Assembly: GCA_903813345.2 (NCBI GenBank)
Contig: CAIIXF020000006.1
Location: 12,838,348-12,902,347, forward strand
DNA from: Owenia fusiformis
Taxonomy: Eukaryota > Annelida > Polychaeta > Sabellida > Oweniidae
Direction of reading: 5' to 3'
Length of the DNA stretch: 64,000 nt
The notes below the pieces were generated by a model. It did no database searches. It saw only the letters and a list, made by a program, of their open reading frames with translations, and had not been told where the DNA came from. Within the stretch, counting starts at the first letter, position 1, and every line of letters starts with the position of its first letter. Both the position numbers and the translations under genes were made by a program. Of this stretch, positions 1 to 64,000 are shown piece after piece.

Positions 1-217
1 GTGCTTTACTCTTCTGTGATAATTTTAGTAGGCTACTAGTCTCAACCAAAAAATTCTAAGGTTTTATTTCCTGTTGTAGAATATAATTCTTTGAAACAGT
101 AGAGAAGACGGTCTTTTGTTTTTACAAAAGCAAAATCCCTTTGAGTTTTATTAAGTTTAATAGTGGAGTTGAACAGGGGTCCTTTATGAGCAAAACTCCG
201 AACAAAAATCCAATATG

Positions 218-760
218 CAAAGGAGGAAGGAAAGTATCGCAACAGATTTCGTACAGTCATATGTTGGATTTTGGGTACTTTCTCAGGATTAAAACGGGTT
301 CATATGTTAGGCCAATGCATTATCTCCAGGAAAAGCACTCATGGAGATGATAAAATAATTTCGACTTTGAGACAGGGAAGAAGCAAACAACCCACTGACA
401 TGTTTTTTTCTGAAATGTTGTCCAGATTTTCAACATCTTCCACCCCTGCTTTTCCAATTTTTGTTGCATCAATATGTTCCGTTTTGACACACAATTAAAC
501 CCTTTGATGCAAAAAATTGAAAAAGCAGGAGTGGAAGGGGTTTAAAATCAGGAAAACATTTCAGAAAAACATGTGGTTGGGTGGGTTGTATGACATCTCC
601 CCTGTTACAAAATCAAAATTATTTTATCATCTCTTTGAGTGCTTTTCCTGGAAATAATGCATTAGGCTAACATATGAACCTGTATAAATCCTCAGAAAAT
701 AGCCAAAATCCGACATATGACTGTCCAAAATTTGTTACGATACTTTCCCTCCTCCTTTAC
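218..760. repeat. Foldback element with about 245-bp arms
   Basis: The left arm starts at about 218 (AAAGGAGGAAGGAAAGTATC) and reads inward to about 470. Its reverse complement returns from about 506 to 760, ending in GATACTTTCCCTCCTCC. The loop is only about 35 bp. The arms differ by scattered substitutions and small indels, so the structure is old. No transposase-like reading frame is present, and small ORFs here are by-products of the palindrome. It is best read as a non-autonomous foldback element or an inverted duplication. Target-site duplications were not resolved. Confidence 0.85.
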
Positions 761-828
761 TGAAATATACTAGTAGTACTCTTCTTATAGGTAGCTACAC
801 ACTTTACTTCTAACACGCCGGAATACCC

Positions 829-858
829 TGACAACGGTAAAGTCTGATACCGTTGTCA
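829..858. repeat. Short palindrome TGACAACGGTA...TACCGTTGTCA
   Basis: TGACAACGGTA (829-839) and TACCGTTGTCA (848-858) are exact 11-bp inverted repeats with an 8-bp loop. A second copy lies in opposite orientation at 56794-56823, and shared flanking sequence (the CCGGAAT stretch) extends the match to about 55 bp. It is therefore a dispersed repeat rather than a chance hairpin. It could be the terminus of a larger mobile element or a hairpin MITE. Confidence 0.7.
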
Positions 859-949
859 CAAATGAGAACCAATACAGTTATTTATTGATTAATTTTGGCT
901 ATAATCAGGTCAATTGATTTGCGTATATATGAGTTATTTTTGTCCCATG

Positions 950-1291
950 AGGTCCCACGTGGAACTCGGTGGGATTCAATGGGGCTGTTGGGGCAAGATG
1001 GGGTAAAACTCCACGAAGTCCCATCTTGCCCCATCGAGAATGAACATGTTCATCCTTTCCATGGGGCATCGTGGGATTTTCGATCATATGACGTGTTGTG
1101 TGAAGCCCAACATACACCAATGGGGCAAGGTGGGATTTGATGAAACTCTGTGGGGCTCGATGAGGTATGATGGGATTCGATGGGGCAAATTATAATCAAG
1201 GATTCCCCATGGGAATCAATGGGATTCGATGGGGTAAGTTGGGATTCGATGGGGCATGATGGGGCAAGAGGGATTTTGCCCCATTGGTGTA
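950..1291. repeat. Degenerate minisatellite with G-runs every 10 bp
   Basis: GGG or GGGG runs start at 1211, 1221, 1231, 1241, 1251 and 1261, exactly every 10 bp, as variants of GGGATTCGAT and GGGGCATGAT. The same spacing occurs at 1152-1182 and roughly at 971-1000. Segments at about 1016-1032 are in the opposite orientation. A 16-bp exact inverted repeat (TACACCAATGGGGCAA, 1113-1128, and its complement at 1276-1291) brackets the right half. Open frames on both strands here come from the repeat and are not genes. Confidence 0.8.
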
Positions 1292-1589
1292 TACTGTACG
1301 GAATTCGAGCAAGAATGCAGCATTCGACCAAGAAAAAAGTGACACAAATATCAAATCAATTGTTTATTGTACAATTTTATGTAAATAAACATTGATTTGG
1401 TTGAGTTTAAGTATTGATACTTACCCCAGCCTGGACCTTTACCTTTGCCTTTGGCACTTGCTAATTGCAATTGAAAATAATAGCTGTCCTTCAAATCACT
1501 TTGAATGTATTCTATATATTTAGACAATCTTTCATATGGGGTACTGAGATCCATTGATGATTATACAATGTGCCTTCTTCACGCATACC

Positions 1590-3821
1590 CATCGACATCT
1601 TACAGTGACAAAATGTACCGCTGTACACTTTAGATGTACGACGTACATGTAACAATTAACTGATTTGAAATATGAACTATGATGTAGGTTTGATGTAGGT
1701 TTTAAAAAATTAATTTGAGGAATACAGAAAGGATTTCATGCTTGACATGTATTCTCTTGGAAAGACGTTAGCCTTCTGATTACGTTAAAAGATTCTCGAG
1801 CAGTGCTTGATTTTTTCGTAGTAAATCTACTCACAAAATTCATCGGTTGGAAATTTTTCACATTTCCTTTGATCATTTTTCCCCTGTCGCCTAAGAGTGT
1901 CGATTTTTTTATTTTTGAGAATATGTTTCCCTAAATTTCACAATTTAGGTCGGTTGAAGATTTAACAGGTATTTATATACGTCTTGGCTACAATTTTAAA
2001 AATCAAAAGTGTACGTTGTCAACTCGATGTACGTTGTCCCATTGAACTTACACATCTCAATTCACAGTTACCTTTTATGCAGATTACGTATTTTTCATAA
2101 CACTCATGAGCAAGGGGGGTCAGATGCATTTAAAACTGAAACTGAACAATTACAGGATTGCAGCCCAAAACCCAACTAAAAAAATCGGTTTATCTTGGAA
2201 AATACTAATTCAATTATATTCATCTTTCAGGAAAGAGAGGGGTGACTGTGTATGTATAGCTCCTGTAGTTGGTTAGTTGTAAAACATGATGCTTGGACAC
2301 CTGCTCAAAATACATTTGTACAAGAAAAATACGAAAAACGCAGTCAGGGGTGACTGCACCCGCAAAAAACTTCTTAACCATAGTGTTTTGGCTATTCAAA
2401 TTTAATGCAAATCATCTTCATTCAATGTGGTAAGTCTGTAGAGTGAAATCAAAATCACTCCAGGCACTTTACAGTCATGGTCGAAATTCTTTCAAAACGC
2501 AGTCAAACGCCCTGGCTTAGGCAGACTTAAGAAGGTATTTTGACCATGACCGTAAAGTCCCGAGAGTGATCTTAATGATACTTCTCAAACTCACCACACA
2601 TTGAATGAGGATAATTTGTGCCAAATCTGAAGTGCCAAAATGCTATGGCTAGAAAGTAATTCGGTTTTATTGCTGTGGCAATCACCTCTCACTGCGTTTT
2701 TCGTATTTTTCTGATACTAATGTCTGATCATGATCATGATCATGAGCAGGTGTCCAACATGTCCAAGGAATCATGTTTTACAATTAATTATTATATACCA
2801 CATATGTATTCTAAGTCCTCATTATTCATGGTCACAAGATGTGAAATAGATGAACTAATTCCCTAGTAATTTCTAAATCCCTGCTATCAGGGAAGATGAA
2901 ATGTGCTAATCACCAATTAGGTCATGTGACCAGTCATTAGTATGTTTTATCTTCCCTGATAGCTGAGATTATAGGAGTTGAAAGGCAAAATACCTTTAAA
3001 TGCCAATATGACTTTCCCTAAATGGCAGTCACTATTTGTATACTAACAAAACAACGGGAGCTATACTTACACCTACTCCTCTTTACTGAAAGTATCTCTT
3101 AACAGAACTTAACGTAAACGTACAAATGCCAAATGATTAACGAAGTGGAATCTAACACTCATTGGTCACATATTAAACACCGCACCAACAATTTCTTTAA
3201 AATAAAATAGCACTCAACAATGGGTCAAAAATCACATTTAGCTTGACTTTAACAAACCTTGTATTGGGGATACTTGAACATGCTCGTTGAACATCACTTG
3301 TTACTCATTAAAAACCTGGATGGATTTTGAAATAAAATTATTCAATTGTTTAATAGTACATCTCATGCTGATCTCATGAATTTCAATTACAGTGTCACCG
3401 TACAGTGGAGTTGACAACGTACATTTTTGATTTTCTTAAATTACACCCAATACATAATATTTATTAAATCTTCACCCATCCTCAATTGTGTAGTTTAGAG
3501 AAACATATTTTCATAAAAATAATCGTCACTCTTAGGCAACAGTGTACAAATGATCAAAGGAAATGTGAAAAACTAAAATTTTCTAACCGATAAATTTTGT
3601 GGGTAGATCTACTACGAAAAAATGTCTGCTCGAGAATTTTTTAACGTAATCAGAAAGCGTAAAGTCCTTCCTAGAGAATACACACGAAATTAAACATGAA
3701 ATCCTTTATGTATTCCTCAAATTAATTTTTTAAAACGTACATCAAACCTACATCATAGTTTTTGTTTCAAATCAGTTTAAAGTGTACGAAGAAATATTAT
3801 GTCACTGTACGTTGTCGATCG
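1590..3821. repeat. 2.2-kb nested palindromic element
   Basis: Sequence from 1590 to about 2045 returns in reverse complement from about 3395 to 3821. Shared landmarks include TGTACGTTGTC, ATGTAGGTTTGATGTA, TTTGATCATTT and the CTCGAG block. An inner palindrome (about 2275-2345 against 2690-2775, with a further stem around 2480 and 2540) and a middle pair (AGCTATAC near 2255 and 3060) give continued pairing. The two halves have unequal length because of later insertions such as 2883-2963. No intact ORF is present. It fits a non-autonomous DNA transposon with very long inverted repeats. Confidence 0.8.
2883..2963. mobile_element. 81-bp hairpin MITE inside the palindrome
   Basis: GCTATCAGGGAAGAT (2883-2897) and ATCTTCCCTGATAGC (2949-2963) are an exact 15-bp inverted pair, with further imperfect pairing inside. 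It lies only in the right half of the 1590-3821 palindrome, so it probably inserted after that structure formed. The target duplication is not clear. Confidence 0.55.
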
Positions 3822-4659
3822 TTAGACGTGTTCTTCGAAACATCAATAACTAGACAAAATCGTTCAGATATAACATGTGTTAATATAAGGATTCTACAGG
3901 GACAAAAGATACAATGATTACATTGACATATACAGACTGGAATAGATATTAACAAGGCATTAAACATGCAAAATTTCACCACCTGTTATGTGTTATATAC
4001 GTCGTTATTTGCTACAGAAGCCGTGTTACAGACGCCGAACGCCATTCACAAAAAACTGGAGACCATAACAACATGTCACCACTTCTCGGGGTGACATAAA
4101 AATGGCTAGTTTTGTTTAACATTGTGTGTCTTTCAAAAACAACGTATATCTCTAACACAGTCATCGGGGGGGGGGGGAGGGGGTCAAAATTCTACTATGA
4201 AAATTCAGTTAATAATTCTATATTAAACTACTGAAGTTCTTACCTAGCTGTGTGTAACTATGTTCTATTGTACAGCATATTATAACAGTGAATAGTAACA
4301 AGGTCACTAGAAATAAAAGAACAAAAGAATTTAGTAAAGGACACTTCACCTTCATACTGTTTAACCAGTGTATTCCTTCAGTCATATGTATTACCTTGGT
4401 GGATCAAGATCATTCAAGTTAATATGAGATATTTATAGAAGTGTTTAAAATTTATATATTCCTCCTGAGACGATTTTGAAACTTGGCATATTGTCAGAAC
4501 ACAGGTGACCTTTGAAATTATAAAAAGTAGTTGCTGGTTTATTTATTGGGATTTTCTAATTTTTTGAGAAGCCAGCCATGAATTCCATAAGAATTTTTGT
4601 GAGATATCATGCATATGTATGCGCACTGAAATAAGATACAAACAAGGCACATGGCGTAA
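3822..4659. other. No gene seen; poly-G tract
   Basis: I see nothing coding. The only notable item is a run of 12 G, one A and five G at 4166-4183, a homopurine tract prone to slippage and quadruplex formation. Confidence 0.6.
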
Positions 4660-5105
4660 ACGAGATCACACCATCGAAAAACCTTCAAAATGGCCGCCAG
4701 GAAACAAGATGGCTGCCCAAAAGTTAATCGGCTGTAGAACTTGATATCCTATATTATGAATGCGAATGTAGATAAAATACGATGAGCAGTTTTCATGAAA
4801 TGACGATGACAAGGTTTACCGAAAACCCGTCAAAATGGCCGCCAAAAAGCAAGAAGGCCGCCCAAAAGTTAAGTGGATCTAGAACTTGATATCCTCTATC
4901 ATGTGTGCGAATTTGAAAAAATCTGGTGAGCGGTTTTCCTGAAATGGCGGTGACAAGATTTTTCGAAAAACTTTCAAAATGGCCGCCAGAAAACAAAATG
5001 GAGACCCAAAAGTTCATCAGCTGTAGAACTTGATATCCTCTATCATATGTGCGAATTTGGAGAAAATCCGATGAGCGGTTTTCCTAAAATCCAGGTGACA
5101 AAAAA
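4660..5105. repeat. Tandem repeat, 145-bp unit, about 3 copies
   Basis: The motif CAAAATGGCCGCCA recurs at 4686, 4831 and 4975, giving a 144-145-bp period. Each unit also carries CAAAAGTT, GTAGAACTTGATATCCT and GAGCGGTTTTC. The third copy ends in a CAGGTGACAAAAAAAGCGGG segment. A diverged copy in reverse orientation lies at about 48276-48392, so the unit is also dispersed. The AAAATGGC core resembles a YY1-type site, which may be coincidence. The minus-strand open frame at 4793-5017 is repeat-derived. Confidence 0.85.
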
Positions 5106-5369
5106 AGCGGGACGATCACGATAACGCCGTCATCGAATATATCCCACCAATGGTGTGATAAAATTTACCAGTTATAGCATACCTAATTATGTCAATTGCG
5201 AAGTCCAATATTTGTAAACAAAATCGATTTGCAAACCTTATTTATCTATCTAAGTATTTGACATAATTAGTATTCAAATCCGATCCATCCGCTGCATTGT
5301 GTCTGATTATTTTATTGCTTCTCAGATAGAGGTCGTTCCACAAAACAAAATAAAGTGACTTCAGAAAGG

Positions 5370-6092
5370 GTCTAGTGCACTTTCCATAATGAATTCCCCA
5401 TGAACAAAATTAATCATTTTTAGGTGTAACATAAAGAATACAATGTCACATAATACTTTGGAAAATATTTAAGCGTTTGGACCCACATGGGCTTATGTTG
5501 AGGTCATTAAGTTCAACAAGGGTGTATTGACTTGACATTGGATTTGTTCTATTGACTTAACATGTGGATACCATCAGATTCCAATGGAGGCTATAATAAT
5601 TTCACAATATGACACAAATGGTATATCACATCAGATGTGCAAATATAAAGTTTGAAATTGATTCAGGTCATACTTCAAATTAAAAGATTATACATTTTCA
5701 TCATTTTTCCCCCTACAAAATGGCTATAGAAAAATGCTTCAAAAGCAACGTTTACACTTATGAAATCCCATACAACTTTGTAAATCCAAAGATTATACTG
5801 TTATGTTTCATTAATCAATAACATATTTGGATGTAGGGATGTGTAGGATGCAAATGGATTTTGACAGACACAAAAATACTTCCTGGTTTGGCATCTCTAC
5901 CCCTGTACACTATATGATTGAATATTGGCCCTAATAAGTGGCCCTTTCATCAATACAGTGCTGAATATAGGTCAACAAGATACTAGTGTACATATAAATG
6001 TAATAATAAAAGCAGTATATTTATTTTGAAAAATCAGATGAATTTATTATTGTCCATGGGGAGATCATAATGGAGGGTGCACTAGATCCTTT
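5370..6092. mobile_element. Element with about 40-bp terminal inverted repeats
   Basis: Left end TCTAGTGCAC...CCATAATGAATTCCCCATG (about 5370-5412) pairs imperfectly with CATGGGGAGATCATAATGG...GTGCACTAGAT (about 6057-6092). The interior is AT-rich with no coding signal. The small size and lack of an ORF fit a non-autonomous DNA element. Ends are approximate and no target duplication was identified. Confidence 0.5.
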
Positions 6093-8149
6093 GTAAGCAA
6101 AGCATTGTGATAGCAAAGTTGCAAAATATCATTTCGCATCAATCAGTTTGACCAAGTTTACAAAAGGGCTCAGCGTCCCATATTTATGAATCACCAAAGT
6201 CATTAATTTCCGAACTATAAAGGAAGCAATAGGAAACCAAAGGAACCAATTAAAGATTCGAGCATAAGTATATTCAAACATTAATAGGCTTTGATACGCT
6301 ATCAGATGAAGACTTCCGCCTGCCAAACTTGTCGAGGGGGAGTATGTGCCAATACAAACAAGTACAAGAGAGAATCATGGTTTCACAAAATCTTTTTTTT
6401 TAAACTTGATAATACAGTTCCTTCAATTTAGAATATCAATTTCACTACGGTTCTGACAATTTGTCAACGTTTCAAAATCTTTTCACGAGAGGGGGTATTG
6501 TAAACGTCAGTCAAAATTAGGTCCAATATTTATTTTCTATTTTATTTTATATATTTTACTAAAACCTGATTGGTTCTTAATGTAATTGCGCAAAATTAAA
6601 GTTTTCTCCTTTTCTCTAAAGACCGGCAGCCTATTTGACCAAACTTCAAAACTCATTTCAGTCATTCAGTCATAGATTTCCGACATCATGAAATTATGGA
6701 AAATTAACGATGTCAGACTGCCCAAAAATGAATAAGGCTTGCCAAATACGAATGCAAAAGCTAACAGCATTACTAATAATTTTTTTGGCCACTCACCTGA
6801 ACGGTTCATGATAAATATTAATCCCAGCCCTGAAAATAAAATAAATTATTATTACTATTTTAAATATGATCGATCCAAGTTTTCAAGTTTTCTTAGTATT
6901 TTTATGAAACATTTAAGGGACAAATCTTCCAATTCATCCCCGTGTATATGCACTATGCATCAAACAAAACAGTAATATGACATGTTACTGATTAGATTAC
7001 AATTCCAAAAACTAAACTTCTATTTTGTTAATGAATTTCGATTTTACCGTAGTTCAATGGGGGAGCTAAGGTTGCCAAACTTATGGAGGAGAGTGTACAG
7101 CGCTATATAATACGCAAAGCGGTGAAAAATTATAAACCATCTTAAAGTTATATCCAGCTTTTAAATACATAATTTAATCGTTTTTTAGAATTAGCATTAG
7201 AATTGACATAGCTTGTCAGTAACATTTGCTTCCCCAGAGCCGGATGTATTCGAGTTAATGATGCAGAAGAATATTATACGTTGTATGAATCACCTTCAAA
7301 TGCTGAATGATTTTATAATTGATTAGGTTTATTTAAATTCACAAAAAATCACAATGGTAGGATAAAGCATGATTTTCCGCATCCTTAATTCTAAAAACAA
7401 TAATTATTTCATGTAGCTAGGCAAAAGTATACCACCTCTAAAAGTTTGGCAACGTCGACAATCGGATACCACACTTCAAGAAGAATAGGATAATTTTTTT
7501 AGATTTCCGGGTTATCCTTATTGTGTGATCCATAGTCTCAACGAGCTTTGGATAAAAATAGAATGATGAATCATAATGAGTATTCTTGGTAAGTCAGTAC
7601 CATATATATACTAGTGCTACATTTGTCTGTGTGTATCTTCAATTAGCCAACCCAAATATGAGAACCTGACATGTACACTCTACTATACCTTAAATTTGGT
7701 ATTTATGAACAACCCATTTCGGCTTATTAGTAATGATTATGTTATTTGTTTTTATGTGTCTGTTCCTTATGAATGGTTTATCGGATGACTGTTGGGTGTT
7801 AATAAGGTACTTTTAAAAATATACTAAACAATACAATTAGACAAACAGAGTATCTTATGCATTTCTAGGGGTTGGGTATAGTAGAGTGATGTACGTCTGC
7901 AAAGACGTTTATTGGCGAGAAAATATTGGAGTAGGAACACCTGGAATTGACGAGAAAATATGAACTATTTCTAAATATATATCAGTGTAATAACTGCACT
8001 GTACATGTATGTAAAAGTTGTCTTTTTGAGTAAGTGTCTGGATAATATAAGAATTTGGGTCTTACAAAGGGAACGGACCAAAAGTTGTAATGGAACTTAG
8101 CAAGAAAAAGCAAACTCGAAGTGCATACCAGTCAAGAAAAACAAACCCC
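6093..8149. other. No gene seen
   Basis: AT-rich sequence with frequent stops in all frames. The short frames at 6129-6326 and 6739-6975 have no recognisable domain and low-complexity composition, so I do not call them. Confidence 0.6.
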
Positions 8150-8155
8150 ATATAA

Positions 8156-8470
8156 CCCAAAACAATGATCTAACGTGAAAAGAAACAATGTCTAATACCC
8201 CCTTTCCCTCACCATTCAAGAACCAATATCACAATATCCAAGACCAGAAGACCAAGGGGCATTTCATTCATACTGAAGTCATTACAATACATGTTGAAGA
8301 AAAAATTAGAAATTGATAGCCAATACTCATAACTTCAAAAATAGTTGTAGATACAAGTACTAGATAGAGCATTCAGTCTCAAATGATGTGGGATAGATAA
8401 AATCCAGTCTCCAAGTCCATAGGCGTTTCAAAGAGTCAACATCCATTCACAAAAGCCGTCGCCATAATCC
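8156..8470. repeat. Dispersed repeat, copy 1
   Basis: The stretch beginning near TCTAACGTGAAAAGAAACAA and including CAATACATGTTGAAG, GATAGCCAATACTCATAAC, CAGTCTCAAATGATGTGGG and GGTCAACATCC-like sequence recurs at about 30978-31268 in the same orientation. Part of it (about 55920-56040) recurs in reverse, and only the leading portion recurs near 10960-11000. The copies differ by small indels. It is a retro- or DNA-element fragment of unknown family without an ORF. Confidence 0.8.
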
Positions 8471-9309
8471 ATAAAACTCAATAATTCACAATGGTCATCA
8501 GGAGAAAACTATGGCTGGTTTCGATGGACCTATTTATCAACCATTAATGCCATAGCCGGGATCCACCTCAAAAGGTGCCAAGTGCAAATATTGTGAGTTC
8601 AGCGCCAATGTCTTAAACAATTCCTACATCCTTCAGCATCTCAAGTGGTAAAACTTTAAGCTTTATACAAGTAAAACCTTGACCTAATAGTTTAATAATT
8701 TAAGTATTGTGTCTTGACTTAAAATCTAAATATTTAGAGCATGCCCTGCCATATCTAATAAGCTGGGATACATAGACCCCATATGCTGGGTTTAATGGAA
8801 TATTACTGTTTATCCCACGATTAATGTGTTATCTGTACAATAACAGCTATTGATATTTCTGATATTATTGAAATTCGTGTGATATTTTCCAGAAAATCGT
8901 TTATCAAACTCATATGCGTGTGATATCGTTTATCTCACGCATATCCGTGTGATATCACATTTGCATTTCGCGCCACAATATTGTTGGAAATTAGGTCAGA
9001 TAATTTATTCTCTTTTGAGAAAATAGGTCCGTTAATTTATTCTCTTTAAGTTTCATTGGTGTATTGAATTACGATTGTGTATATAATTTGATTAGAAGGC
9101 TGCTAACTAACGATTAAAAAAAGGTATTTATGACGAACTATATCATGTACAGAAAGTAGTGCATACTTTTTATTGTTAAAATAAAGTGTTTCAAATATTC
9201 AATTGATATTCTAATTTCTAGTTTATATTTTCTGCCAATGTCCTGGAAATTGGATCAGAACATCACACTAGGTGATTGTATTCATGGGATAAACCCAATA
9301 TCACATAAT
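8471..9309. other. No gene seen; GATATCAC-rich palindromic patches
   Basis: No coding signal. From about 8870 to 8960 there are repeated short inverted motifs around GTGATATC and CACGCATATCCGTG, resembling the hairpin just downstream. They may be the left part of one decayed element ending near 9430. Confidence 0.4.
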
Positions 9310-9317
9310 TTCTCGTG

Positions 9318-9420
9318 ATATCATTTTATCGCCTCGTAGATATCAAATAGCAACACTCATTCGCTTCGCTCACTCGTGTTCGGATATTTGATATCAACTC
9401 GGCGATTAAAATGATATCAC
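9318..9420. repeat. Foldback hairpin with GATATCAAAT stem
   Basis: GTGATATCATTTTATCGCC (from about 9318) pairs with GGCGATTAAAATGATATCAC (to about 9420). Inner stems TAGATATCAAATA/ATATTTGATATC and CACTC/GAGTG-type sequence enclose a loop rich in CGCTTCGCTCAC. Arms are about 45 bp. It abuts the 3' side of the RT relic at 9440-10310, whose frame runs into it, so it probably inserted there. Confidence 0.75.
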
Positions 9421-9439
9421 TCAAAATGATGTGATATTC

Positions 9440-10310
9440 TGTATATAAATGGGGAAAATTCACAATATCAAACTTGAAATCCTCTCGTTTATCATACAAC
9501 TTACAATATATACTCTTGTCTTGTTCAATGTTAATGAGAAGATAAAGATAAGGCGCCAAAAGAGGAGCACAATCTGTCCCCATTGGTATTCCTATATTTT
9601 GACGTAAAACAGTATTTCCAAACTTTACATAAATGTTATCAATCAAAAAGCCTAAAAGCTCACAAAGTTGTATTGCAGTAAAAGAAATATACTTTTCATG
9701 TTGATCACAAGAAAAGAAAGCTCTATTTGAACTACAATTTACAAATTTAAATCTACTACCTTTCATTGTTTTTAATGATACCAAATATTTCCTCTTTCAA
9801 TTTGTTATGGGGAAATGTGGAAATACATTTAACTTTTGAATAATTTGGTTGATCAAATTTAGATAAAAGGTCCTTCGAATTTTTAAGGATCCACATATGG
9901 TTAACCCCAGAATTTCTAAAAATGGCATTACAGCAAGACTCCCTATTATGTTTAACAGCTTGGAGACACCTAGTCAATAGCCCAAAAACCTTTTTAGTAG
10001 AACAAACCCTAGAACCAGCAATAAATCTAGATTTATAAGGGTTTTTACGTAATTTAGGTATCCAATAAATTTTAGGCAAATGTTTTTGTTTCTCTGTTGG
10101 TTTGGTCGTGTGTTTAATCAAGAAGTCTAAATGATTTTTGACTATTTCAACTTCATTAGCATCAACCTTAACATACGTCTTATTACTTGCATTTTATTTG
10201 AAATGTCCAATTCTGTCATAATAATAGACAAATATAATTTTTTATATAATATAATACATAGAGTGTTAACCTCGTGGACAACCAAAGTGAAATATGGTTC
10301 TTTGGTGTTC
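9440..10310 (-). pseudogene. Penelope-like reverse transcriptase relic
   Basis: Two overlapping minus-strand frames hold conserved blocks of a widespread metazoan RT family that I take to be Penelope-like: KIYWIPKLRKNPYKSRFIAG, then SGVNHMWILKNSK, then FGNTVLRQNIGIPMGTDC, then KLYDKREDFKFDIVNFP. The first frame has no ATG at its nominal start. Similarity continues upstream to about 10310 in shifted frames (NKTYVKVDANE, KKLYLSIIMTELDI). Two catalytic regions are missing: the block expected to supply the first active-site Asp reads STFPHNKL without it, and the sequence jumps from the GIPMGT block to KLYDKR without any YxDD box. It is a dead copy with internal deletions and frameshifts. The family assignment is from memory of motifs and is moderately sure; that it is an RT is well supported. 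Confidence 0.75.
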
Positions 10311-11069
10311 TAATAGAAAATTCTTAGTTACGTGGCGTACAATTTCATTACGGGGAGTTCCTCAGTTCATCTACATATAATTTCATCATTTCACTATTAA
10401 CGTTCACCTCAAAGCGAAAACTTGTCAAATGGACGCTGCATTTATTTCAAATCCACAAAATATTGCAAATTGCAATGTAAATAAAAAGAAATAGAACTAG
10501 ATACATGTATTTTGTGACAGAAAATGTTTGATTGAATGTTAGTTTTCACAATATACTGGGGACAGTATGGGCATATGGCTAGGTGAGGATGTATTAGAAG
10601 AGTTCACAGCTTGCCAAGTAAAACTACACAGGTTTTAGAATGCACTTAATAAGATTGGAGCCGTCATTCAGTATTTCCGGTTGTACGTTACTAAAATGCT
10701 CAGTGCGTTTCTATATCCTTTAAATTAAAGAGAGAAAAGAAAGAAACTGAAGAAATGAAAATCTTAGATTGATAACACGGGATTCTTGGAATTCAATTTG
10801 GATTAATGATAAAATGTCATAATGACATCAAAATATCAAATATGTAAAAGGACGTTACAAATGGGCAAAGGCAAGTGTATTACAAAAAGCAGCAAGCAGA
10901 AGAAACATCTAAGAGCATGATCAGTTATAAGGACACGGGCCCAAATAACCATAAAGTATGATCTACTAGTAATGCATTTAAAGAAACAATGTCTAACACA
11001 CCCGGCCTCGCTTGGTATTCAAGCTATTTCATTGAAAAAAATTATCTGTTGCATTTCATCTCTGAATAA
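10311..11069. other. No gene seen
   Basis: AT-rich non-coding sequence. A short piece at about 10960-11000 (AAAGAAACAATGTCTAACA) matches the leading part of the dispersed repeat at 8156. Confidence 0.5.
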
Positions 11070-12228
11070 TACACAGTTGCTCATAAATATTGAATATTAG
11101 ATTTGGCAGCTCAGAATTCAAATTTTGGAGTAAGAGAACACGTCGGTTCAGACATTTATTTTCCCGGCAAATCATAACCACATATTTCATCTTCAAATCA
11201 ACATTTTTTAAGAGAAAAAATATTCACATTAAGTTTAGAAAATTACTGTTATTTAAACAGGGGTACGCTAAGAATTTTTGCATTTTCAAAACACTCCAAT
11301 CCAAATCGTCATGTAAAATAGATCAAACAAAATAAGCATCTGGTCATGAAGATTGAAGTGTCCTCTATCCAATGATAGCACTAATATGCGTTATGTCCTC
11401 TTTGTTCTGCAATCAGAGCATAAACCCAACGGGACCAACGGGAATGAAACATCTGATCTTTTTAAGTGAAATAAGGCCCCATTCCTCAATCTGAGCAATG
11501 CGTAACGTGTCTAAAGTTTGAGGTCCAAGTCATGAATCTCATTACCAAGGTCGTCCCACATTTGCTCTGCATTGGCCTGATTGGCTGACTTTTGTGCCCA
11601 TGGTAGCTGGTCCACATTGCCTGCTCTGATGTAATCCAACACGATGCCACTAGCATATGCAACAGCACGATCATTCTGCAGTTGAATGTTGCCCCAAAAC
11701 ACTCTGTTTACATGGGGTACTTGATGGAGGTCCAAAAGGTCAATTTACTCTGAAATTATGTTTGGGAATCACCAAGGGGGTGCAACTTCTGCAGTACTGG
11801 TCAAATTTCCAGTGCATTTGGTACCACTGCAGAATTTTAGAGACTGTTGCTGACACAACCCTAGGGTCCTGGAAATGGCAGTTTGTTTCATGCCAGAGAG
11901 CGCCATCCCTATGACATGCCATGCTATTTTTCGCTTATTTTATTGGGCATGTCTTCTAAACAACTCTAAATTCAATTTTTATAAAATGTGGACAATGGTA
12001 CAACTAAGATTTGGACACCTCTTTCAAGTTACCAATATCATGAGGTCATGGGGTCACCTGAGCGAATACAAGTTTAATCAACCATAAATGTTTTAACTTT
12101 TCATACCAATCAGTTGTATATGCAAAACTGATGAGGGAATGAGAACACATTACAAATTTTTATCAAAATGTTATCATTTTGTAGAAATTCCATCTATAAA
12201 ATATTCCATATTTATGAGCAACAGTGTA
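11070..12228 (-). mobile_element. Decayed Tc1-like transposon with TIRs and TA duplication
   Basis: Terminal inverted repeats GTTGCTCATAAATATTGAAT (from about 11076) and ATTCCATATTTATGAGCAAC (to about 12221) match at nearly every position. The outermost bases (CACA / AGTG) lie directly inside TA dinucleotides at 11070-11071 and 12227-12228, the Tc1/mariner target-site signature. The element is about 1.16 kb, shorter than an autonomous Tc1 copy, and carries a broken transposase on the minus strand. Confidence 0.8.
11500..11925 (-). pseudogene. Tc1-like transposase, internally deleted
   Basis: The upstream minus-strand frame (11740-11922) reads like the N-terminal HTH region of Tc1 transposases: a GALWHETNCHFQDPRVVSAT segment followed by VSKILQWYQM and FDQYCRSCTP. 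The next frame (11511-11735) reads like the C-terminal catalytic part: QNDRAVAYASGIVLDYIR, then QLPWAQKSANQANAEQMWDD. The Glu in AEQMWDDLG corresponds to the family's last catalytic Glu. The central segment with the first catalytic Asp is absent and the frames are offset, so no active enzyme can be made. It lies within matching TIRs. Confidence 0.8.
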
Positions 12229-14314
12229 TATTTGAAATTGTGTAAAAATGAAATAGTGGTGTTATAAGTTTTTAAAATAATGGGGGGTTAACGACCAAAG
12301 GCGCCATTATCGAGCATTTTTAATTATCTTCAGGTTCTTGCGCGTCGTTAAATCATTAAATATGCTCATTAACACACATACAATAGTGTTTATTAATACT
12401 TAACATATCCAAGGGGATTAAATGGTGAATATATATATATCAGCTTTTATTAATGTGCTAATTCTCTACATTGGAAACCAACATGGCGCCATTAGATTAT
12501 TTTATTCTGCACAGTTTAAATAGATAAAGAAACAGAGTCTTATTGTTGGTGAATATTGAATCATGATGTGTGTAATTATTCAATCAATGTCAAATTAACA
12601 ATTATATGGTTGGTCAAAACAGGGTCACAAGCCGTGAATGGTCAAGTAAAATTCACCGTCATGGCTATTAAATTAGACAACTGAAGGAAAAACGACATGA
12701 TGAAACGAAATAAGAAAACTTTGAATAGTCTTGATCTTAAAAGCAAACATGAATTTCTAGTTCAATAAAATGCACAGAAATATATATAATTATAATATTA
12801 TTTCAATTACAACAAATGTCAAAAAGAAAATCTGAAAATATTTTGAATTACTTTTCGCTATTTAGATATTTAATGAATAGTAATGTGGCATCTGAAAATA
12901 TTTACCTGTATTTGATTTGGTAAAATCCCTGAGAAATCGATTGTCTGTGGTTGCCCTAGTATACTACTATAGTTTTCTCTTTTAATTAAAATCACTATCA
13001 TATGTTATTTATACAACTTGACATAGGAAATTGCTATTTTAATGAATCACTTTCCCAGTGTCCTGTTTACTGTAGAATTGTAACCATCTTTTCATGTATA
13101 ACAAAACAACAAATTAGCTGACGTCATAAATCTAATCTTTCTTTTTATATCAAATCTCCGACTAGGAAAAACAATCAATTATTCTTAGTTGGTAAATATA
13201 TGCAATCTATTCAATGGATATGATATCTGTGTCGTAATGGATTATCCATGAACCATCTGTGAATATGGCTGCATATCATTATCCTTTACTTATACTTGAA
13301 ATGAAAAAGCGCTGAAACCAAAATTGAGAAAAAACTAGAATCATAATAATCCTTAACAACAAAGAGAACGATTATATAATTTGTTCATTTCTTGTTTCAC
13401 ACAACTGTATTGTATTTCATTTTTAGTATATGTGAAATAATTTATGAAAAACATTCTTAGTCCAAACCACAGGTATGTGCTTCCAAGTAATGCTATCTTA
13501 CCCGCGCTAGAATTATCTTTATGTTTGTACGTTTTGAAAAATGCGGAACTACCTTAGGTAAGCCCACTCACATCAACCGTCAATGTCCTGGACATGTTGA
13601 ATATATCTATCAACTGTGAATTTAAAGTTCAAGTCAGGATATCATCTTCCAATAAAAACGTATGTAATAAATTCTCTTATCACAATTATTAGACATTATC
13701 TAGCAATATTCTGGAAAATATACGGCAGATCATATTGCAATACATAGTATCGAGGAAAATCATTCAATCAGAACCATTTGAATCACTGCATATTGATTGA
13801 TACTCAGTTCTTCAGGGATTCTCCACCAGGAAACGCTGCATCATGTGATCACTGAGGTGTGACTGCTTCAACATGTAATTACACAATAAGCTTAGTTCCC
13901 TAATGTTGATTATAAATGTTACATCACGCCTACAACCGCAGTGGTCACGGTGCCATAGCAGACATAACGTCTTTCACCGAAAGTGTCCCTAGTTTAGAAT
14001 ATTTTAGGCTTATGACATTCCTCTATATACCGCCTACTTTCCAAAGCATATTTTCCAGATCAGAAAGTTTTGTAAACAGTGCTAACCTATAGAAAACCAA
14101 ACCTAATACCAAGGATCTGCAGGTTACCAAGGCCTAGTTAGGTGGTCTGGAGTCGTGGTACAGATTGATAAAAGAACACACGGATGAATATAAGTTGAGC
14201 ACATATATTAAACAATATAGGAATAACAAAATGTTTATCTCTAATGGTGGTAAGTGTCTCTATAATCCCTAATCTGGGCAATGTGACCCTCTCTCATATA
14301 CTCTTTTATCCGCT
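12229..14314. other. No gene seen
   Basis: About 2 kb of AT-rich sequence with dense stops in all frames. I see no repeats beyond short AT runs such as ATATATATATAT near 12430. Confidence 0.6.
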
Positions 14315-14410
14315 GCTCCAGGAGGAATTTTCAAATACTCCGGGAGATTTCTCTGCAGCTCCGGGAGGAATTCTTCAATACTCCGGAGATTAACTCCGAT
14401 GCTCCGATAT
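14315..14410. repeat. 43-bp tandem repeat, 2.3 copies
   Basis: GCTCC recurs at 14315, 14358 and 14401, an exact 43-bp period. Shared words are GGAGGAATT, CAATACTC/AAATACTC and CCGGGAG. Confidence 0.75.
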
Positions 14411-14689
14411 TCCAAGATATTTTCGTCTAGAGATCTATCCACTTTAATCGCCTTGCTAGGTTCTCTCCTCGACCCGAAAGGTTTCCTCGAGCTTAGATAC
14501 CATACTGTACTCGAGACTGCTCCTTTACTAAGACAGAATTAGTCACGGGATATGTTAACAAAAACTACCCGACGAGGTCAAGTGACTATTAAAGTAGGTT
14601 AGTCTCTTGCTACCTTAACTTAGTTTAACCTCTTTGCGGAGAATATACTGTTTCATAATAATTTGTTAATCAGGACATCTGAAAAAATG

Positions 14690-15350
14690 AATGAACAAAC
14701 GGACGGATGGGCGGATGGACGAACGCACGAAGAGAGATAAAAGAAAAGAAATTGCAAACAAACGAACCCACGCATAAACGCAGGCACGAGCAAACGCATG
14801 AATGAACGTGCGGACGACGTACGAACACAGAAACGAACGCAAAAAGCATTTATGAACAGAAACATGAACGAACACACGAACGAACGCAAAAAGCATTTAC
14901 GAACAAAAACGAACGAACCCTCGAACGGACGCACGGGCGCACGCACGAATAAAAAACCGACTGCCAAACGATCGCACGCAAAAACGGCAGGATGAACGCA
15001 CGCATGGATGTTCGGAAGGACGCACCCACGAACGAACGGACAGTCGGACGAAAGCAAGCATGAACGGATGGTCGGGGAAACGCATGCACGCACGAACGAA
15101 TGGACGGGCGAACGATCGCAAGCACGCACAAACGAACGACCGGACGAACGCATGCACGATGGACGGACAGTCGGACGAACGCACGATCATACGAATGGAC
15201 GGTCGAGCGAACGCATGCATGCGCTAACTTTCAGACGGACGAACGCCCGAACGAACGGTGGGATGAACAAACGAACGAACGAACGAATGGACGGTTGGAT
15301 GAACGTTTGTTTGGTTCACGAACGATCGGAAGGTCGGACTAACGCATGAC
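14690..15350. repeat. Degenerate tetranucleotide satellite (AACG/GACG/CACG)
   Basis: About 660 bp is built of 4-bp steps of the form NACG or NNCG (GAACGAACGAACGAA and variants). Because 4 and 3 share no factor, each frame cycles every 12 bases through the same four codons and avoids stops. This produces long overlapping ORFs on both strands (14653-15153, 14850-15131 and 14897-15220 minus; 15008-15349 plus). They read as RTNER-type or RSFVRS-type repeats and are not genes. Confidence 0.9.
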
Positions 15351-15939
15351 GCCGACAGATGGATCAAACCGCCTGAAGTTGCAGAAGAAATATTTGCGAT
15401 GTTGCCACAGAATGATATTTATGTGATTGGCATGTTCGTGTACGTTCATATAAAGAAGGCCAACATCTTCATGGAATAACAATGAAGCTTTCCTCGCAAT
15501 CGAAGCGGGTAGTCGTGAAATCTGTTCGTGTTTTCAGCGGGGCCTCCTCATGTTTTCAGCCGGGCATCCTCATGTTTTCAGCAGGGCCACTGGAACATTA
15601 TTAATGATGTATTTTGACCCCAATGACAGGAGTAATTGTACAGTAACTTATCAATACAGACCATACTGATCCAATATTTATTACAGAGTATGTAAATCGT
15701 ATTTATTGCCTTTATTTAAACAATGAAAGTATGAACAGTAAATTATACAAATGCATGTTGACTCCCTTTTCTTCCATGTGAGTGAAAAAGAATCATTTTT
15801 CATGTCATTGTTTGTCAAATATATCTGTTTTCAAAGTATTTCTTGAGTATCAAAGAACGGTTATAAACATTTTCATCCTTTGGTCCATTTTCCAAAGTGA
15901 TACAAATAAACAGGACTATGCTCGCGATTTCAGCGGGAA
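15351..15939. other. No gene; short CATGTTTTCAGC repeat
   Basis: At about 15530-15590 a roughly 26-bp unit (CCTCATGTTTTCAGC) occurs two to three times. Otherwise nothing is seen. Confidence 0.5.
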
Positions 15940-17700
15940 CATGTTCTAGCCTGTGTACACCTATCTTTGTTGAGTCTCAGCGAGTTTTCAGTTTTGTGAA
16001 ATGGTTCTAGCTAAGCCAGTGTTCAACTACCTTTGTTGAGACTCAGCGAGTTTTCAGTTTTGTGAAATGGTTCTAGCCAGTGTTCAACTTCATTTGTTAA
16101 GCCTCAGCGAGTTTTCAGTTTTGTGAAATGGTTCTAGCTAAGCCAGTGTTCAACTACCTTTGTTGAGCATTGGGGAGTTTTCAGTTTTGTGAAATGGTTC
16201 TAGCCAGTGTTCAACTACCTTTGTGGAGCATTGGCGAGTTTTCAGTTCTGTGAAATGGTTCGAGCTTTTGTACACCTACCTTTGTTGAAGAGTCTTTAGT
16301 TTTGTAAAACAGTTCTAGCCTGTGTGCACATACCTTTTGAAGCCTTTGGGAGTCTTTAGTTCTAACCTGTGTACACCTACCTTGAGGAGTCTTTAGTTTT
16401 GTGACACAGTTCTACCCTGTGTACATCTACCTTGAAAAGTCTTTAGTTTTGTGAAACAGTTTAAATGTGCACCTGCCTTGTGTGAAGCCTTGAAGATTCT
16501 TTAGTTTTGTAAAACAGTTCTAGCCTGTGTGCACATACCTTTTGAAGCCTTTGGGAGTCTTTAGTTCTAACCTGTGTACACCTACCTTGAGGAGCCTTTA
16601 GTTTTGTGACACAGTTCTACCCTGTGTACATCTACCTTGAAAAGTCTTTAGTTTTGTGAAACAGTTTAAATGTGCACCTGCCTTGTGTGGAGCCTTGAAG
16701 ATTCTTTAGTTTTGTAAAACAGTTCTAGCCTGTGTGCACATACCTTTTGAAGCCTTTGGGAGTCTTTAGTTCTCACCTGTGTACACCTACCTTGAGGAGT
16801 CTTTAGTTTTGTGAAACAGTTTAAATGTGCACCTGCCTTGTGTGGAGCCTTGAAGATTCTTTAGTTTTGTAAAACAGTTCTAGCCTGTGTGCACATACCT
16901 TTTGAAGCCTTTGGGAGTCTTTAGTTCTATCCTGTGTACACCTACCTCGTGTGTGGAGCCTTTAGTTTTGTAAAAACAGCTCTAACCTGTTTTTGTACTT
17001 ACTTCTATGAAGCTTTAGATCCTTGGTTTGTAGCCTATAAGAATTAGGATTTACTTAAGGAGTTTTCAGTTTTACTAGACAGTTCTAATCTCTGTGAACT
17101 TTTACTTTCTATTTTAAAGTCTTGTAGAGTCTTTAGTTTTGTGACCCGGTTTTAGCCTAAGTTAACTTGTACGGAGCGTGTGGAGCCCTGGCGAGTCTTC
17201 AGTTCTTCCAAACATTTATTGCATGTGTGAACTTCTACTAATATCTTTGTCGACCCTTAGAAAATTGAATTATGTGAAAGAGACTAGCCTGTTCTTAATT
17301 TATAGAGTCTAGTTGCAGGCCCGTAGCCAGGGGGGGTTCGCAGGGTTCGGGCGAACCCCCCCCCCTGGCCAAAAATTCTTTCAAAATCATGCAGTTTTTC
17401 ACCATTTTGAGCACTTCTCAAGTGATTTTGACCATATTTGGGCCTAAATTGTCAAATGTGAACCCCCCCCCTGGAAATTTTTGAAAACTGAACCCCCCCT
17501 TGGCAAATCCTGGCTACGGGCCTGAGTTGTATGACCCAGTTTTAGTCTAACTTAACTTTACGGAGCGTGTGAAGCCCTGACGAGATTTCGGTTCTTTCAA
17601 ACAGTTCTTGCCTTCTACTAATATCTTTGTCGACCTTTAACTTTGTGAAACAAACTGGCCTGTTTGAAATTTTCTTTGGACTTTTAAACTAACCTTAAAT
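15940..17700. repeat. Complex tandem array with 205-bp higher-order unit
   Basis: From about 15940 to 16290 a 60-67-bp monomer repeats (GAGTTTTCAGTTTTGTGAAA with CAGTGTTCAACTACC). From 16290 to about 16960 shorter monomers of about 50 bp (AGTCTTTAGTTTTGTG, CCTGTGTACACCTACCTTG) are ordered into a higher-order unit. The landmark GCACATACCTTTT occurs at 16326, 16531, 16736 and 16891, so two full 205-bp units are followed by one of 155 bp that lost one monomer. Diverged monomers continue to about 17700. A roughly 145-bp block (GGAGCGTGTG to TCTTTGTCGACC) is present on both sides of the MITE at 17316-17524. No coding potential. Confidence 0.85.
17316..17524. mobile_element. 209-bp MITE with AGTTG target duplication
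   Basis: CAGGCCCGTAGCCAGG (17316-17331) and CCTGGCTACGGGCCTG (17509-17524) are perfect 16-bp terminal inverted repeats. AGTTG flanks both ends (17311-17315 and 17525-17529). Removing the element and one AGTTG restores a monomer of the surrounding array. The interior has two C-runs (GAACCCCCCC type) and no ORF. This terminal sequence resembles a MITE family common in marine invertebrates, recalled and not searched. Confidence 0.9.
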
Positions 17701-19109
17701 TCATGAACCCAATGAGCAGTCTTATTGACGCCCCTAAAAGATTCATTACGGACGTGTTTCAGACATACTTGTGAAATGACAGATGTCATTTGATTTACAG
17801 TGTATCTCTTGCAGTTATTAGTATTGAAAGACATCCAATTCTCATTGTTATTTAAAAACTTAAATGGCATCCTTTGAAAACCAAATATGTCACAGCTGTT
17901 TTAAAAACATTGGTGTATTAACTAATGTCTATGCATTTTACATGAATATATGGCCTGAGTAAATCATGTATAATACAAAAAGTTCGAGGAGAGGTACCAA
18001 TTGAATAAACATATTGGGAAGATGTATTCGATGGTTTCCCCGCGGAATGATTATTTCTAAAGCTCGACAGTTTATCTTCAAAATATTGAAAAGGGTTGAA
18101 CTCTCTTCCAAGAGCAATGTGACGACAAAAAGCATATATTTAATCCAAGTTGATTCGATCGATCAAACATTTGTTTTGACAGCTTATGATATAATGTATG
18201 TACAGATATGTAATGAATGTATTGTTGAATGTGAAATGATATCATGCGTTTTATTTTGCATGCATGCAAATAGGAAAACTACAAGGATGAATTAAATATT
18301 AAAAAGTAGAAATTGTTTATACTCTTTGCAAGAATCAGTTTAATGATAACTGTTGTCAAGAAGACATAAAACAGAAATAAAAGATGATTTATGGTATCTA
18401 GCTTTAGTTATTTCTTATCTGTTTCTATTGTTTGAAATACCAATTACTTTGAGTTTTCTCGTCACAATGATCCAATGTTAACAAAAGGCAGATTATCGGT
18501 ATGTGGATTTTATTTTTAGTAAGCTTGTATATTGTGTGGCCTATCAAACGGACATTCCTTGCAATCCCATATTTCTCATGATATGATAGCTTTAATCATT
18601 AGATGTTTTGATACAATCAAAATTGATCGTTTAAAATGCAGTACTCATTTCCAGTTTGCTGCTACCTTTTAAAATTCCATACAGGAAGTGATGTCATCGA
18701 CTAACAATGAGGATCAGATCCCAGGCTTCCATCCATCTTTAACTTTCATGGTGTTGGAGCAACTGAAATCTTGTGAATCAAGATTGCTTCCATCTCTATA
18801 TTCTGCCATATAACGTGATGGTTTTAAACAGCCGCCAATCTGTTCTCTTCAGAATTTGAATCGCGAGTTTTGGTCTTATTTTCAAAACAATCCAAAACAC
18901 ACAAGAAGTGATCGAGTGTTCGAATCTTTTGGACTGTTGACTATGAATCTATAAGGTCAGCAGCTGATCAAATTTTAAAAAATAAATTTGTCCCCTAAGT
19001 TTCTCACTGGATTCATGTAGAGCAAGGTCTAGGGCTTATTTTGAGCTTGAGTTCTCTGTCCTAGCCCCGGCAACTAATGTGAAAAATGTTCCTAAATGTG
19101 GCGCCCCTA
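17701..19109. other. No gene seen
   Basis: Frames at 17637-17870, 17938-18135 and 18014-18295 overlap on opposite strands and show no domain. I see no repeats or RNA genes here. Confidence 0.55.
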
Positions 19110-19770
19110 CAATTTCCCCCCAAATTTAAAACCAATTATTATTTTCATAACTGAAACATAAAGACATCTCAAAAAGCTTAAATTGCTCAATGATACATTA
19201 AATTATGCAATAAATTTTTTTCAAAGTGTGTAAATCATTATTTATGGAGAAAAAGTTGATTTACCCCTTAAAACGCCCCCTATTTTAAAGGTACTTAAGT
19301 TAACTTCCGTAACTTTTGTGTTATTCAGGATTCGGGCTTCAAAATATTTCTGAAAATGTACGATTATGCTGTTGAGAGACTGCAGTAATCCTATGTTCAT
19401 AGTTTTATCACTTTTCGAGAAAAAATTGAAACGTATTTGGTTTCATATTATTTTCAGATAAACCATACTTTTTAATTTATTTCCCACATCTTATCCCCAT
19501 GCATAGTTTTTATAGTTTTCTTTCATTTTAGATGACTGTAGTTCATATAAAATAAATAATAAAATTAAAGCAGAAATAATTGATTTACCCCTTAAATTAC
19601 CCCCTATTTTAAAGGGGTTAAGGTTACACTAGCTTCTGTAACTTATGTTTCATTGATGATTTGGGCTTGAAAATATCATTTAATTTCTAGACTTGTGTTC
19701 GTGGAAAACTATAGTCAGCCTATGTTCATAGATTTATCACTTTTGAAGAAAAAAAGAAACATGCTTTATA
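19110..19770. repeat. Diverged tandem duplication, about 321-bp unit
   Basis: GATTTACCCCTTAAA occurs at about 19258 and 19580, each followed by CCCCCTATTTTAAAGG, then TTCGGGCTTC/TTTGGGCTTG, then CCTATGTTCATAG and TTTATCACTTTT. Two copies of about 321 bp are visible. They lie just outside the left arm of the long inverted repeat that starts at about 19874, so they may belong to the same element. Confidence 0.75.
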
Positions 19771-19873
19771 ATTGATTTTACATCATTATACAACCCCTAA
19801 CCTGATACATCTCCAAGCGATCATTCCTCATTTTCACCAAAATCAATAATCCAATAAATGTGTTTAATACTTA

Positions 19874-22800
19874 TAGACAGGTTCCAATTTCAGAATATCT
19901 CAAGGGATAGGGTTTTTGAGGCATTTTTTAGAAAAAGCAACAGACCTATTTTTTCTGGATCAGTTTTTCATGCTGATAAAGATATTAAAAGATGACAGCT
20001 CAACGGGGTGGTCACGACACTGAATTTTAGCGTTTTTACCCCCCTGTGAAATTATTTTAGGGGGTACTATAATATTAGTTCATAACTCAAAGGATATATA
20101 AACCATTGTTCTAAGTTCTACAGCATACATTGTTAGTACAGAGATGAATACTACCCTAAAGTTATAGGTTGATATCTTTGTTGGTTTCGGAAAAATACAA
20201 TTAATTAGAAAAAAATATGCAATTTTTGTCATTTTTTCTTGCTTATTTTATATTTGTAGCTTCAAGCAAAATATGATAACTTAAACAGCTCAAATTAGTA
20301 TTCTAAAATCATTCCCAAGGTATGTGTGATATTGTAATACATCTATTATAGTGATGAAGTACTATTTTGTAATTTTAATATGACTTTATAGTGCCCTACC
20401 CCTGGTAAATAGAAGAAAGTTGGTGTGGTTTTCTTCTGGTTTTAACATTTTATTGTCTTCTTAGTTGAAGATACAATCAATTCTGTCAGTTAACCATGAG
20501 TAGCTTTACAATGGTTAACTATTCCCATGAATAGAGGGTTGGGACCTCAAAAATACCAGAACTGTTAAGTGGCATCCTTGGGCAACCCTCTTCAGAGCAT
20601 TTTCCTTATATAATCCGATAAAATCTGCAGGGGACACTATAATAAACCTATATATCTAAGATACTAATGAAGATACTGAATTCAAATTTTCAGGATTTAG
20701 TCCTGGTATGATAGGTAATCTGTATGACAAAAATGACAAAAAGAAAAAACTCTGTTGCCATAGTAACAAGAATACAACACTATTTGTTTCCTAAGAAATG
20801 TGTTTTAAGGGGTTTTGTCATTCTCTTCATATTTTTAATTCTAAATATGTCTACAATGTGGGATGATTAAAATTATGGTAAAGTAATCTTTTCTATTGTT
20901 CTCTAAAACAGAAGTTGCTATGGCGACACATAGATCATAGAAAAAATCCTGGGATGATCGCCCTATTTGTCAGGAAATTAAAATGGAAACTGAAAAATGA
21001 GTTTCTTCCTACTGAATAGCAATTTGGTAGACCAAGGCTGACACGCACAGGAGAAAACATCTATCAGTTCTATGTCATTTTGTTGTTATTTTTTTATTTA
21101 TCGTGCTCTGGGACTTATAACACCTAATGCCGAATCCTTTCCAACTGCAAATGAAGCCAAGATTTTAATAATGAACATTCATATATCTCAACAAATATGG
21201 CATACGATTTGGACAATGATGATGAAACTCTGAGGGAAAATTAGACGAAACATTAATGTGAGTGGTCCAAAAATAACACTTACATGTTTTGAAAAAGTTA
21301 TGCTCTCGGGTGAATCAGTGCTCATTTAAGGATAGTCTGAATCAGGTGAATTTTTTAACCTAATTGTACCCCTCCCCAAAAACCCCCAAATTTTGACAAT
21401 TGTCGAAAAGTGGCAAACAACAATTAAACAAACATCATTAAAATTAAATATGGCTATTTCGCTTCTATGTCATAAAGATATGGTACGATCTCAGGTCAAT
21501 CAATAAATTTCACAAGTGACACTATCTTATGAAGAAAATATTATCGTATTTGAAGACATGTCAAAAATTTGGTGGAAATGATTTTGTCAATCCTGATTTG
21601 ACCTGGAAAGGTTCAGGTAAGTTATCACAAACAATTTCAGACAGTTATATCTTTGATTATGACTATTTTCTGACCATGAAGTCAGGGTATACAGGGATAA
21701 TAAAGTCAATCAGACTCGGAGATATTTCACTAGCAATCAACCCATCAATATATTTTTTCAAAGTTGTTGACCTCATTTTCACCAAAAATGCTATCATTTT
21801 ATTAATGTTTAATGCATTACTTTTCTTTATTTTAATGTATCAAATAGCTCTTGAAAAGAAAACTGAATTCCCCTAAGATTAGTGTTCCCCATGTTATTTC
21901 CCCTTTGAAATAATCCATTGGTTTCAGTTCATTTTGGTCATCCAAATTCAGTGTCTTTAAAGTCCCAGGAGCAATCCACTTTTCCTCTTAGGAAATAGAA
22001 CATGTCTCAAAGCATATTCTAATTATGCATTCAACAATATAATTAAAGGTTGCATCTTTGGTGAAAATTAGGTCACCATTTTTAGTAAAAAGTATGTTGA
22101 TTGGGCCATTCCCTTTAATATCACTTAGGTCTGATTAATCATTATATTTACTTTTCTTGAAGATAATGAATAGATCTAAAGGATATACCCATGTTCATGG
22201 TCAGAAAATATTCATAATTCAAGTTAGAATTGTCTGAAGTTGTTTGCGATAACCTACATGCTCCTTTATAACATTATTATGTAAATACAGTAGAACCTGT
22301 GTAAGTGGAACACTCCATTCTGCCACAAAGCGTTCCACTTAGAAGGTGTTCCACTTACGGAGGTTTTGGGTTCGCAGGGAACATACAAGATCAAATATAG
22401 GATTTATATGTATCATTGGAAATATGATTCTCCCTTCATTACAGGGCAGGTATATACCATTAATAATCCATTTATTTTACTCAAAAAGGTATCTGACATT
22501 CTTAATCCTCCTCATTCTGCCAAAAATGTTTTCTGACATTCTTAATCCTCCTAATTGTGCCAGTCTCAGGTACAAGGATTAGGCAATTAAGTTTTAATGA
22601 ATTGTTCCTACTGCTAATAATTCAATTGTTTTTAAATGACATTTTTAATCTTACTTATTAAGTTTGAAACAAACAGCAAGGGATATTAATTAGTGGTAGC
22701 ATCACGTGTCCAGTTCTACAGGAGGTTAATCCAATTTTCTGAATGAAAATCTTATGAAATCCTAATTTGCTGATTATCAAATTAATTGTTGGTTGCATCA

Positions 22801-23960
22801 CATGTTGACCTCTACAGGAGGTTAATCCATTAAAATCCTAATTTGCCAATTATCACAGTATTACCTGTTTTCATACCCAGATATCATTGAGGGAGATTAA
22901 TTCTGTTTACATATATCAATATTGAAATCTATGGAAATTGACTGTTCCACTTAGCAGGTTAATTTTTCAATATGGGGTGTTCACTGTTCAAGTTTGGAGG
23001 TGTTCCAGGTTCAATTAACATTAAGTCAATGGGTTTTTAAAACGGGACTTTGAAAAGGCGTTCCACTTGGGAGGTGTTCCACTTACAGAGGTGTTCCACT
23101 TAGCAGGTTCTACTGTACATTACTTGTGCATGATGACCACCATAGTCTAGTTGCTCAAATGAGATCAATTGATGATTATAATGTTTAGACTTTATGTCAA
23201 TGTCCAGACTGTATGCCAACCTCTCTAGTATGTGATTACACTAGATTTCATTATGATACATGTACTTAATTGAAAACTTACATATAAAATATCTTAAGTC
23301 CTATATTCTAGTAATAAATGAATTAGAATGTCACCTAACATTTGATGATGGTATGAATTTATTGATTTGGTGTCTATCAATACATGTTTCTAACTTAATG
23401 CTGCAAAATGATAAAATTCACCACATTCACTTTCTTCAATTTTCCAGGGGTAGGGCACTATAAAGTCATATTAAAATTACAAAATAGTACTTCATAACTA
23501 AAATAGATGTATTACAATACCACACATAGCTTGGAAATGTTTTTAAAATACTACTTTGAGCTGTTAAAGCTCTCATATTGTGCTTGAAGCTACAAATATA
23601 AAATTGGCAAGACAAAAATTGCGTATCTTTTTCCTGTTTTTTATATTTTTCTGAGACCAATAAGGGTATCAACCCATAACTTTAGGATAGTATTCATATT
23701 TGTACTAGCAATGTATGGTGTACAACTCAGAACAATAGCTCACATATCCTTTGAGTTATGAACTAGTTTCATAGTACCCCCTAGAATATTTTCCTAGGGG
23801 GGTAAAAATGCCAAAATTTAGTGTCGTGACCACCCCGTTGAGCTGTCATCTTTTAATATCTTTATCAGCATGAAAAACTGATCTAGTAAAAATAGGTCTG
23901 TTGCTTTTTCTAAAAAATGCCTCAAAAACTTGAATTATTTGAATTGGAACCTGTCTATTA
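19874..23960. mobile_element. 4.1-kb element with about 540-bp inverted repeats
   Basis: The left arm (about 19874-20445) and right arm (about 23410-23960) are reverse complements. Landmarks are ACAGGTTCCAATT / AATTGGAACCTGT, GGCATTTTTTAGAAAAAGCA, CAGCTCAACGGGGTGGTCAC, TGAAGCTACAAATATAAAAT-like sequence and GTGCCCTACCCCTGG. The interior has only a 115-codon open frame (21529-21876) without recognisable motifs and a younger TIR element at 22288-23115. The long arms and lack of a transposase suggest a non-autonomous element. Target duplications were not found. Confidence 0.8.
22288..23115. mobile_element. Pogo-like TIR element with TA duplication
   Basis: CAGTAGAACCTG at 22288 and CAGGTTCTACTG ending at 23115 are perfect 12-bp terminal inverted repeats, each bordered by TA (22286-22287 and 23116-23117). 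Subterminal GTTCCACTTA words occur several times near both ends, in the same and the inverse sense (for example about 22328-22360 and 23060-23104). Inside, a segment with CTACAGGAGGTTAATCCA is duplicated about 100 bp apart (about 22715 and 22812). No transposase remains. TA target and TIR style fit pogo/Tc1-mariner MITEs. Confidence 0.85.
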
Positions 23961-23989
23961 GCATGCATTTCAATAAGATGGTACAGTGA

Positions 23990-24408
23990 TTTAGCCTTTG
24001 TAATGATAATCTAGAATGCCCTGGTTGTGCTTTAAACATATGGCTCCCAATAGACCTCTCTGATCCCTCTGTATGATTGGTTGTGCTTTAATACCCCGAT
24101 TGGTTCATTAGATAGCCTAAGCAATTACCTGGTATGCCTTTAATACCCCAAACTGGTTCCTCGGTAGCCTTTATAATGATGACCTAGAATGCCCTGATTG
24201 TGCTTTAAACATACGGTTCCTAATAGACAACTGTGATTCCTCTGTACGTTTGGTTGTGCTTTAATAACTCCAATTGGTTCATGAAATAGCCTCAGCAATT
24301 ACCTAGTATGCTTTGGGTGTGGTTTAATACCCAAAATTGATTCCTTGATAGCCTTTGTAATGATAATCTAGAATGCCCTGGTTGTGCTTTAAACATATGG
24401 TTCCTAAT
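23990..24408. repeat. About 180-bp tandem array, split by the LINE
   Basis: GCCTTTGTAATGAT (or a variant) recurs at 23994, about 24167 and 24351. Shared words are CTAGAATGCCCTG, GGTTGTGCTTTAA and CCTAATAGAC. The array resumes after the LINE at 30301 (CCTAATAGACCTCTGTGATT) to about 30390. Intact monomers give the unoccupied insertion site, which fixes the LINE boundaries. Confidence 0.85.
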
Positions 24409-25211
24409 GTATGTATGTATGTATATATTTATTGCCCTTTATATAAAGGAGATACATGTATACAAATTATGTAAATGTTAAATTAAAAATAATCACTATT
24501 TACAAACAAACAATATTGCTGTTTTTGACTGACGACGACGCCTAGCTACCGCGTAGACGCACGCCGCCAACCAAAATTGGCCTAGCACCTAATTGTAACG
24601 CAATTATAAAAAAAAAATGACTATATTTTACAAACATTCATTGTTTTGTTGTTGTTTTTTGTACTGACGACGCCTAGCTACCGCGTAGACGCACGCCGTA
24701 GGCCTAGATAGACCTGTTACCTAACACTCTTGGGATTAATAAATAATGACATTATGGATCTGCATTTTCTATAAAGATAAAAAGGAAGACATAGCGTATC
24801 ATCATACCTTCCCCAAAGTCAGTACTGTATGAAAGTATGAGATGCTTTCAATATCTTGTAAACTAGTAAAAGGAATATACAATTTTTGTAAATTGAAGAG
24901 AGGTGGTGTTGCCCTATGGTGCAATTCTAAATTAGTGTGTATAGTAAGTGTACATAAATATAAATACAAATATGCGAGTAATACTAAAATGTATTTAGCT
25001 GCTTAAGAGATATAATCGTTTGTTGCAAATACGTCAGGCTGCCGCGTTGACGTTGCAACTACCAATCAAGAAAAAACAAACATAAAGCTTTGCTTATTAT
25101 TGTACCTTCCCCAAGGTCGGTACACTCAGAATAAATACATATTGCATATTACCCCCTGGTCGGCCCATGTTCCTCCCTTGAGGGCCACCCTGTCCCGCTG
25201 ATAAAGTTACA
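24409..25211 (-). other. LINE 3' UTR with internal duplicated unit
   Basis: Within the 3' UTR a block with GACGCCTAGCTACCGCGTAG occurs twice (about 24530-24570 and 24665-24705), about 135 bp apart. The inner words CTAC-CGCG-TAG can form a small hairpin. The related truncated copy at 42740-43258 has three such units, so the repeat number varies between copies. A TTTATTGCCCTTTATATAAA stretch marks the 3' terminus before the TGTA-type microsatellite. Confidence 0.8.
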
Positions 25212-28200
25212 TTAAGTTTGTAAGCTTGTCAAGTACCGTTGACGACACAAATATTGTTGCATAACTATATATGCCATATCTTTTAAAAATACAAGTAGTT
25301 GTTCGTTTGTAAAGTGCAACTCTTCAATTCCTATGCCAAGAATGTTTTTAGTGTTCATTTGGATACCCCATTCGCAGCAATGATTACTAAGTTGTTCTCT
25401 ATAAATAATATATATATTTGCTGGGCATTTAAGTAAGAAATGATCTACGTCTTCTTTTTCATAAGTGCTGCACATTGAGCATATAACTGATTTATCTTCG
25501 GAACCTCTATATTTTGATCTAAGCGCATGTTCATCTGCAAGCAGTTTCACCATTATTTTACAACTACTTAAAGCAAAAGGGAACATTCTTGCAACTCTCC
25601 ACCATATAATTGGCCTCAGAATTTCAAAGTTACCCATTCTAAAATAGTTTAGGCCCTTGTACATTAGCGATTGGAAAAATGTCCTTTGCATCTGAACGGC
25701 TGCGATTTGTCTATACACAATATTCTTCCACCTATTTTTGGGGATGAACATTTTACAGTCTACCATATTTAGAACATGGTTATGTAAATCGTACCTTTTT
25801 GATGTCAGTAACATGCATTTTATTGGAGAGAAGGTATTACATTCATTGTTAACATGCAGCATTTTTACAAATCTCATAGTGAAAAGACATTTATATATAT
25901 TTGCGCTTGGGAGTTGCAATAAACTCCAGAGAAACATCATTCTTAAAAAGTCAATATAAAATTCAACGTCCATTAGGCCCAGGGGCAAATTTGAAATGGG
26001 AATACTAGCTGAGTGAGGCAGAGATTGAATTCTCCGTCCTATTTCTCGTTGTGTCTTTTCTAGAACAACTATATCATTCTGTTGATAGTTGATAATATGG
26101 GCACCGTATGTCATTGTAGGTATGGAGTACGTTTTGTATATTTGACATGCAGATGTTGGGATTAGGCCTCCGCAGCCACTACCTATACCGAGCAGAGCAT
26201 TGTACTGCGATTTGCCCTTCTTACATTTATCCTGTACATAATCAGAAATATCATTATTTGTTGAAATTGGGATTCCGACATGCTTCACATAGTCAGATTT
26301 TGCAATTGATTTACCTCCGATATTAAGTTTCTGAGTTGCACCTAGCTCGATTTTACTATTAAAAACGAGAAACGAACACTTATCGGGATGAACTTCATAT
26401 CTCCACTGATTACTATGAGCATGAAGTAGATCAAGTAGCACTTGCATGTTTTCAAAGGAATTCGACAAGATGCACATGTCATCGGCATATGAAGGACTAA
26501 CGCAACTTAACGAACCTATGGTTGATCCCTTGTTTAGCTTAATCATGGAGTCAATTATATCTGCCATATAAAGTTGGTAAAATAGCATGGACAGGACACC
26601 GCCTTGATGGACACCCTGTAATATTGGAAATAAGTCAGAGCATTTTCCGCCTACTAAAACCGAGCAACTATACCGCTTATATAGCATATACAAAATTTTC
26701 CATATCTTACCGCCAATACCACAGTTGTGAAGTTTAAAAAGAAGGCCATCTATCCATACAGAATCGAAAGCTTTTCGGATATCTGTTACTGTTAAAACTA
26801 CCATTTTACCTTGTTCTACATTTTCAGAAATAGTTTCTTGTACAAGTAATGATGTATGGATTGATGAACATTTCTCGACAGCTGCCCCTTGTAATTTAGG
26901 GATAGCATTTAGTACGGGTGCTTTTACATGAGTTAAAATAATGTTGTCAAATAATTTACGAAGCATTGTCATGAGCGTAATACCTCTTGAGTTGTCTTTT
27001 ACAAGTGGATCTTTGCCGTTTTTAACAAGAGGGATCATTGTGCCGATACAGAAGTTACATGGAATGTAGACTGACTGAAGTATAATATTGTAGATGATTG
27101 AAATTGTTTGGACCATGGAATCCCCGCCATATTTTAGATGTTCTGCGCTGATCTGATCATAACCACATGCACGCTTTGAATGGAGAGCTTTTATTGCACT
27201 ATGAACCATGTCAGGAGTAATTTTAAAAATAGTGCTATCATTCGATATACTGTTAAAAATTGTTTGGACCTTGTTTTCAATTTCGTATTTAAAATGACTA
27301 TCAAACGTAAGTTTGTTTAAAGGGGTTGCTAGTTTTTCGAAATGGCACTTCCACTGTTCTCTGATTTCATTAGCATCTGTAATTAAATGGCCGTCGTCGG
27401 CAAGTACTGGATTAACAGATTTCTTTGATGATCTTCTATGTTTATTGACCAGATACCAGTAAAAGCGTTGATCTGATTGTTCTGATGTATACAATTTTTC
27501 TAATTCCTCTCTTTCATACTCAAGCTGTGCAGCTTGATAGGTTTTTGAAAATATTTTCTTTGACTCTTTATATTGTTTTCTAACATCATTTGAAGGGTCA
27601 CGTGATCTACCCTGAGACACCCATTTATGCCACTTTGCCTTTTTATCTTTAGCTAATGACGTCAAAGTGGAGTTCCAAAAGGGCTTAACATATTTCAGGG
27701 ATTTCCTCTTTGGTATATGAGCATTTGATGATAAAATTAAACTCTCTACTATTCTATTGATGAAATGATCGATTTCTGCTGCGTTTAGTGTCCGACTGGA
27801 CAAGATAGAACGCAGTTCAAGTAAAATATCGTTGCATTTCAATGTAACCGAATTAGTGTACGAGTCCTTTATTTCATTACAGTTGAGTTTGTTCCAAGCA
27901 AATCCTTTTGGGGCTTCAATATCTGGGCAACGTTCTATTTGAGCATTTAAATTTAATATAGTTTGAATTGGAAGATGATCTGATGTATTGTCAGGCTCAT
28001 CTTCCAGGACTGTACACGATAAAACACATTCACGTAAAGTGTAAGACAAAATGACATGATCAATATAGCTAACATGGAGAGCATTGTTTCGAGTCATTTC
28101 AAATGTATGTCTTGGACCACATGCTAAGTCTGTCATATCAATTGCAGTCAAAAGATTTCGTTGCATAAAATCATACAATTTGATACCATTAGATGAGGGA

Positions 28201-28799
28201 TTACCATGACCCCTACAACCCGTAAGCGTGCCCAAATTACTGTTTACGTCGCCAAGAATTATAACACTGCCATCCATGCTAGCCTTTTGCACAAAGTGTT
28301 CGAGTGAGAATAAAACATCGTCGTACATGTCAATTTCACAATTTTGTTGAGGTAAGTAAACAGAAAATATATAAATAGGCGCAGTTTGCACTATTGATAC
28401 CTTTAGACAAACGATCCTGTCTGTTGACATATTTTTAACAGGAATAACATAATTGCTCAACGAATCACGCCAGAAAATAGCAACACCACCATTTCCCCAT
28501 ATTTTACCACAGTTAAAATCGTTTAGATTCTTGCTACTTGTGCTGTAACACCGAAAGTCCGAGTGCACGGAGTCAAGCTTGAATCTGTTACAGGGATAGA
28601 GTTTGTGCTCTGAGAGAGCCAAGATATCGCATTGTGACAATAAATGTTTAATATATAGAGTAGATACATTGAAACCTCGGCAATTCCATTGTGCTAGTCT
28701 TAACTCACTATTACCTTGATTGTTAAAAACTATGGTCTGTTTATTGAATAAAGCAAAAAATAAAATGAGAAACAGCAAGTGTTTTAGATTTTCACACAT
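25212..28799 (-). CDS. LINE ORF2: endonuclease-reverse transcriptase
   Basis: This is the polyprotein that nicks the target and copies the element RNA. The open frame extends upstream to 28946 (1244 codons), but I place the start at the ATG at 28799 because it follows the ORF1 stop by one base. In 1244-codon numbering, the AP-endonuclease domain spans about 83-330: N88 in QWNCRG, E113 in SEHKL, D233/N235 in GDVN, D296/H297 in YIDH, and D323/H324 in TSDHLP. The RT domain spans about 630-900: TVTDIRKAFDSVW with catalytic D722, LQGVHQGGVLSMLF, and SYADD with D822/D823. A C-terminal zinc-finger-like motif uses C1156, C1159, H1169 and C1174. A short hydrophobic run (LLFLILFFALF) just after the start is unusual. 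There are no stops or frameshifts. The clade is undetermined. Confidence 0.95.
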   Translation of the reverse strand: MCENLKHLLFLILFFALFNKQTIVFNNQGNSELRLAQWNCRGFNVSTLYIKHLLSQCDILALSEHKLYPCNRFKLDSVHSDFRCYSTSSKNLNDFNCGKIWGNGGVAIFWRDSLSNYVIPVKNMSTDRIVCLKVSIVQTAPIYIFSVYLPQQNCEIDMYDDVLFSLEHFVQKASMDGSVIILGDVNSNLGTLTGCRGHGNPSSNGIKLYDFMQRNLLTAIDMTDLACGPRHTFEMTRNNALHVSYIDHVILSYTLRECVLSCTVLEDEPDNTSDHLPIQTILNLNAQIERCPDIEAPKGFAWNKLNCNEIKDSYTNSVTLKCNDILLELRSILSSRTLNAAEIDHFINRIVESLILSSNAHIPKRKSLKYVKPFWNSTLTSLAKDKKAKWHKWVSQGRSRDPSNDVRKQYKESKKIFSKTYQAAQLEYEREELEKLYTSEQSDQRFYWYLVNKHRRSSKKSVNPVLADDGHLITDANEIREQWKCHFEKLATPLNKLTFDSHFKYEIENKVQTIFNSISNDSTIFKITPDMVHSAIKALHSKRACGYDQISAEHLKYGGDSMVQTISIIYNIILQSVYIPCNFCIGTMIPLVKNGKDPLVKDNSRGITLMTMLRKLFDNIILTHVKAPVLNAIPKLQGAAVEKCSSIHTSLLVQETISENVEQGKMVVLTVTDIRKAFDSVWIDGLLFKLHNCGIGGKIWKILYMLYKRYSCSVLVGGKCSDLFPILQGVHQGGVLSMLFYQLYMADIIDSMIKLNKGSTIGSLSCVSPSYADDMCILSNSFENMQVLLDLLHAHSNQWRYEVHPDKCSFLVFNSKIELGATQKLNIGGKSIAKSDYVKHVGIPISTNNDISDYVQDKCKKGKSQYNALLGIGSGCGGLIPTSACQIYKTYSIPTMTYGAHIINYQQNDIVVLEKTQREIGRRIQSLPHSASIPISNLPLGLMDVEFYIDFLRMMFLWSLLQLPSANIYKCLFTMRFVKMLHVNNECNTFSPIKCMLLTSKRYDLHNHVLNMVDCKMFIPKNRWKNIVYRQIAAVQMQRTFFQSLMYKGLNYFRMGNFEILRPIIWWRVARMFPFALSSCKIMVKLLADEHALRSKYRGSEDKSVICSMCSTYEKEDVDHFLLKCPANIYIIYREQLSNHCCEWGIQMNTKNILGIGIEELHFTNEQLLVFLKDMAYIVMQQYLCRQRYLTSLQT

Positions 28800-28800
28800 A

Positions 28801-30264
28801 TTAAACAGCCTGTTGTCGATCAGTTTCGTCAAACGCGAAGCAGTCTGATGCATAGTCATCATCAGTTTTGTATGGATCGTATTGTGCATGATAGCCACGC
28901 GCATTAGAATAGGTGTGCCCTGTGAAGACAGGAATTGCATTAGCACGTTGGTAAGTAGAATTTTTATTATTATATCTTGTTCGTTTTTCCCATCTTCGGC
29001 AACCTATAGCGGCGTCTGGCCAAAAATTTTCGACAAGTATTAGGGTAACTTGATCATTGGGAATATGAATTTTGCATCCAACCTTATCATCGCAAACTCG
29101 GTTATGTACGATGTCTGCTTTCATGACACGTATGCCTCTTTGTTTAACATACGCAACTATCGTGGAACGGAGGTCCTCATCGCTAACGTTCCCATCTTTA
29201 CGAATGTTGCTGACGTATACGAAAGCACCTTCGACTTCTTGGATCCCCTTTAAGGTTACCATCTTCCGGCGTTGTTGCGAAGGGTTATATTTACCGTGGG
29301 CTTGAAGTCGAGGCTCTTTAGGTTGAGTTGGGGGAGGGGAATGGCGACCTTTAGGGCCAGCAATGGACCAATCATCTATGTTTTCACTTACTACGCTAGA
29401 ATAAGTGACAGGTTTCGATACATTAGGCACTGGTTGCACTGACCTTGCAGACGGCGGTTGCGAGGCGATTTTCAAAGATGGCGGTATAGCGACAGACTCG
29501 CATGGCTCAGAAGGCTTACGTAGTGAGTTTTGCCTATTAGCGAGGTCACTTATAGGCAAAGTATTGTTATTCAGGTGTGAATCAGTTATTGGCGTGTTAG
29601 TCGAATTATTAGTCCCATTATTGGCCGGCTTAGAATTTAGCGTGGATGAAGTTTGCGTTGGTACAGTTACAGTAGCGCTTTTTTGTGTACGTTTAGAAAA
29701 GTCACACTGACCTGCTTGTAGCAACCTTTGTACCTGTTGCTGGAGCTCTGCAATATCCTTCTGCATCTTTGATATCTGCTCATCCTTCGAGTCTCCCATA
29801 CGTTCCAATTCACTTACCCGCTGGCTAAGACAAACAACCCGTGTGTCGATCTCAATTGAGCGCGTCGACTGATCTGTGATTGTATCAGCTTCAGAAGAAC
29901 CCAGATTCGGTAGAAAACTTGTCGCAGAGATCGTCTGACGTGGGAAAGTGTCCGAAATGTTCGAACCATACATATATAGATCACAAATGTCATTCAAAAA
30001 CGAGACATCCTTGTTCACTCCCTTCCGTGCTTTTAGTGTCAAAATCGGAATTTCGTTTTGCTTTCGTCCAGCAATGGGGCCGAATTTGTCCAAGTAAATG
30101 TTAAATAATCTTTCTTTCGCATATCCAAAATACAGAATCCTCAGTGGTTCGTAATCTTCAGGCGTAGTTACTTCCATGAACTCATTGATAATAGTGTCTC
30201 TGTCTTCTTCTGATAATCTTGACAGAATCCTTTCAATGTGATCGGTATCGGGCGGAGCTGCCAT
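28801..30264 (-). CDS. LINE ORF1 protein (coiled coil plus RRM-like)
   Basis: This 487-residue protein is encoded upstream of ORF2. ORF1 products of such LINEs bind element RNA. Visible regions are an acidic helical N-terminus (1-60), a probable coiled coil at about 143-184 (heptads in LSQRVSELERMGDSK and ISKMQKDIAELQQQVQRLL), a Ser/Thr/Asn/Pro-rich linker (190-330), and a C-terminal fold at about 350-435 (AFVYVSNIRKDGNVSDEDL, then FWPDAAIGCRRW). That C-terminus resembles the RRM-like or C-terminal domain of other invertebrate ORF1 proteins. No CCHC knuckle is seen. The ATG at 30264 lies only 36 nt from the 5' end of the element. The stop TAA (28803-28801) is followed after one base by the ORF2 ATG. 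Confidence 0.9.
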   Translation of the reverse strand: MAAPPDTDHIERILSRLSEEDRDTIINEFMEVTTPEDYEPLRILYFGYAKERLFNIYLDKFGPIAGRKQNEIPILTLKARKGVNKDVSFLNDICDLYMYGSNISDTFPRQTISATSFLPNLGSSEADTITDQSTRSIEIDTRVVCLSQRVSELERMGDSKDEQISKMQKDIAELQQQVQRLLQAGQCDFSKRTQKSATVTVPTQTSSTLNSKPANNGTNNSTNTPITDSHLNNNTLPISDLANRQNSLRKPSEPCESVAIPPSLKIASQPPSARSVQPVPNVSKPVTYSSVVSENIDDWSIAGPKGRHSPPPTQPKEPRLQAHGKYNPSQQRRKMVTLKGIQEVEGAFVYVSNIRKDGNVSDEDLRSTIVAYVKQRGIRVMKADIVHNRVCDDKVGCKIHIPNDQVTLILVENFWPDAAIGCRRWEKRTRYNNKNSTYQRANAIPVFTGHTYSNARGYHAQYDPYKTDDDYASDCFAFDETDRQQAV

Positions 30265-30689
30265 AATACACGTCTGCTCTACTCGAGCTCTCTACTACTA
30301 CCTAATAGACCTCTGTGATTCCTTTGTATGCTTGGTTGTGCTTTAATAACCCCCATTGGTTCATTAAATAGCCTTACTGCAACACAACCAGAATGTACCT
30401 TTCTTTGTATGGAGAAATATTAATGCATGAAAACTTTAACAAAAATGTGTATTATTTCTGACCAGCATCTTTCTGATGCAGCATTATGGAGAAAAATATT
30501 TCTTGGTTGTGTTGAAGTGATGGTTATTATAAAAAACATACATACAGTATCATAGTGACATCAGATTAATCAGTTCTTGCATTACTTACAACACTTTCTA
30601 AAAGATTGATCAGATGGTAATTACAGTTACCATCACTTACAAAACATGCAACAATAAATTTTGTTCAGTTTACATAGTATGTTTTGTAC

Positions 30690-30850
30690 AATACTAGATT
30701 AGATGGAAGTAGAAATAATCTTGATTTGCGTCATTAAAAATTCAAAATTCAGTCAAAGTGATATCGTATTTGAAATCTACATATAAAATTACATTTAGAA
30801 ATGTGTTTTTGCAAGTTTGAAAATTTAATTTTCTTTGAAAATGTGATTTC
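30690..30850. repeat. Dispersed repeat, GTAGAAATAAT...GATTTACGTCATT family
   Basis: The block ACTAGAT...GTAGAAATAATCTTGATT...CGTCATTAAA...CAGTCAAAGTGATATC recurs near 39243-39315, 43860-43940 and 49825-49930. Two of the four copies (here and 49825) extend further, through an AAATCTACATATAAAATTAC stretch. It is an unclassified interspersed element without an ORF. Confidence 0.75.
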
Positions 30851-30934
30851 TACTATTCATGGGGATAAGGTGTGGAACGTAAATTAAAAAGTATAGATGA
30901 TGGTTTCTCTGAAAATAATACGAAACCGACTTAT

Positions 30935-31268
30935 TGTATTGTATTGTATTGCATATTTATTGCCTCGTTTATATGATCTAACGTGAAAAGAAACAATGTC
31001 TAACATCCCCCCCCCTTCAATCGAGAACCAATATCACAATCCAGGACAAGAACACCAGGCACATTTCAGGACATTACTGAAGTCATTACAATACATGTTG
31101 AAGAAAAATTGAAAAAATTGATAGCCAATACTCATAACATCAAAAATAGTTGTAGATACTAGTGCTCATAAAAGATAGAGTATTCAGTCTCAAATGATGT
31201 GGGATAGATAAAATCCAGTCTCGAAGTCCATAGGCAATTCAAAGGGTCAACATCCGTTCGCAAAGAGA
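30935..31268. repeat. Dispersed repeat, copy 2, with (ATTGT)n end
   Basis: The element starts with a TATTGTATTGTATTGTATTG microsatellite and GCATATTTATTGCC, like the 3' tail of a minus-strand retroelement, then matches 8156-8470 over about 290 bp. The tail suggests a truncated LINE or SINE inserted on the minus strand. Confidence 0.7.
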
Positions 31269-31698
31269 TTGTCTGTAGAATTAATTAAATCATAGACATA
31301 AATGAAAGAAAATATTCAATTGGTTTTTGCTTCTTACATAACTTATTGATCATGTTGCTTTATTTATTACTGAAACTAAAAAGTTGATGACATAAGTTCC
31401 TGTACAAGATGGCAGATGAGCAATGCATTTTTTACATTATTATTAATTGATTAATTAATTTTGACCATATCAAAACATGATTTGCTAAAAAATAAAATGG
31501 TAACATCTACCTCTTATGTATATCTCTTTAAAGGTGTGATTTCTATTTCATTTATGGAGGACATTTTAAAAAGTCTGAAAGTGGTTTATATAGCATACAC
31601 CCTCGATGTAATACTGTCAATATCTTCAGAACCTGCTTATGCCTTAACAAACCTGATGGCAAGCAGTAACGATGTTGATTGTAAAATCATAGAGAGAG

Positions 31699-31832
31699 GT
31701 TATGTAATGAGAAGTTTTTGATACAGGGTATATCTGAGGGAAATACAATATATCAACCCGAGGGACCAAGGGTTGATATATTGTATCTACCGAGGGATAT
31801 AACCTGTATCAAAAATCGGGCATTCAATAACT
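31699..31832. repeat. Foldback hairpin, about 60-bp arms
   Basis: TTTTTGATACAGGGTATATC...CAATATATCAACCC pairs with GGGTTGATATATTG...GATATAACCTGTATCAAAAA. The loop is around GAGGGACCAAG at about 31765. The right end continues into CAATAACTTATTTATTCCA, nearly the same flank as the hairpin at 53849-53992. This suggests one MITE family. Confidence 0.8.
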
Positions 31833-34340
31833 TATTTATTCCATACTTAGTAGATTATGAGGATTTATAGCCAAGTCCCCTGGCCCAGTATCTACTCTCT
31901 GAATTTGTGACGTCGTAGATCTGATGAGCGGGTGATATCAGCGGGTGTATATCACTTTAGATATCAGTTATATTCCTGCGTGTTATTTACCTATAACACT
32001 TCTAAGTATCGAATAAATATACTTTATTGACTCTTTGATGTCATCACAATGACATATTAGTCAGTACAGTGTACAATATAAAAAATAACTTAGACTAAAC
32101 TAACTAAAAAAAGATATAAAAAATATACAGCAAAGATGTGAAATATATACAGCATGACAAATGCAAAAATATAACTCATAAAAGTCAAGTTAAAAATACA
32201 GCATGAGAAAATGTAAAAAATATCAGTATGATGTATCATTGACACAATATTCATCCAACTTTTTGAATGAGTGATAGATGAATTTTGCTTAATGTAAAAC
32301 TACATAAGAATATTCTTATTAGACTTAGCTGTTTAAACATCAGACAAGCCTATAATTCAATACATATAATTCCACACTTTAAGACTAAAATCGGAATTCT
32401 CAATTTGCAGTGTCAATATGCAGTGATGCATACAAAAGGTGAAAATACAAACGCTGATATTCACAATTTAATATTCAACGTGACTTTAGAATTCCATATT
32501 ATAGTGTTCCTTTAAGTACACAATGACGCCCACCTACAACAGTTCTATTAATCCGAACAAATGTTAAATTGTTTTTTGTGTATACAACATACCTTGTTTT
32601 ATACAAATATTATGTCATTGTGAATTTCTAATTTCCAATTTTGAGAGACATATATGATTATTCTAGGATTAAGTCTGACTTGTATTTTGTGACATTTTAT
32701 TTCAAGTCGTAAATGGTTTTAATCAATAAAACACCGTGTATGTGATGATACGAATCAAATAAAAAGTTTGTTGTGTGGGGAAGTACATCAATAAACGATA
32801 GGAAAACAAATAGACATGCCATCAAGGTTGTAAAGAAGGGCTAATCCATAGTATTTCTTATGTTTATACTTATTTCTTACTAAGGTCTGAATCCAATTTT
32901 GTGCAATAATTCGGCCTGCGAAATATAAAATTGACCGTATAGAATATACAGGGTGGGCCAAAAATGTTACTCTTAATGTATTTACCATGTATTTATACCA
33001 GCTCCCGGCAAAGTCCCGTGGATTCCCAGGCTATGTTAAGTTTAAAAACTTTAGATATAAAATGCCCATTTTCCATCATTCATTCATTTGGAATAAAACA
33101 TGACTAATCGTATTAAGTCATTCAAGAAAATAAATGAAGAGCATTCTTATTACCACATTAATTGTCACGGACGCCAGTCTATTCATTGTAGACCTTGGCT
33201 CCACAACGAGAATTCAACGTTTCTATTTGTAAAATCCATTTTCATTTAGAAATGACAGATAACATGATTGATTTCCTCTCGGTGAAATGTATTTCAAGAA
33301 GTTTAATAACATATACATACTATAATTACTAATATTGAAAGGCTATTTAACATGTATGTTGTGTGTCAAGCACTCGCTCTTAATGCGTGTCAATTGAAGT
33401 GGTAAGTCATAATATCAAAGCGCATTATCAATTTTCCAGTAAGGTACTGTTATTTTATCATCGAATGAATGAACTCAGTGTGATTAATTGACATCCATTC
33501 ATTAAATGAAATGTTAAGCCAATGTTGTATCACTGTCATTATGTCTCATATAGCTTCGCTATTGTTTTATTAACTACACTGACAAGAAAAGTACTACTTC
33601 TATATTTGGTCATCGAAATATCGAAGCCAATCAACTGCTTTAGTGGGGACCCTTGGAAACTCTTTGAGATTTTGATTTCATCTCAGTTGCTTGACATGTT
33701 AGTTAAGTCTATTACATTGTCATTTAGTTTGAGAATTATTGAAATCGAGGGAATACGTTGTTCTATTATGTTCAACAACGTGTTATTCAAAAGATGTATG
33801 AGAAACCACAAACTTCACCATGCTTTTAAAATATGCGTGTACTGCACGATGTACCCTGCGCGCAGAGTCTATTTATAAAGACGAAGCTCTCTTTTAAGAC
33901 GTGAAGTCGAACGAATGCAAATGGATGCATAGTGTCAAGGAAGCTTCTAAATTGAATATTAGTTCGTCTCACAAGTTATAGTTATATGACGTCGATATTT
34001 GGGGTTTCATGATTTCTACAATACGGTTAGGAGAAACTGTCATATTTTTAAAATGTATCCTAACATGCTGATAAAATGAAAGTATCTTCGTTTTATGAAT
34101 AAATGTCATAACAATTGTAATTAGCTTCGAACAGTTGTCATATTTTGTGAAACTGGGTAAATGGGCCATATCTATTTAAAATGTAATTAATACTCTTCAC
34201 ACCTCATTTTGTTACACTTCGCACAATTGGAGGTATACGAAGTGGTTTGAAGTTATTCGTTTTCGAATCAATTTTAAGCTTATTGCTGTCGTAATGTTAA
34301 ATAAAGATGCATCCTACCATAGGTTTCTCGCCCAGACTCA
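31833..34340. other. No gene seen; retroelement-tail and TIR-like fragments
   Basis: At about 32010-32090, GAATAAATATACTTTATTGA followed by AT-rich sequence looks like a minus-strand LINE 3' end. At 32947, TACAGGGTGGGCCAAAAAT resembles a mariner-type terminus without a visible partner; a similar solo end (ACAAGGTGGGCCAAAAACG) lies at 50516. The 118-codon plus frame at 33522-33878 has no recognisable domain and AT-driven composition. Confidence 0.45.
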
Positions 34341-34528
34341 GTGATGTCCCATTATTATTGCTCATATAATATCTCACATACCATGCATGGATATATCTTA
34401 AGAATAACTTATGGGTTTATTATTGCCGAAATATTGAAACAATCAACAGAACAACCACACACACAATCGATTCCTCAGCTAGCCAGGGGAATCCCCGTTG
34501 AGTCACATAAGCGCCCAGATGCGCCTTG

Positions 34529-34710
34529 AACCAAGCAGCCAATCAGGTTCATGATAAACAAATTCAAAGACCAATCAGATAACAGGAGGATTTTCCCGGT
34601 ATATTTAAACTTCAGATTGAATTGATTTCCGTGAAAATAATTACTTCGGTCAGCACAATCACAAAATTAACGCTGAAACGTGGGGTTTGAGACTTCTTCT
34701 TTGGTAAGTA
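34529..34710 (+). promoter_or_regulatory. Orphan CCAAT/TATA promoter-like segment with splice donor
   Basis: Two CCAATCAG boxes (AGCCAATCAGG near 34538, GACCAATCAGAT near 34569) are followed by GGTATATTTAAAC (near 34598) at a distance typical of class II promoters. A strong GGTAAGTAG donor follows near 34703. No downstream coding exon is visible before the LINE relic at 35010. A CTGAGGAAGAAAGGC and CGAAATGTCGAAATAAAG pair near 34896-34940 resembles the 3' terminal region of some Penelope-like or similar retroelements. The segment may therefore be an element promoter or pseudo-LTR rather than a host gene. Confidence 0.35.
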
Positions 34711-35009
34711 GAAGTAGATGGGTGAATATGTGGTGAACTCAATATGCAAAAAGGTCCAACGGGGTCTTGGTTGAGCTATCCTATGGTATAGAGCCTCTTT
34801 AAGAAGAATTTAGAAGTTTTAGATTGTATTCAAATGAAAGAGATGAAATTAAATTAAATGCACGTCTGCGTAGCATAGTCGATGTAAGGTTTCTCTGAGG
34901 AAGAAAGGCTCATATTATTTCGAAATGTCGAAATAAAGAATTTTACTTGAAATGGGATGTGTTCTGTGGAATAATAGTTGATTTGTAAGAAGATGGGATG
35001 CAGTTATAA

Positions 35010-36622
35010 TAGAATAGAATATTTATTGAGTACATTCACACCCCTGAGTGTCAGGTACAAGAAAGTGTAGTACACAAAAAGAATATATATGATTTAACAC
35101 TAGACTACTATATACTACATATAATATATGCTTAACTGTAAAATGTAAAATATGTGTTACTACAAAATGTTTTTTTGCGCAGCAGGAATTAGTCTTTCTA
35201 AATTAAGTATTGCTTTCTAAAATTCGGAAGGCATCACTAATGTATTTTGCAACCTTGATGCAATCTTGATTTATACAAGTTAAGAGGTATATAAATTGAT
35301 TTGTTTGTGCTTTTGCCGTATCAGATAATTCAGTTTGAAGTAATAATCTTTTATTTTGATATTTTTTACACTTCATCATAAAATGTTCTTCATCATCAAT
35401 AATATTGCAATGGACACACAGTCTTTCTTCAATTGGGGTTTTCTTTGGTTTTGTATATCTCCCTTGCTCAATTTGGAGGTTGTGAGCACTTATTCTCAAA
35501 CGTGTAAAGTTTCTTCCCATATCAAGTCTGTCGATTATATTTAATTCAAACATGACCGTGCTCTATTCGAATTTCTCAACCAATCAGAATGCAGCATAGC
35601 CAATATAGAACGTTCTCTAATTCTCCATAGATGCACGACCATGCTCTATTCAATCTGCAATTTGCAGTTTTGAGTGACGTCACATCTCAGCTGCACATCT
35701 GGGGCTCTGTCCGGGGATAGCATGCGTATTCTTCCTTCATGCCCGTTCCACAGACACGGCTTTTACTAATTTTTATGTTTGAATCGGAATAAATAATGAT
35801 AGGCCATTCAATATGGTGAAATTCAGCACTCGTTGGACAGAATGTTAGTACAAATGCACTCACCTTCGGTTCGTGCTTTGTACAACATTCTGTCCAACTC
35901 GTGCTGAATTTCACCATATTGAATGGCCTATCATTATTTATTCCTTAAATAATGTTCATATTTAAAATCTTTCTTGAGGGTTCTGTAGGTTCGTAGTTTA
36001 TTGCCGTTATCATTTTTCCTAGTGTCAGTGTTTAATTTATTCTTCCAGTACCTTGATTAGAACATTTTTTGTATCTTTAATGTGATGTAAAAAGTTGAGA
36101 ATTTGGCCAAATATACCTATAAATAGTGGATATCTTCCAAGTTCCCCATAAACAGCCATATTAGTGGCCTTTCTACCAACTCCAAGTAGGAATTTGGAAA
36201 AGGATATGTTTAATTTTTCTGAGGGGAATTTGTTTTGGTTTAAGTATGCTTCTTCTAGGTTTGAACTGAATACTTTGTTAAGACTGAAAGGGGTCCATAT
36301 TTCAGCCCCATATAGACAAATTGGTTTTATCATTTGATCAAACAGTTTAAGCCAAAGCTGTGGTTTTATATCACTCTGTTGAAGGCATCTTTTAAGTTTA
36401 AAAATTGCTTTACTAGCTTTTTCATGTAGGTGTGTTTGAGCTGATATAAAGCTGCCTGGTGCTCGAAATATCACACCAATGTACTTGTATTCTTGTACAT
36501 ACTGAACTTGGAGTCTACCATATGAGAAATAGTCAGTGCAGAGATGCCCCTTTTTTGAATTTAATTATCTTGGTGTTATTTATGTTGATATTAAGTTTCC
36601 ACCTGTCACAATATTGTCAATA
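35010..36622 (-). pseudogene. 5'-truncated, interrupted LINE relic
   Basis: The 3' end lies at about 35010, where an AATAAATATTCTATTCTA-type tail is seen on the minus strand. The downstream frame (35203-35553) carries the C-terminal signature NFTRLRISAHNLQIEQGRY with a zinc-finger-like CVHCNIIDDEEHFMMKCKKY. The upstream frame (36037-36474) carries the post-RT region: SDIKPQLWLKLFDQMIKPI, CLYGAEIW, ISFSKFLLGV, NMAVYGELGRYPL. A frameshifted start, QYCDRWKLNIN, lies at about 36600, with EYKYIGVIF downstream. The body between 35555 and about 35960 was replaced by foldback sequence. It is a different LINE family from the 24409-30300 element and is not functional. Confidence 0.85.
35786..35944. repeat. 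Nearly perfect hairpin, about 68-bp arms
   Basis: GGAATAAATAATGATAGGCC (35786 on) pairs with GGCCTATCATTATTTATTCC (ending 35944). Inner words GAAATTCAGCAC and GGACAGAATGTT pair with few mismatches. The loop region is TGCACTCACCTTCGGTTCG. It lies inside the LINE relic. The TTATTTATTCC terminus is shared with the hairpins at 31699 and 53849. Confidence 0.9.
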
Positions 36623-37400
36623 TATATAGTTATATATGATATGATTCGTGTGAAACCAGACCAGGAGTTGGCATAAGGCAGGAACAATCCTCTTTTGATG
36701 TATTTTACAAAAAGCAAGCATTTGGGTTCAATGATTAAAACTTTAAATACAGAATTGATGGGACCCTTTTATTGATCTGAGTTCGAAAGTCCCCCAGATT
36801 GCCAGTCCTATTTTTGTAATTTATATTAATCATGATCAAATTTCTAGACCTTAGTCAATGAGGAATAAAATTACAATTCCAACATAATGGGAAGCCATGA
36901 TGAAAGGAAGTGTACCATGCGAGGCAAGTCTCTGAGTGCTAAAAATATAGTTCACCATAAAGTTCAAATTGAAAACAAAACACAGACTAGAGATACACCA
37001 GGATACAACTGACAATATATTTTTAAACTTAGTATTACTAGTATATGGAAATTGCGAAATTACTTGAATTAATGTTATTTTGCATAATAGAATCCATTGG
37101 AATATATTATATCATTGCAATTATTAACACTTACAATCCCTTTGTTTTAACAACAAGTTACTCTCATTGTAAATGTAAAACTATCAAGGATGTACTAGAT
37201 ATGAAACAAAGTGTCAAGAAATAATATGGGGAAATAAACTTTTCATCATAAAAACAAACCAGTTTTCTTTCCTCATTGAATAGAGAGTGAAGTAATAGAT
37301 TTAAAAGGCTTGATGATGCAAAACTGCCTGCTTAATATTGATTTAATTTATCAGAAACTTGTCAACAAGCAAAATAGGATTTCTGGGTTTCACCCAGTAC
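36623..37400. other. No gene seen
   Basis: AT-rich sequence without recognisable coding or repeat structure. Confidence 0.5.
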
Positions 37401-37419
37401 AAAATGCAGTTAAATCGAT

Positions 37420-38020
37420 AAAAAAATAATATAGACGTACAAACTTCACAATACACAAATATTGAAATATCCCTCAAAGATTTAGATTTAGAGTTGATGA
37501 TAAAACAATAGATGTAAATCATCAGAAATTTTTCTATACGGACGTTTTAAAGAAAGGCGGAAAATGGAATTGTGAAAGATAAATGGTAAAAGCAATTTTG
37601 TTATGTCATAATTATGGTGAACTTACTGATGAAATTAATTGCGAAATCTTTTTTGAGACTAAGACAAAATGTATGTAAGAAACAAAACGTCAAAACTACA
37701 AGATAATTAATAGAATTTTACCAAGCAAATGTGAACTGTTTATATTTGGTTAAACACAGATTCGTACTTGAGATATTTGTGGAAAACCAGATTCAATAAA
37801 ACATCTATTTTTGTTTATGGATTATGGAATATGGAATTTCATTCAAGACAAATCAAAATTAAGAATTACTTATAGAAAATATGTTATAATTGCAGTAGAT
37901 TTTAAATTTTGTCCAAAATTATTTCGGAAATGAAATAACTATAAGAAAAATGTATTTTACCCCAAACTTAAAAAACATTGCAATTCTATGATTATGTACT
38001 TAATGTGACCTAAAAGTGAT
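37420..38020 (+). pseudogene. Decayed LINE C-terminal relic
   Basis: In the plus direction, with stops and frameshifts, the sequence reads KIINRILPSKCELFIFG, then DICGKPDSIKHLFLFMDY and IWNFI. This resembles the zinc-finger-like tail of L1/Tx1-type LINE proteins (typically NRILPTNSFLF, CxFC, HLFWEC, FW). Both the first Cys of the pair and the WEC part are lost. Upstream, LRFRVDDKTIDVN and GGKWNCER fit the same region loosely. Similarity is by eye only. Confidence 0.45.
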
Positions 38021-38194
38021 TGGAACACAATTACGACACCTGGTGTTGATCTATATTTAAAAGTAAAATCATCTAGCTGCAGTAGAAAATAAATAAAACA
38101 GATATTTCCAAACTTATCTTTCCTGTATCATTCAAGATATGAGATCAAAAAAAGATCTATGTTTTTGACGTGAAAGATATTAGACAAAACGATA

Positions 38195-38449
38195 ATGTTT
38201 AAGGTTTTTGAGAAAGTTTTGAGAAGTTACTTTCTATTTTTGATTCTGATTCTACCTTTTACTCTAAAACATAATTATTTTGTTGAAACATCAAGAATGT
38301 TTGACGGATGTGATTGTTCTTTAGTGATTTCAAATGAAGCGCTGTGTAAAGCTGTGGCTAACTTGAACAGAAGAAAAAACGCTTGCACCGGTTGGAAACA
38401 CAAGTTTCAAATGCTACTAGTAAATCAAATTGATAAAACAAAACGATAA
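38195..38449 (+). pseudogene. Possible LINE RT N-terminal fragment
   Basis: The 84-codon frame ends with CSLVISNEALCKAVANLNRR followed by KNACTG. This weakly resembles the stretch before RT domain 0 in some LINEs (an AIxxLKxGKxxGxxGL pattern). The first half is hydrophobic and unassigned. It could be chance. Confidence 0.25.
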
Positions 38450-39064
38450 AACCAATGTTTAAACAAAAAAGTACAGAAATGCAAAATAGATATTCAAAAG
38501 CAAATGAGATAACGGGTATTATTTGCATGTTACAAATAGCGTGTTTAATTATATTGTAATATTTAAATCAAGTATATTATTCAAATTAAACACTGTACCC
38601 ACCTGATTATTCCTGAGTATGTTCAGCTTGGATAATCCCGAATGAAATTAATCCTGGTAATGCCGCTATTTTTATGATGTATATCCAATTTGCGATTTAT
38701 TTACTTAATCTTGCCAGTCACGGAAGCTAACTCCTGAGACAATATCGCAGAAAGAACAGAAGATAAAGCTAAGATGCATTTATACCATATCTGTTAGAGT
38801 ATTGTTATGGTAAGCAGGCGAAAAGGTCGTTTGACAAGGTTCTAATCTGATTATGTATGTACATGGTAATATTGATATTGTTTACTGTCTATCTTTGTCA
38901 ATATACATAGTACTGATAGAAATGAATGCATATTATTGGAATAGCCATTATGAAGGTATTAGCCTATCATTATTAAATTGTTAATTGGATATCTAATTAA
39001 TAATACACTTTTTATATAGGATATCATCTCTAGGAAATTATTTTTATCTGTTATGTTAATCAAA
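38450..39064. other. No gene seen
   Basis: AT-rich, no recognisable features. Confidence 0.5.
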
Positions 39065-39317
39065 AAATACCAGGTAGATGAAAGGTATTAAGTATGCAAT
39101 TGACGTAATCGTAATGATTTACATGACTTCAACAAGGCCATATCATCATCTTTGATTAAACGACATATCTATAATATAAGTGAGGAACTACACTAGTTAA
39201 TGCTTTGAAGTTTTGAATTTTAGTGGTTGATATTATTGTTGATATAGACTAGATGCGAGTAGAAATAATGTTGATTTACGTCATTAAATATTCAAAATCA
39301 GTCAAAGTGATATCATA
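39065..39317. repeat. Repeat block shared with 43410-43505 and 43850-43940
   Basis: GATGAAAGGTATTA...GTATGCAATTGACGTAATCG and CAACAAGGCCATATCATCAT recur at about 43411-43480. GACTAGATGCGAGTAGAAAT recurs at about 43868. In both places an element starting with ACTCCTCAAAAAAAGTTAAG follows or interrupts the block. The two loci are therefore copies of one larger composite repeat. Confidence 0.75.
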
Positions 39318-40890
39318 TACTCCTCAAAAAAAGTTAAGAATCTCATAGGATTACATGTTAACCCCCATATTTGTTTAACGACTGTTTTCTAAGCGGGGAA
39401 CAAAAGAAATCCCAATAAAGAAAATAAATCTGTATCTTGATTCTATTCACTATAAAGTCTGCAACGTTTCAATGTTATATCTCCATTACATTGGGTCAAA
39501 ATTTGATGTCAAAATTGATGAATTTCATGAAATGTAACAAAAATGGCAGATCCCATGTTAAACAAATGGGGAATGGTTGGGTTGCCATAAGTCATATGAG
39601 GAACGATCCATCCATCCGATTGCTCTCAAAATTGAGATTGTAAGAGATAATTAAATTTGCTAAATTGTCTACTCGACAAAAATATGATTTAATTGTCCAG
39701 GCTTTACAAAAGTTAATGGTTTCAAATTCAATAATTTTTAATGAACCTCTTATGGAAATAACACAGGTGGTTCAGTGAGGTGGTCAAAATTACTTTAACG
39801 CTCCGTATCGCTAATTTTAACAATATAAGCGAGACATTTAGCGTGTAAAATGTAAAATCATTCAATTTTCTACTTAGAAAGTATACTTCTCAAAAAAAGT
39901 TAAGGACCAGTGGTTTTCCTCATAGGTTTACATGTTAACTCCCATATTTGTTTGAACAACTTTTTTCTTAGCGGGGAACAAAAGAAATCCCAATAAAGTA
40001 AATAAATCTGTATCTTGATTCTATTCCCTATAAAGTCCGCAACATTTCAATGTTATATCTCCATTACATTGGGTCAAAATTTGATGTCAAAATTGATGAA
40101 TTTCATGAAATTTAACAAAAATGGCAGGTCCCATGTTAAACAAATGGGGAATGGTGGCTTAGGGGCAACTCAAATTTTGGGATATCTATTCAGTGAAACA
40201 TTTGTTGAAAAAACTTTCTGAGTAGAAAATCGAATGATTTTACATTTTACATGCTAAATGTCTAGCTTATATTGGTAAAATTAGCGATATAGAGTAATTT
40301 TAACCACCTCACTGACCACCTGTGTTATTTCAATAAGAGGATCCTAAAAGAATTACTACATTTGACACCATTAATTTTTGTAGAACCTGGAAAATTAAAT
40401 CATATTTTTGTCCAGTGGACAATATAGCAAATTTAATTGTCTCTTAAAATTCTAATTTTGAAAGCAATCGGATGGATGGATCGTTCCTCATATGACTTAT
40501 GGCAACCCAACCATTCCCCATTTGTTTAACATGGGATCTGCCATTTTTGTTAAATTTCATGACATTCATCAATTTTGACATAAAATTTTGACCCAATGTA
40601 ATGGAGATATAGCATTGAAATGTTGCGGACTTTATAGGGAATAGAATCAAGATTCAGATTTATTTTCTTTATTTGGGATTTCTTTTGTTCCCCGCTTAGA
40701 AAATAGTCGTTCAAACAAATATGGGGGTTAACATGTAAACCTATGAGGAAAACCACTGGTCCTTAACTTTTTTGAGGAGTATATTTTTAATAAATGTTTT
40801 GCTGAATAGATATTCCAAAATCTGAGTTGCCCCTAAGCCACCATTCCCCATTTGTTTAACATGGGATCTGCCATTTTTGTTACATTCTTT
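39318..40890. repeat. Nested inverted repeat built from Tc1-type terminal units
   Basis: Block A (starts ATACTCCTCAAAAAAAGTTA, about 39316-39645) and block B (39650-39886) return inverted as B (40213-40445) and A (40440-40785). They enclose a second A copy with a short C block (39887-40212). Inverted C and a truncated inverted A follow at 40790-40890. The order is A-B-A-C, then B-A-C-A inverted. Each A carries AAATGGCAGATCCCATGTTA and a 68-codon open frame (39437-39643, 40015-40221, 40444-40650) that is repeat-derived. The termini resemble Tc1/mariner MITEs. Confidence 0.85.
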
Positions 40891-42350
40891 CTTTTGTGTT
40901 CTTTACTGTTACCAAATTCAAATAAATATTTATGCATAAGTGCCATGGGAAAAGCTGTCAAAAGGCGTTCCAAAATAGAGCAGCATAATGAAATATCTAA
41001 GACTGCAACCAGTCATAAGGAAAATAGACCCCAAATACCCCAAACTATGATATAACGTGTGAAGACACATTAGAGAGTTTAAGCTTGCAATTTTTTTCAC
41101 AACCTAAACGTGAACGGAAAATATTTAAGCGATGCATTTGCATGGGCGATCGGTCATAGTATAGGCTCGCGTTTCGATTTTATATGCCAGCTAAACTCCC
41201 TAATGTCTAATTCCACCTTTGAAAGTTACCATTGGAAGTAGTTCCAGGTTAATCTAACAAGTTATAGACATACCGTACAAAATGATGCTTTTTAAATAGC
41301 TATTTCATGCTACATCAATTCCAGTCAATCGGAACACTTAAAAAAATAATCATTCTTCATTTTATAACATAACATTATAACTTTTTTTAGAATTGGTGAA
41401 ATTTGCAAAATGTTCCTCATTTGATCGAATTTTATGAAAGTGATACTGTACAAAATCTTTTGCACTGTGGGAAAACATTTAATTACACGACTCAATGAAT
41501 TGTGAGTGATTTAATAAAATCATCTGTATCAAATGTAGCCTTGCCTTTAAATGTGTGCTACCACCCTCATTCAAAGTCATGATACATTTAGCACTCGTGC
41601 ATGACATCATCCACAATTCATTGATCCATGAGCTTAAAACGGTCTACATTTAACAGAAATGTCAGTTACTAGTAAAGCGTCTGGCACATTTTCGGTTCCT
41701 CTTAACTTTGGGGAGATCATGGCTATGCATGATGTCAAACCTATTTGTACTGAGTTACCTTTATTAATTGCTATTCGGGATGCTTCGATGCCTATAAAAG
41801 TGCATTCATCTGAGTAGTAACGTCATCCCAAGAATCCGTTTAATATTGAATGCTCTTCGGAATAAATACAAATAAAGCAGAGATGATTTATGCTTTCTGA
41901 ATATCAGTTGTCTCTTAGATTGTTCTATTGTAACCTAATCAAAGATGACCTATCACTGGCAGTTAAAGGAATATTTTCTATGCTCATTGATTTTTCTAGC
42001 GCACTTGTCATTTTAAATATATCTAATAGTTTGTTCATCCGATATTGTTATTGTACTATTTTACAACTATAATTACAACCTTTATATCAGTTCCATAAAA
42101 CCTAGAATCTTGGGAAGATAAATCATATTAATAGAAAACTTAATTTCAAATTTATGAGGAAAAGAAATAAATTCATCATTTTCTATTTCATTTATTTTAC
42201 AAGTGTCAAATACGTTTAGAAAAGGCTAGCCCGGTTCTGGCTGACAAGACACATTTTAACTTCAATATAGAATAGAGTAACCGTTGTATTTAAAAAATGA
42301 ATGATTACGACCTCAATTGCCGTTTTATATATGTGATATTGGGTCTACAG
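40891..42350. other. No gene seen
   Basis: AT-rich non-coding sequence. The stretch at about 40980-41050 (AAGACTGCAACCAGTCATAA) is weakly reminiscent of the dispersed repeat at 8100. The 60-67-codon frames have no domains. Confidence 0.5.
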
Positions 42351-42735
42351 GGTGTCAAATAAGTCTCGTCCCCCTACTACACCTCAAACCTTAATAGACG
42401 GTACATTTTGTGATATACCATTGGAAAGATCATCCAAAGTTATGTTAACTCACCAACGCTCAAGTATTTTGGATGAAATTTACCTATATCCAGAAATTGG
42501 TTAAATTCATTCTCATATATTTAGTCATCTTTTGGTCCTTTGACCTTTCTTATACCCGATTCTTAAAATCCTGCCAAATACTCCAAATTGCCATGTTTCT
42601 AGGCCTATAGTCATCTCAATTGATAAAATGTAAAAATGAGTATTTGTGTAAATAAGCCTCAATTACATTTTGCACTACGGCGAGCGCACGGCGTCAGCAG
42701 TTTTCAAAAATCAGAAAAACGACAGCCGTTGAAAA
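42351..42735 (+). mobile_element. Element end with CAGGGTGTCAAATAAGTC terminus
   Basis: CTACAGGGTGTCAAATAAGT followed by CTCGTCCCCC and, about 90 bp in, AGTTATGTTAACTCACCAAC. A reverse-oriented copy at about 58480-58622 shows the same order (TTGGTGAGTTAACATAAC, then GGGGGACGGGACTTGTTTGA and CACTCTGTGTAG). The second terminus is not seen here and may have been displaced by the LINE fragment that follows. Confidence 0.65.
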
Positions 42736-42739
42736 TCTA

Positions 42740-43258
42740 AATGTCATTATTTATTAATCTCAAGAGTGTTAGGTAACAGGTCTATCTAGGCCTACGGCGT
42801 GCGTCTACGCGGTAGCTAGGCGTCGTCGTCAGTACAAAAAAGCAACAACAAATTGCAGCCGTTCAGATGCATGTATGTCTTCCTTTTAATTTTATAGAAA
42901 ATGCAGATCCATAATGTCATTTTTTATTAATCTCAAGAGTGTTAGGTAACAGGTCTATCTAGGCCTACGGCGTGCGTCTACGCGGTAGCTAGGCGTCGTC
43001 GTCAGTATAAAAAACAACAACAAAACAATGAATGTTTGTAAAATATAGTCATTTTTTATAATTGCGTTACAATTAGGTGCTAGGCCAATTTTGGTCGGCG
43101 ACGTGCGTCTACGCGGTAGCTAGGCGTCGTCGTCAGTCAAAAACAGCAATATTGTTTGTTTGTAAATAGTGATTATTTTCAATTTAACATTTACATAATT
43201 TGTATACATGTATCTCCTTTATATAAAGGGCAATAAATATATACATACATACACACAC
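42740..43258 (+). mobile_element. 5'-truncated copy of the LINE family
   Basis: Only the 3' UTR is present, on the plus strand. It ends in CAATAAATATATACATACAT, the same tail as the full-length copy. The unit with CTACGCGGTAGCTAGGCGTC occurs three times (near 42794, 42968 and 43097) against two in the full-length element. Spacing is about 173 and 129 bp. Confidence 0.88.
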
Positions 43259-43505
43259 TTGATTATTGCAACTTCTAGCTTAGGAATGTCAAAAATATTC
43301 AGAAAATTGAGTAAAAAAGAGGTGGAGTATGTGCTAAGAAAACAGAATTTGCGATTACTCTTACTGCACGTTTTTGTAACAAAAACAATTTATTCAAAAA
43401 TGCCAAACAGATGAAAGGTATTAGTATGCAATTGACGTAATCGTTATCATTACATGATTTCAACAAGGCCATATCATCATATATATAATGACATGTCTAT
43501 AATAT

Positions 43506-43813
43506 ACTCCTCAAAAAAAGTTAAGGACCAGTGGTTTTCCTCATAGGTTTACATGTTAACCCCCATATTTGTTTGAACAACTATTTTCTAAGCCTGGAAC
43601 AAAAGAAATCCCAATAAAGAAAATAAATCTGTATCTTGATTCTATTCCCTATTCCTTATGAAGTCCGCAACATTTCAATGTTATATCTCCATTATATTGG
43701 GTAAAAAATTGATGTCAAAATTGATTAATTTCTTGAAATTTAACAAAAATGGCAGATCCGTTCAAACAAATATGGGGGTTAACATGTAAACCTATGAGGA
43801 AAACCACTGGTCC
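43506..43813. mobile_element. Short Tc1-type MITE, ACTCCTCAAAAAAAGTTAAG ends
   Basis: This copy of block A starts at about 43506. Near its end (about 43760-43813) it carries an inverted piece of its own start (AACATGTAAACCTATGAGGA, then AAACCACTGGTCC). The inverted terminus is incomplete: the outermost AACTTTTTTGAGGAGT is missing. Confidence 0.75.
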
Positions 43814-43959
43814 ACTAGTAAATGGTTCGAAGTGTCGAATCTTAGTTTTTGATATTATTGTTGAAATAGACTAGATGCGAGTAGAAATAATGTTGATTAA
43901 CGTCAATATATATTCAAAATTCAGTCAAAGTGATATTTTTGTAACAAAAACAATTTATT

Positions 43960-44660
43960 CAAAAATGCCTTGCGTGATTTCCACATATCATGTTGAAATA
44001 CTTAAGTAGTTCAATAGTGATAATACAAGTGAATTATGAATGGTAATGATAGTTTTTCTATTCAGTTTATATTCATCCTTTCCCAGAATACCAATAATTC
44101 TTGATATTGTGTCCATATTCAAAGAGAGTTTTTATGATTTGAACCATTCTAATGTCTTTTCCATTTCCAAGTTTACATTTCTAATGCACAAAAAAGTAAA
44201 TTTAAGAATATTTGAGATCTTATGCAAATCATTTTTGTAGAGGATGAACGGTGATAGGACCTAATCCAGATCCTTGAAGTATACCACAAGTGATATTTCT
44301 TCTTCAGATAAAGAAGTTATGATTTTCCTATCAGATAATTAACTTTCGAACCAATCTTTTGCAACATTGATTACGAGTCAAAATTTTTTCAAGTTTTTTT
44401 GAAGAATTTCATGATTGAATGTGTCGAAAGCTTTAGATAAGTCTAAAAATATTCCAGTTGCATGAGTTGAGCTTTTATCAAGAAATATCCTCACTTCAAG
44501 AAAGAGGGGCTTGCCATATAAGTTGAATTATGTTTTCTAAAACCAAATTAATTTTTGAGTAAAAGTTTATGTTTCAATAAATGTTATTAATCTATTTTTC
44601 ATGATCTGTTCTAAGAGTTTTGAAGACACTTAGTAGAGATATAGAAGATAAGTATTTATG
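43960..44660 (-). pseudogene. CR1/Jockey-type LINE reverse transcriptase relic
   Basis: Reading the minus strand across frameshifts gives ordered RT motifs: KLLEQIMKNRLITFI (about 44610), INFYSKINLVLENI or in another frame FGFRKHNSTYMA (about 44540), ATGIFLDLSKAFDTFNHEIL (about 44420-44465, with the catalytic Asp of DLSKAFD), CGILQGSGLGPI (about 44270, the QG block), and EMEKTLEWFKS plus KLSLNMDTI (about 44130-44170). The YADD box is not readable. The relic is old and non-functional, and is distinct from the intact LINE. Confidence 0.82.
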
Positions 44661-45249
44661 TGGAGAAATGGTAAGAAAAAATCTTCTTGCACTATGATGT
44701 AGATTTTCTATATCGATTTTGTGAAGCTATGGCCGCCGTAGAGTATGAGGTTTAAACGTTTGAATGATGTTTATTGTGATTTTGTTGATAAATTTGTTTT
44801 TTATGAGCCGGCATCTTGATTTACCTGAGGTATCCACATGATAGAAAACTACTAGCATCTCTAATTAGAGACCGTGACACTATCGACGGGATCTTTGATA
44901 ACATCATTAATAGGGGAAATTGCTTAGTTGCATCAATCACTGCTATTTGCATAACAGAATCTGAAGGAATCAATTGAAATCACGACTATTGTTAACATGA
45001 ACTTACATTCCATGTATGATTCCTTATTTACATAATCATTTTGTGACACATCAACAATTGTGGCAATGTTCCTTTGTGCCGACCATTTGAAGCTGTTGCA
45101 ACCACATTATGTGCTCTTTACATAAAAGAAGCATGTATATAGTATATATTTTGAGGAATCGTTTCTTACTATTTGTCTTGTGAATTTTGTTAGATTATTC
45201 ATGGACCTCTATCCTCGAGGATAGAAATCCATGGATTATTGTATTTGAG
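44661..45249. other. No gene seen; 14-bp palindrome
   Basis: TATCCTCGAGGATA at 45210-45223 is a perfect palindrome within GGACCTC...AATCCATGG. A related version (GGACCTTTATCTCGGGGATA) lies at about 55869-55888. Otherwise nothing is seen. Confidence 0.5.
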
Positions 45250-46920
45250 GCTACATTATCATGAAAACTTTTCACATTTGGATTACCAAGTCATTGTACA
45301 GGGTGGTCAAAAAATGGAAACCCTGCATTTTCCTTATATCTTTGTCACTTTAAATATTACTCCCTGATATTTCAAACATCTGTACATCATACAATTCCCC
45401 ACCACCCTACTATATTTCATGACCATCAGACTGATAGTCACAATTTTACAGCACTATGAATAACATGCTTCAGGTTTGGCCATCATTGCATGCGCTGTAG
45501 GCAAAACAGCACAGTTGTCAATGACCCGAATGCATTCCTCAGTAGGTATGGCCTGAATGAATGATCTCACTTTTGAGGTTTGCAATTGTCCTGAGGTCAG
45601 TCTCATATACTCTATCTCTGCCATATCCCCAAAGTTAGGGACATTTTAGACGATAAATACAGGTTTCCCCACAACGCAATAGTGGCCACTGGGCATGTTC
45701 TTTAAAGTACTGAAACATTGTGACTATCAATCTGATGGTCATGAAATAAAGTAGGCTGGTAGCAAATTGGATGATGTACAAAATTTTAAAATACCAGGGA
45801 GTTATTTTTTAAAATGACAAAGGTATGAGGAAAATGGTATTAGGGAATCCATTTTTTTACCACCCTGTATTTGTCATTGTTTTAAACTTGTTTTAAGGAA
45901 AGTTCTCACATTTGGTTTATCAAGCCACGTTGTCTTACATTGGATTTTTACCTATACAAGGAAGGTTATCACATTTTTGTTGTCAAAATCATTGTTTTAC
46001 ACAAGATTCATCAAGGAATTTTTCTATTTTTTGTTGTTGGATTTACTGAGAAAGGTTTTCACATTTTGTTTCCCAATTCATTGTTTTACACTTGATATAC
46101 CAAGGAAGGTTTACACATATGATTTCTCATGTCATTGTCTAACACTGAATTTAACATGGAAAGTTTTCACATTTAATTTAACAAGTCATTGTTTTACACT
46201 GGCCTGATTTATCAAGGAAAGATTTCACATTTTGTTTCCCAAGTCATTGTTTTACGATGGATTTACCGAGAAAAGTTTTCACATTTTGTTTCCCAAGTCA
46301 TTGTTTTACGATGGTTTTAACAAGAAAAGTTTTCATATTTTGTTTCCCAAGTCATTGTTTTACGATGGTTTTAACAAGAAAGGTTTTCATATTTTGTTTC
46401 CCAAGTCATTGCTTTACAGCTGAATTTTCCAAGGAACGTTTTCACATATGATTTCTCTTGCCATTGTCTTACACTGGATTTAACAAGAAAAGTGTTCACA
46501 TTCGGCGAATCAAGTCATTGTTTTACACTTGTTTTACCTAGGACATTTTTCACATTTGGTTTACCGAGTCATTGTCTTACATTGGATCTACCGAGGAAAG
46601 ATTTCACATTTGGTTTACCAAGTCATTGCCTTACATTGGATCTACAGAGGAAAGATTTCACACCTGGTTTCCCGAGTCATTGACTTACGCTGGATTTACC
46701 AAGGAAAGGTTCATAATGGTTTACCAAGTCATTGTCTTACACTGGATTTACCAAGGAAAGTTTCATACATGGTTTACCAAGTCATTGTTCACACTGGATT
46801 TACCTAGGAAAGTTTCACACATGGTTCACCAAGTCATTCTCTTACACTGGATTTACCAAGGAAAGTTTCACACATGGTTCACCAAGTCATTGTCTTACAC
46901 CTGATTTACCAAGGAGCTAG
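45250..46920. repeat. 54-bp minisatellite, about 20 copies
   Basis: AAGTCATTG recurs at 46241, 46295, 46349 and 46403, an exact 54-bp period. Near-54-bp spacing continues from about 45250 to 46920. The consensus monomer contains TTCACATTTGGTTTACCAAG, TCATTG, TTACACTGGATTTACCAAGG and AAAG. Since 54 is a multiple of 3, every plus frame stays open where monomers lack stops. This gives ORFs of 62-110 codons with an 18-residue repeat (FPKSLFYDGFNKKSFHIL). These are not evidence of a gene. The array is interrupted by the mariner-like element at 45299-45867. Confidence 0.88.
45299..45867 (-). mobile_element. Mariner-like element, 569 bp, TA duplication
   Basis: CAGGGTGG at 45299 and CCACCCTG ending at 45867 are terminal inverted repeats. 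Homology extends inward (TCAAAAAATGGAAACCC against a GGGAATCCATTTTTTT stretch). TA borders both sides (45297-45298 and 45868-45869), and the flanks are monomers of the 54-bp array. A minus-strand fragment (about 45490-45590) reads VRSFIQAIPTEECIRVIDNC, resembling the C-terminus of mariner transposases. The catalytic core is gone. Confidence 0.82.
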
Positions 46921-48275
46921 ATGATAAACAGTAGGACGGGTCGCGCTATAAAAATCATCCTTGGTCCAAGGGTATTTCAATTCTTTCCAAGCTCAACGAG
47001 TCCAGATTTTGAAACTATGCACACCGAGGACCAATCTTGAGGGATGCATAAAAAATACCCCGCCTGTGTTAGGCTAATTACATCACACACGTTTTTCCAA
47101 TTATACGCAAGGACAAATCGAATACCATACATATCTGTAGTAGACATCTTGAAAGTCAGTTTAAAATTAGAAACATTAGAGCTATCCTAGATCTCTACAA
47201 TATTTGTAAACATGATTATAAAACCATTCAAGAATTACAGAACGAATGTCACTGATTTGTAATTAGTAATTCCTCATAAAAGTATCAATGATATCATTAC
47301 GAACATCTGGTGCTTTGAAGTAATCAGTTTTATCTTCGTAAAACTAGATTTAGGTTAGAGATCGAATTTGCCATTTAAACATGATAGAGAAAATATAGAA
47401 GAAGTTTTAAGAAATAGTTTTAAATGAACGTAACATTTATCAACACCTTAAAAAGATTTCAGTTTATGAACTGGGTTGTTCAGGATTTGGGATGCATTGC
47501 AGGTCGATCAGTAATTAGAAAATACTATCTTCATTCACTCCCCCCCCCCCCTTCAGTTTAATTAAACACTTGTATGGTTACTTCCAGTTTGTGTAGGATG
47601 GGCCCATTATAAATGCTGGTTGAAATATATCCAAGACACTATTTTAAAAATGCGCACGACATGTGTTTGAACATTTCCATCATAACGCCTTATGAATATT
47701 ATCTTCATATTTGCATTTTCGGAAAAATTGAAAAAATACAGATTTACAATTAAACACCCCATGACTCAACAGTCTGGACTCAACACACTTCCATTTCTCT
47801 GCATTAGTTAAACCTGATTGAAATAAAGGACGTAGCAAACACATTAATTTACATTTTTAGTTGATGCAGTGAAGAAGTGCTGATGTCGCCTTCTTTAGCT
47901 CACAGCGAGATAGCCTTAAAGTTTTCCTTGTGACCTTGGGGAAAAGTACCTAGTACCTAAGTTGAAGAATTTCACTTGATTTAACGTACGTGATAAAAAA
48001 AATTGGAGCTTCGAATTCCAAACACTCAAAAGTTTCAAATTTCAAATTCAGATGACATCTTTATTACTGAGTCATTGACCGTCCGTCCATAAAATGAAAC
48101 TGTTCGTTTCAGGTCGAATCTCGAGAAATGTTATACATACAAAAATCACATTTTGTAGAATCTATGTAGAACTATCAAAAGGGTTATTAACTTATTAGTT
48201 GCATTTGTGATTGAAAAACGTTCATTTCATGGTACTTCATGAGCACATTCCTTCCTATTTGTCATTACTCAATTT
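46921..48275. other. No gene seen; poly-C tract
   Basis: AT-rich sequence with a run of about 13 C at about 47540-47552. No coding signal was found. Confidence 0.5.
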
Positions 48276-48392
48276 CTGCCATCTTGTTTTTTGGTAACCA
48301 TATCATTTTTTCGATAAATCTTGTCATCGACATTTTAGGAAAGCCACTCTTCGAATTTTCTCCAAATTCTCGGTAAAGCAGCCATTTTAGGA
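48276..48392. repeat. Diverged reverse copy of the 145-bp repeat
   Basis: Reverse complement of this stretch contains AAATGGC, GAGAATTTGGAGAAAATTCG, TGACAAGATTTATCGAAAAA and AACAAGATGGC. These appear in the same order as in the tandem repeat at 4660-5105. Confidence 0.65.
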
Positions 48393-48814
48393 TTAATTCA
48401 ATTTTTGTCACTTTCTGTTCGTATGACCTTCATTGTTTTCAAATATGTTGATTGGAATTCTTGTGAATATGTACTATTCTATTACCATTCATGAACTAGA
48501 CACAACATTTTTGCTCCAGACTCAAGAAGCTCAATCTACAGCTATGTGAACTTGAACCAACAGTGCATCAAATACAATGGACATAAACATCAAGTTCATC
48601 AATTATCACGGCAAACTGGCCTTCAAGATGAATATCATTTTGCACACAAAGAAAAACATGTTTTTGTTCACTTAGCATTGTTTCCAATATAGAATATGAT
48701 CCGTTAGTAATCTCAACTATAAAACTGCAATAACCTTTGTTACGCATCATAAGTCAATTCGTTCATATAAAATGTTTATGTTATTGTTTTTGGACACGTT
48801 TATTATGAGATCTA

Positions 48815-49667
48815 CAGGGTGTGCCTAAAAGCTTCAATATCTTTTATTTTGATAAACATTTATGCAAATGCATGAATTTCAATAAAATTTTCGCAAGGGA
48901 TGCTGAAATGACTTTTGCAGTTTCTGAAATGTGTAATAATTTCTTAAATACCTAAGTATTCTATCAATGCATAAACAAGAATCTAAGGATGATACTATGA
49001 TATTGAGCTTGTTTCACAAAATTGATCATTTGTGATATCATGGATGATCTTAGAATCTGCCAAATTCTCGGAAGATCAACGTTTTGACAAAATCAAGAAA
49101 AGATTTATGAGAAATTCAGAATGAAATTCCAAAGAAGAAATAAAATCAAAGACTCCTTTAATATTTTATTTAAAAATTGAAAAATAAGCAACGGCAAAAC
49201 ACCTACAGTAAAAAATCAGATGACTGAAATTCTTGGCCGCTGAGCAAGAACACCTCAAACGCTTTACAAAATTCTGTTGTATTTTAAACACCTGAATGAA
49301 AAAAATTATCAGCTTTCCTATCATGGGAGGTTTCTCAGATGGTCACTCTGAAGATGGCTTAAAGGTTGCTGGGATACTTCTTCATTTATGATCTCAACCT
49401 CTGCACTCAAAAAATGCAGCTTGAGATGAACCTAAAAGAATGTGATTGGTTTAAACAAACGATGTGTAACCCTTTAGATGACATGAAAATTTCTTTTTCT
49501 CTCAATAGTGGCCACATTTTCTAATTGACCAAAACTACTCAAAAGAATATTGAACCATGTAAAGAATTTAGTCTCACATTGCCATACATAGATTGTAGTT
49601 TCTGTCATGAAATGATTAATGATTATTAAAGAAGTTATTTCATTTTTGGAGGGTTTGGGTCACCCTG
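48815..49667. mobile_element. TIR element, 853 bp, TA duplication
   Basis: CAGGGTG at 48815 and CACCCTG ending at 49667 are flanked by TA (48813-48814 and 49668-49669). Homology beyond seven bases is weak (GTGCCTAAA against TTTGGGT). The interior is AT-rich with no readable transposase. The element fits a decayed mariner-type element. The TIR is short, so confidence is moderate. Confidence 0.55.
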
Positions 49668-49824
49668 TAATATGTCAATTTGGGGATTATTGTTTTAGGC
49701 ATGATGAATATTATCCTGACAACTGTATATTTTCATTAAAAATGCCCTGTGTCCTTTAACCTTTATTATTTAGAAACCACCGAAGATTTATTTATCCCAT
49801 TTCAGAGACAATTGCATCCAATAA

Positions 49825-49930
49825 ACTAGATTTAGTAGAAATAACCTTGATTCACGTCATCAAATGATCAAAAGTTAGTCAAAATGATATCATATTAGAA
49901 ATCCACATGTAAAATTACATCTAAAAATGC
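49825..49930. repeat. Dispersed repeat, fourth copy of the 30690 family
   Basis: AGTAGAAATAACCTTGATTC, GTCAAAATGATATCATAT and CACATGTAAAATTACATC align in order with 30710-30800. Confidence 0.7.
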
Positions 49931-50028
49931 GATCCTTGCAAAAGGTTTCATTGAAAATATGTTCTTTAAGTGATTTTGTATCTTATAGAAAATATTTTGC
50001 AATGTGTGAAAATAATTTAAGCCCAAGA

Positions 50029-50119
50029 CATGCATTGTGGCTGCTTCATTCCACTAAGATGTTGTTTCTTAAAGATTTGGAAACAACATCTTCGTGGAAT
50101 GGTTCAGCACACAATGCTT
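50029..50119 (+). ncRNA. Candidate pre-miRNA-like hairpin
   Basis: CATTCCACTAAGATGTTGTT (about 50047-50066) pairs with AACAACATCTTCGTGGAATG (to about 50102) with one mismatch across 22 bp. Beyond a small internal loop the stem resumes with GCATTGTG / CACAATGC. The apical loop is about 12 nt (TTAAAGATTTGG). Overall length is about 90 nt, arms about 38 nt, single locus in this window: the geometry of a metazoan miRNA precursor. Both strands could fold. It could instead be a small foldback MITE. The seed was not matched to any known miRNA. Confidence 0.4.
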
Positions 50120-50121
50120 AA

Positions 50122-51399
50122 ATCCTTAAATATTGAATGATGTAGAGTTCGTATATCTGTATATATTTCTGAGGGTAGATAACATATAGAGCTGATGTTA
50201 TAGAATCACAAAAAGTGAAATAATATAACGTGTTATTCTGTTGGACAGATTATATTTTCTTTTACTAGACATTTGTATAATTGACACATAAAGTTTATAT
50301 GGATTTTGATCCACTTAAACTTATGCATATTCGAGTTTAAGGGAGGGATCTACCAAGACTATGTTATTTGACCCGAATTAGCCACCTGGTGTTGAAACTG
50401 TTAACTTCCTACTGGCATCTGGGTTATTTATTCCCAATGTGCGCACTTAGATTATGGTACCTGTGAACATGTAAACGTGATTACTAGTATTTACATATAT
50501 ACTAGTATACAGGTATACAAGGTGGGCCAAAAACGTTCATATAATTTACTTGACGAACCTTTTCAATGTTTCAGTCTAAAATATTTACAATCGAAATGCG
50601 CGCACTGGATGTTTGATACTCGCATTTCAATATTGCCTTTGGATTAGACATCACAGAGTTAAAGTAGGAGATGTAACGGATGATTTTCATTCAAAATTAA
50701 TATAACTGATACACCAAGCCAGAGATATTTTAATATGTCTTTGACCAAGTCAGTCACACTCGAGTACTAAACCAGTCAAGTATTTGACTATCAAGCTCAG
50801 ATTATTAACAATTGAATCTAGTGTCTTTGGACTCTATAGTAAGAAAAATACAATTCCACAAAATATTTCTGAGATGAAACTTGGATTTATTGCAATCTAG
50901 AACTGCCTTTGAGATAAATTATGCCTACTAATTTAAAGATGGCATTAATGTATAATGTTTACACAGAGACATGTAAATTCATCTTCCCAGCGCAGGGGTC
51001 CGGGATCCAGAATTTACTCTTTCTCAATGTTTAGGTATGTATTATTTTTGCACTGGACAATATTTCCTGTTTGGTATAGCTACAAGCCGTTTGTCGTCAA
51101 AAGGTATAATTATGATATATGGATTGGAAAGATAAGACTCAGGTTTCAGAATCTGAAATAATTCAGACATTCCTTTGTATGATGTTTTAAAGATCAAAAT
51201 GTTAACCTAATCCTGAGAAAAGTGTCAACGTTTTTTGTCATCAAGGTTCATCAACCTTCTGTCCAATATGTTTTTATTTTGCTTGATATTAGCAATTGAT
51301 GTAAAAGTTGTAATTACGGGTACAGTATATCCATCCATGTTTTAATATATTTACTCTATGAATGATTTTTTGATTTACTGGATATCCTTACAAAAATGG
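50122..51399. other. No gene seen; solo element end
   Basis: Near 50516, ATACAAGGTGGGCCAAAAAC resembles the mariner-type end at 32947. The 68-codon frame at 50955-51161 shows no domain. The TTTATT at 51400-51405 is an AATAAA on the minus strand, directly after the ankyrin stop. Confidence 0.5.
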
Positions 51400-51405
51400 T
51401 TTATT
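51400..51405 (-). terminator. Candidate poly(A) signal of the ankyrin gene
   Basis: AATAAA on the minus strand lies about 15 nt past the stop codon (51422-51420). That would give a very short 3' UTR. A second AATAAA lies near 51273 and may be used instead. Confidence 0.4.
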
Positions 51406-51419
51406 CATGATATTCAGAT

Positions 51420-53063
51420 TTAATTTCTGGATTGCAACATATCCAAAATTTCAGAATATGAGTTCACGATTGCAATATCTTTTGCAGTTTCTCCAAATGT
51501 ATTGCACAGTGTTATTTTTGATCCCTTTTCTACCAAAAGTTTAACTGTATCAACATCCCCATCTGCAGCTGCATCGTGGAGTGCTGTGTTACCCATCGCA
51601 TTCTGTTTGTTAATGTTTCGGTCACCGCACAGTATGTCGATCAGCATTCCAGTTGCACGCGTCCTACATGCCAAATGTAACACTGTGTCCCCATCCTCGT
51701 TCTGAATCCCCACATCAGCGCCGTAAGAAAGTAGGAGTTCGGCAATTTTCTGATCAGATGTTGGAACGCAGCCGAATAAAGGCGTCTCCCCAGAATGTGT
51801 TTGAGAATTTACGTTCATTCCAGCTTCTAAGAGATATTGGACCATTTCCACACAACCTTTAGCGGCTGCGGTATGCAATATGGTTGCCCCATTGAATGTT
51901 GTAACGTCCACCTCAGCGCCAGATCTATGAAGATATTTTGTCATATCAGTATTCATTGCAGCGGCTGCGTAACAAATCGGTGTATGGCCATGTCTGTCGG
52001 CGAGATTAACATGTGCACCAAGCTTTACAAGTACCTTAGCCAACGTCAAATGACCGTGAAACGCAGCAAGGTGTAGGGGTCGTTCCCCTTCGGAACCTTC
52101 TGTAGCAGGAACATTTATATCAATTCCAAGTGAGTAAAAATACTCCACAAGTTCCAAGTTTCCATTTATAGTCGCTGTGTGTATAGGTAACATGCCAGAG
52201 CATCCGCCTTCCCCAGCGTCTGCCCCTGCAGCGCACAATATTTTCACAATCCCCATGTTGTTTTTTCTTGTTGCTATATTCAATGGTGTCTCTACTAGTT
52301 CGTGTTCAGACCAGGACAAATCACATTTTCCATCGATGAGGAGCTGGATCATACGTTTGTCCTCGTTAAGAATTGCGTCACTCAACGGGCACATTCCCTC
52401 CGAGGTAAATGTGTGAAGTGAAGCCCCAAAGCTTTGTAGTAACTCAACGATATCATGTCGACATTCAAGTACAGCAAGGTGAAGAGGTGTTGGACCAACG
52501 ATTCCCTCGGAATCAATCGGTTTGTTTAATTCAACACCAAGTTCATAAAGCACCTTAATCAGTTCAACGTTATGTGTTTCAACTGCAATATGTAATGGTG
52601 TAGACCCTTGTCCATTCCTCACATTACCATCTATGCCGATGTTCTCAAAGAACCTTAAAATATTTATGTGACCGTGTCTAGCAGCAATATGCAGTATCTC
52701 ATCTTCTTTATTATCTCTCTGTGTGAAGTCGACTTTCATTTTACTGTAATATACAATCACGTCCAAATGGCCTGCTTCAGTGGCGTAGTGAAATGGTGTT
52801 CTTCCTTTACGATCGCACGTATCCATGACAGCATTTCTATCGTTTAGATATTTAATGACTTCGAGTTGATTATTGGACGCTGCTTCGTGCAGTGCAGTTT
52901 TGCCATTGGACATCTGTATGTGATTCATGTCCATTCCTTCATTAAGGAGATGTACCAATGTCTTGAGATCTCCAACCTTTGCCGCTTCTATCCAGAGTCT
53001 CTCCATTAGGAAGCATTTGTATTGTTTGTACATCTCTATCACCTGCTTTATATCACTGTCTAC
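51420..53063 (-). CDS. Ankyrin-repeat protein, large 3' coding exon
   Basis: The exon encodes about 547 residues, almost entirely ankyrin repeats, a protein-binding scaffold. I count 16 consecutive units with the TPLHxAxxxGHxxxVxxLLxxGA pattern. Clear ones are NGKTALHEAASNNQLEVIKY, RKGRTPFHYATEAGHLDV, GSTPLHIAVETHNVELIKVL, ERPLHLAAFHGHLTLAKVL, GATILHTAAAKGCVEMVQYL and GNTALHDAAADGDVDTVKLL. The last unit degenerates (GETAKDIAIVNSYSEILDML) as a cap. No SOCS box, kinase, DEATH or membrane segment is visible, so the cellular role is unknown. The longest open frame has a GTG at 53069 and an in-frame stop at 53081-53079. The first ATG is at 53033. The exon is better explained by a splice acceptor (AAG before 53063, or CAG before 53042) joined in phase 0 to the exon at 55224-55409. 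Confidence 0.9.
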   Translation of the reverse strand, partial: VDSDIKQVIEMYKQYKCFLMERLWIEAAKVGDLKTLVHLLNEGMDMNHIQMSNGKTALHEAASNNQLEVIKYLNDRNAVMDTCDRKGRTPFHYATEAGHLDVIVYYSKMKVDFTQRDNKEDEILHIAARHGHINILRFFENIGIDGNVRNGQGSTPLHIAVETHNVELIKVLYELGVELNKPIDSEGIVGPTPLHLAVLECRHDIVELLQSFGASLHTFTSEGMCPLSDAILNEDKRMIQLLIDGKCDLSWSEHELVETPLNIATRKNNMGIVKILCAAGADAGEGGCSGMLPIHTATINGNLELVEYFYSLGIDINVPATEGSEGERPLHLAAFHGHLTLAKVLVKLGAHVNLADRHGHTPICYAAAAMNTDMTKYLHRSGAEVDVTTFNGATILHTAAAKGCVEMVQYLLEAGMNVNSQTHSGETPLFGCVPTSDQKIAELLLSYGADVGIQNEDGDTVLHLACRTRATGMLIDILCGDRNINKQNAMGNTALHDAAADGDVDTVKLLVEKGSKITLCNTFGETAKDIAIVNSYSEILDMLQSRN

Positions 53064-55223
53064 CTTCACAATAATGTTTCAATGTAGGCTACATCAGCCA
53101 GCAAGCATGGCCATCAGAATGAGAAATGGCAACTCGTGTCGAATCAATCATAAAAGCAATAAGAGGTAAAAATAGCTGTTTTTGTAAGTGGTATCATATA
53201 TCTTAGTTCCACCATATCCATATCAATACGTGTGTATAAAATCAAGATATGCCAAGAGACGATCTGATTTAGGTGTCATCCATTCATCATTAATTCTCTG
53301 GAGAATATTATTGCCTCAATTAGTAGCTTGATTACAAGAAATATGTTTTTCTTCATAAAGCATATCATTATGTTCTGTGATCATGATATATTATATCAGC
53401 TGCTATTGTGTTGAGAACAGTGTGATTCCATATAATAGCTATTAGTTTTATTCCTTCAGCATTATCCTAATGTAGAATATCTGTAGTTGTTATCGACAAC
53501 CTTTATCCCTATAAATAATGATAACATTTATAAAGGGATTCCATATCCCATTCATTCACTACAATAGATAATGCTTTGTGGATTGTATGAGGTTGAAGTG
53601 TTTGATTTACCAAAAAACACAATTATTTTTCCCGCATTGTATTCTCTGTTAAGAAAACAAATATTTGCCGCTTTTAACGTTCTATGACGATATTGAACAG
53701 GCTTCTAATATATCGTCAGAACACCCTGAAACTGTGATTCTAAGTCTGTACAACAATATACTTAACAGCCAATACGAAAATGCAATTGCATCTCGAGTAA
53801 TCATATACGTTTAGTAATGTTATTAAAGGAAATATATGTCCATTACAATAGGTTATTTACCGAGATGGACGGAATATTCAGAGGGAAAATATGATATTTG
53901 CCAAAGAAAATATCATATTGACAGAGGGCGATATAGCCCGAGTGACAATATGATATTTTCCTAGGTCAATATCACGACCATCAATAACCTATTTATTCCA
54001 TAATATTTTTCTGGAACTTATTTTTTGTATGTCATTAGCCAGATGGTGACATGAAATGATACAATTTAAGTTATCAATAACATTTTGTATTTTTAATCCA
54101 GTTTTAAAATAAAAATAATAATTATAAAAACCGTAAGAATCGGGAGATATCTCCGGGAATGGTTATGATACGGGGATTTTGGCTGATATCGTTTTTTTTA
54201 ATCAATTCTATTCCCTGTTTATTTCCCATTGAAAACATGTTATCATGGAATAAATAGAATCATGTTTGTAATTATATAACAAATATACCAATGACCTCAT
54301 TTCAAAGGGCAGCATAGCGAAATCTTGGCCCAAGGGCCGACGGATCGAGGGCTGAGATATGTTGCCCGCTAAACTGAAATTATTAGTATTATCAGTGCCA
54401 TCAAACGATAAATTCCCGGGTATTGTAACGCCCTTGCTAGTACTACTGAATAGGCCTCGCAAGGTGATGATACAACGCATTCGATGTTTATGAAAATGGA
54501 TTCAGTACATCATGGAATACCATGGACCTCTCTTGCATCATAGATCAACTAAAGACAGACAGGTTTTTAGATGCGATGTGTGTCAGAATGGATTCAATAT
54601 GGATTTTTATCAAATGCTATCAACCATCGACACTGATTCCTTTGCAAGGGTTGAAACAATTTTACGCAGATAAAATGACCGCATTGCACATTGCACGGGG
54701 GTGAAAAAAATTACAAGCAATGTGTACAATTTACCTACCAATCTATTCCTTACAATTTCAAATACAAATCTCCCAAAAGATTCACGCTACGTTATAAATT
54801 GTTGAAGTTATAATGGATTCAAAGTGCAAAAATGAGTGAAAAATGTTTAAATTCTCCCAAATAATAAGAATGGTAACCATTCTTGTAGAAAAATAAGACG
54901 TTGTTGTAAATATCTTTAGTTTTCCTGAAATAAAGTATGCACTTTGATGATTTCAAGAAAATAGACATGAAAAGGAATGACATGAGTCAGAAATATTCTA
55001 AAATTGAAACAATTTTTGTTGGGCTGCTCACTAGATCTGATTCTCTCTTTGGGGTATCTTATTCCTTCAAGATCGATAGATCATGTATCAACAATTGAAA
55101 GCCATTTGATGTTAAGAAATGTTTATTTTATGTGAGGATATTTTCTTTCTTTAATACTTATGCGATAACATATTGATTGGTCAGTATCACGGTATCATCC
55201 GTCACTTTCATTTCCTTTTATAC
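53064..55223. other. Putative intron of the ankyrin gene
   Basis: On the minus strand it starts with GTATAA at 55223-55218 and ends with AAG at 53064, or alternatively with CAG at 53043. It contains the hairpin at 53849-53992 and no other coding evidence. The frames at 54208-54480 and 54522-54704 have no recognisable domain. Confidence 0.5.
53849..53992. repeat. Foldback hairpin in the putative intron
   Basis: ATAGGTTATTTACCGAGATG pairs loosely, and AAAATATGATATTTG / AAATATCATATTG / CAATATGATATTTTCC pair strongly, with the right end ATCAATAACCTATTTATTCC. The loop is around GAGGGCGATATAGCCC. The terminus matches the hairpins at 31699 and 35786. Confidence 0.75.
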
Positions 55224-55409
55224 TTGTAGATTCGCAATGACGTCTCTGAGTACCTTTAACAAAAAATCGATTAAATTGGCTCTGTGAAGGCATATCCATC
55301 GGCAGCTACTTTTCCACTTGGATTGTTGTTCTAATCTAGACAAAAAACTCTTGACAACTTCGTTGTAATCTGTTAATTCGATAGCATTAGTGTCTGACAT
55401 AATCTCCAT
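55224..55409 (-). CDS. Probable first coding exon of the ankyrin gene
   Basis: It encodes 62 residues starting MEIMSDTNAIELTDYNEV and ending FLLKVLRDVIANLQ. It is Lys/Arg/Leu-rich and predicted helical by eye. The frame continues only one codon past a GTATAA donor at 55223. Splicing at that point keeps phase 0 with the ankyrin exon, giving ANLQ joined to VDSDIKQVIEM (or to VIEMYKQ). The joined sequence is a continuous helix-rich N-terminus before the first repeat. No known domain is recognised. The exon is short and unsupported by transcripts, so the call rests on phase, spacing and composition. Confidence 0.55.
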
Positions 55410-55422
55410 GGAAACGTCAAGA

Positions 55423-55438
55423 TGTCACTATAGTGACA
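55423..55438. promoter_or_regulatory. 16-bp perfect palindrome upstream of the ankyrin start
   Basis: TGTCACTATAGTGACA is its own reverse complement. It sits 14 bp upstream of the proposed ATG on the minus strand, so it would be in the 5' UTR or core promoter. A dimeric-factor site is possible but unproven. Confidence 0.35.
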
Positions 55439-56471
55439 CAAGATCAGCTTCCCGATCCAGTAAACTAAGTGTTAAGATAGATAATATTCTATCTACATTA
55501 CAATCTACTTTGCTTTTGTTGTCCTTCTTTAAGATAGCATGAACTTTTGCATACCGCACGAATAACATTAATTAAACTGCTTTGGCTTCATTACTGAAGC
55601 AGGTCATTATGACAATCCGAATCCAAACGTGATGCTCTTTGATCTAGTCCAAAAGCAAGACTATATGTACACGTCCTGCCATCGGAAAAGGTGAACGTAT
55701 GGGGAGTAGCCGATTTCTGCGAGAAGATTCAACAAATCTGAAAGATTTATTTCACGAGTAGGTTCACGATATGTTGAAATCTGTGTGCCCTCATGTAGGT
55801 ATTCTAAGTTACTCTCCAGGTTCTGGTTTCGTGCTTGACAAATAAATGTGTCTTTGGATAATCATGTGGACCTTTATCTCGGGGATATAGGTTCATGGCA
55901 TAATGTAGTCGTTTTTGCGGATGGATGTTGACCCTTAGCGATACATTTATGGACTGTATTTTAGCTATCCCACATCATTTGAGACTGAATGTCATTTATC
56001 AAGTGTATGAGTACGAGTGTCTACAAATATTTTTGATGTCCCCTACCTATATTTTTGATGCCTACTACAAGTTTCATTGACCATTATTAAAACTACTACA
56101 AGTTCCATTGACCATTATTTATTAAAACTTTTAAACATTGACCATTATTAGGCTTAAACTTTTAATAATGGTCCATGGAACGTGTAGGCTTGTAGCGGAA
56201 TATTAACCTGGGCATTTGACATCGTTTTCTTTTCAGGTTGGATCATAATTTGGAATAGTTGGGATTTGTTTTCCTTTTGACTGGTTTACACTTAGAATAA
56301 GATGTTTTATTTTTCTTGCTGGGTTCTGTAAAACTTTCTTTGTCCTTTCCCATTGGCACTTGCGCGTCGCGTGCCTTCATACATGGACGTATTTTATCGT
56401 TCCTCCATGGAATAATCGAAGGAACAGGTGAGTACTGTCGTATAGCCCATGGTATGAAATTCCTAGGACTG
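55439..56471. other. No gene seen; reverse copy of the 8156 repeat
   Basis: About 55900-56040 contains, reversed, the words CCCACATCATTTGAGACTGA, GGATGTTGACCC and CTACAAATATTTTTGATGT of the repeat at 8156 and 30978. At 56070-56150 CAAGTTCCATTGACCATTATT-type words repeat three times, a small tandem repeat. The minus-strand frame 56243-56527 overlaps the inverted repeat that follows. Confidence 0.55.
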
Positions 56472-56762
56472 GTTACAATCACTTGGTCCTCGTTCCATGG
56501 GACTTTATCGTCGCTAATTCTGTACATGTATTAAGCTCTTGAGATAATGTATCATATGAAATCCCAATTTCGATCGAATTGGGTCGTGAATCGCCACAAT
56601 ATAGCGTCTTCGATATCTGATCAATGACAACGGAATCTGAATTTGGGATAATTTACAAAGACAATGGCATATGGTAAATTATTTATGTCACAAGAGCTTA
56701 ATACTTTCATGCACAAAATTAACGACGATAAAGTCCCATGAAACGAGGACCAAGTGATTGAA
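56472..56762. repeat. Inverted repeat with about 90-bp arms
   Basis: CAATCACTTGGTCCTCGTTC (56472 on) returns inverted as GAACGAGGACCAAG-like sequence up to 56762. CGACGATAAAGTCCCATG and AAGAGCTTAATAC are shared by both arms. An inner CCCAATTTCGATCGAATTGGG palindrome-like core lies at about 56563-56583. The 94-codon minus frame at 56243-56527 begins inside this arm, which weakens it as a gene. Confidence 0.75.
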
Positions 56763-56823
56763 GAGTTGAAGCGACGGTTATGTTCGCCATTTGTGACAAC
56801 GGTATCTGAATTTACCGTTGTCA

Positions 56824-58479
56824 GACTATTCCGGTGTGAGTAACGTCGAAAGAGAAATGCGAGGCGTTTGATTACATATATCTCTTATAAACTATTAGAC
56901 ATGCCCTCTGAATATATAAATGTTCTAATACCTCTATAACATTCAAATAGATAGTACCCCACACACTAATTAGTCACAAACTTTAAAACTTGTTTTAAAC
57001 ACTTTACCTTTATTGAATCATCATGCAATTTCACATGGATAAACTATAAACAATTTCCAACACTCAATTTTTTTTGATTTGCTTGAATTTTAATTTTCAA
57101 ATTTAAACAGTCATTTAAGATGAAACACAACGATTTCACATTTTTATGCTTTATTTGTGTATACTTTGCTTCCTGTTAATTTTTTGAGATGTACAAAACT
57201 TGAAAAATTTAATCACTTGAATAAACTTTAACATCTATTACTTTTTAAGTAGTTTTCCAATACATTACTGGCCGTGGATAGCATTACGAAGACAGTGGTT
57301 CATGTCTTTGTGTAGATTTATATATGCTTCGTGGGCCATTGGAATAGGAATAGGAATTGTTTGTGCAATAGGCAGAAACATTAATTTACTGTGAAATTTG
57401 AAAACTTTATGTGATCAATAAATAATTTCATATTTGTTATGAGGAACACAAGAGCCCTATTTTGTAAAAACAAACATGTCATAGTAAAGTTATACTTCTT
57501 TCCAAAACTTTGGCAACCTTGGGCATGGGGTGGGATCGTGTAATTTTGGGAAGACCCCAGAGGATGACATTTTAGATTTAGAAATAATAAATTCAAAAAA
57601 TTTATTTTTAGCTTAAAAGATACTTCTTCTTAGACAAAAAATATTTTGTAGGAATTTTAAGCCTGTTCTGGTCCAAAACGAAGTCGCAGACGTCGTTTTT
57701 GTTTAGCATAAGAGAGTTCTGTCCCACAAAGAAGACCGGTGCATTCATCAGTTGCTGATTATTTCGATTGAGTTTATTTTATTTTCATATAGTTGGAAAA
57801 ATACATATGAAATTATAAAAAGTCAGGTATTAATATTCGAATAATGTAGGGCTAATTTGTTACTCAAGAGATCTGAACAAAAAACGTTTCATATTAGAAC
57901 AGTCACTTGTATCTATAGAAGATTTTCTCCATATCAAAACATTTTGATTATCTCATACAATTAATCCGCTCTTGGGAATTTACCAGCTCGGGGGACTTCC
58001 CAGGAAATAGGAACTTTCTTAAAACAAAACATAATATCGAAATGCACAATTTTGAAATAACAGATTCAAAGACTGTAAAAAGATTTGTGTAAACGTTGTA
58101 AAAAATTAAAATAGAAAACGATATTTTGGAGTAAGCTTATAGGCCGTCTGCGCCATTTTCAATCCTTGTGTTTGATCCGATCCATGGCTTCCAACAAAAT
58201 TCCTGCAAAATAATGATTAGCTGTAAAGTTTAAAAACTGTGCTAAATTTTTGATATTTCTTGGTATAAATCAAGAGGGAAAAATTTGACTTTATTTCTTA
58301 TACTTCAAAAGTTTCCCTCTATTAAGTACAGTCGGTCGAAAATCGATGACTGATGAATAATATTTGAAAATCGACATTCTCTTGTAAACCAATGCGAAAT
58401 GGTGGGTTCAGTACCCTTACTATAAACACGGACCTGAAGAACTCTTAAAGTCCGTGCTATAAAGGACATCATGAAAATG
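56824..58479. other. No gene seen
   Basis: AT-rich sequence with no recognisable features. The frames at 57381-57596 and 58305-58493 have no domain. Confidence 0.55.
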
Positions 58480-58622
58480 TAGGTGAATTTCATCGTCCAA
58501 AATCACTTGAGGTTGGTGAGTTAACATAACTTTCAAATGGTAAGATTATATCACACTAGGCTCCATCTATGTTTTAGCTGTACTAGCAGGGGGACGGGAC
58601 TTGTTTGACACTCTGTGTAGGC
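58480..58622 (-). mobile_element. Reverse copy of the 42351 element end
   Basis: Order and words match 42351-42490 in reverse complement: the GGTGAGTTAACATAAC block, then CAGGGGGACGGGACTTGTTT and GACACTCTGTGTAG. The extent beyond 58480 is uncertain. Confidence 0.6.
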
Positions 58623-58711
58623 TAAATACAAAAATGCGTTTATGTGAAGAACTCTGAAGAGAGCCTCCCCCCTCCCCCAAGAGGGGGTGTTGTGAATAAG
58701 AAAAAAAGAAC

Positions 58712-60170
58712 GGGTTTATGTAAAACACCGACCATCGACCACCGACCAGTCACTCTCCACAGTTGGGTACATGTGGTCGGTGGTCGGCTGACGGTCTTTT
58801 ACATAAAGATGAAAAAATGCAAAATTAGAAGTAAAACTAAAACTGGGAATCCAATGACTATAGTACCTTTACTAGGTCGTGATTTAAAAACGTATAATTA
58901 ATCATTTCAAATCACGATGAAAACGTTACATCGTCGTGGTGTGTAATGTCATATTTTTAAGTGATGTTTCAGTTGTTAGAAGACCAATTTCATCCTGGTT
59001 AGTCACTTTGGAAAAAAAACGCACGTAACATTGCATTAAGTTCATTCATATGAAACGCAATAACAAAAACACACAAACATCGTCGATGTTGACGTCGTAA
59101 CGTTATGTTTGATTTCTCAGTTGTTAAACGTCAACTGGTAAAAACTACATTTGATATGACAAAAAAAAGCTTTCTAATGGTGTACTGAAATGGTAAGTCA
59201 CTTTAATCCCGATAAGAGAACGCATGTAATATCGTGTTCAGTATTCAGTAGGCTATGACGATAACAAATTTGTTTCGAAATTGTTAAATTTCAGTAAAAA
59301 ATTAGGATAGATTCCCGTAGAAACGATAGGTTGGTTAATGATAGGTTAGGACCTAAGGCAGGACAATTAATCGAGAGGAGACGGTCATGCCCAATTTGTT
59401 TGCTTGCCATTCGTTGCAAGGTACAAAATCGGTAAAAACCGTTGCCTAGTCCCAACGATTGACATTCAAAATCAAATTATTAATATTTTAAGGCTACAAA
59501 TATTATGTTCGGTCTTTTACATGATATGGTCGGTCTTTTAAGCCTACACATTTTCTTCAAACCCTGTTTTGAGACTACCAGTGGAAAACACCGACCGGTC
59601 GGTGGTCGGTGGGGTCGGTCTTTGTTACATGCGTTCTCTTATCGAGATTAAAAGTGACTTACCATTTCAGTAAGCCTACACCATTAGAAAGCTTTTTTTG
59701 TCATATCAAATGTAGTTTTTACCAGTTGACGTTTAACAACTGAGAAATCAAACATAACGTTACGACGTCAACAATCAACATCGACGATGTTTGTGTGTCT
59801 TTGTTATTGCGTTTCATATGAATGAAGAATGAACTTAATGCAATGTTACGTGCGTTTTTTTCCAAAGTGACTAACCAGGATGAAATTGGTCTTCTAACAA
59901 CTGAAACATCACTTAAAAATATGACATTACACACCACGACGATGTAACGTTTTCATCATGATTTGAAATGATAAATTATAAGCTTACGTTTTTAAATCAC
60001 GACCTAGTAAAGGTACTATAGTCATTGGATTCCCAGTTTTAGTTTTACTTCTAATTTTGCATTTTTTCATCTTTATGTAAAAGACCGTCAGCCGACCACC
60101 GACCACATGTACCCAACTGTGGAGAGTGACTGGTCGGTGGTCGGTGGTCGGCGGTCGGTGTCGTAAACCT
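58712..60170. mobile_element. 1.46-kb young foldback element, about 530-bp arms
   Basis: The left arm (58712-59231) and right arm (59624-60170) are nearly identical reverse complements, with a spacer of about 390 bp. Differences are few. Two are micro-duplications in the right arm (AATCAAC near 59772 and GAAGAAT near 59824). Termini read GGTTTATGTAAAACACCGAC, with a cluster of ACCGACC/GGTCGGT motifs near both ends and in the spacer, which could be subterminal transposase-binding repeats. The ORFs at 58644-58901, 59719-59937 and 60051-60383 lie in or run into the arms and are not genes. No transposase is present. Confidence 0.88.
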
Positions 60171-60600
60171 TACTCGAGTCTCTAGCTTTGGACCGAAGTA
60201 ACAGTCTATAGCCGTCCTGACGGGATAAAAAGGGACAGTGGTGCTTGTCCATGCCCGGTCCATGCCAACGGTCCCCAATGATTTGTAAAACGTAATGAAA
60301 AGATCTTTCATAGGCCGTCGAAACTCACTCAGTCCGTAAGGTGCCGTCTTACGCGCATTCTGTAGGCCTATATGGATGATCAATTTAGCATGAAAGTAAC
60401 GGACCTATCTGCCACGGTTGTGTTTCTGAAGATTTCTGTTCATAAAATAGTTCCTCTGTATTATTACTTTTTCTTCAAGTATAAACAAATGTGAGTCAAA
60501 ATATTTAAATGTGAAAGATCTTACGTCATTTTAAGATAGCTGTACTTTAATCAACTATGTTTGATAATTATGTTTGATAACAGATTTGACTGTTGGCGAG
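60171..60600. other. No gene seen
   Basis: Short intergenic stretch between the foldback element and the predicted promoter. Nothing coding was recognised. Confidence 0.5.
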
Positions 60601-60614
60601 TTCGAAAGTACATC

Positions 60615-60740
60615 TATTACTCCGCCATTTTCCTCAAAATGGCGCGGAAAATTTGATCGTTCAAGTTAACTTCCGTATTTTGCTAATTATATCTTAACTA
60701 CGGCTGATCTGCTACTCTATCAAGACTGAAATGGTGGCAG
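60615..60740 (+). promoter_or_regulatory. Probable promoter and 5' exon of the Tudor-type gene
   Basis: CCGCCATTTT (60622-60631) and AAAATGGCGCGG (60636-60647) form an inverted pair of GCCATTTT cores, like YY1-type initiator sites of housekeeping promoters. About 95 bp downstream the sequence ATGGTGGCAG meets GTATGTAT, a good donor at 60741. Splicing to the acceptor at 63091 would give a noncoding leader with a tiny uORF (M-V-A-E-stop) whose TGA overlaps the main ATG as ATGA. The position and strand fit the gene at 63092. No transcript evidence is available. Confidence 0.45.
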
Positions 60741-61473
60741 GTATGTATGCTAAGGTTTTGAATTTCTTAAATTAAATCTGAGCCTCAAAAGCATTCATTA
60801 TCACGAATGAATCGCCAAAATATTTGAAAATTTTTTCAATTTTTTTCATAATTATTGCCATTCCTAAAATTTGTCTAATATTACTCAGCTGCACTCTTAG
60901 TCTTCAGTCTAAGGAAGATGTAACAACTTATACATCATAGGCCCACGTTTACGATCCTATACGTTTCAAGCTCTTGTGCACTCACTAATCTAGGTTACTC
61001 TACCGAGCTGACAGAAGTCAGCTCTGGGAAGTTCCCTTGGCATTGCAATGAAGAGAAGTTTATGAGCGCATGCGCCAAAATTAAAAGATGGTGCGCGCCG
61101 AAACAGAAATTTCTCCAATTTAACTGCAAATTACACAACAAATAGGACTTGTTGACACCACGCGTCAAAAAAGGGGCAAGTAATATTCAATTATCTTCCT
61201 AAATACCGTTACTTATGCCAGCGCACCAGCTGGAAGTTGGGGAAAAACGCTTCACAAGCCGGTATATTCTAACGTTGTGTCAGCTGGCTTTTGAGCCAGG
61301 TGTGTTCAGTAAAATCTAGGTGTGTGTTTATGTTTATGAAGTTGTTAGAAAAAACATGAGGGAGGGTTACCGTACTAATATTTGCACAAAGTCATCTTTA
61401 GATAGATGGCTATGCATATGGGTGACCCATGAGGTAACTTAGGAAATGGGGTTCTACTTAACGTTACGCCCTT

Positions 61474-62014
61474 ATCCCGTTCCCGGACTATGGTCCTGTG
61501 AACATCTTAATCTTTTGCCTGTGCGATTACAACATGGGAGAATTTTTTACTCATCTTACACTTCAGATACCTACTTCAATAGATTCCTTGGTAATTTAGC
61601 ATTCTTTTCGTGTAGTTGAATCCACAATTGTCTGGGTTTATCGGCAGAACGAAGACATTTTCGTTTTTGATCGCAATATTTGCGTGTAACATTTAACTAA
61701 TTTCAACCGTCAAATTCCTCCATATTGGTACTTCCGGGCTACATCCGGGACAGCCAAACGGGGGATTCCCCTTTTAAATCCAACCGCCATTTTGGAAAGT
61801 GATGGAATCTCTCTCGATGAAAAAGAGAAATGTTCCCGTTCTGCCGATATACCCAGACAATCGGCGGTTCCAATATATTAGAAGTTACATCTTGAGTTCT
61901 ATAATGCATTGAGGTAGGTATCTTAAGTGTAAGGGGCGTAGATAATTCTCCCAAGTTGTAATCGTACAGGCAAATGAATGCGCTCAGTGCAGGTCTATAG
62001 TCCGGGAACGGGAT
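61474..62014. repeat. Head-to-head inverted duplication of an ORF-bearing unit
   Basis: ATCCCGTTCCCGGACTAT (61474-61491) and its exact complement (61997-62014) begin arms of about 200 bp, ending near 61672 and 61813. The minus arm lies in a 137-codon open frame (61739-62152). The plus arm translates in the matching frame to a similar peptide: IPFPDYGPVNILIFCLCDYN against IPFPDYRPALSAFICLYDYN, and VWVYRQNEDIF against VWVYRQNGNIS. The plus arm has a stop and a length change between these blocks. Many codon differences are non-synonymous, so selection on the protein is not evident. The family is not recognised. Confidence 0.7.
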
Positions 62015-62113
62015 AATTACGCCCCAGTCAATTACAGTTTGATTTCTGCCCAAATCATATCGATAAGCTTTCCAAATCAAACTGTCATTGACTGTGAGCT
62101 GTAGGCACATGCT

Positions 62114-62910
62114 ATCTATTGCAAGACTTATGCCTGGCACAACAGTCACCATATATAAAGTGTTTTTAAGTTTCGCAATGATCCTGCCATGACCGTGGTA
62201 GTGATATCGCGAAAGCCTGGTATTACCATGACAATGCTATATTGTATTGAAAGGCCTGTCAAAGGCTTATATGACTGTGGCAATGGTTGTAATGTAAGGC
62301 CTGTCATGGCCGTGGTAATGTTAAAGCTTGATATGACCGTGACAATGTTAGCATTCTTGAATGAGATTAGAATTAGAGTATGTGAAAATGAATTATGAGT
62401 TAAAGTAGGAGTAGTATCTGAAATTTTTCATTACGGTATTCTCATGCTACTAAATGTCATTTAATATAACCATTATCACTTTCATATTGTGCTTTAACAT
62501 TACCATGGTGACAGGCCTTGCAACCATTGTCACGGTTATATCAGGCTTCAATAGGCTTTAACATTATCAGGCTTTAACATTACCACAGTCATAACAGGCC
62601 TTGCAACCATTGTCACGGTCATATCAGGCTTTAACTTTACCACTGTCATGACAGGCCTTGCAATATAGTATAGCATTGTCACAATCATATCAGGCTTTGA
62701 CATTACCACCATCATGACAGGCCTTGCAATATAGTATAGCATTGTCACGGTTATATCAGGCTTTATAATTACCACCGTCCTGACAGGCCTTGCAATATAG
62801 TATACTGCTTTCATGATAACACTACCACGGTCATGGCAGGATCCTTGGCAACTTAAAAACACCCAATAACATGGTGACAGTTGTGCCAGGCATAAGTCTT
62901 GCAACAGATA
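62114..62910. repeat. Palindromic minisatellite, 66-bp units in inverted arrays
   Basis: Outer arms GCAAGACTTATGCCTGGCAC (about 62121 on) and GTGCCAGGCATAAGTCTTGC (to about 62902) are nearly identical. Inner pair ATCCTGCCATGACCGTGGTA (62181 on) matches about 62822-62843. Between them lie GGCCTGTCATGGCCGTGGTA-type units (62204-62355) and, inverted, GACAGGCCTTGCAATATAGT-type units (62500-62815) with 66-bp spacing at 62650, 62716 and 62782. Since 66 is a multiple of 3, the minus frame at 62548-62904 reads a 22-residue repeat (YYIARPVMTVV) and should not be taken as a gene. Confidence 0.85.
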
Positions 62911-63091
62911 GGGTCTCGCTATTGTTAAAAACTAAAATCTGTAGGACCTCTGTGTAATCAATTCATTGCTTTGCGCTTATCATGTGTACCTGTGCAGGTC
63001 TAATTAGCTTACTCTTCCTAATTACTCAGTAATGATTTATGAAACAGCTGACGACATATGTTTGTTGATGAACTTTTATATTTTCTTGCAG

Positions 63092-63875
63092 AATGAAAAC
63101 AGAAGAGAAACAAGAGAATCATACCGGTATGGAGGCTGTTAAAAATAAAGTTCGTTCTTTGCTCAGTGCTTTTGAGCACGATGATCCAGCAAAAACCAAA
63201 ACTGTTGTTGTTGCCTCTGATCCCACTTTGAAACAAACAACACCAAAATCAAAGTCATTTCAAGAGATTTTCTCTGATACAATCCGGAAGCTGCCTTCTA
63301 GAAATGGAGTGAATGATAAGACACAAAAAATAGTTTGTAAAACTAAAAATAAAGTTCTAGATTCAATCATGATTGATACGATTAAGAAAGAGCCGAGAGC
63401 TCCTGATTTAACTACAAATGGCACAATCAATTTGAAACATACAATATCTTCTGATATAAAAGAAGCAAACACAATCACATGTAATGGAATAGCAGCGGAA
63501 ACAATAGGAATGCTCACCGACCCATCAATTGCTTTAAATGGTACAAAAAGTATCACTTCAAGTGCAACAAAATTCAAAGTGAAAAAAGAGCCAAAAGGGT
63601 TAAAAACCAAATCTCCTAAAACTGCAAGGCCTCTGCGACAAACGCCTCAGAGGGTGCAAAGTAACGAACAGAAGCCTCGAAAGCGACGTAAAAAACAGTT
63701 GATTGAAAGTAATGGTGACAAAGCTAATGTTTCAGTAAATGCTTCAATGTCTTCTCATCATAATGGAAGGCTTAACCAAGTCAGGATTACAATAAATGGC
63801 GTGAAGATCAAAGTTGATCACAGTATCCTGGCCAGATGGAGCGATGGGAGGTTTTACATGGGGACAATTGTCAAG
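63092..63875 (+). CDS. First coding exon of a Tudor-domain (Polycomb-like?) protein
   Basis: The exon follows a strong acceptor (TTTTCTTGCAG). The ATG at 63093 opens 261 codons to a donor (AAG then GTAAAT) at 63876; the frame past it is intron. The N-terminal about 220 residues are Lys/Thr/Ser-rich and look disordered. They include two sumoylation-type motifs (IKKEP near residue 95, VKKEP near 166) and a basic cluster, KPRKRRKKQ, near 197, a likely nuclear localisation signal. The end, GVKIKVDHSILARWSDGRFY plus MGTIVK, resembles the start of the Tudor domain of PHF1/MTF2/PHF19 (the ARWTDGLLYLGTIKKV pattern), which reads methylated H3K36. The PHD fingers expected next would be in downstream exons outside the window. 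A different Tudor family remains possible. Confidence 0.65.
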
Positions 63876-64000
63876 GTAAATATACTGAACGGGTTCACGT
63901 TTCTACAAATTTTACCAAAAATCACTTGAAAAGTGCTTGTCCGAAGTCTTTATTCTATGTTTTCTACCTGCCATCATGTGTTCATCCTTTTCTGAAGAGT
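63876..64000 (+). other. Start of intron 2 of the Tudor-type gene
   Basis: GTAAATATACTG begins at 63876. The open frame continues to 63929 by chance. The window ends before the next exon. Confidence 0.55.

Follow-up and report, generated by a model that had tools for sequence, protein, structure and literature searches.

In the 64-kb window, by which the whole stretch of DNA analysed is meant, we have found a LINE that is very probably an intact, autonomous element of the APE-endonuclease type, recently inserted into a tandem repeat. The element and its ends, the target-site duplication, the intact open reading frames, the motif residues of the enzyme and a second copy of the family can be read directly in the DNA. 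With an intact copy in a clean target site, age and activity can be tested directly, and a candidate for every step of the cycle, i.e. promoter, stop-start junction, enzyme, 3' end and target, is readable in it. The repeated hairpins of its 3' UTR are the most novel part of this LINE and the part most worth following up.

Target site and ends of the element

The element and its target have the following positions.

24409..30300, minus strand: LINE (non-LTR retrotransposon), 5,892 nt, exact ends
24403..24408: target-site duplication CCTAAT, adjoining the 3' end of the element
30301..30306: target-site duplication CCTAAT, adjoining the 5' end of the element
23992..24408, resuming at 30301-30374: the target, a degenerate tandem array of about 184 bp (left part, then resumption; TRF)
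30265..30300, minus strand: 5' leader, 36 nt
30269..30275, minus strand: AGACGTG, resembling a downstream promoter element, +26 to +32 (CGTG at +29 to +32)

The original prediction had claimed a 6-bp CCTAAT duplication, and this was borne out both by the array monomers and by the rejoined flanks. The monomer at 24210 (CATACGGTTCCTAATAGAC) contains one CCTAAT, and in the monomer at 24037 (...TCCCAATAGAC) the corresponding site is present once, as CCCAAT. After the element and one CCTAAT had been deleted in silico, TRF detected a 184-bp array of 1.8 copies across the junction; since the rejoined flanks restore the array, CCTAAT is a true 6-bp target-site duplication. Terminal repeats are absent from the element, and its comparison with itself by BLAST returned nothing beyond repeats within the 3' UTR and some short matches in inverted orientation.

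The copy is likely full-length, as judged from its own 5' end; the completeness of this end is thus read from one copy and one 7-nt motif. The sole other family member detected in the window lacks the 5' region. The motif RGWCGTG occurs 17 times on the two strands of the 64-kb window, the leader copy included, from which the chance of one occurrence per 36-nt leader is calculated as about 0.4%. A CGTG downstream element is described for L1Tc at +25 to +28, jockey, Doc, G, I, F, SART1 and TRAS1 are named as having a downstream element, and where start sites are known this element lies at approximately +28 to +32 (PMC4748587). The position of AGACGTG is near that in these known LINEs, and therefore argues, though not conclusively, for a natural transcription start at or close to base 30300.

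It is rather unlikely, but deserves consideration, that the copy is open and nevertheless inactive, either by 5' truncation within the leader with loss of the promoter or by a silent missense lesion. The leader is only 36 nt long, the 5' end is seen in one copy, and 5' truncation is frequent among LINE copies (PMC2881922); against this, with base 1 taken as the start, AGACGTG at +26 to +32 stands approximately at the place expected of a start-proximal downstream element, and all the motifs checked in ORF2 are there.

Coding regions and classification

The two open reading frames and their junction are located as follows, all of them on the minus strand.

28801..30264: ORF1, 487 aa, no internal stop, ATG with A at -3 and G at +4
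29716..29826: ORF1 aa 147-183, presumed coiled coil (by eye; Pfam matches there are below the cut-off)
28990..29229: ORF1 aa 346-425, possible RRM-like domain (predicted structure, low confidence)
28797..28803: TAATATG stop-start junction (ORF1 TAA at 28803-28801, ORF2 ATG at 28799-28797)
25212..28799: ORF2, 1,195 aa, no internal stop
27969..28688: APE-type endonuclease (WNC, SEH, SVY, GDVN, YID, SDH; Pfam and pattern)
26298..26999: reverse transcriptase (TVTDIRKAFDSV, GVHQGGVLSM, YADD; Pfam, PDB match and pattern)
25425..25481: C-terminal CX2CX9HX4C motif in ORF2 (pattern)

It had been predicted that both ORFs are open and that the endonuclease and RT residues are all present, and both statements hold. 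The stop-to-stop frames of ORF1 and ORF2 comprise 496 and 1,263 codons; when the element was shuffled 300 times by mononucleotides, the longest frame averaged 92 codons and never exceeded 190. Every endonuclease and RT motif searched for by pattern was present in ORF2, and Pfam assigned RVT_1 (1.9e-23), Exo_endo_phos (1.3e-9) and Exo_endo_phos_2 (3.8e-9) to it. The catalytic role of these motifs is well known from APE-type LINEs in general. The closest solved structure to ORF2 by sequence is that of human LINE-1 ORF2p (E 1.3e-24, query aa 104-857), followed among the PDB matches by R2 proteins, while ORF2 aa 1-246 alone, which hold most of the endonuclease without SDH, gave no match to a PDB sequence up to E 1. 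A single-sequence structure model of ORF2 was discarded as unusable (pLDDT 33.4).

In ORF1 no Pfam domain was found above the cut-off, and no PDB sequence matched it at E up to 1. The pattern search did not find a CCHC motif in it, and Pfam gave no Transposase_22, PHD or esterase match. The single-sequence model of its C-terminal part (107 aa, pLDDT 46.8) has the order strand-helix-strand-strand-strand, and the best Foldseek match of this model is the RRM of ALY at E 0.089; none of the 859 matches reached E 0.001 or less, and many of the best 50 of them are ribosomal or metabolic proteins. The model is hence no more than a hint of an RRM-like domain in the C-terminal part of ORF1.

By the features tested the element is an APE-type LINE: the catalytic aspartates of the RT, an N-terminal APE endonuclease, the lack of LTRs and a target-site duplication in the style of target-primed reverse transcription were all found in the DNA. 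It resembles the LINEs of the Jockey superfamily (CR1, L2, Jockey and allies) in having two ORFs, APE and RT together in ORF2, a target-site duplication and, as in that superfamily, no RNase H domain in ORF2 (none in Pfam at E up to 1). Human LINE-1, although it provides the nearest solved structure, differs from it, since the element has no Transposase_22 match in ORF1 (none in Pfam at E up to 1) and carries an ACATAC-type tail in place of poly(A); by ORF1 and tail it is not of the L1 type.

The QG block of the RT, GVHQGGVLSMLFYQLYMADI, looks unusual beside the CR1, L2 and Jockey wordings. Similar RT wording may occur in predicted bivalve, cnidarian and brachiopod proteins. It is quite improbable that the clade is undescribed. 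The absence of CCHC by pattern and of Transposase_22, PHD and esterase by Pfam from ORF1 would speak for it; however, a difference of wording in one RT block is no phylogeny. In the scheme of PMC4120745 the ORF1 would be of type V (unclassified), unless the RRM is confirmed, and Table 1 of that source lists widely varying ORF1 types in the CR1 and L2 lineages, type V included, so that an unusual ORF1 is no evidence for a new clade. Surveys of bivalves and gastropods have moreover described many mollusc LINE clades (PMC10294476, PMC11203168). No relative was found by scans of viral_contigs and genome_contigs or by tblastn of the phage and plasmid collections, none of which is expected to contain animal LINEs. 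Nine stretches fitted a pattern in a scan of genome_contigs, none of which encoded a relative, and a literature search for the RT wording GGVLSP combined with two further terms returned no paper.

The junction of the two ORFs invites comparison with SART1 of Bombyx, a member of the R1 clade. Both have a stop-start junction suggesting coupled reinitiation, as termination and reinitiation are coupled in SART1 at an overlapping stop-start site (PMC5972666), and the AGACGTG of the element would correspond to the downstream promoter element of SART1 (PMC4748587). In the element the junction reads UAAUAUG, with one intervening base, whereas that of SART1 is an overlapping UAAUG; reinitiation in SART1 also needs a structure downstream of the junction (PMC5972666). 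The ORF2 frame is open 5' of its ATG as far as 29003, thus an alternative start or a frameshift is possible as well.

Taken together, these parts would allow the following cycle. The element would be transcribed by RNA polymerase II from an internal promoter near the start (AGACGTG at +26), giving a single bicistronic RNA on which ORF2 might be reached via termination and reinitiation at UAAUAUG. ORF1p could coat this RNA by means of the coiled coil and the RRM-like domain; ORF2p would recognise the 3' end and then nick the target after GGTTCCTAAT on the plus strand of the window, and the nicked 3' end would serve as primer for copying the RNA from its ACATAC tail onwards (target-primed reverse transcription). 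A nick of the second strand 6 bases off would produce the 6-bp duplication. We propose that the element's own proteins recognise its RNA.

Age of the insertion and the second family copy

One more copy of the family was recognised in the window.

42740..43256 (about), plus strand: second family copy, without ORFs, with a chimeric 3' UTR

Compared with positions 5508-5892 of the element, it has 8 substitutions in 380 sites (2.1%) and 3 gap runs, and it ends in the same 3' box and tail. Its upstream part contains an extra 3' UTR unit and 24 nt of ORF2 (element positions 4591-4614, 23 of 24 identical), and at one of its junctions ACAAA, as judged by eye, is common to both sources. The chimeric structure and the ACAAA junction fit template jumping of an enzyme of this kind, by which, as far as one locus allows us to infer, the second copy may have arisen. 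A target-site duplication was sought as an exact direct repeat of at least 7 nt between 42300-42860 and 43241-43290, and none was found. When ORF1 and ORF2 were compared by tblastn with the rest of the window, nothing was obtained at E up to 1; in a laxer search only ORF1, at E 1.2 and worse, appeared among the matches listed.

The age of the insertion was approached through the decay of intact frames, on the assumption of neutrality after insertion. With transitions weighted twofold, 4.4% of random substitutions in the two ORFs would create a stop. Considering stops alone, the probability of intactness falls to 0.5 at 0.31% divergence and to 0.05 at 1.36%; if 0.1 indels are assumed to accompany each substitution, the same values are reached at 0.10% and 0.44%. 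Since 5,046 coding bases are intact, the neutral model suggests a young insertion. The earlier view of the copy as recent, and perhaps active, agrees with the exact duplication, the intact ORFs and a second copy at 2.1% over 380 sites, all of them features of the sequence.

That the LINE is old and has been domesticated or preserved by selection would explain the long intact ORFs too, as selection alone could maintain them, but we regard it as most improbable: for the exact target-site duplication, the intact tail and 3' UTR and a non-coding second copy at 2.1%, recent mobility is the simpler explanation. The observed/expected ratio of CpG is 0.90 for the element, against 0.70 for the remainder of the window; this is compatible with youth, yet it is confounded by coding content.

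Repeated hairpins and the 3' end

The 3' UTR contains the following parts, all on the minus strand.

24409..25211: 3' UTR, 803 nt
25103..25122: repeated motif TACYGACYTTGGGGAAGGTA, copy a
25019..25071: hairpin H1, apical loop ACGCGGCAGCC at 25037-25047 (weak covariance-model match)
24805..24824: repeated motif TACYGACYTTGGGGAAGGTA, copy b
24654..24712: hairpin H2, apical loop ACGCGGTAGCT at 24676-24686 (fold and covariance model)
24519..24580: hairpin H3, apical loop ACGCGGTAGCT at 24544-24554 (fold and covariance model)
24426..24436: 3' box GGCAATAAATA
24409..24425: 3' tail, ACATAC-type short repeats

The entire 803-nt 3' UTR folds better than its shuffles (z -2.8, 0 of 20 as good); its terminal 112 nt do not (z -0.41, 60 of 200 shuffles as good). 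No Rfam family matched 24000-44000 at the gathering threshold; for 24409-25300 there was one match, on the opposite strand, with E 0.35 and far under the gathering score. Beyond its two copies in the 3' UTR, TACYGACYTTGGGGAAGGTA occurs nowhere else in the window, 3 mismatches being allowed.

The GC-rich hairpins H2 and H3 and three hairpins of the second copy contain an identical 30-nt stretch (5 of 5 units), their individual folds have z values of -2.0 to -4.0, and a covariance model built from these five units recovers all five over the whole window. The same model matches H1 weakly (11.9 bits, E 1.7, whole window), as it does 42664-42710 (11.0 bits, E 2.9); H1 by itself folds with z -2.0, and 8 of 200 shuffles are as good. 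The loop ACGCGGYAGCY, which H1 has in common with the other units, has 6 matches in 64 kb where 0.00 are expected, the pattern having been written after these sequences were viewed. When the initial 490 nt of the 3' UTR were shuffled 20,000 times, it arose in 5 cases, a figure that is optimistic since the pattern was fitted to include H1. Between H2 and H3 the core is identical at 33 of 33 positions, the 5' flank at 26 of 50 and the 3' flank, with gaps, at 34 of 40. Shuffled flanks aligned with free gaps average about 0.70 and reach maxima of 0.87 and 0.91; the similarity of the flanks therefore does not clearly exceed chance, and the contrast of core and flank gives no claim of selection.

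In the alignment of the five units none of the 15 pairs has changed on both sides. When H1 was added, 2 pairs with a double-sided change appeared, and 3 pairs had one unpaired row each. The double-sided pair at columns 4 and 37 is absent from the predicted fold of H1 itself, which leaves for H1, the most diverged of the three hairpins, one compensated pair (U-A to A-U) and one broken pair beside the loop; two pairs of H1 have changed on one side (G-U to A-U and U-G to U-A). In the four distinct rows 94.2% of the cells pair, compared with 25.0-57.7% in slid versions, a figure favoured by the derivation of the consensus structure from five of the six rows. Shuffles reached the observed covariation score in 25 of 500 cases, the percentage paired in 10 of 500 and the number of pair types in 405 of 500. 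A conserved RNA structure is accordingly suggested, though not strongly supported.

Tentatively, and with more doubt than confidence, we consider that the hairpins may constitute a multi-copy RNA recognition module, in which the invariant loop ACGCGGYAGCY is presented on variable stems as a binding site for ORF2p, ORF1p or a host export factor and so selects the LINE RNA. If they are a recognition site, this would be a second way for LINE proteins to choose their own RNA. As in the stringent-type LINEs UnaL2, ZfL2-1 and ZfL2-2, the 3' end of the element is specific and carries short repeats at its terminus (PMC4176376); however, its terminal hairpin is weak, and three stronger ones stand approximately 110-660 nt upstream of the end. 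ZfL2-1 and ZfL2-2 cannot do without their terminal stem-loop, to which a part of ORF2p lying between the endonuclease and the RT binds (PMC4176376), and the proposed multi-copy module is unlike the single terminal stem-loop of the known stringent-type LINEs. A weak literature search by titles and the beginnings of abstracts made no report of repeated hairpins in LINE 3' UTRs evident, from which we claim no absence.

The 3' box GGCAATAAATA occurs 4 times in the window against 0.09 expected, and 0 of 100 shuffles reach four. Two of the sites belong to the element and to the second copy, and the others, at 15700 and 30954, are in other repeats, so that a 3' end common to this LINE and other elements is possible; known LINE/SINE pairs have their 3' end in common (PMC5135761). 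The box, however, includes AATAAA.

N-terminus of ORF2p

The endonuclease and reverse transcriptase protein of the intact LINE (ORF2p, 1,195 aa) starts with MCENLKHLLFLILFFALF, encoded at 28728-28799 (-), and no other 17-residue segment of ORF2p is as hydrophobic as its residues 8-24. Such a hydrophobic stretch is odd in a LINE enzyme.

Second copy of the family and the 3' box

Another copy of the same LINE family, lying at 42740-43256 (+), has units of the 3' UTR in duplicate as well as an insert of 24 nt (42848-42871) derived from ORF2; its make-up suggests either a product of template jumping or a non-autonomous derivative.

The 3' box of the LINE, GGCAATAAATA, was also recognized in two other repeats:

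15700-15710 (-), 3' box with complex tandem arrays (15943-17087; periods of 61, 127, 155, 205 and 360 bp) located upstream of it in the minus orientation
30954-30964 (-), 3' box followed by ATACA repeats and adjoining a repeat that has a further copy at 8165-8453 (86%)

Other open frames and repeats in the window

Two further regions resemble parts of retroelements when inspected by eye: the open fragments at 9329-10193 (-) are candidates for a Penelope-like reverse transcriptase, and the open fragment at 36040-36564 (-) may represent the C-terminal part of the ORF2 of another LINE; neither region gave a Pfam match at E up to 0.01. The 552-codon open frame at 51423-53078 (-) is filled by ankyrin repeats (Pfam Ank_2, 6.6e-86). 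The open frame at 63072-63926 (+), which has a weak Tudor_2 match (3.5e-5, under the Pfam cut-off), could be one exon from a gene that encodes a chromatin protein.

Close to the LINE there is an inverted repeat pair (19867-20429 and 23420-23964) with 86% identity over 563 columns, and a tandem array of a 54-bp unit (16.3 copies, 81% matches) occupies 46038-46915.
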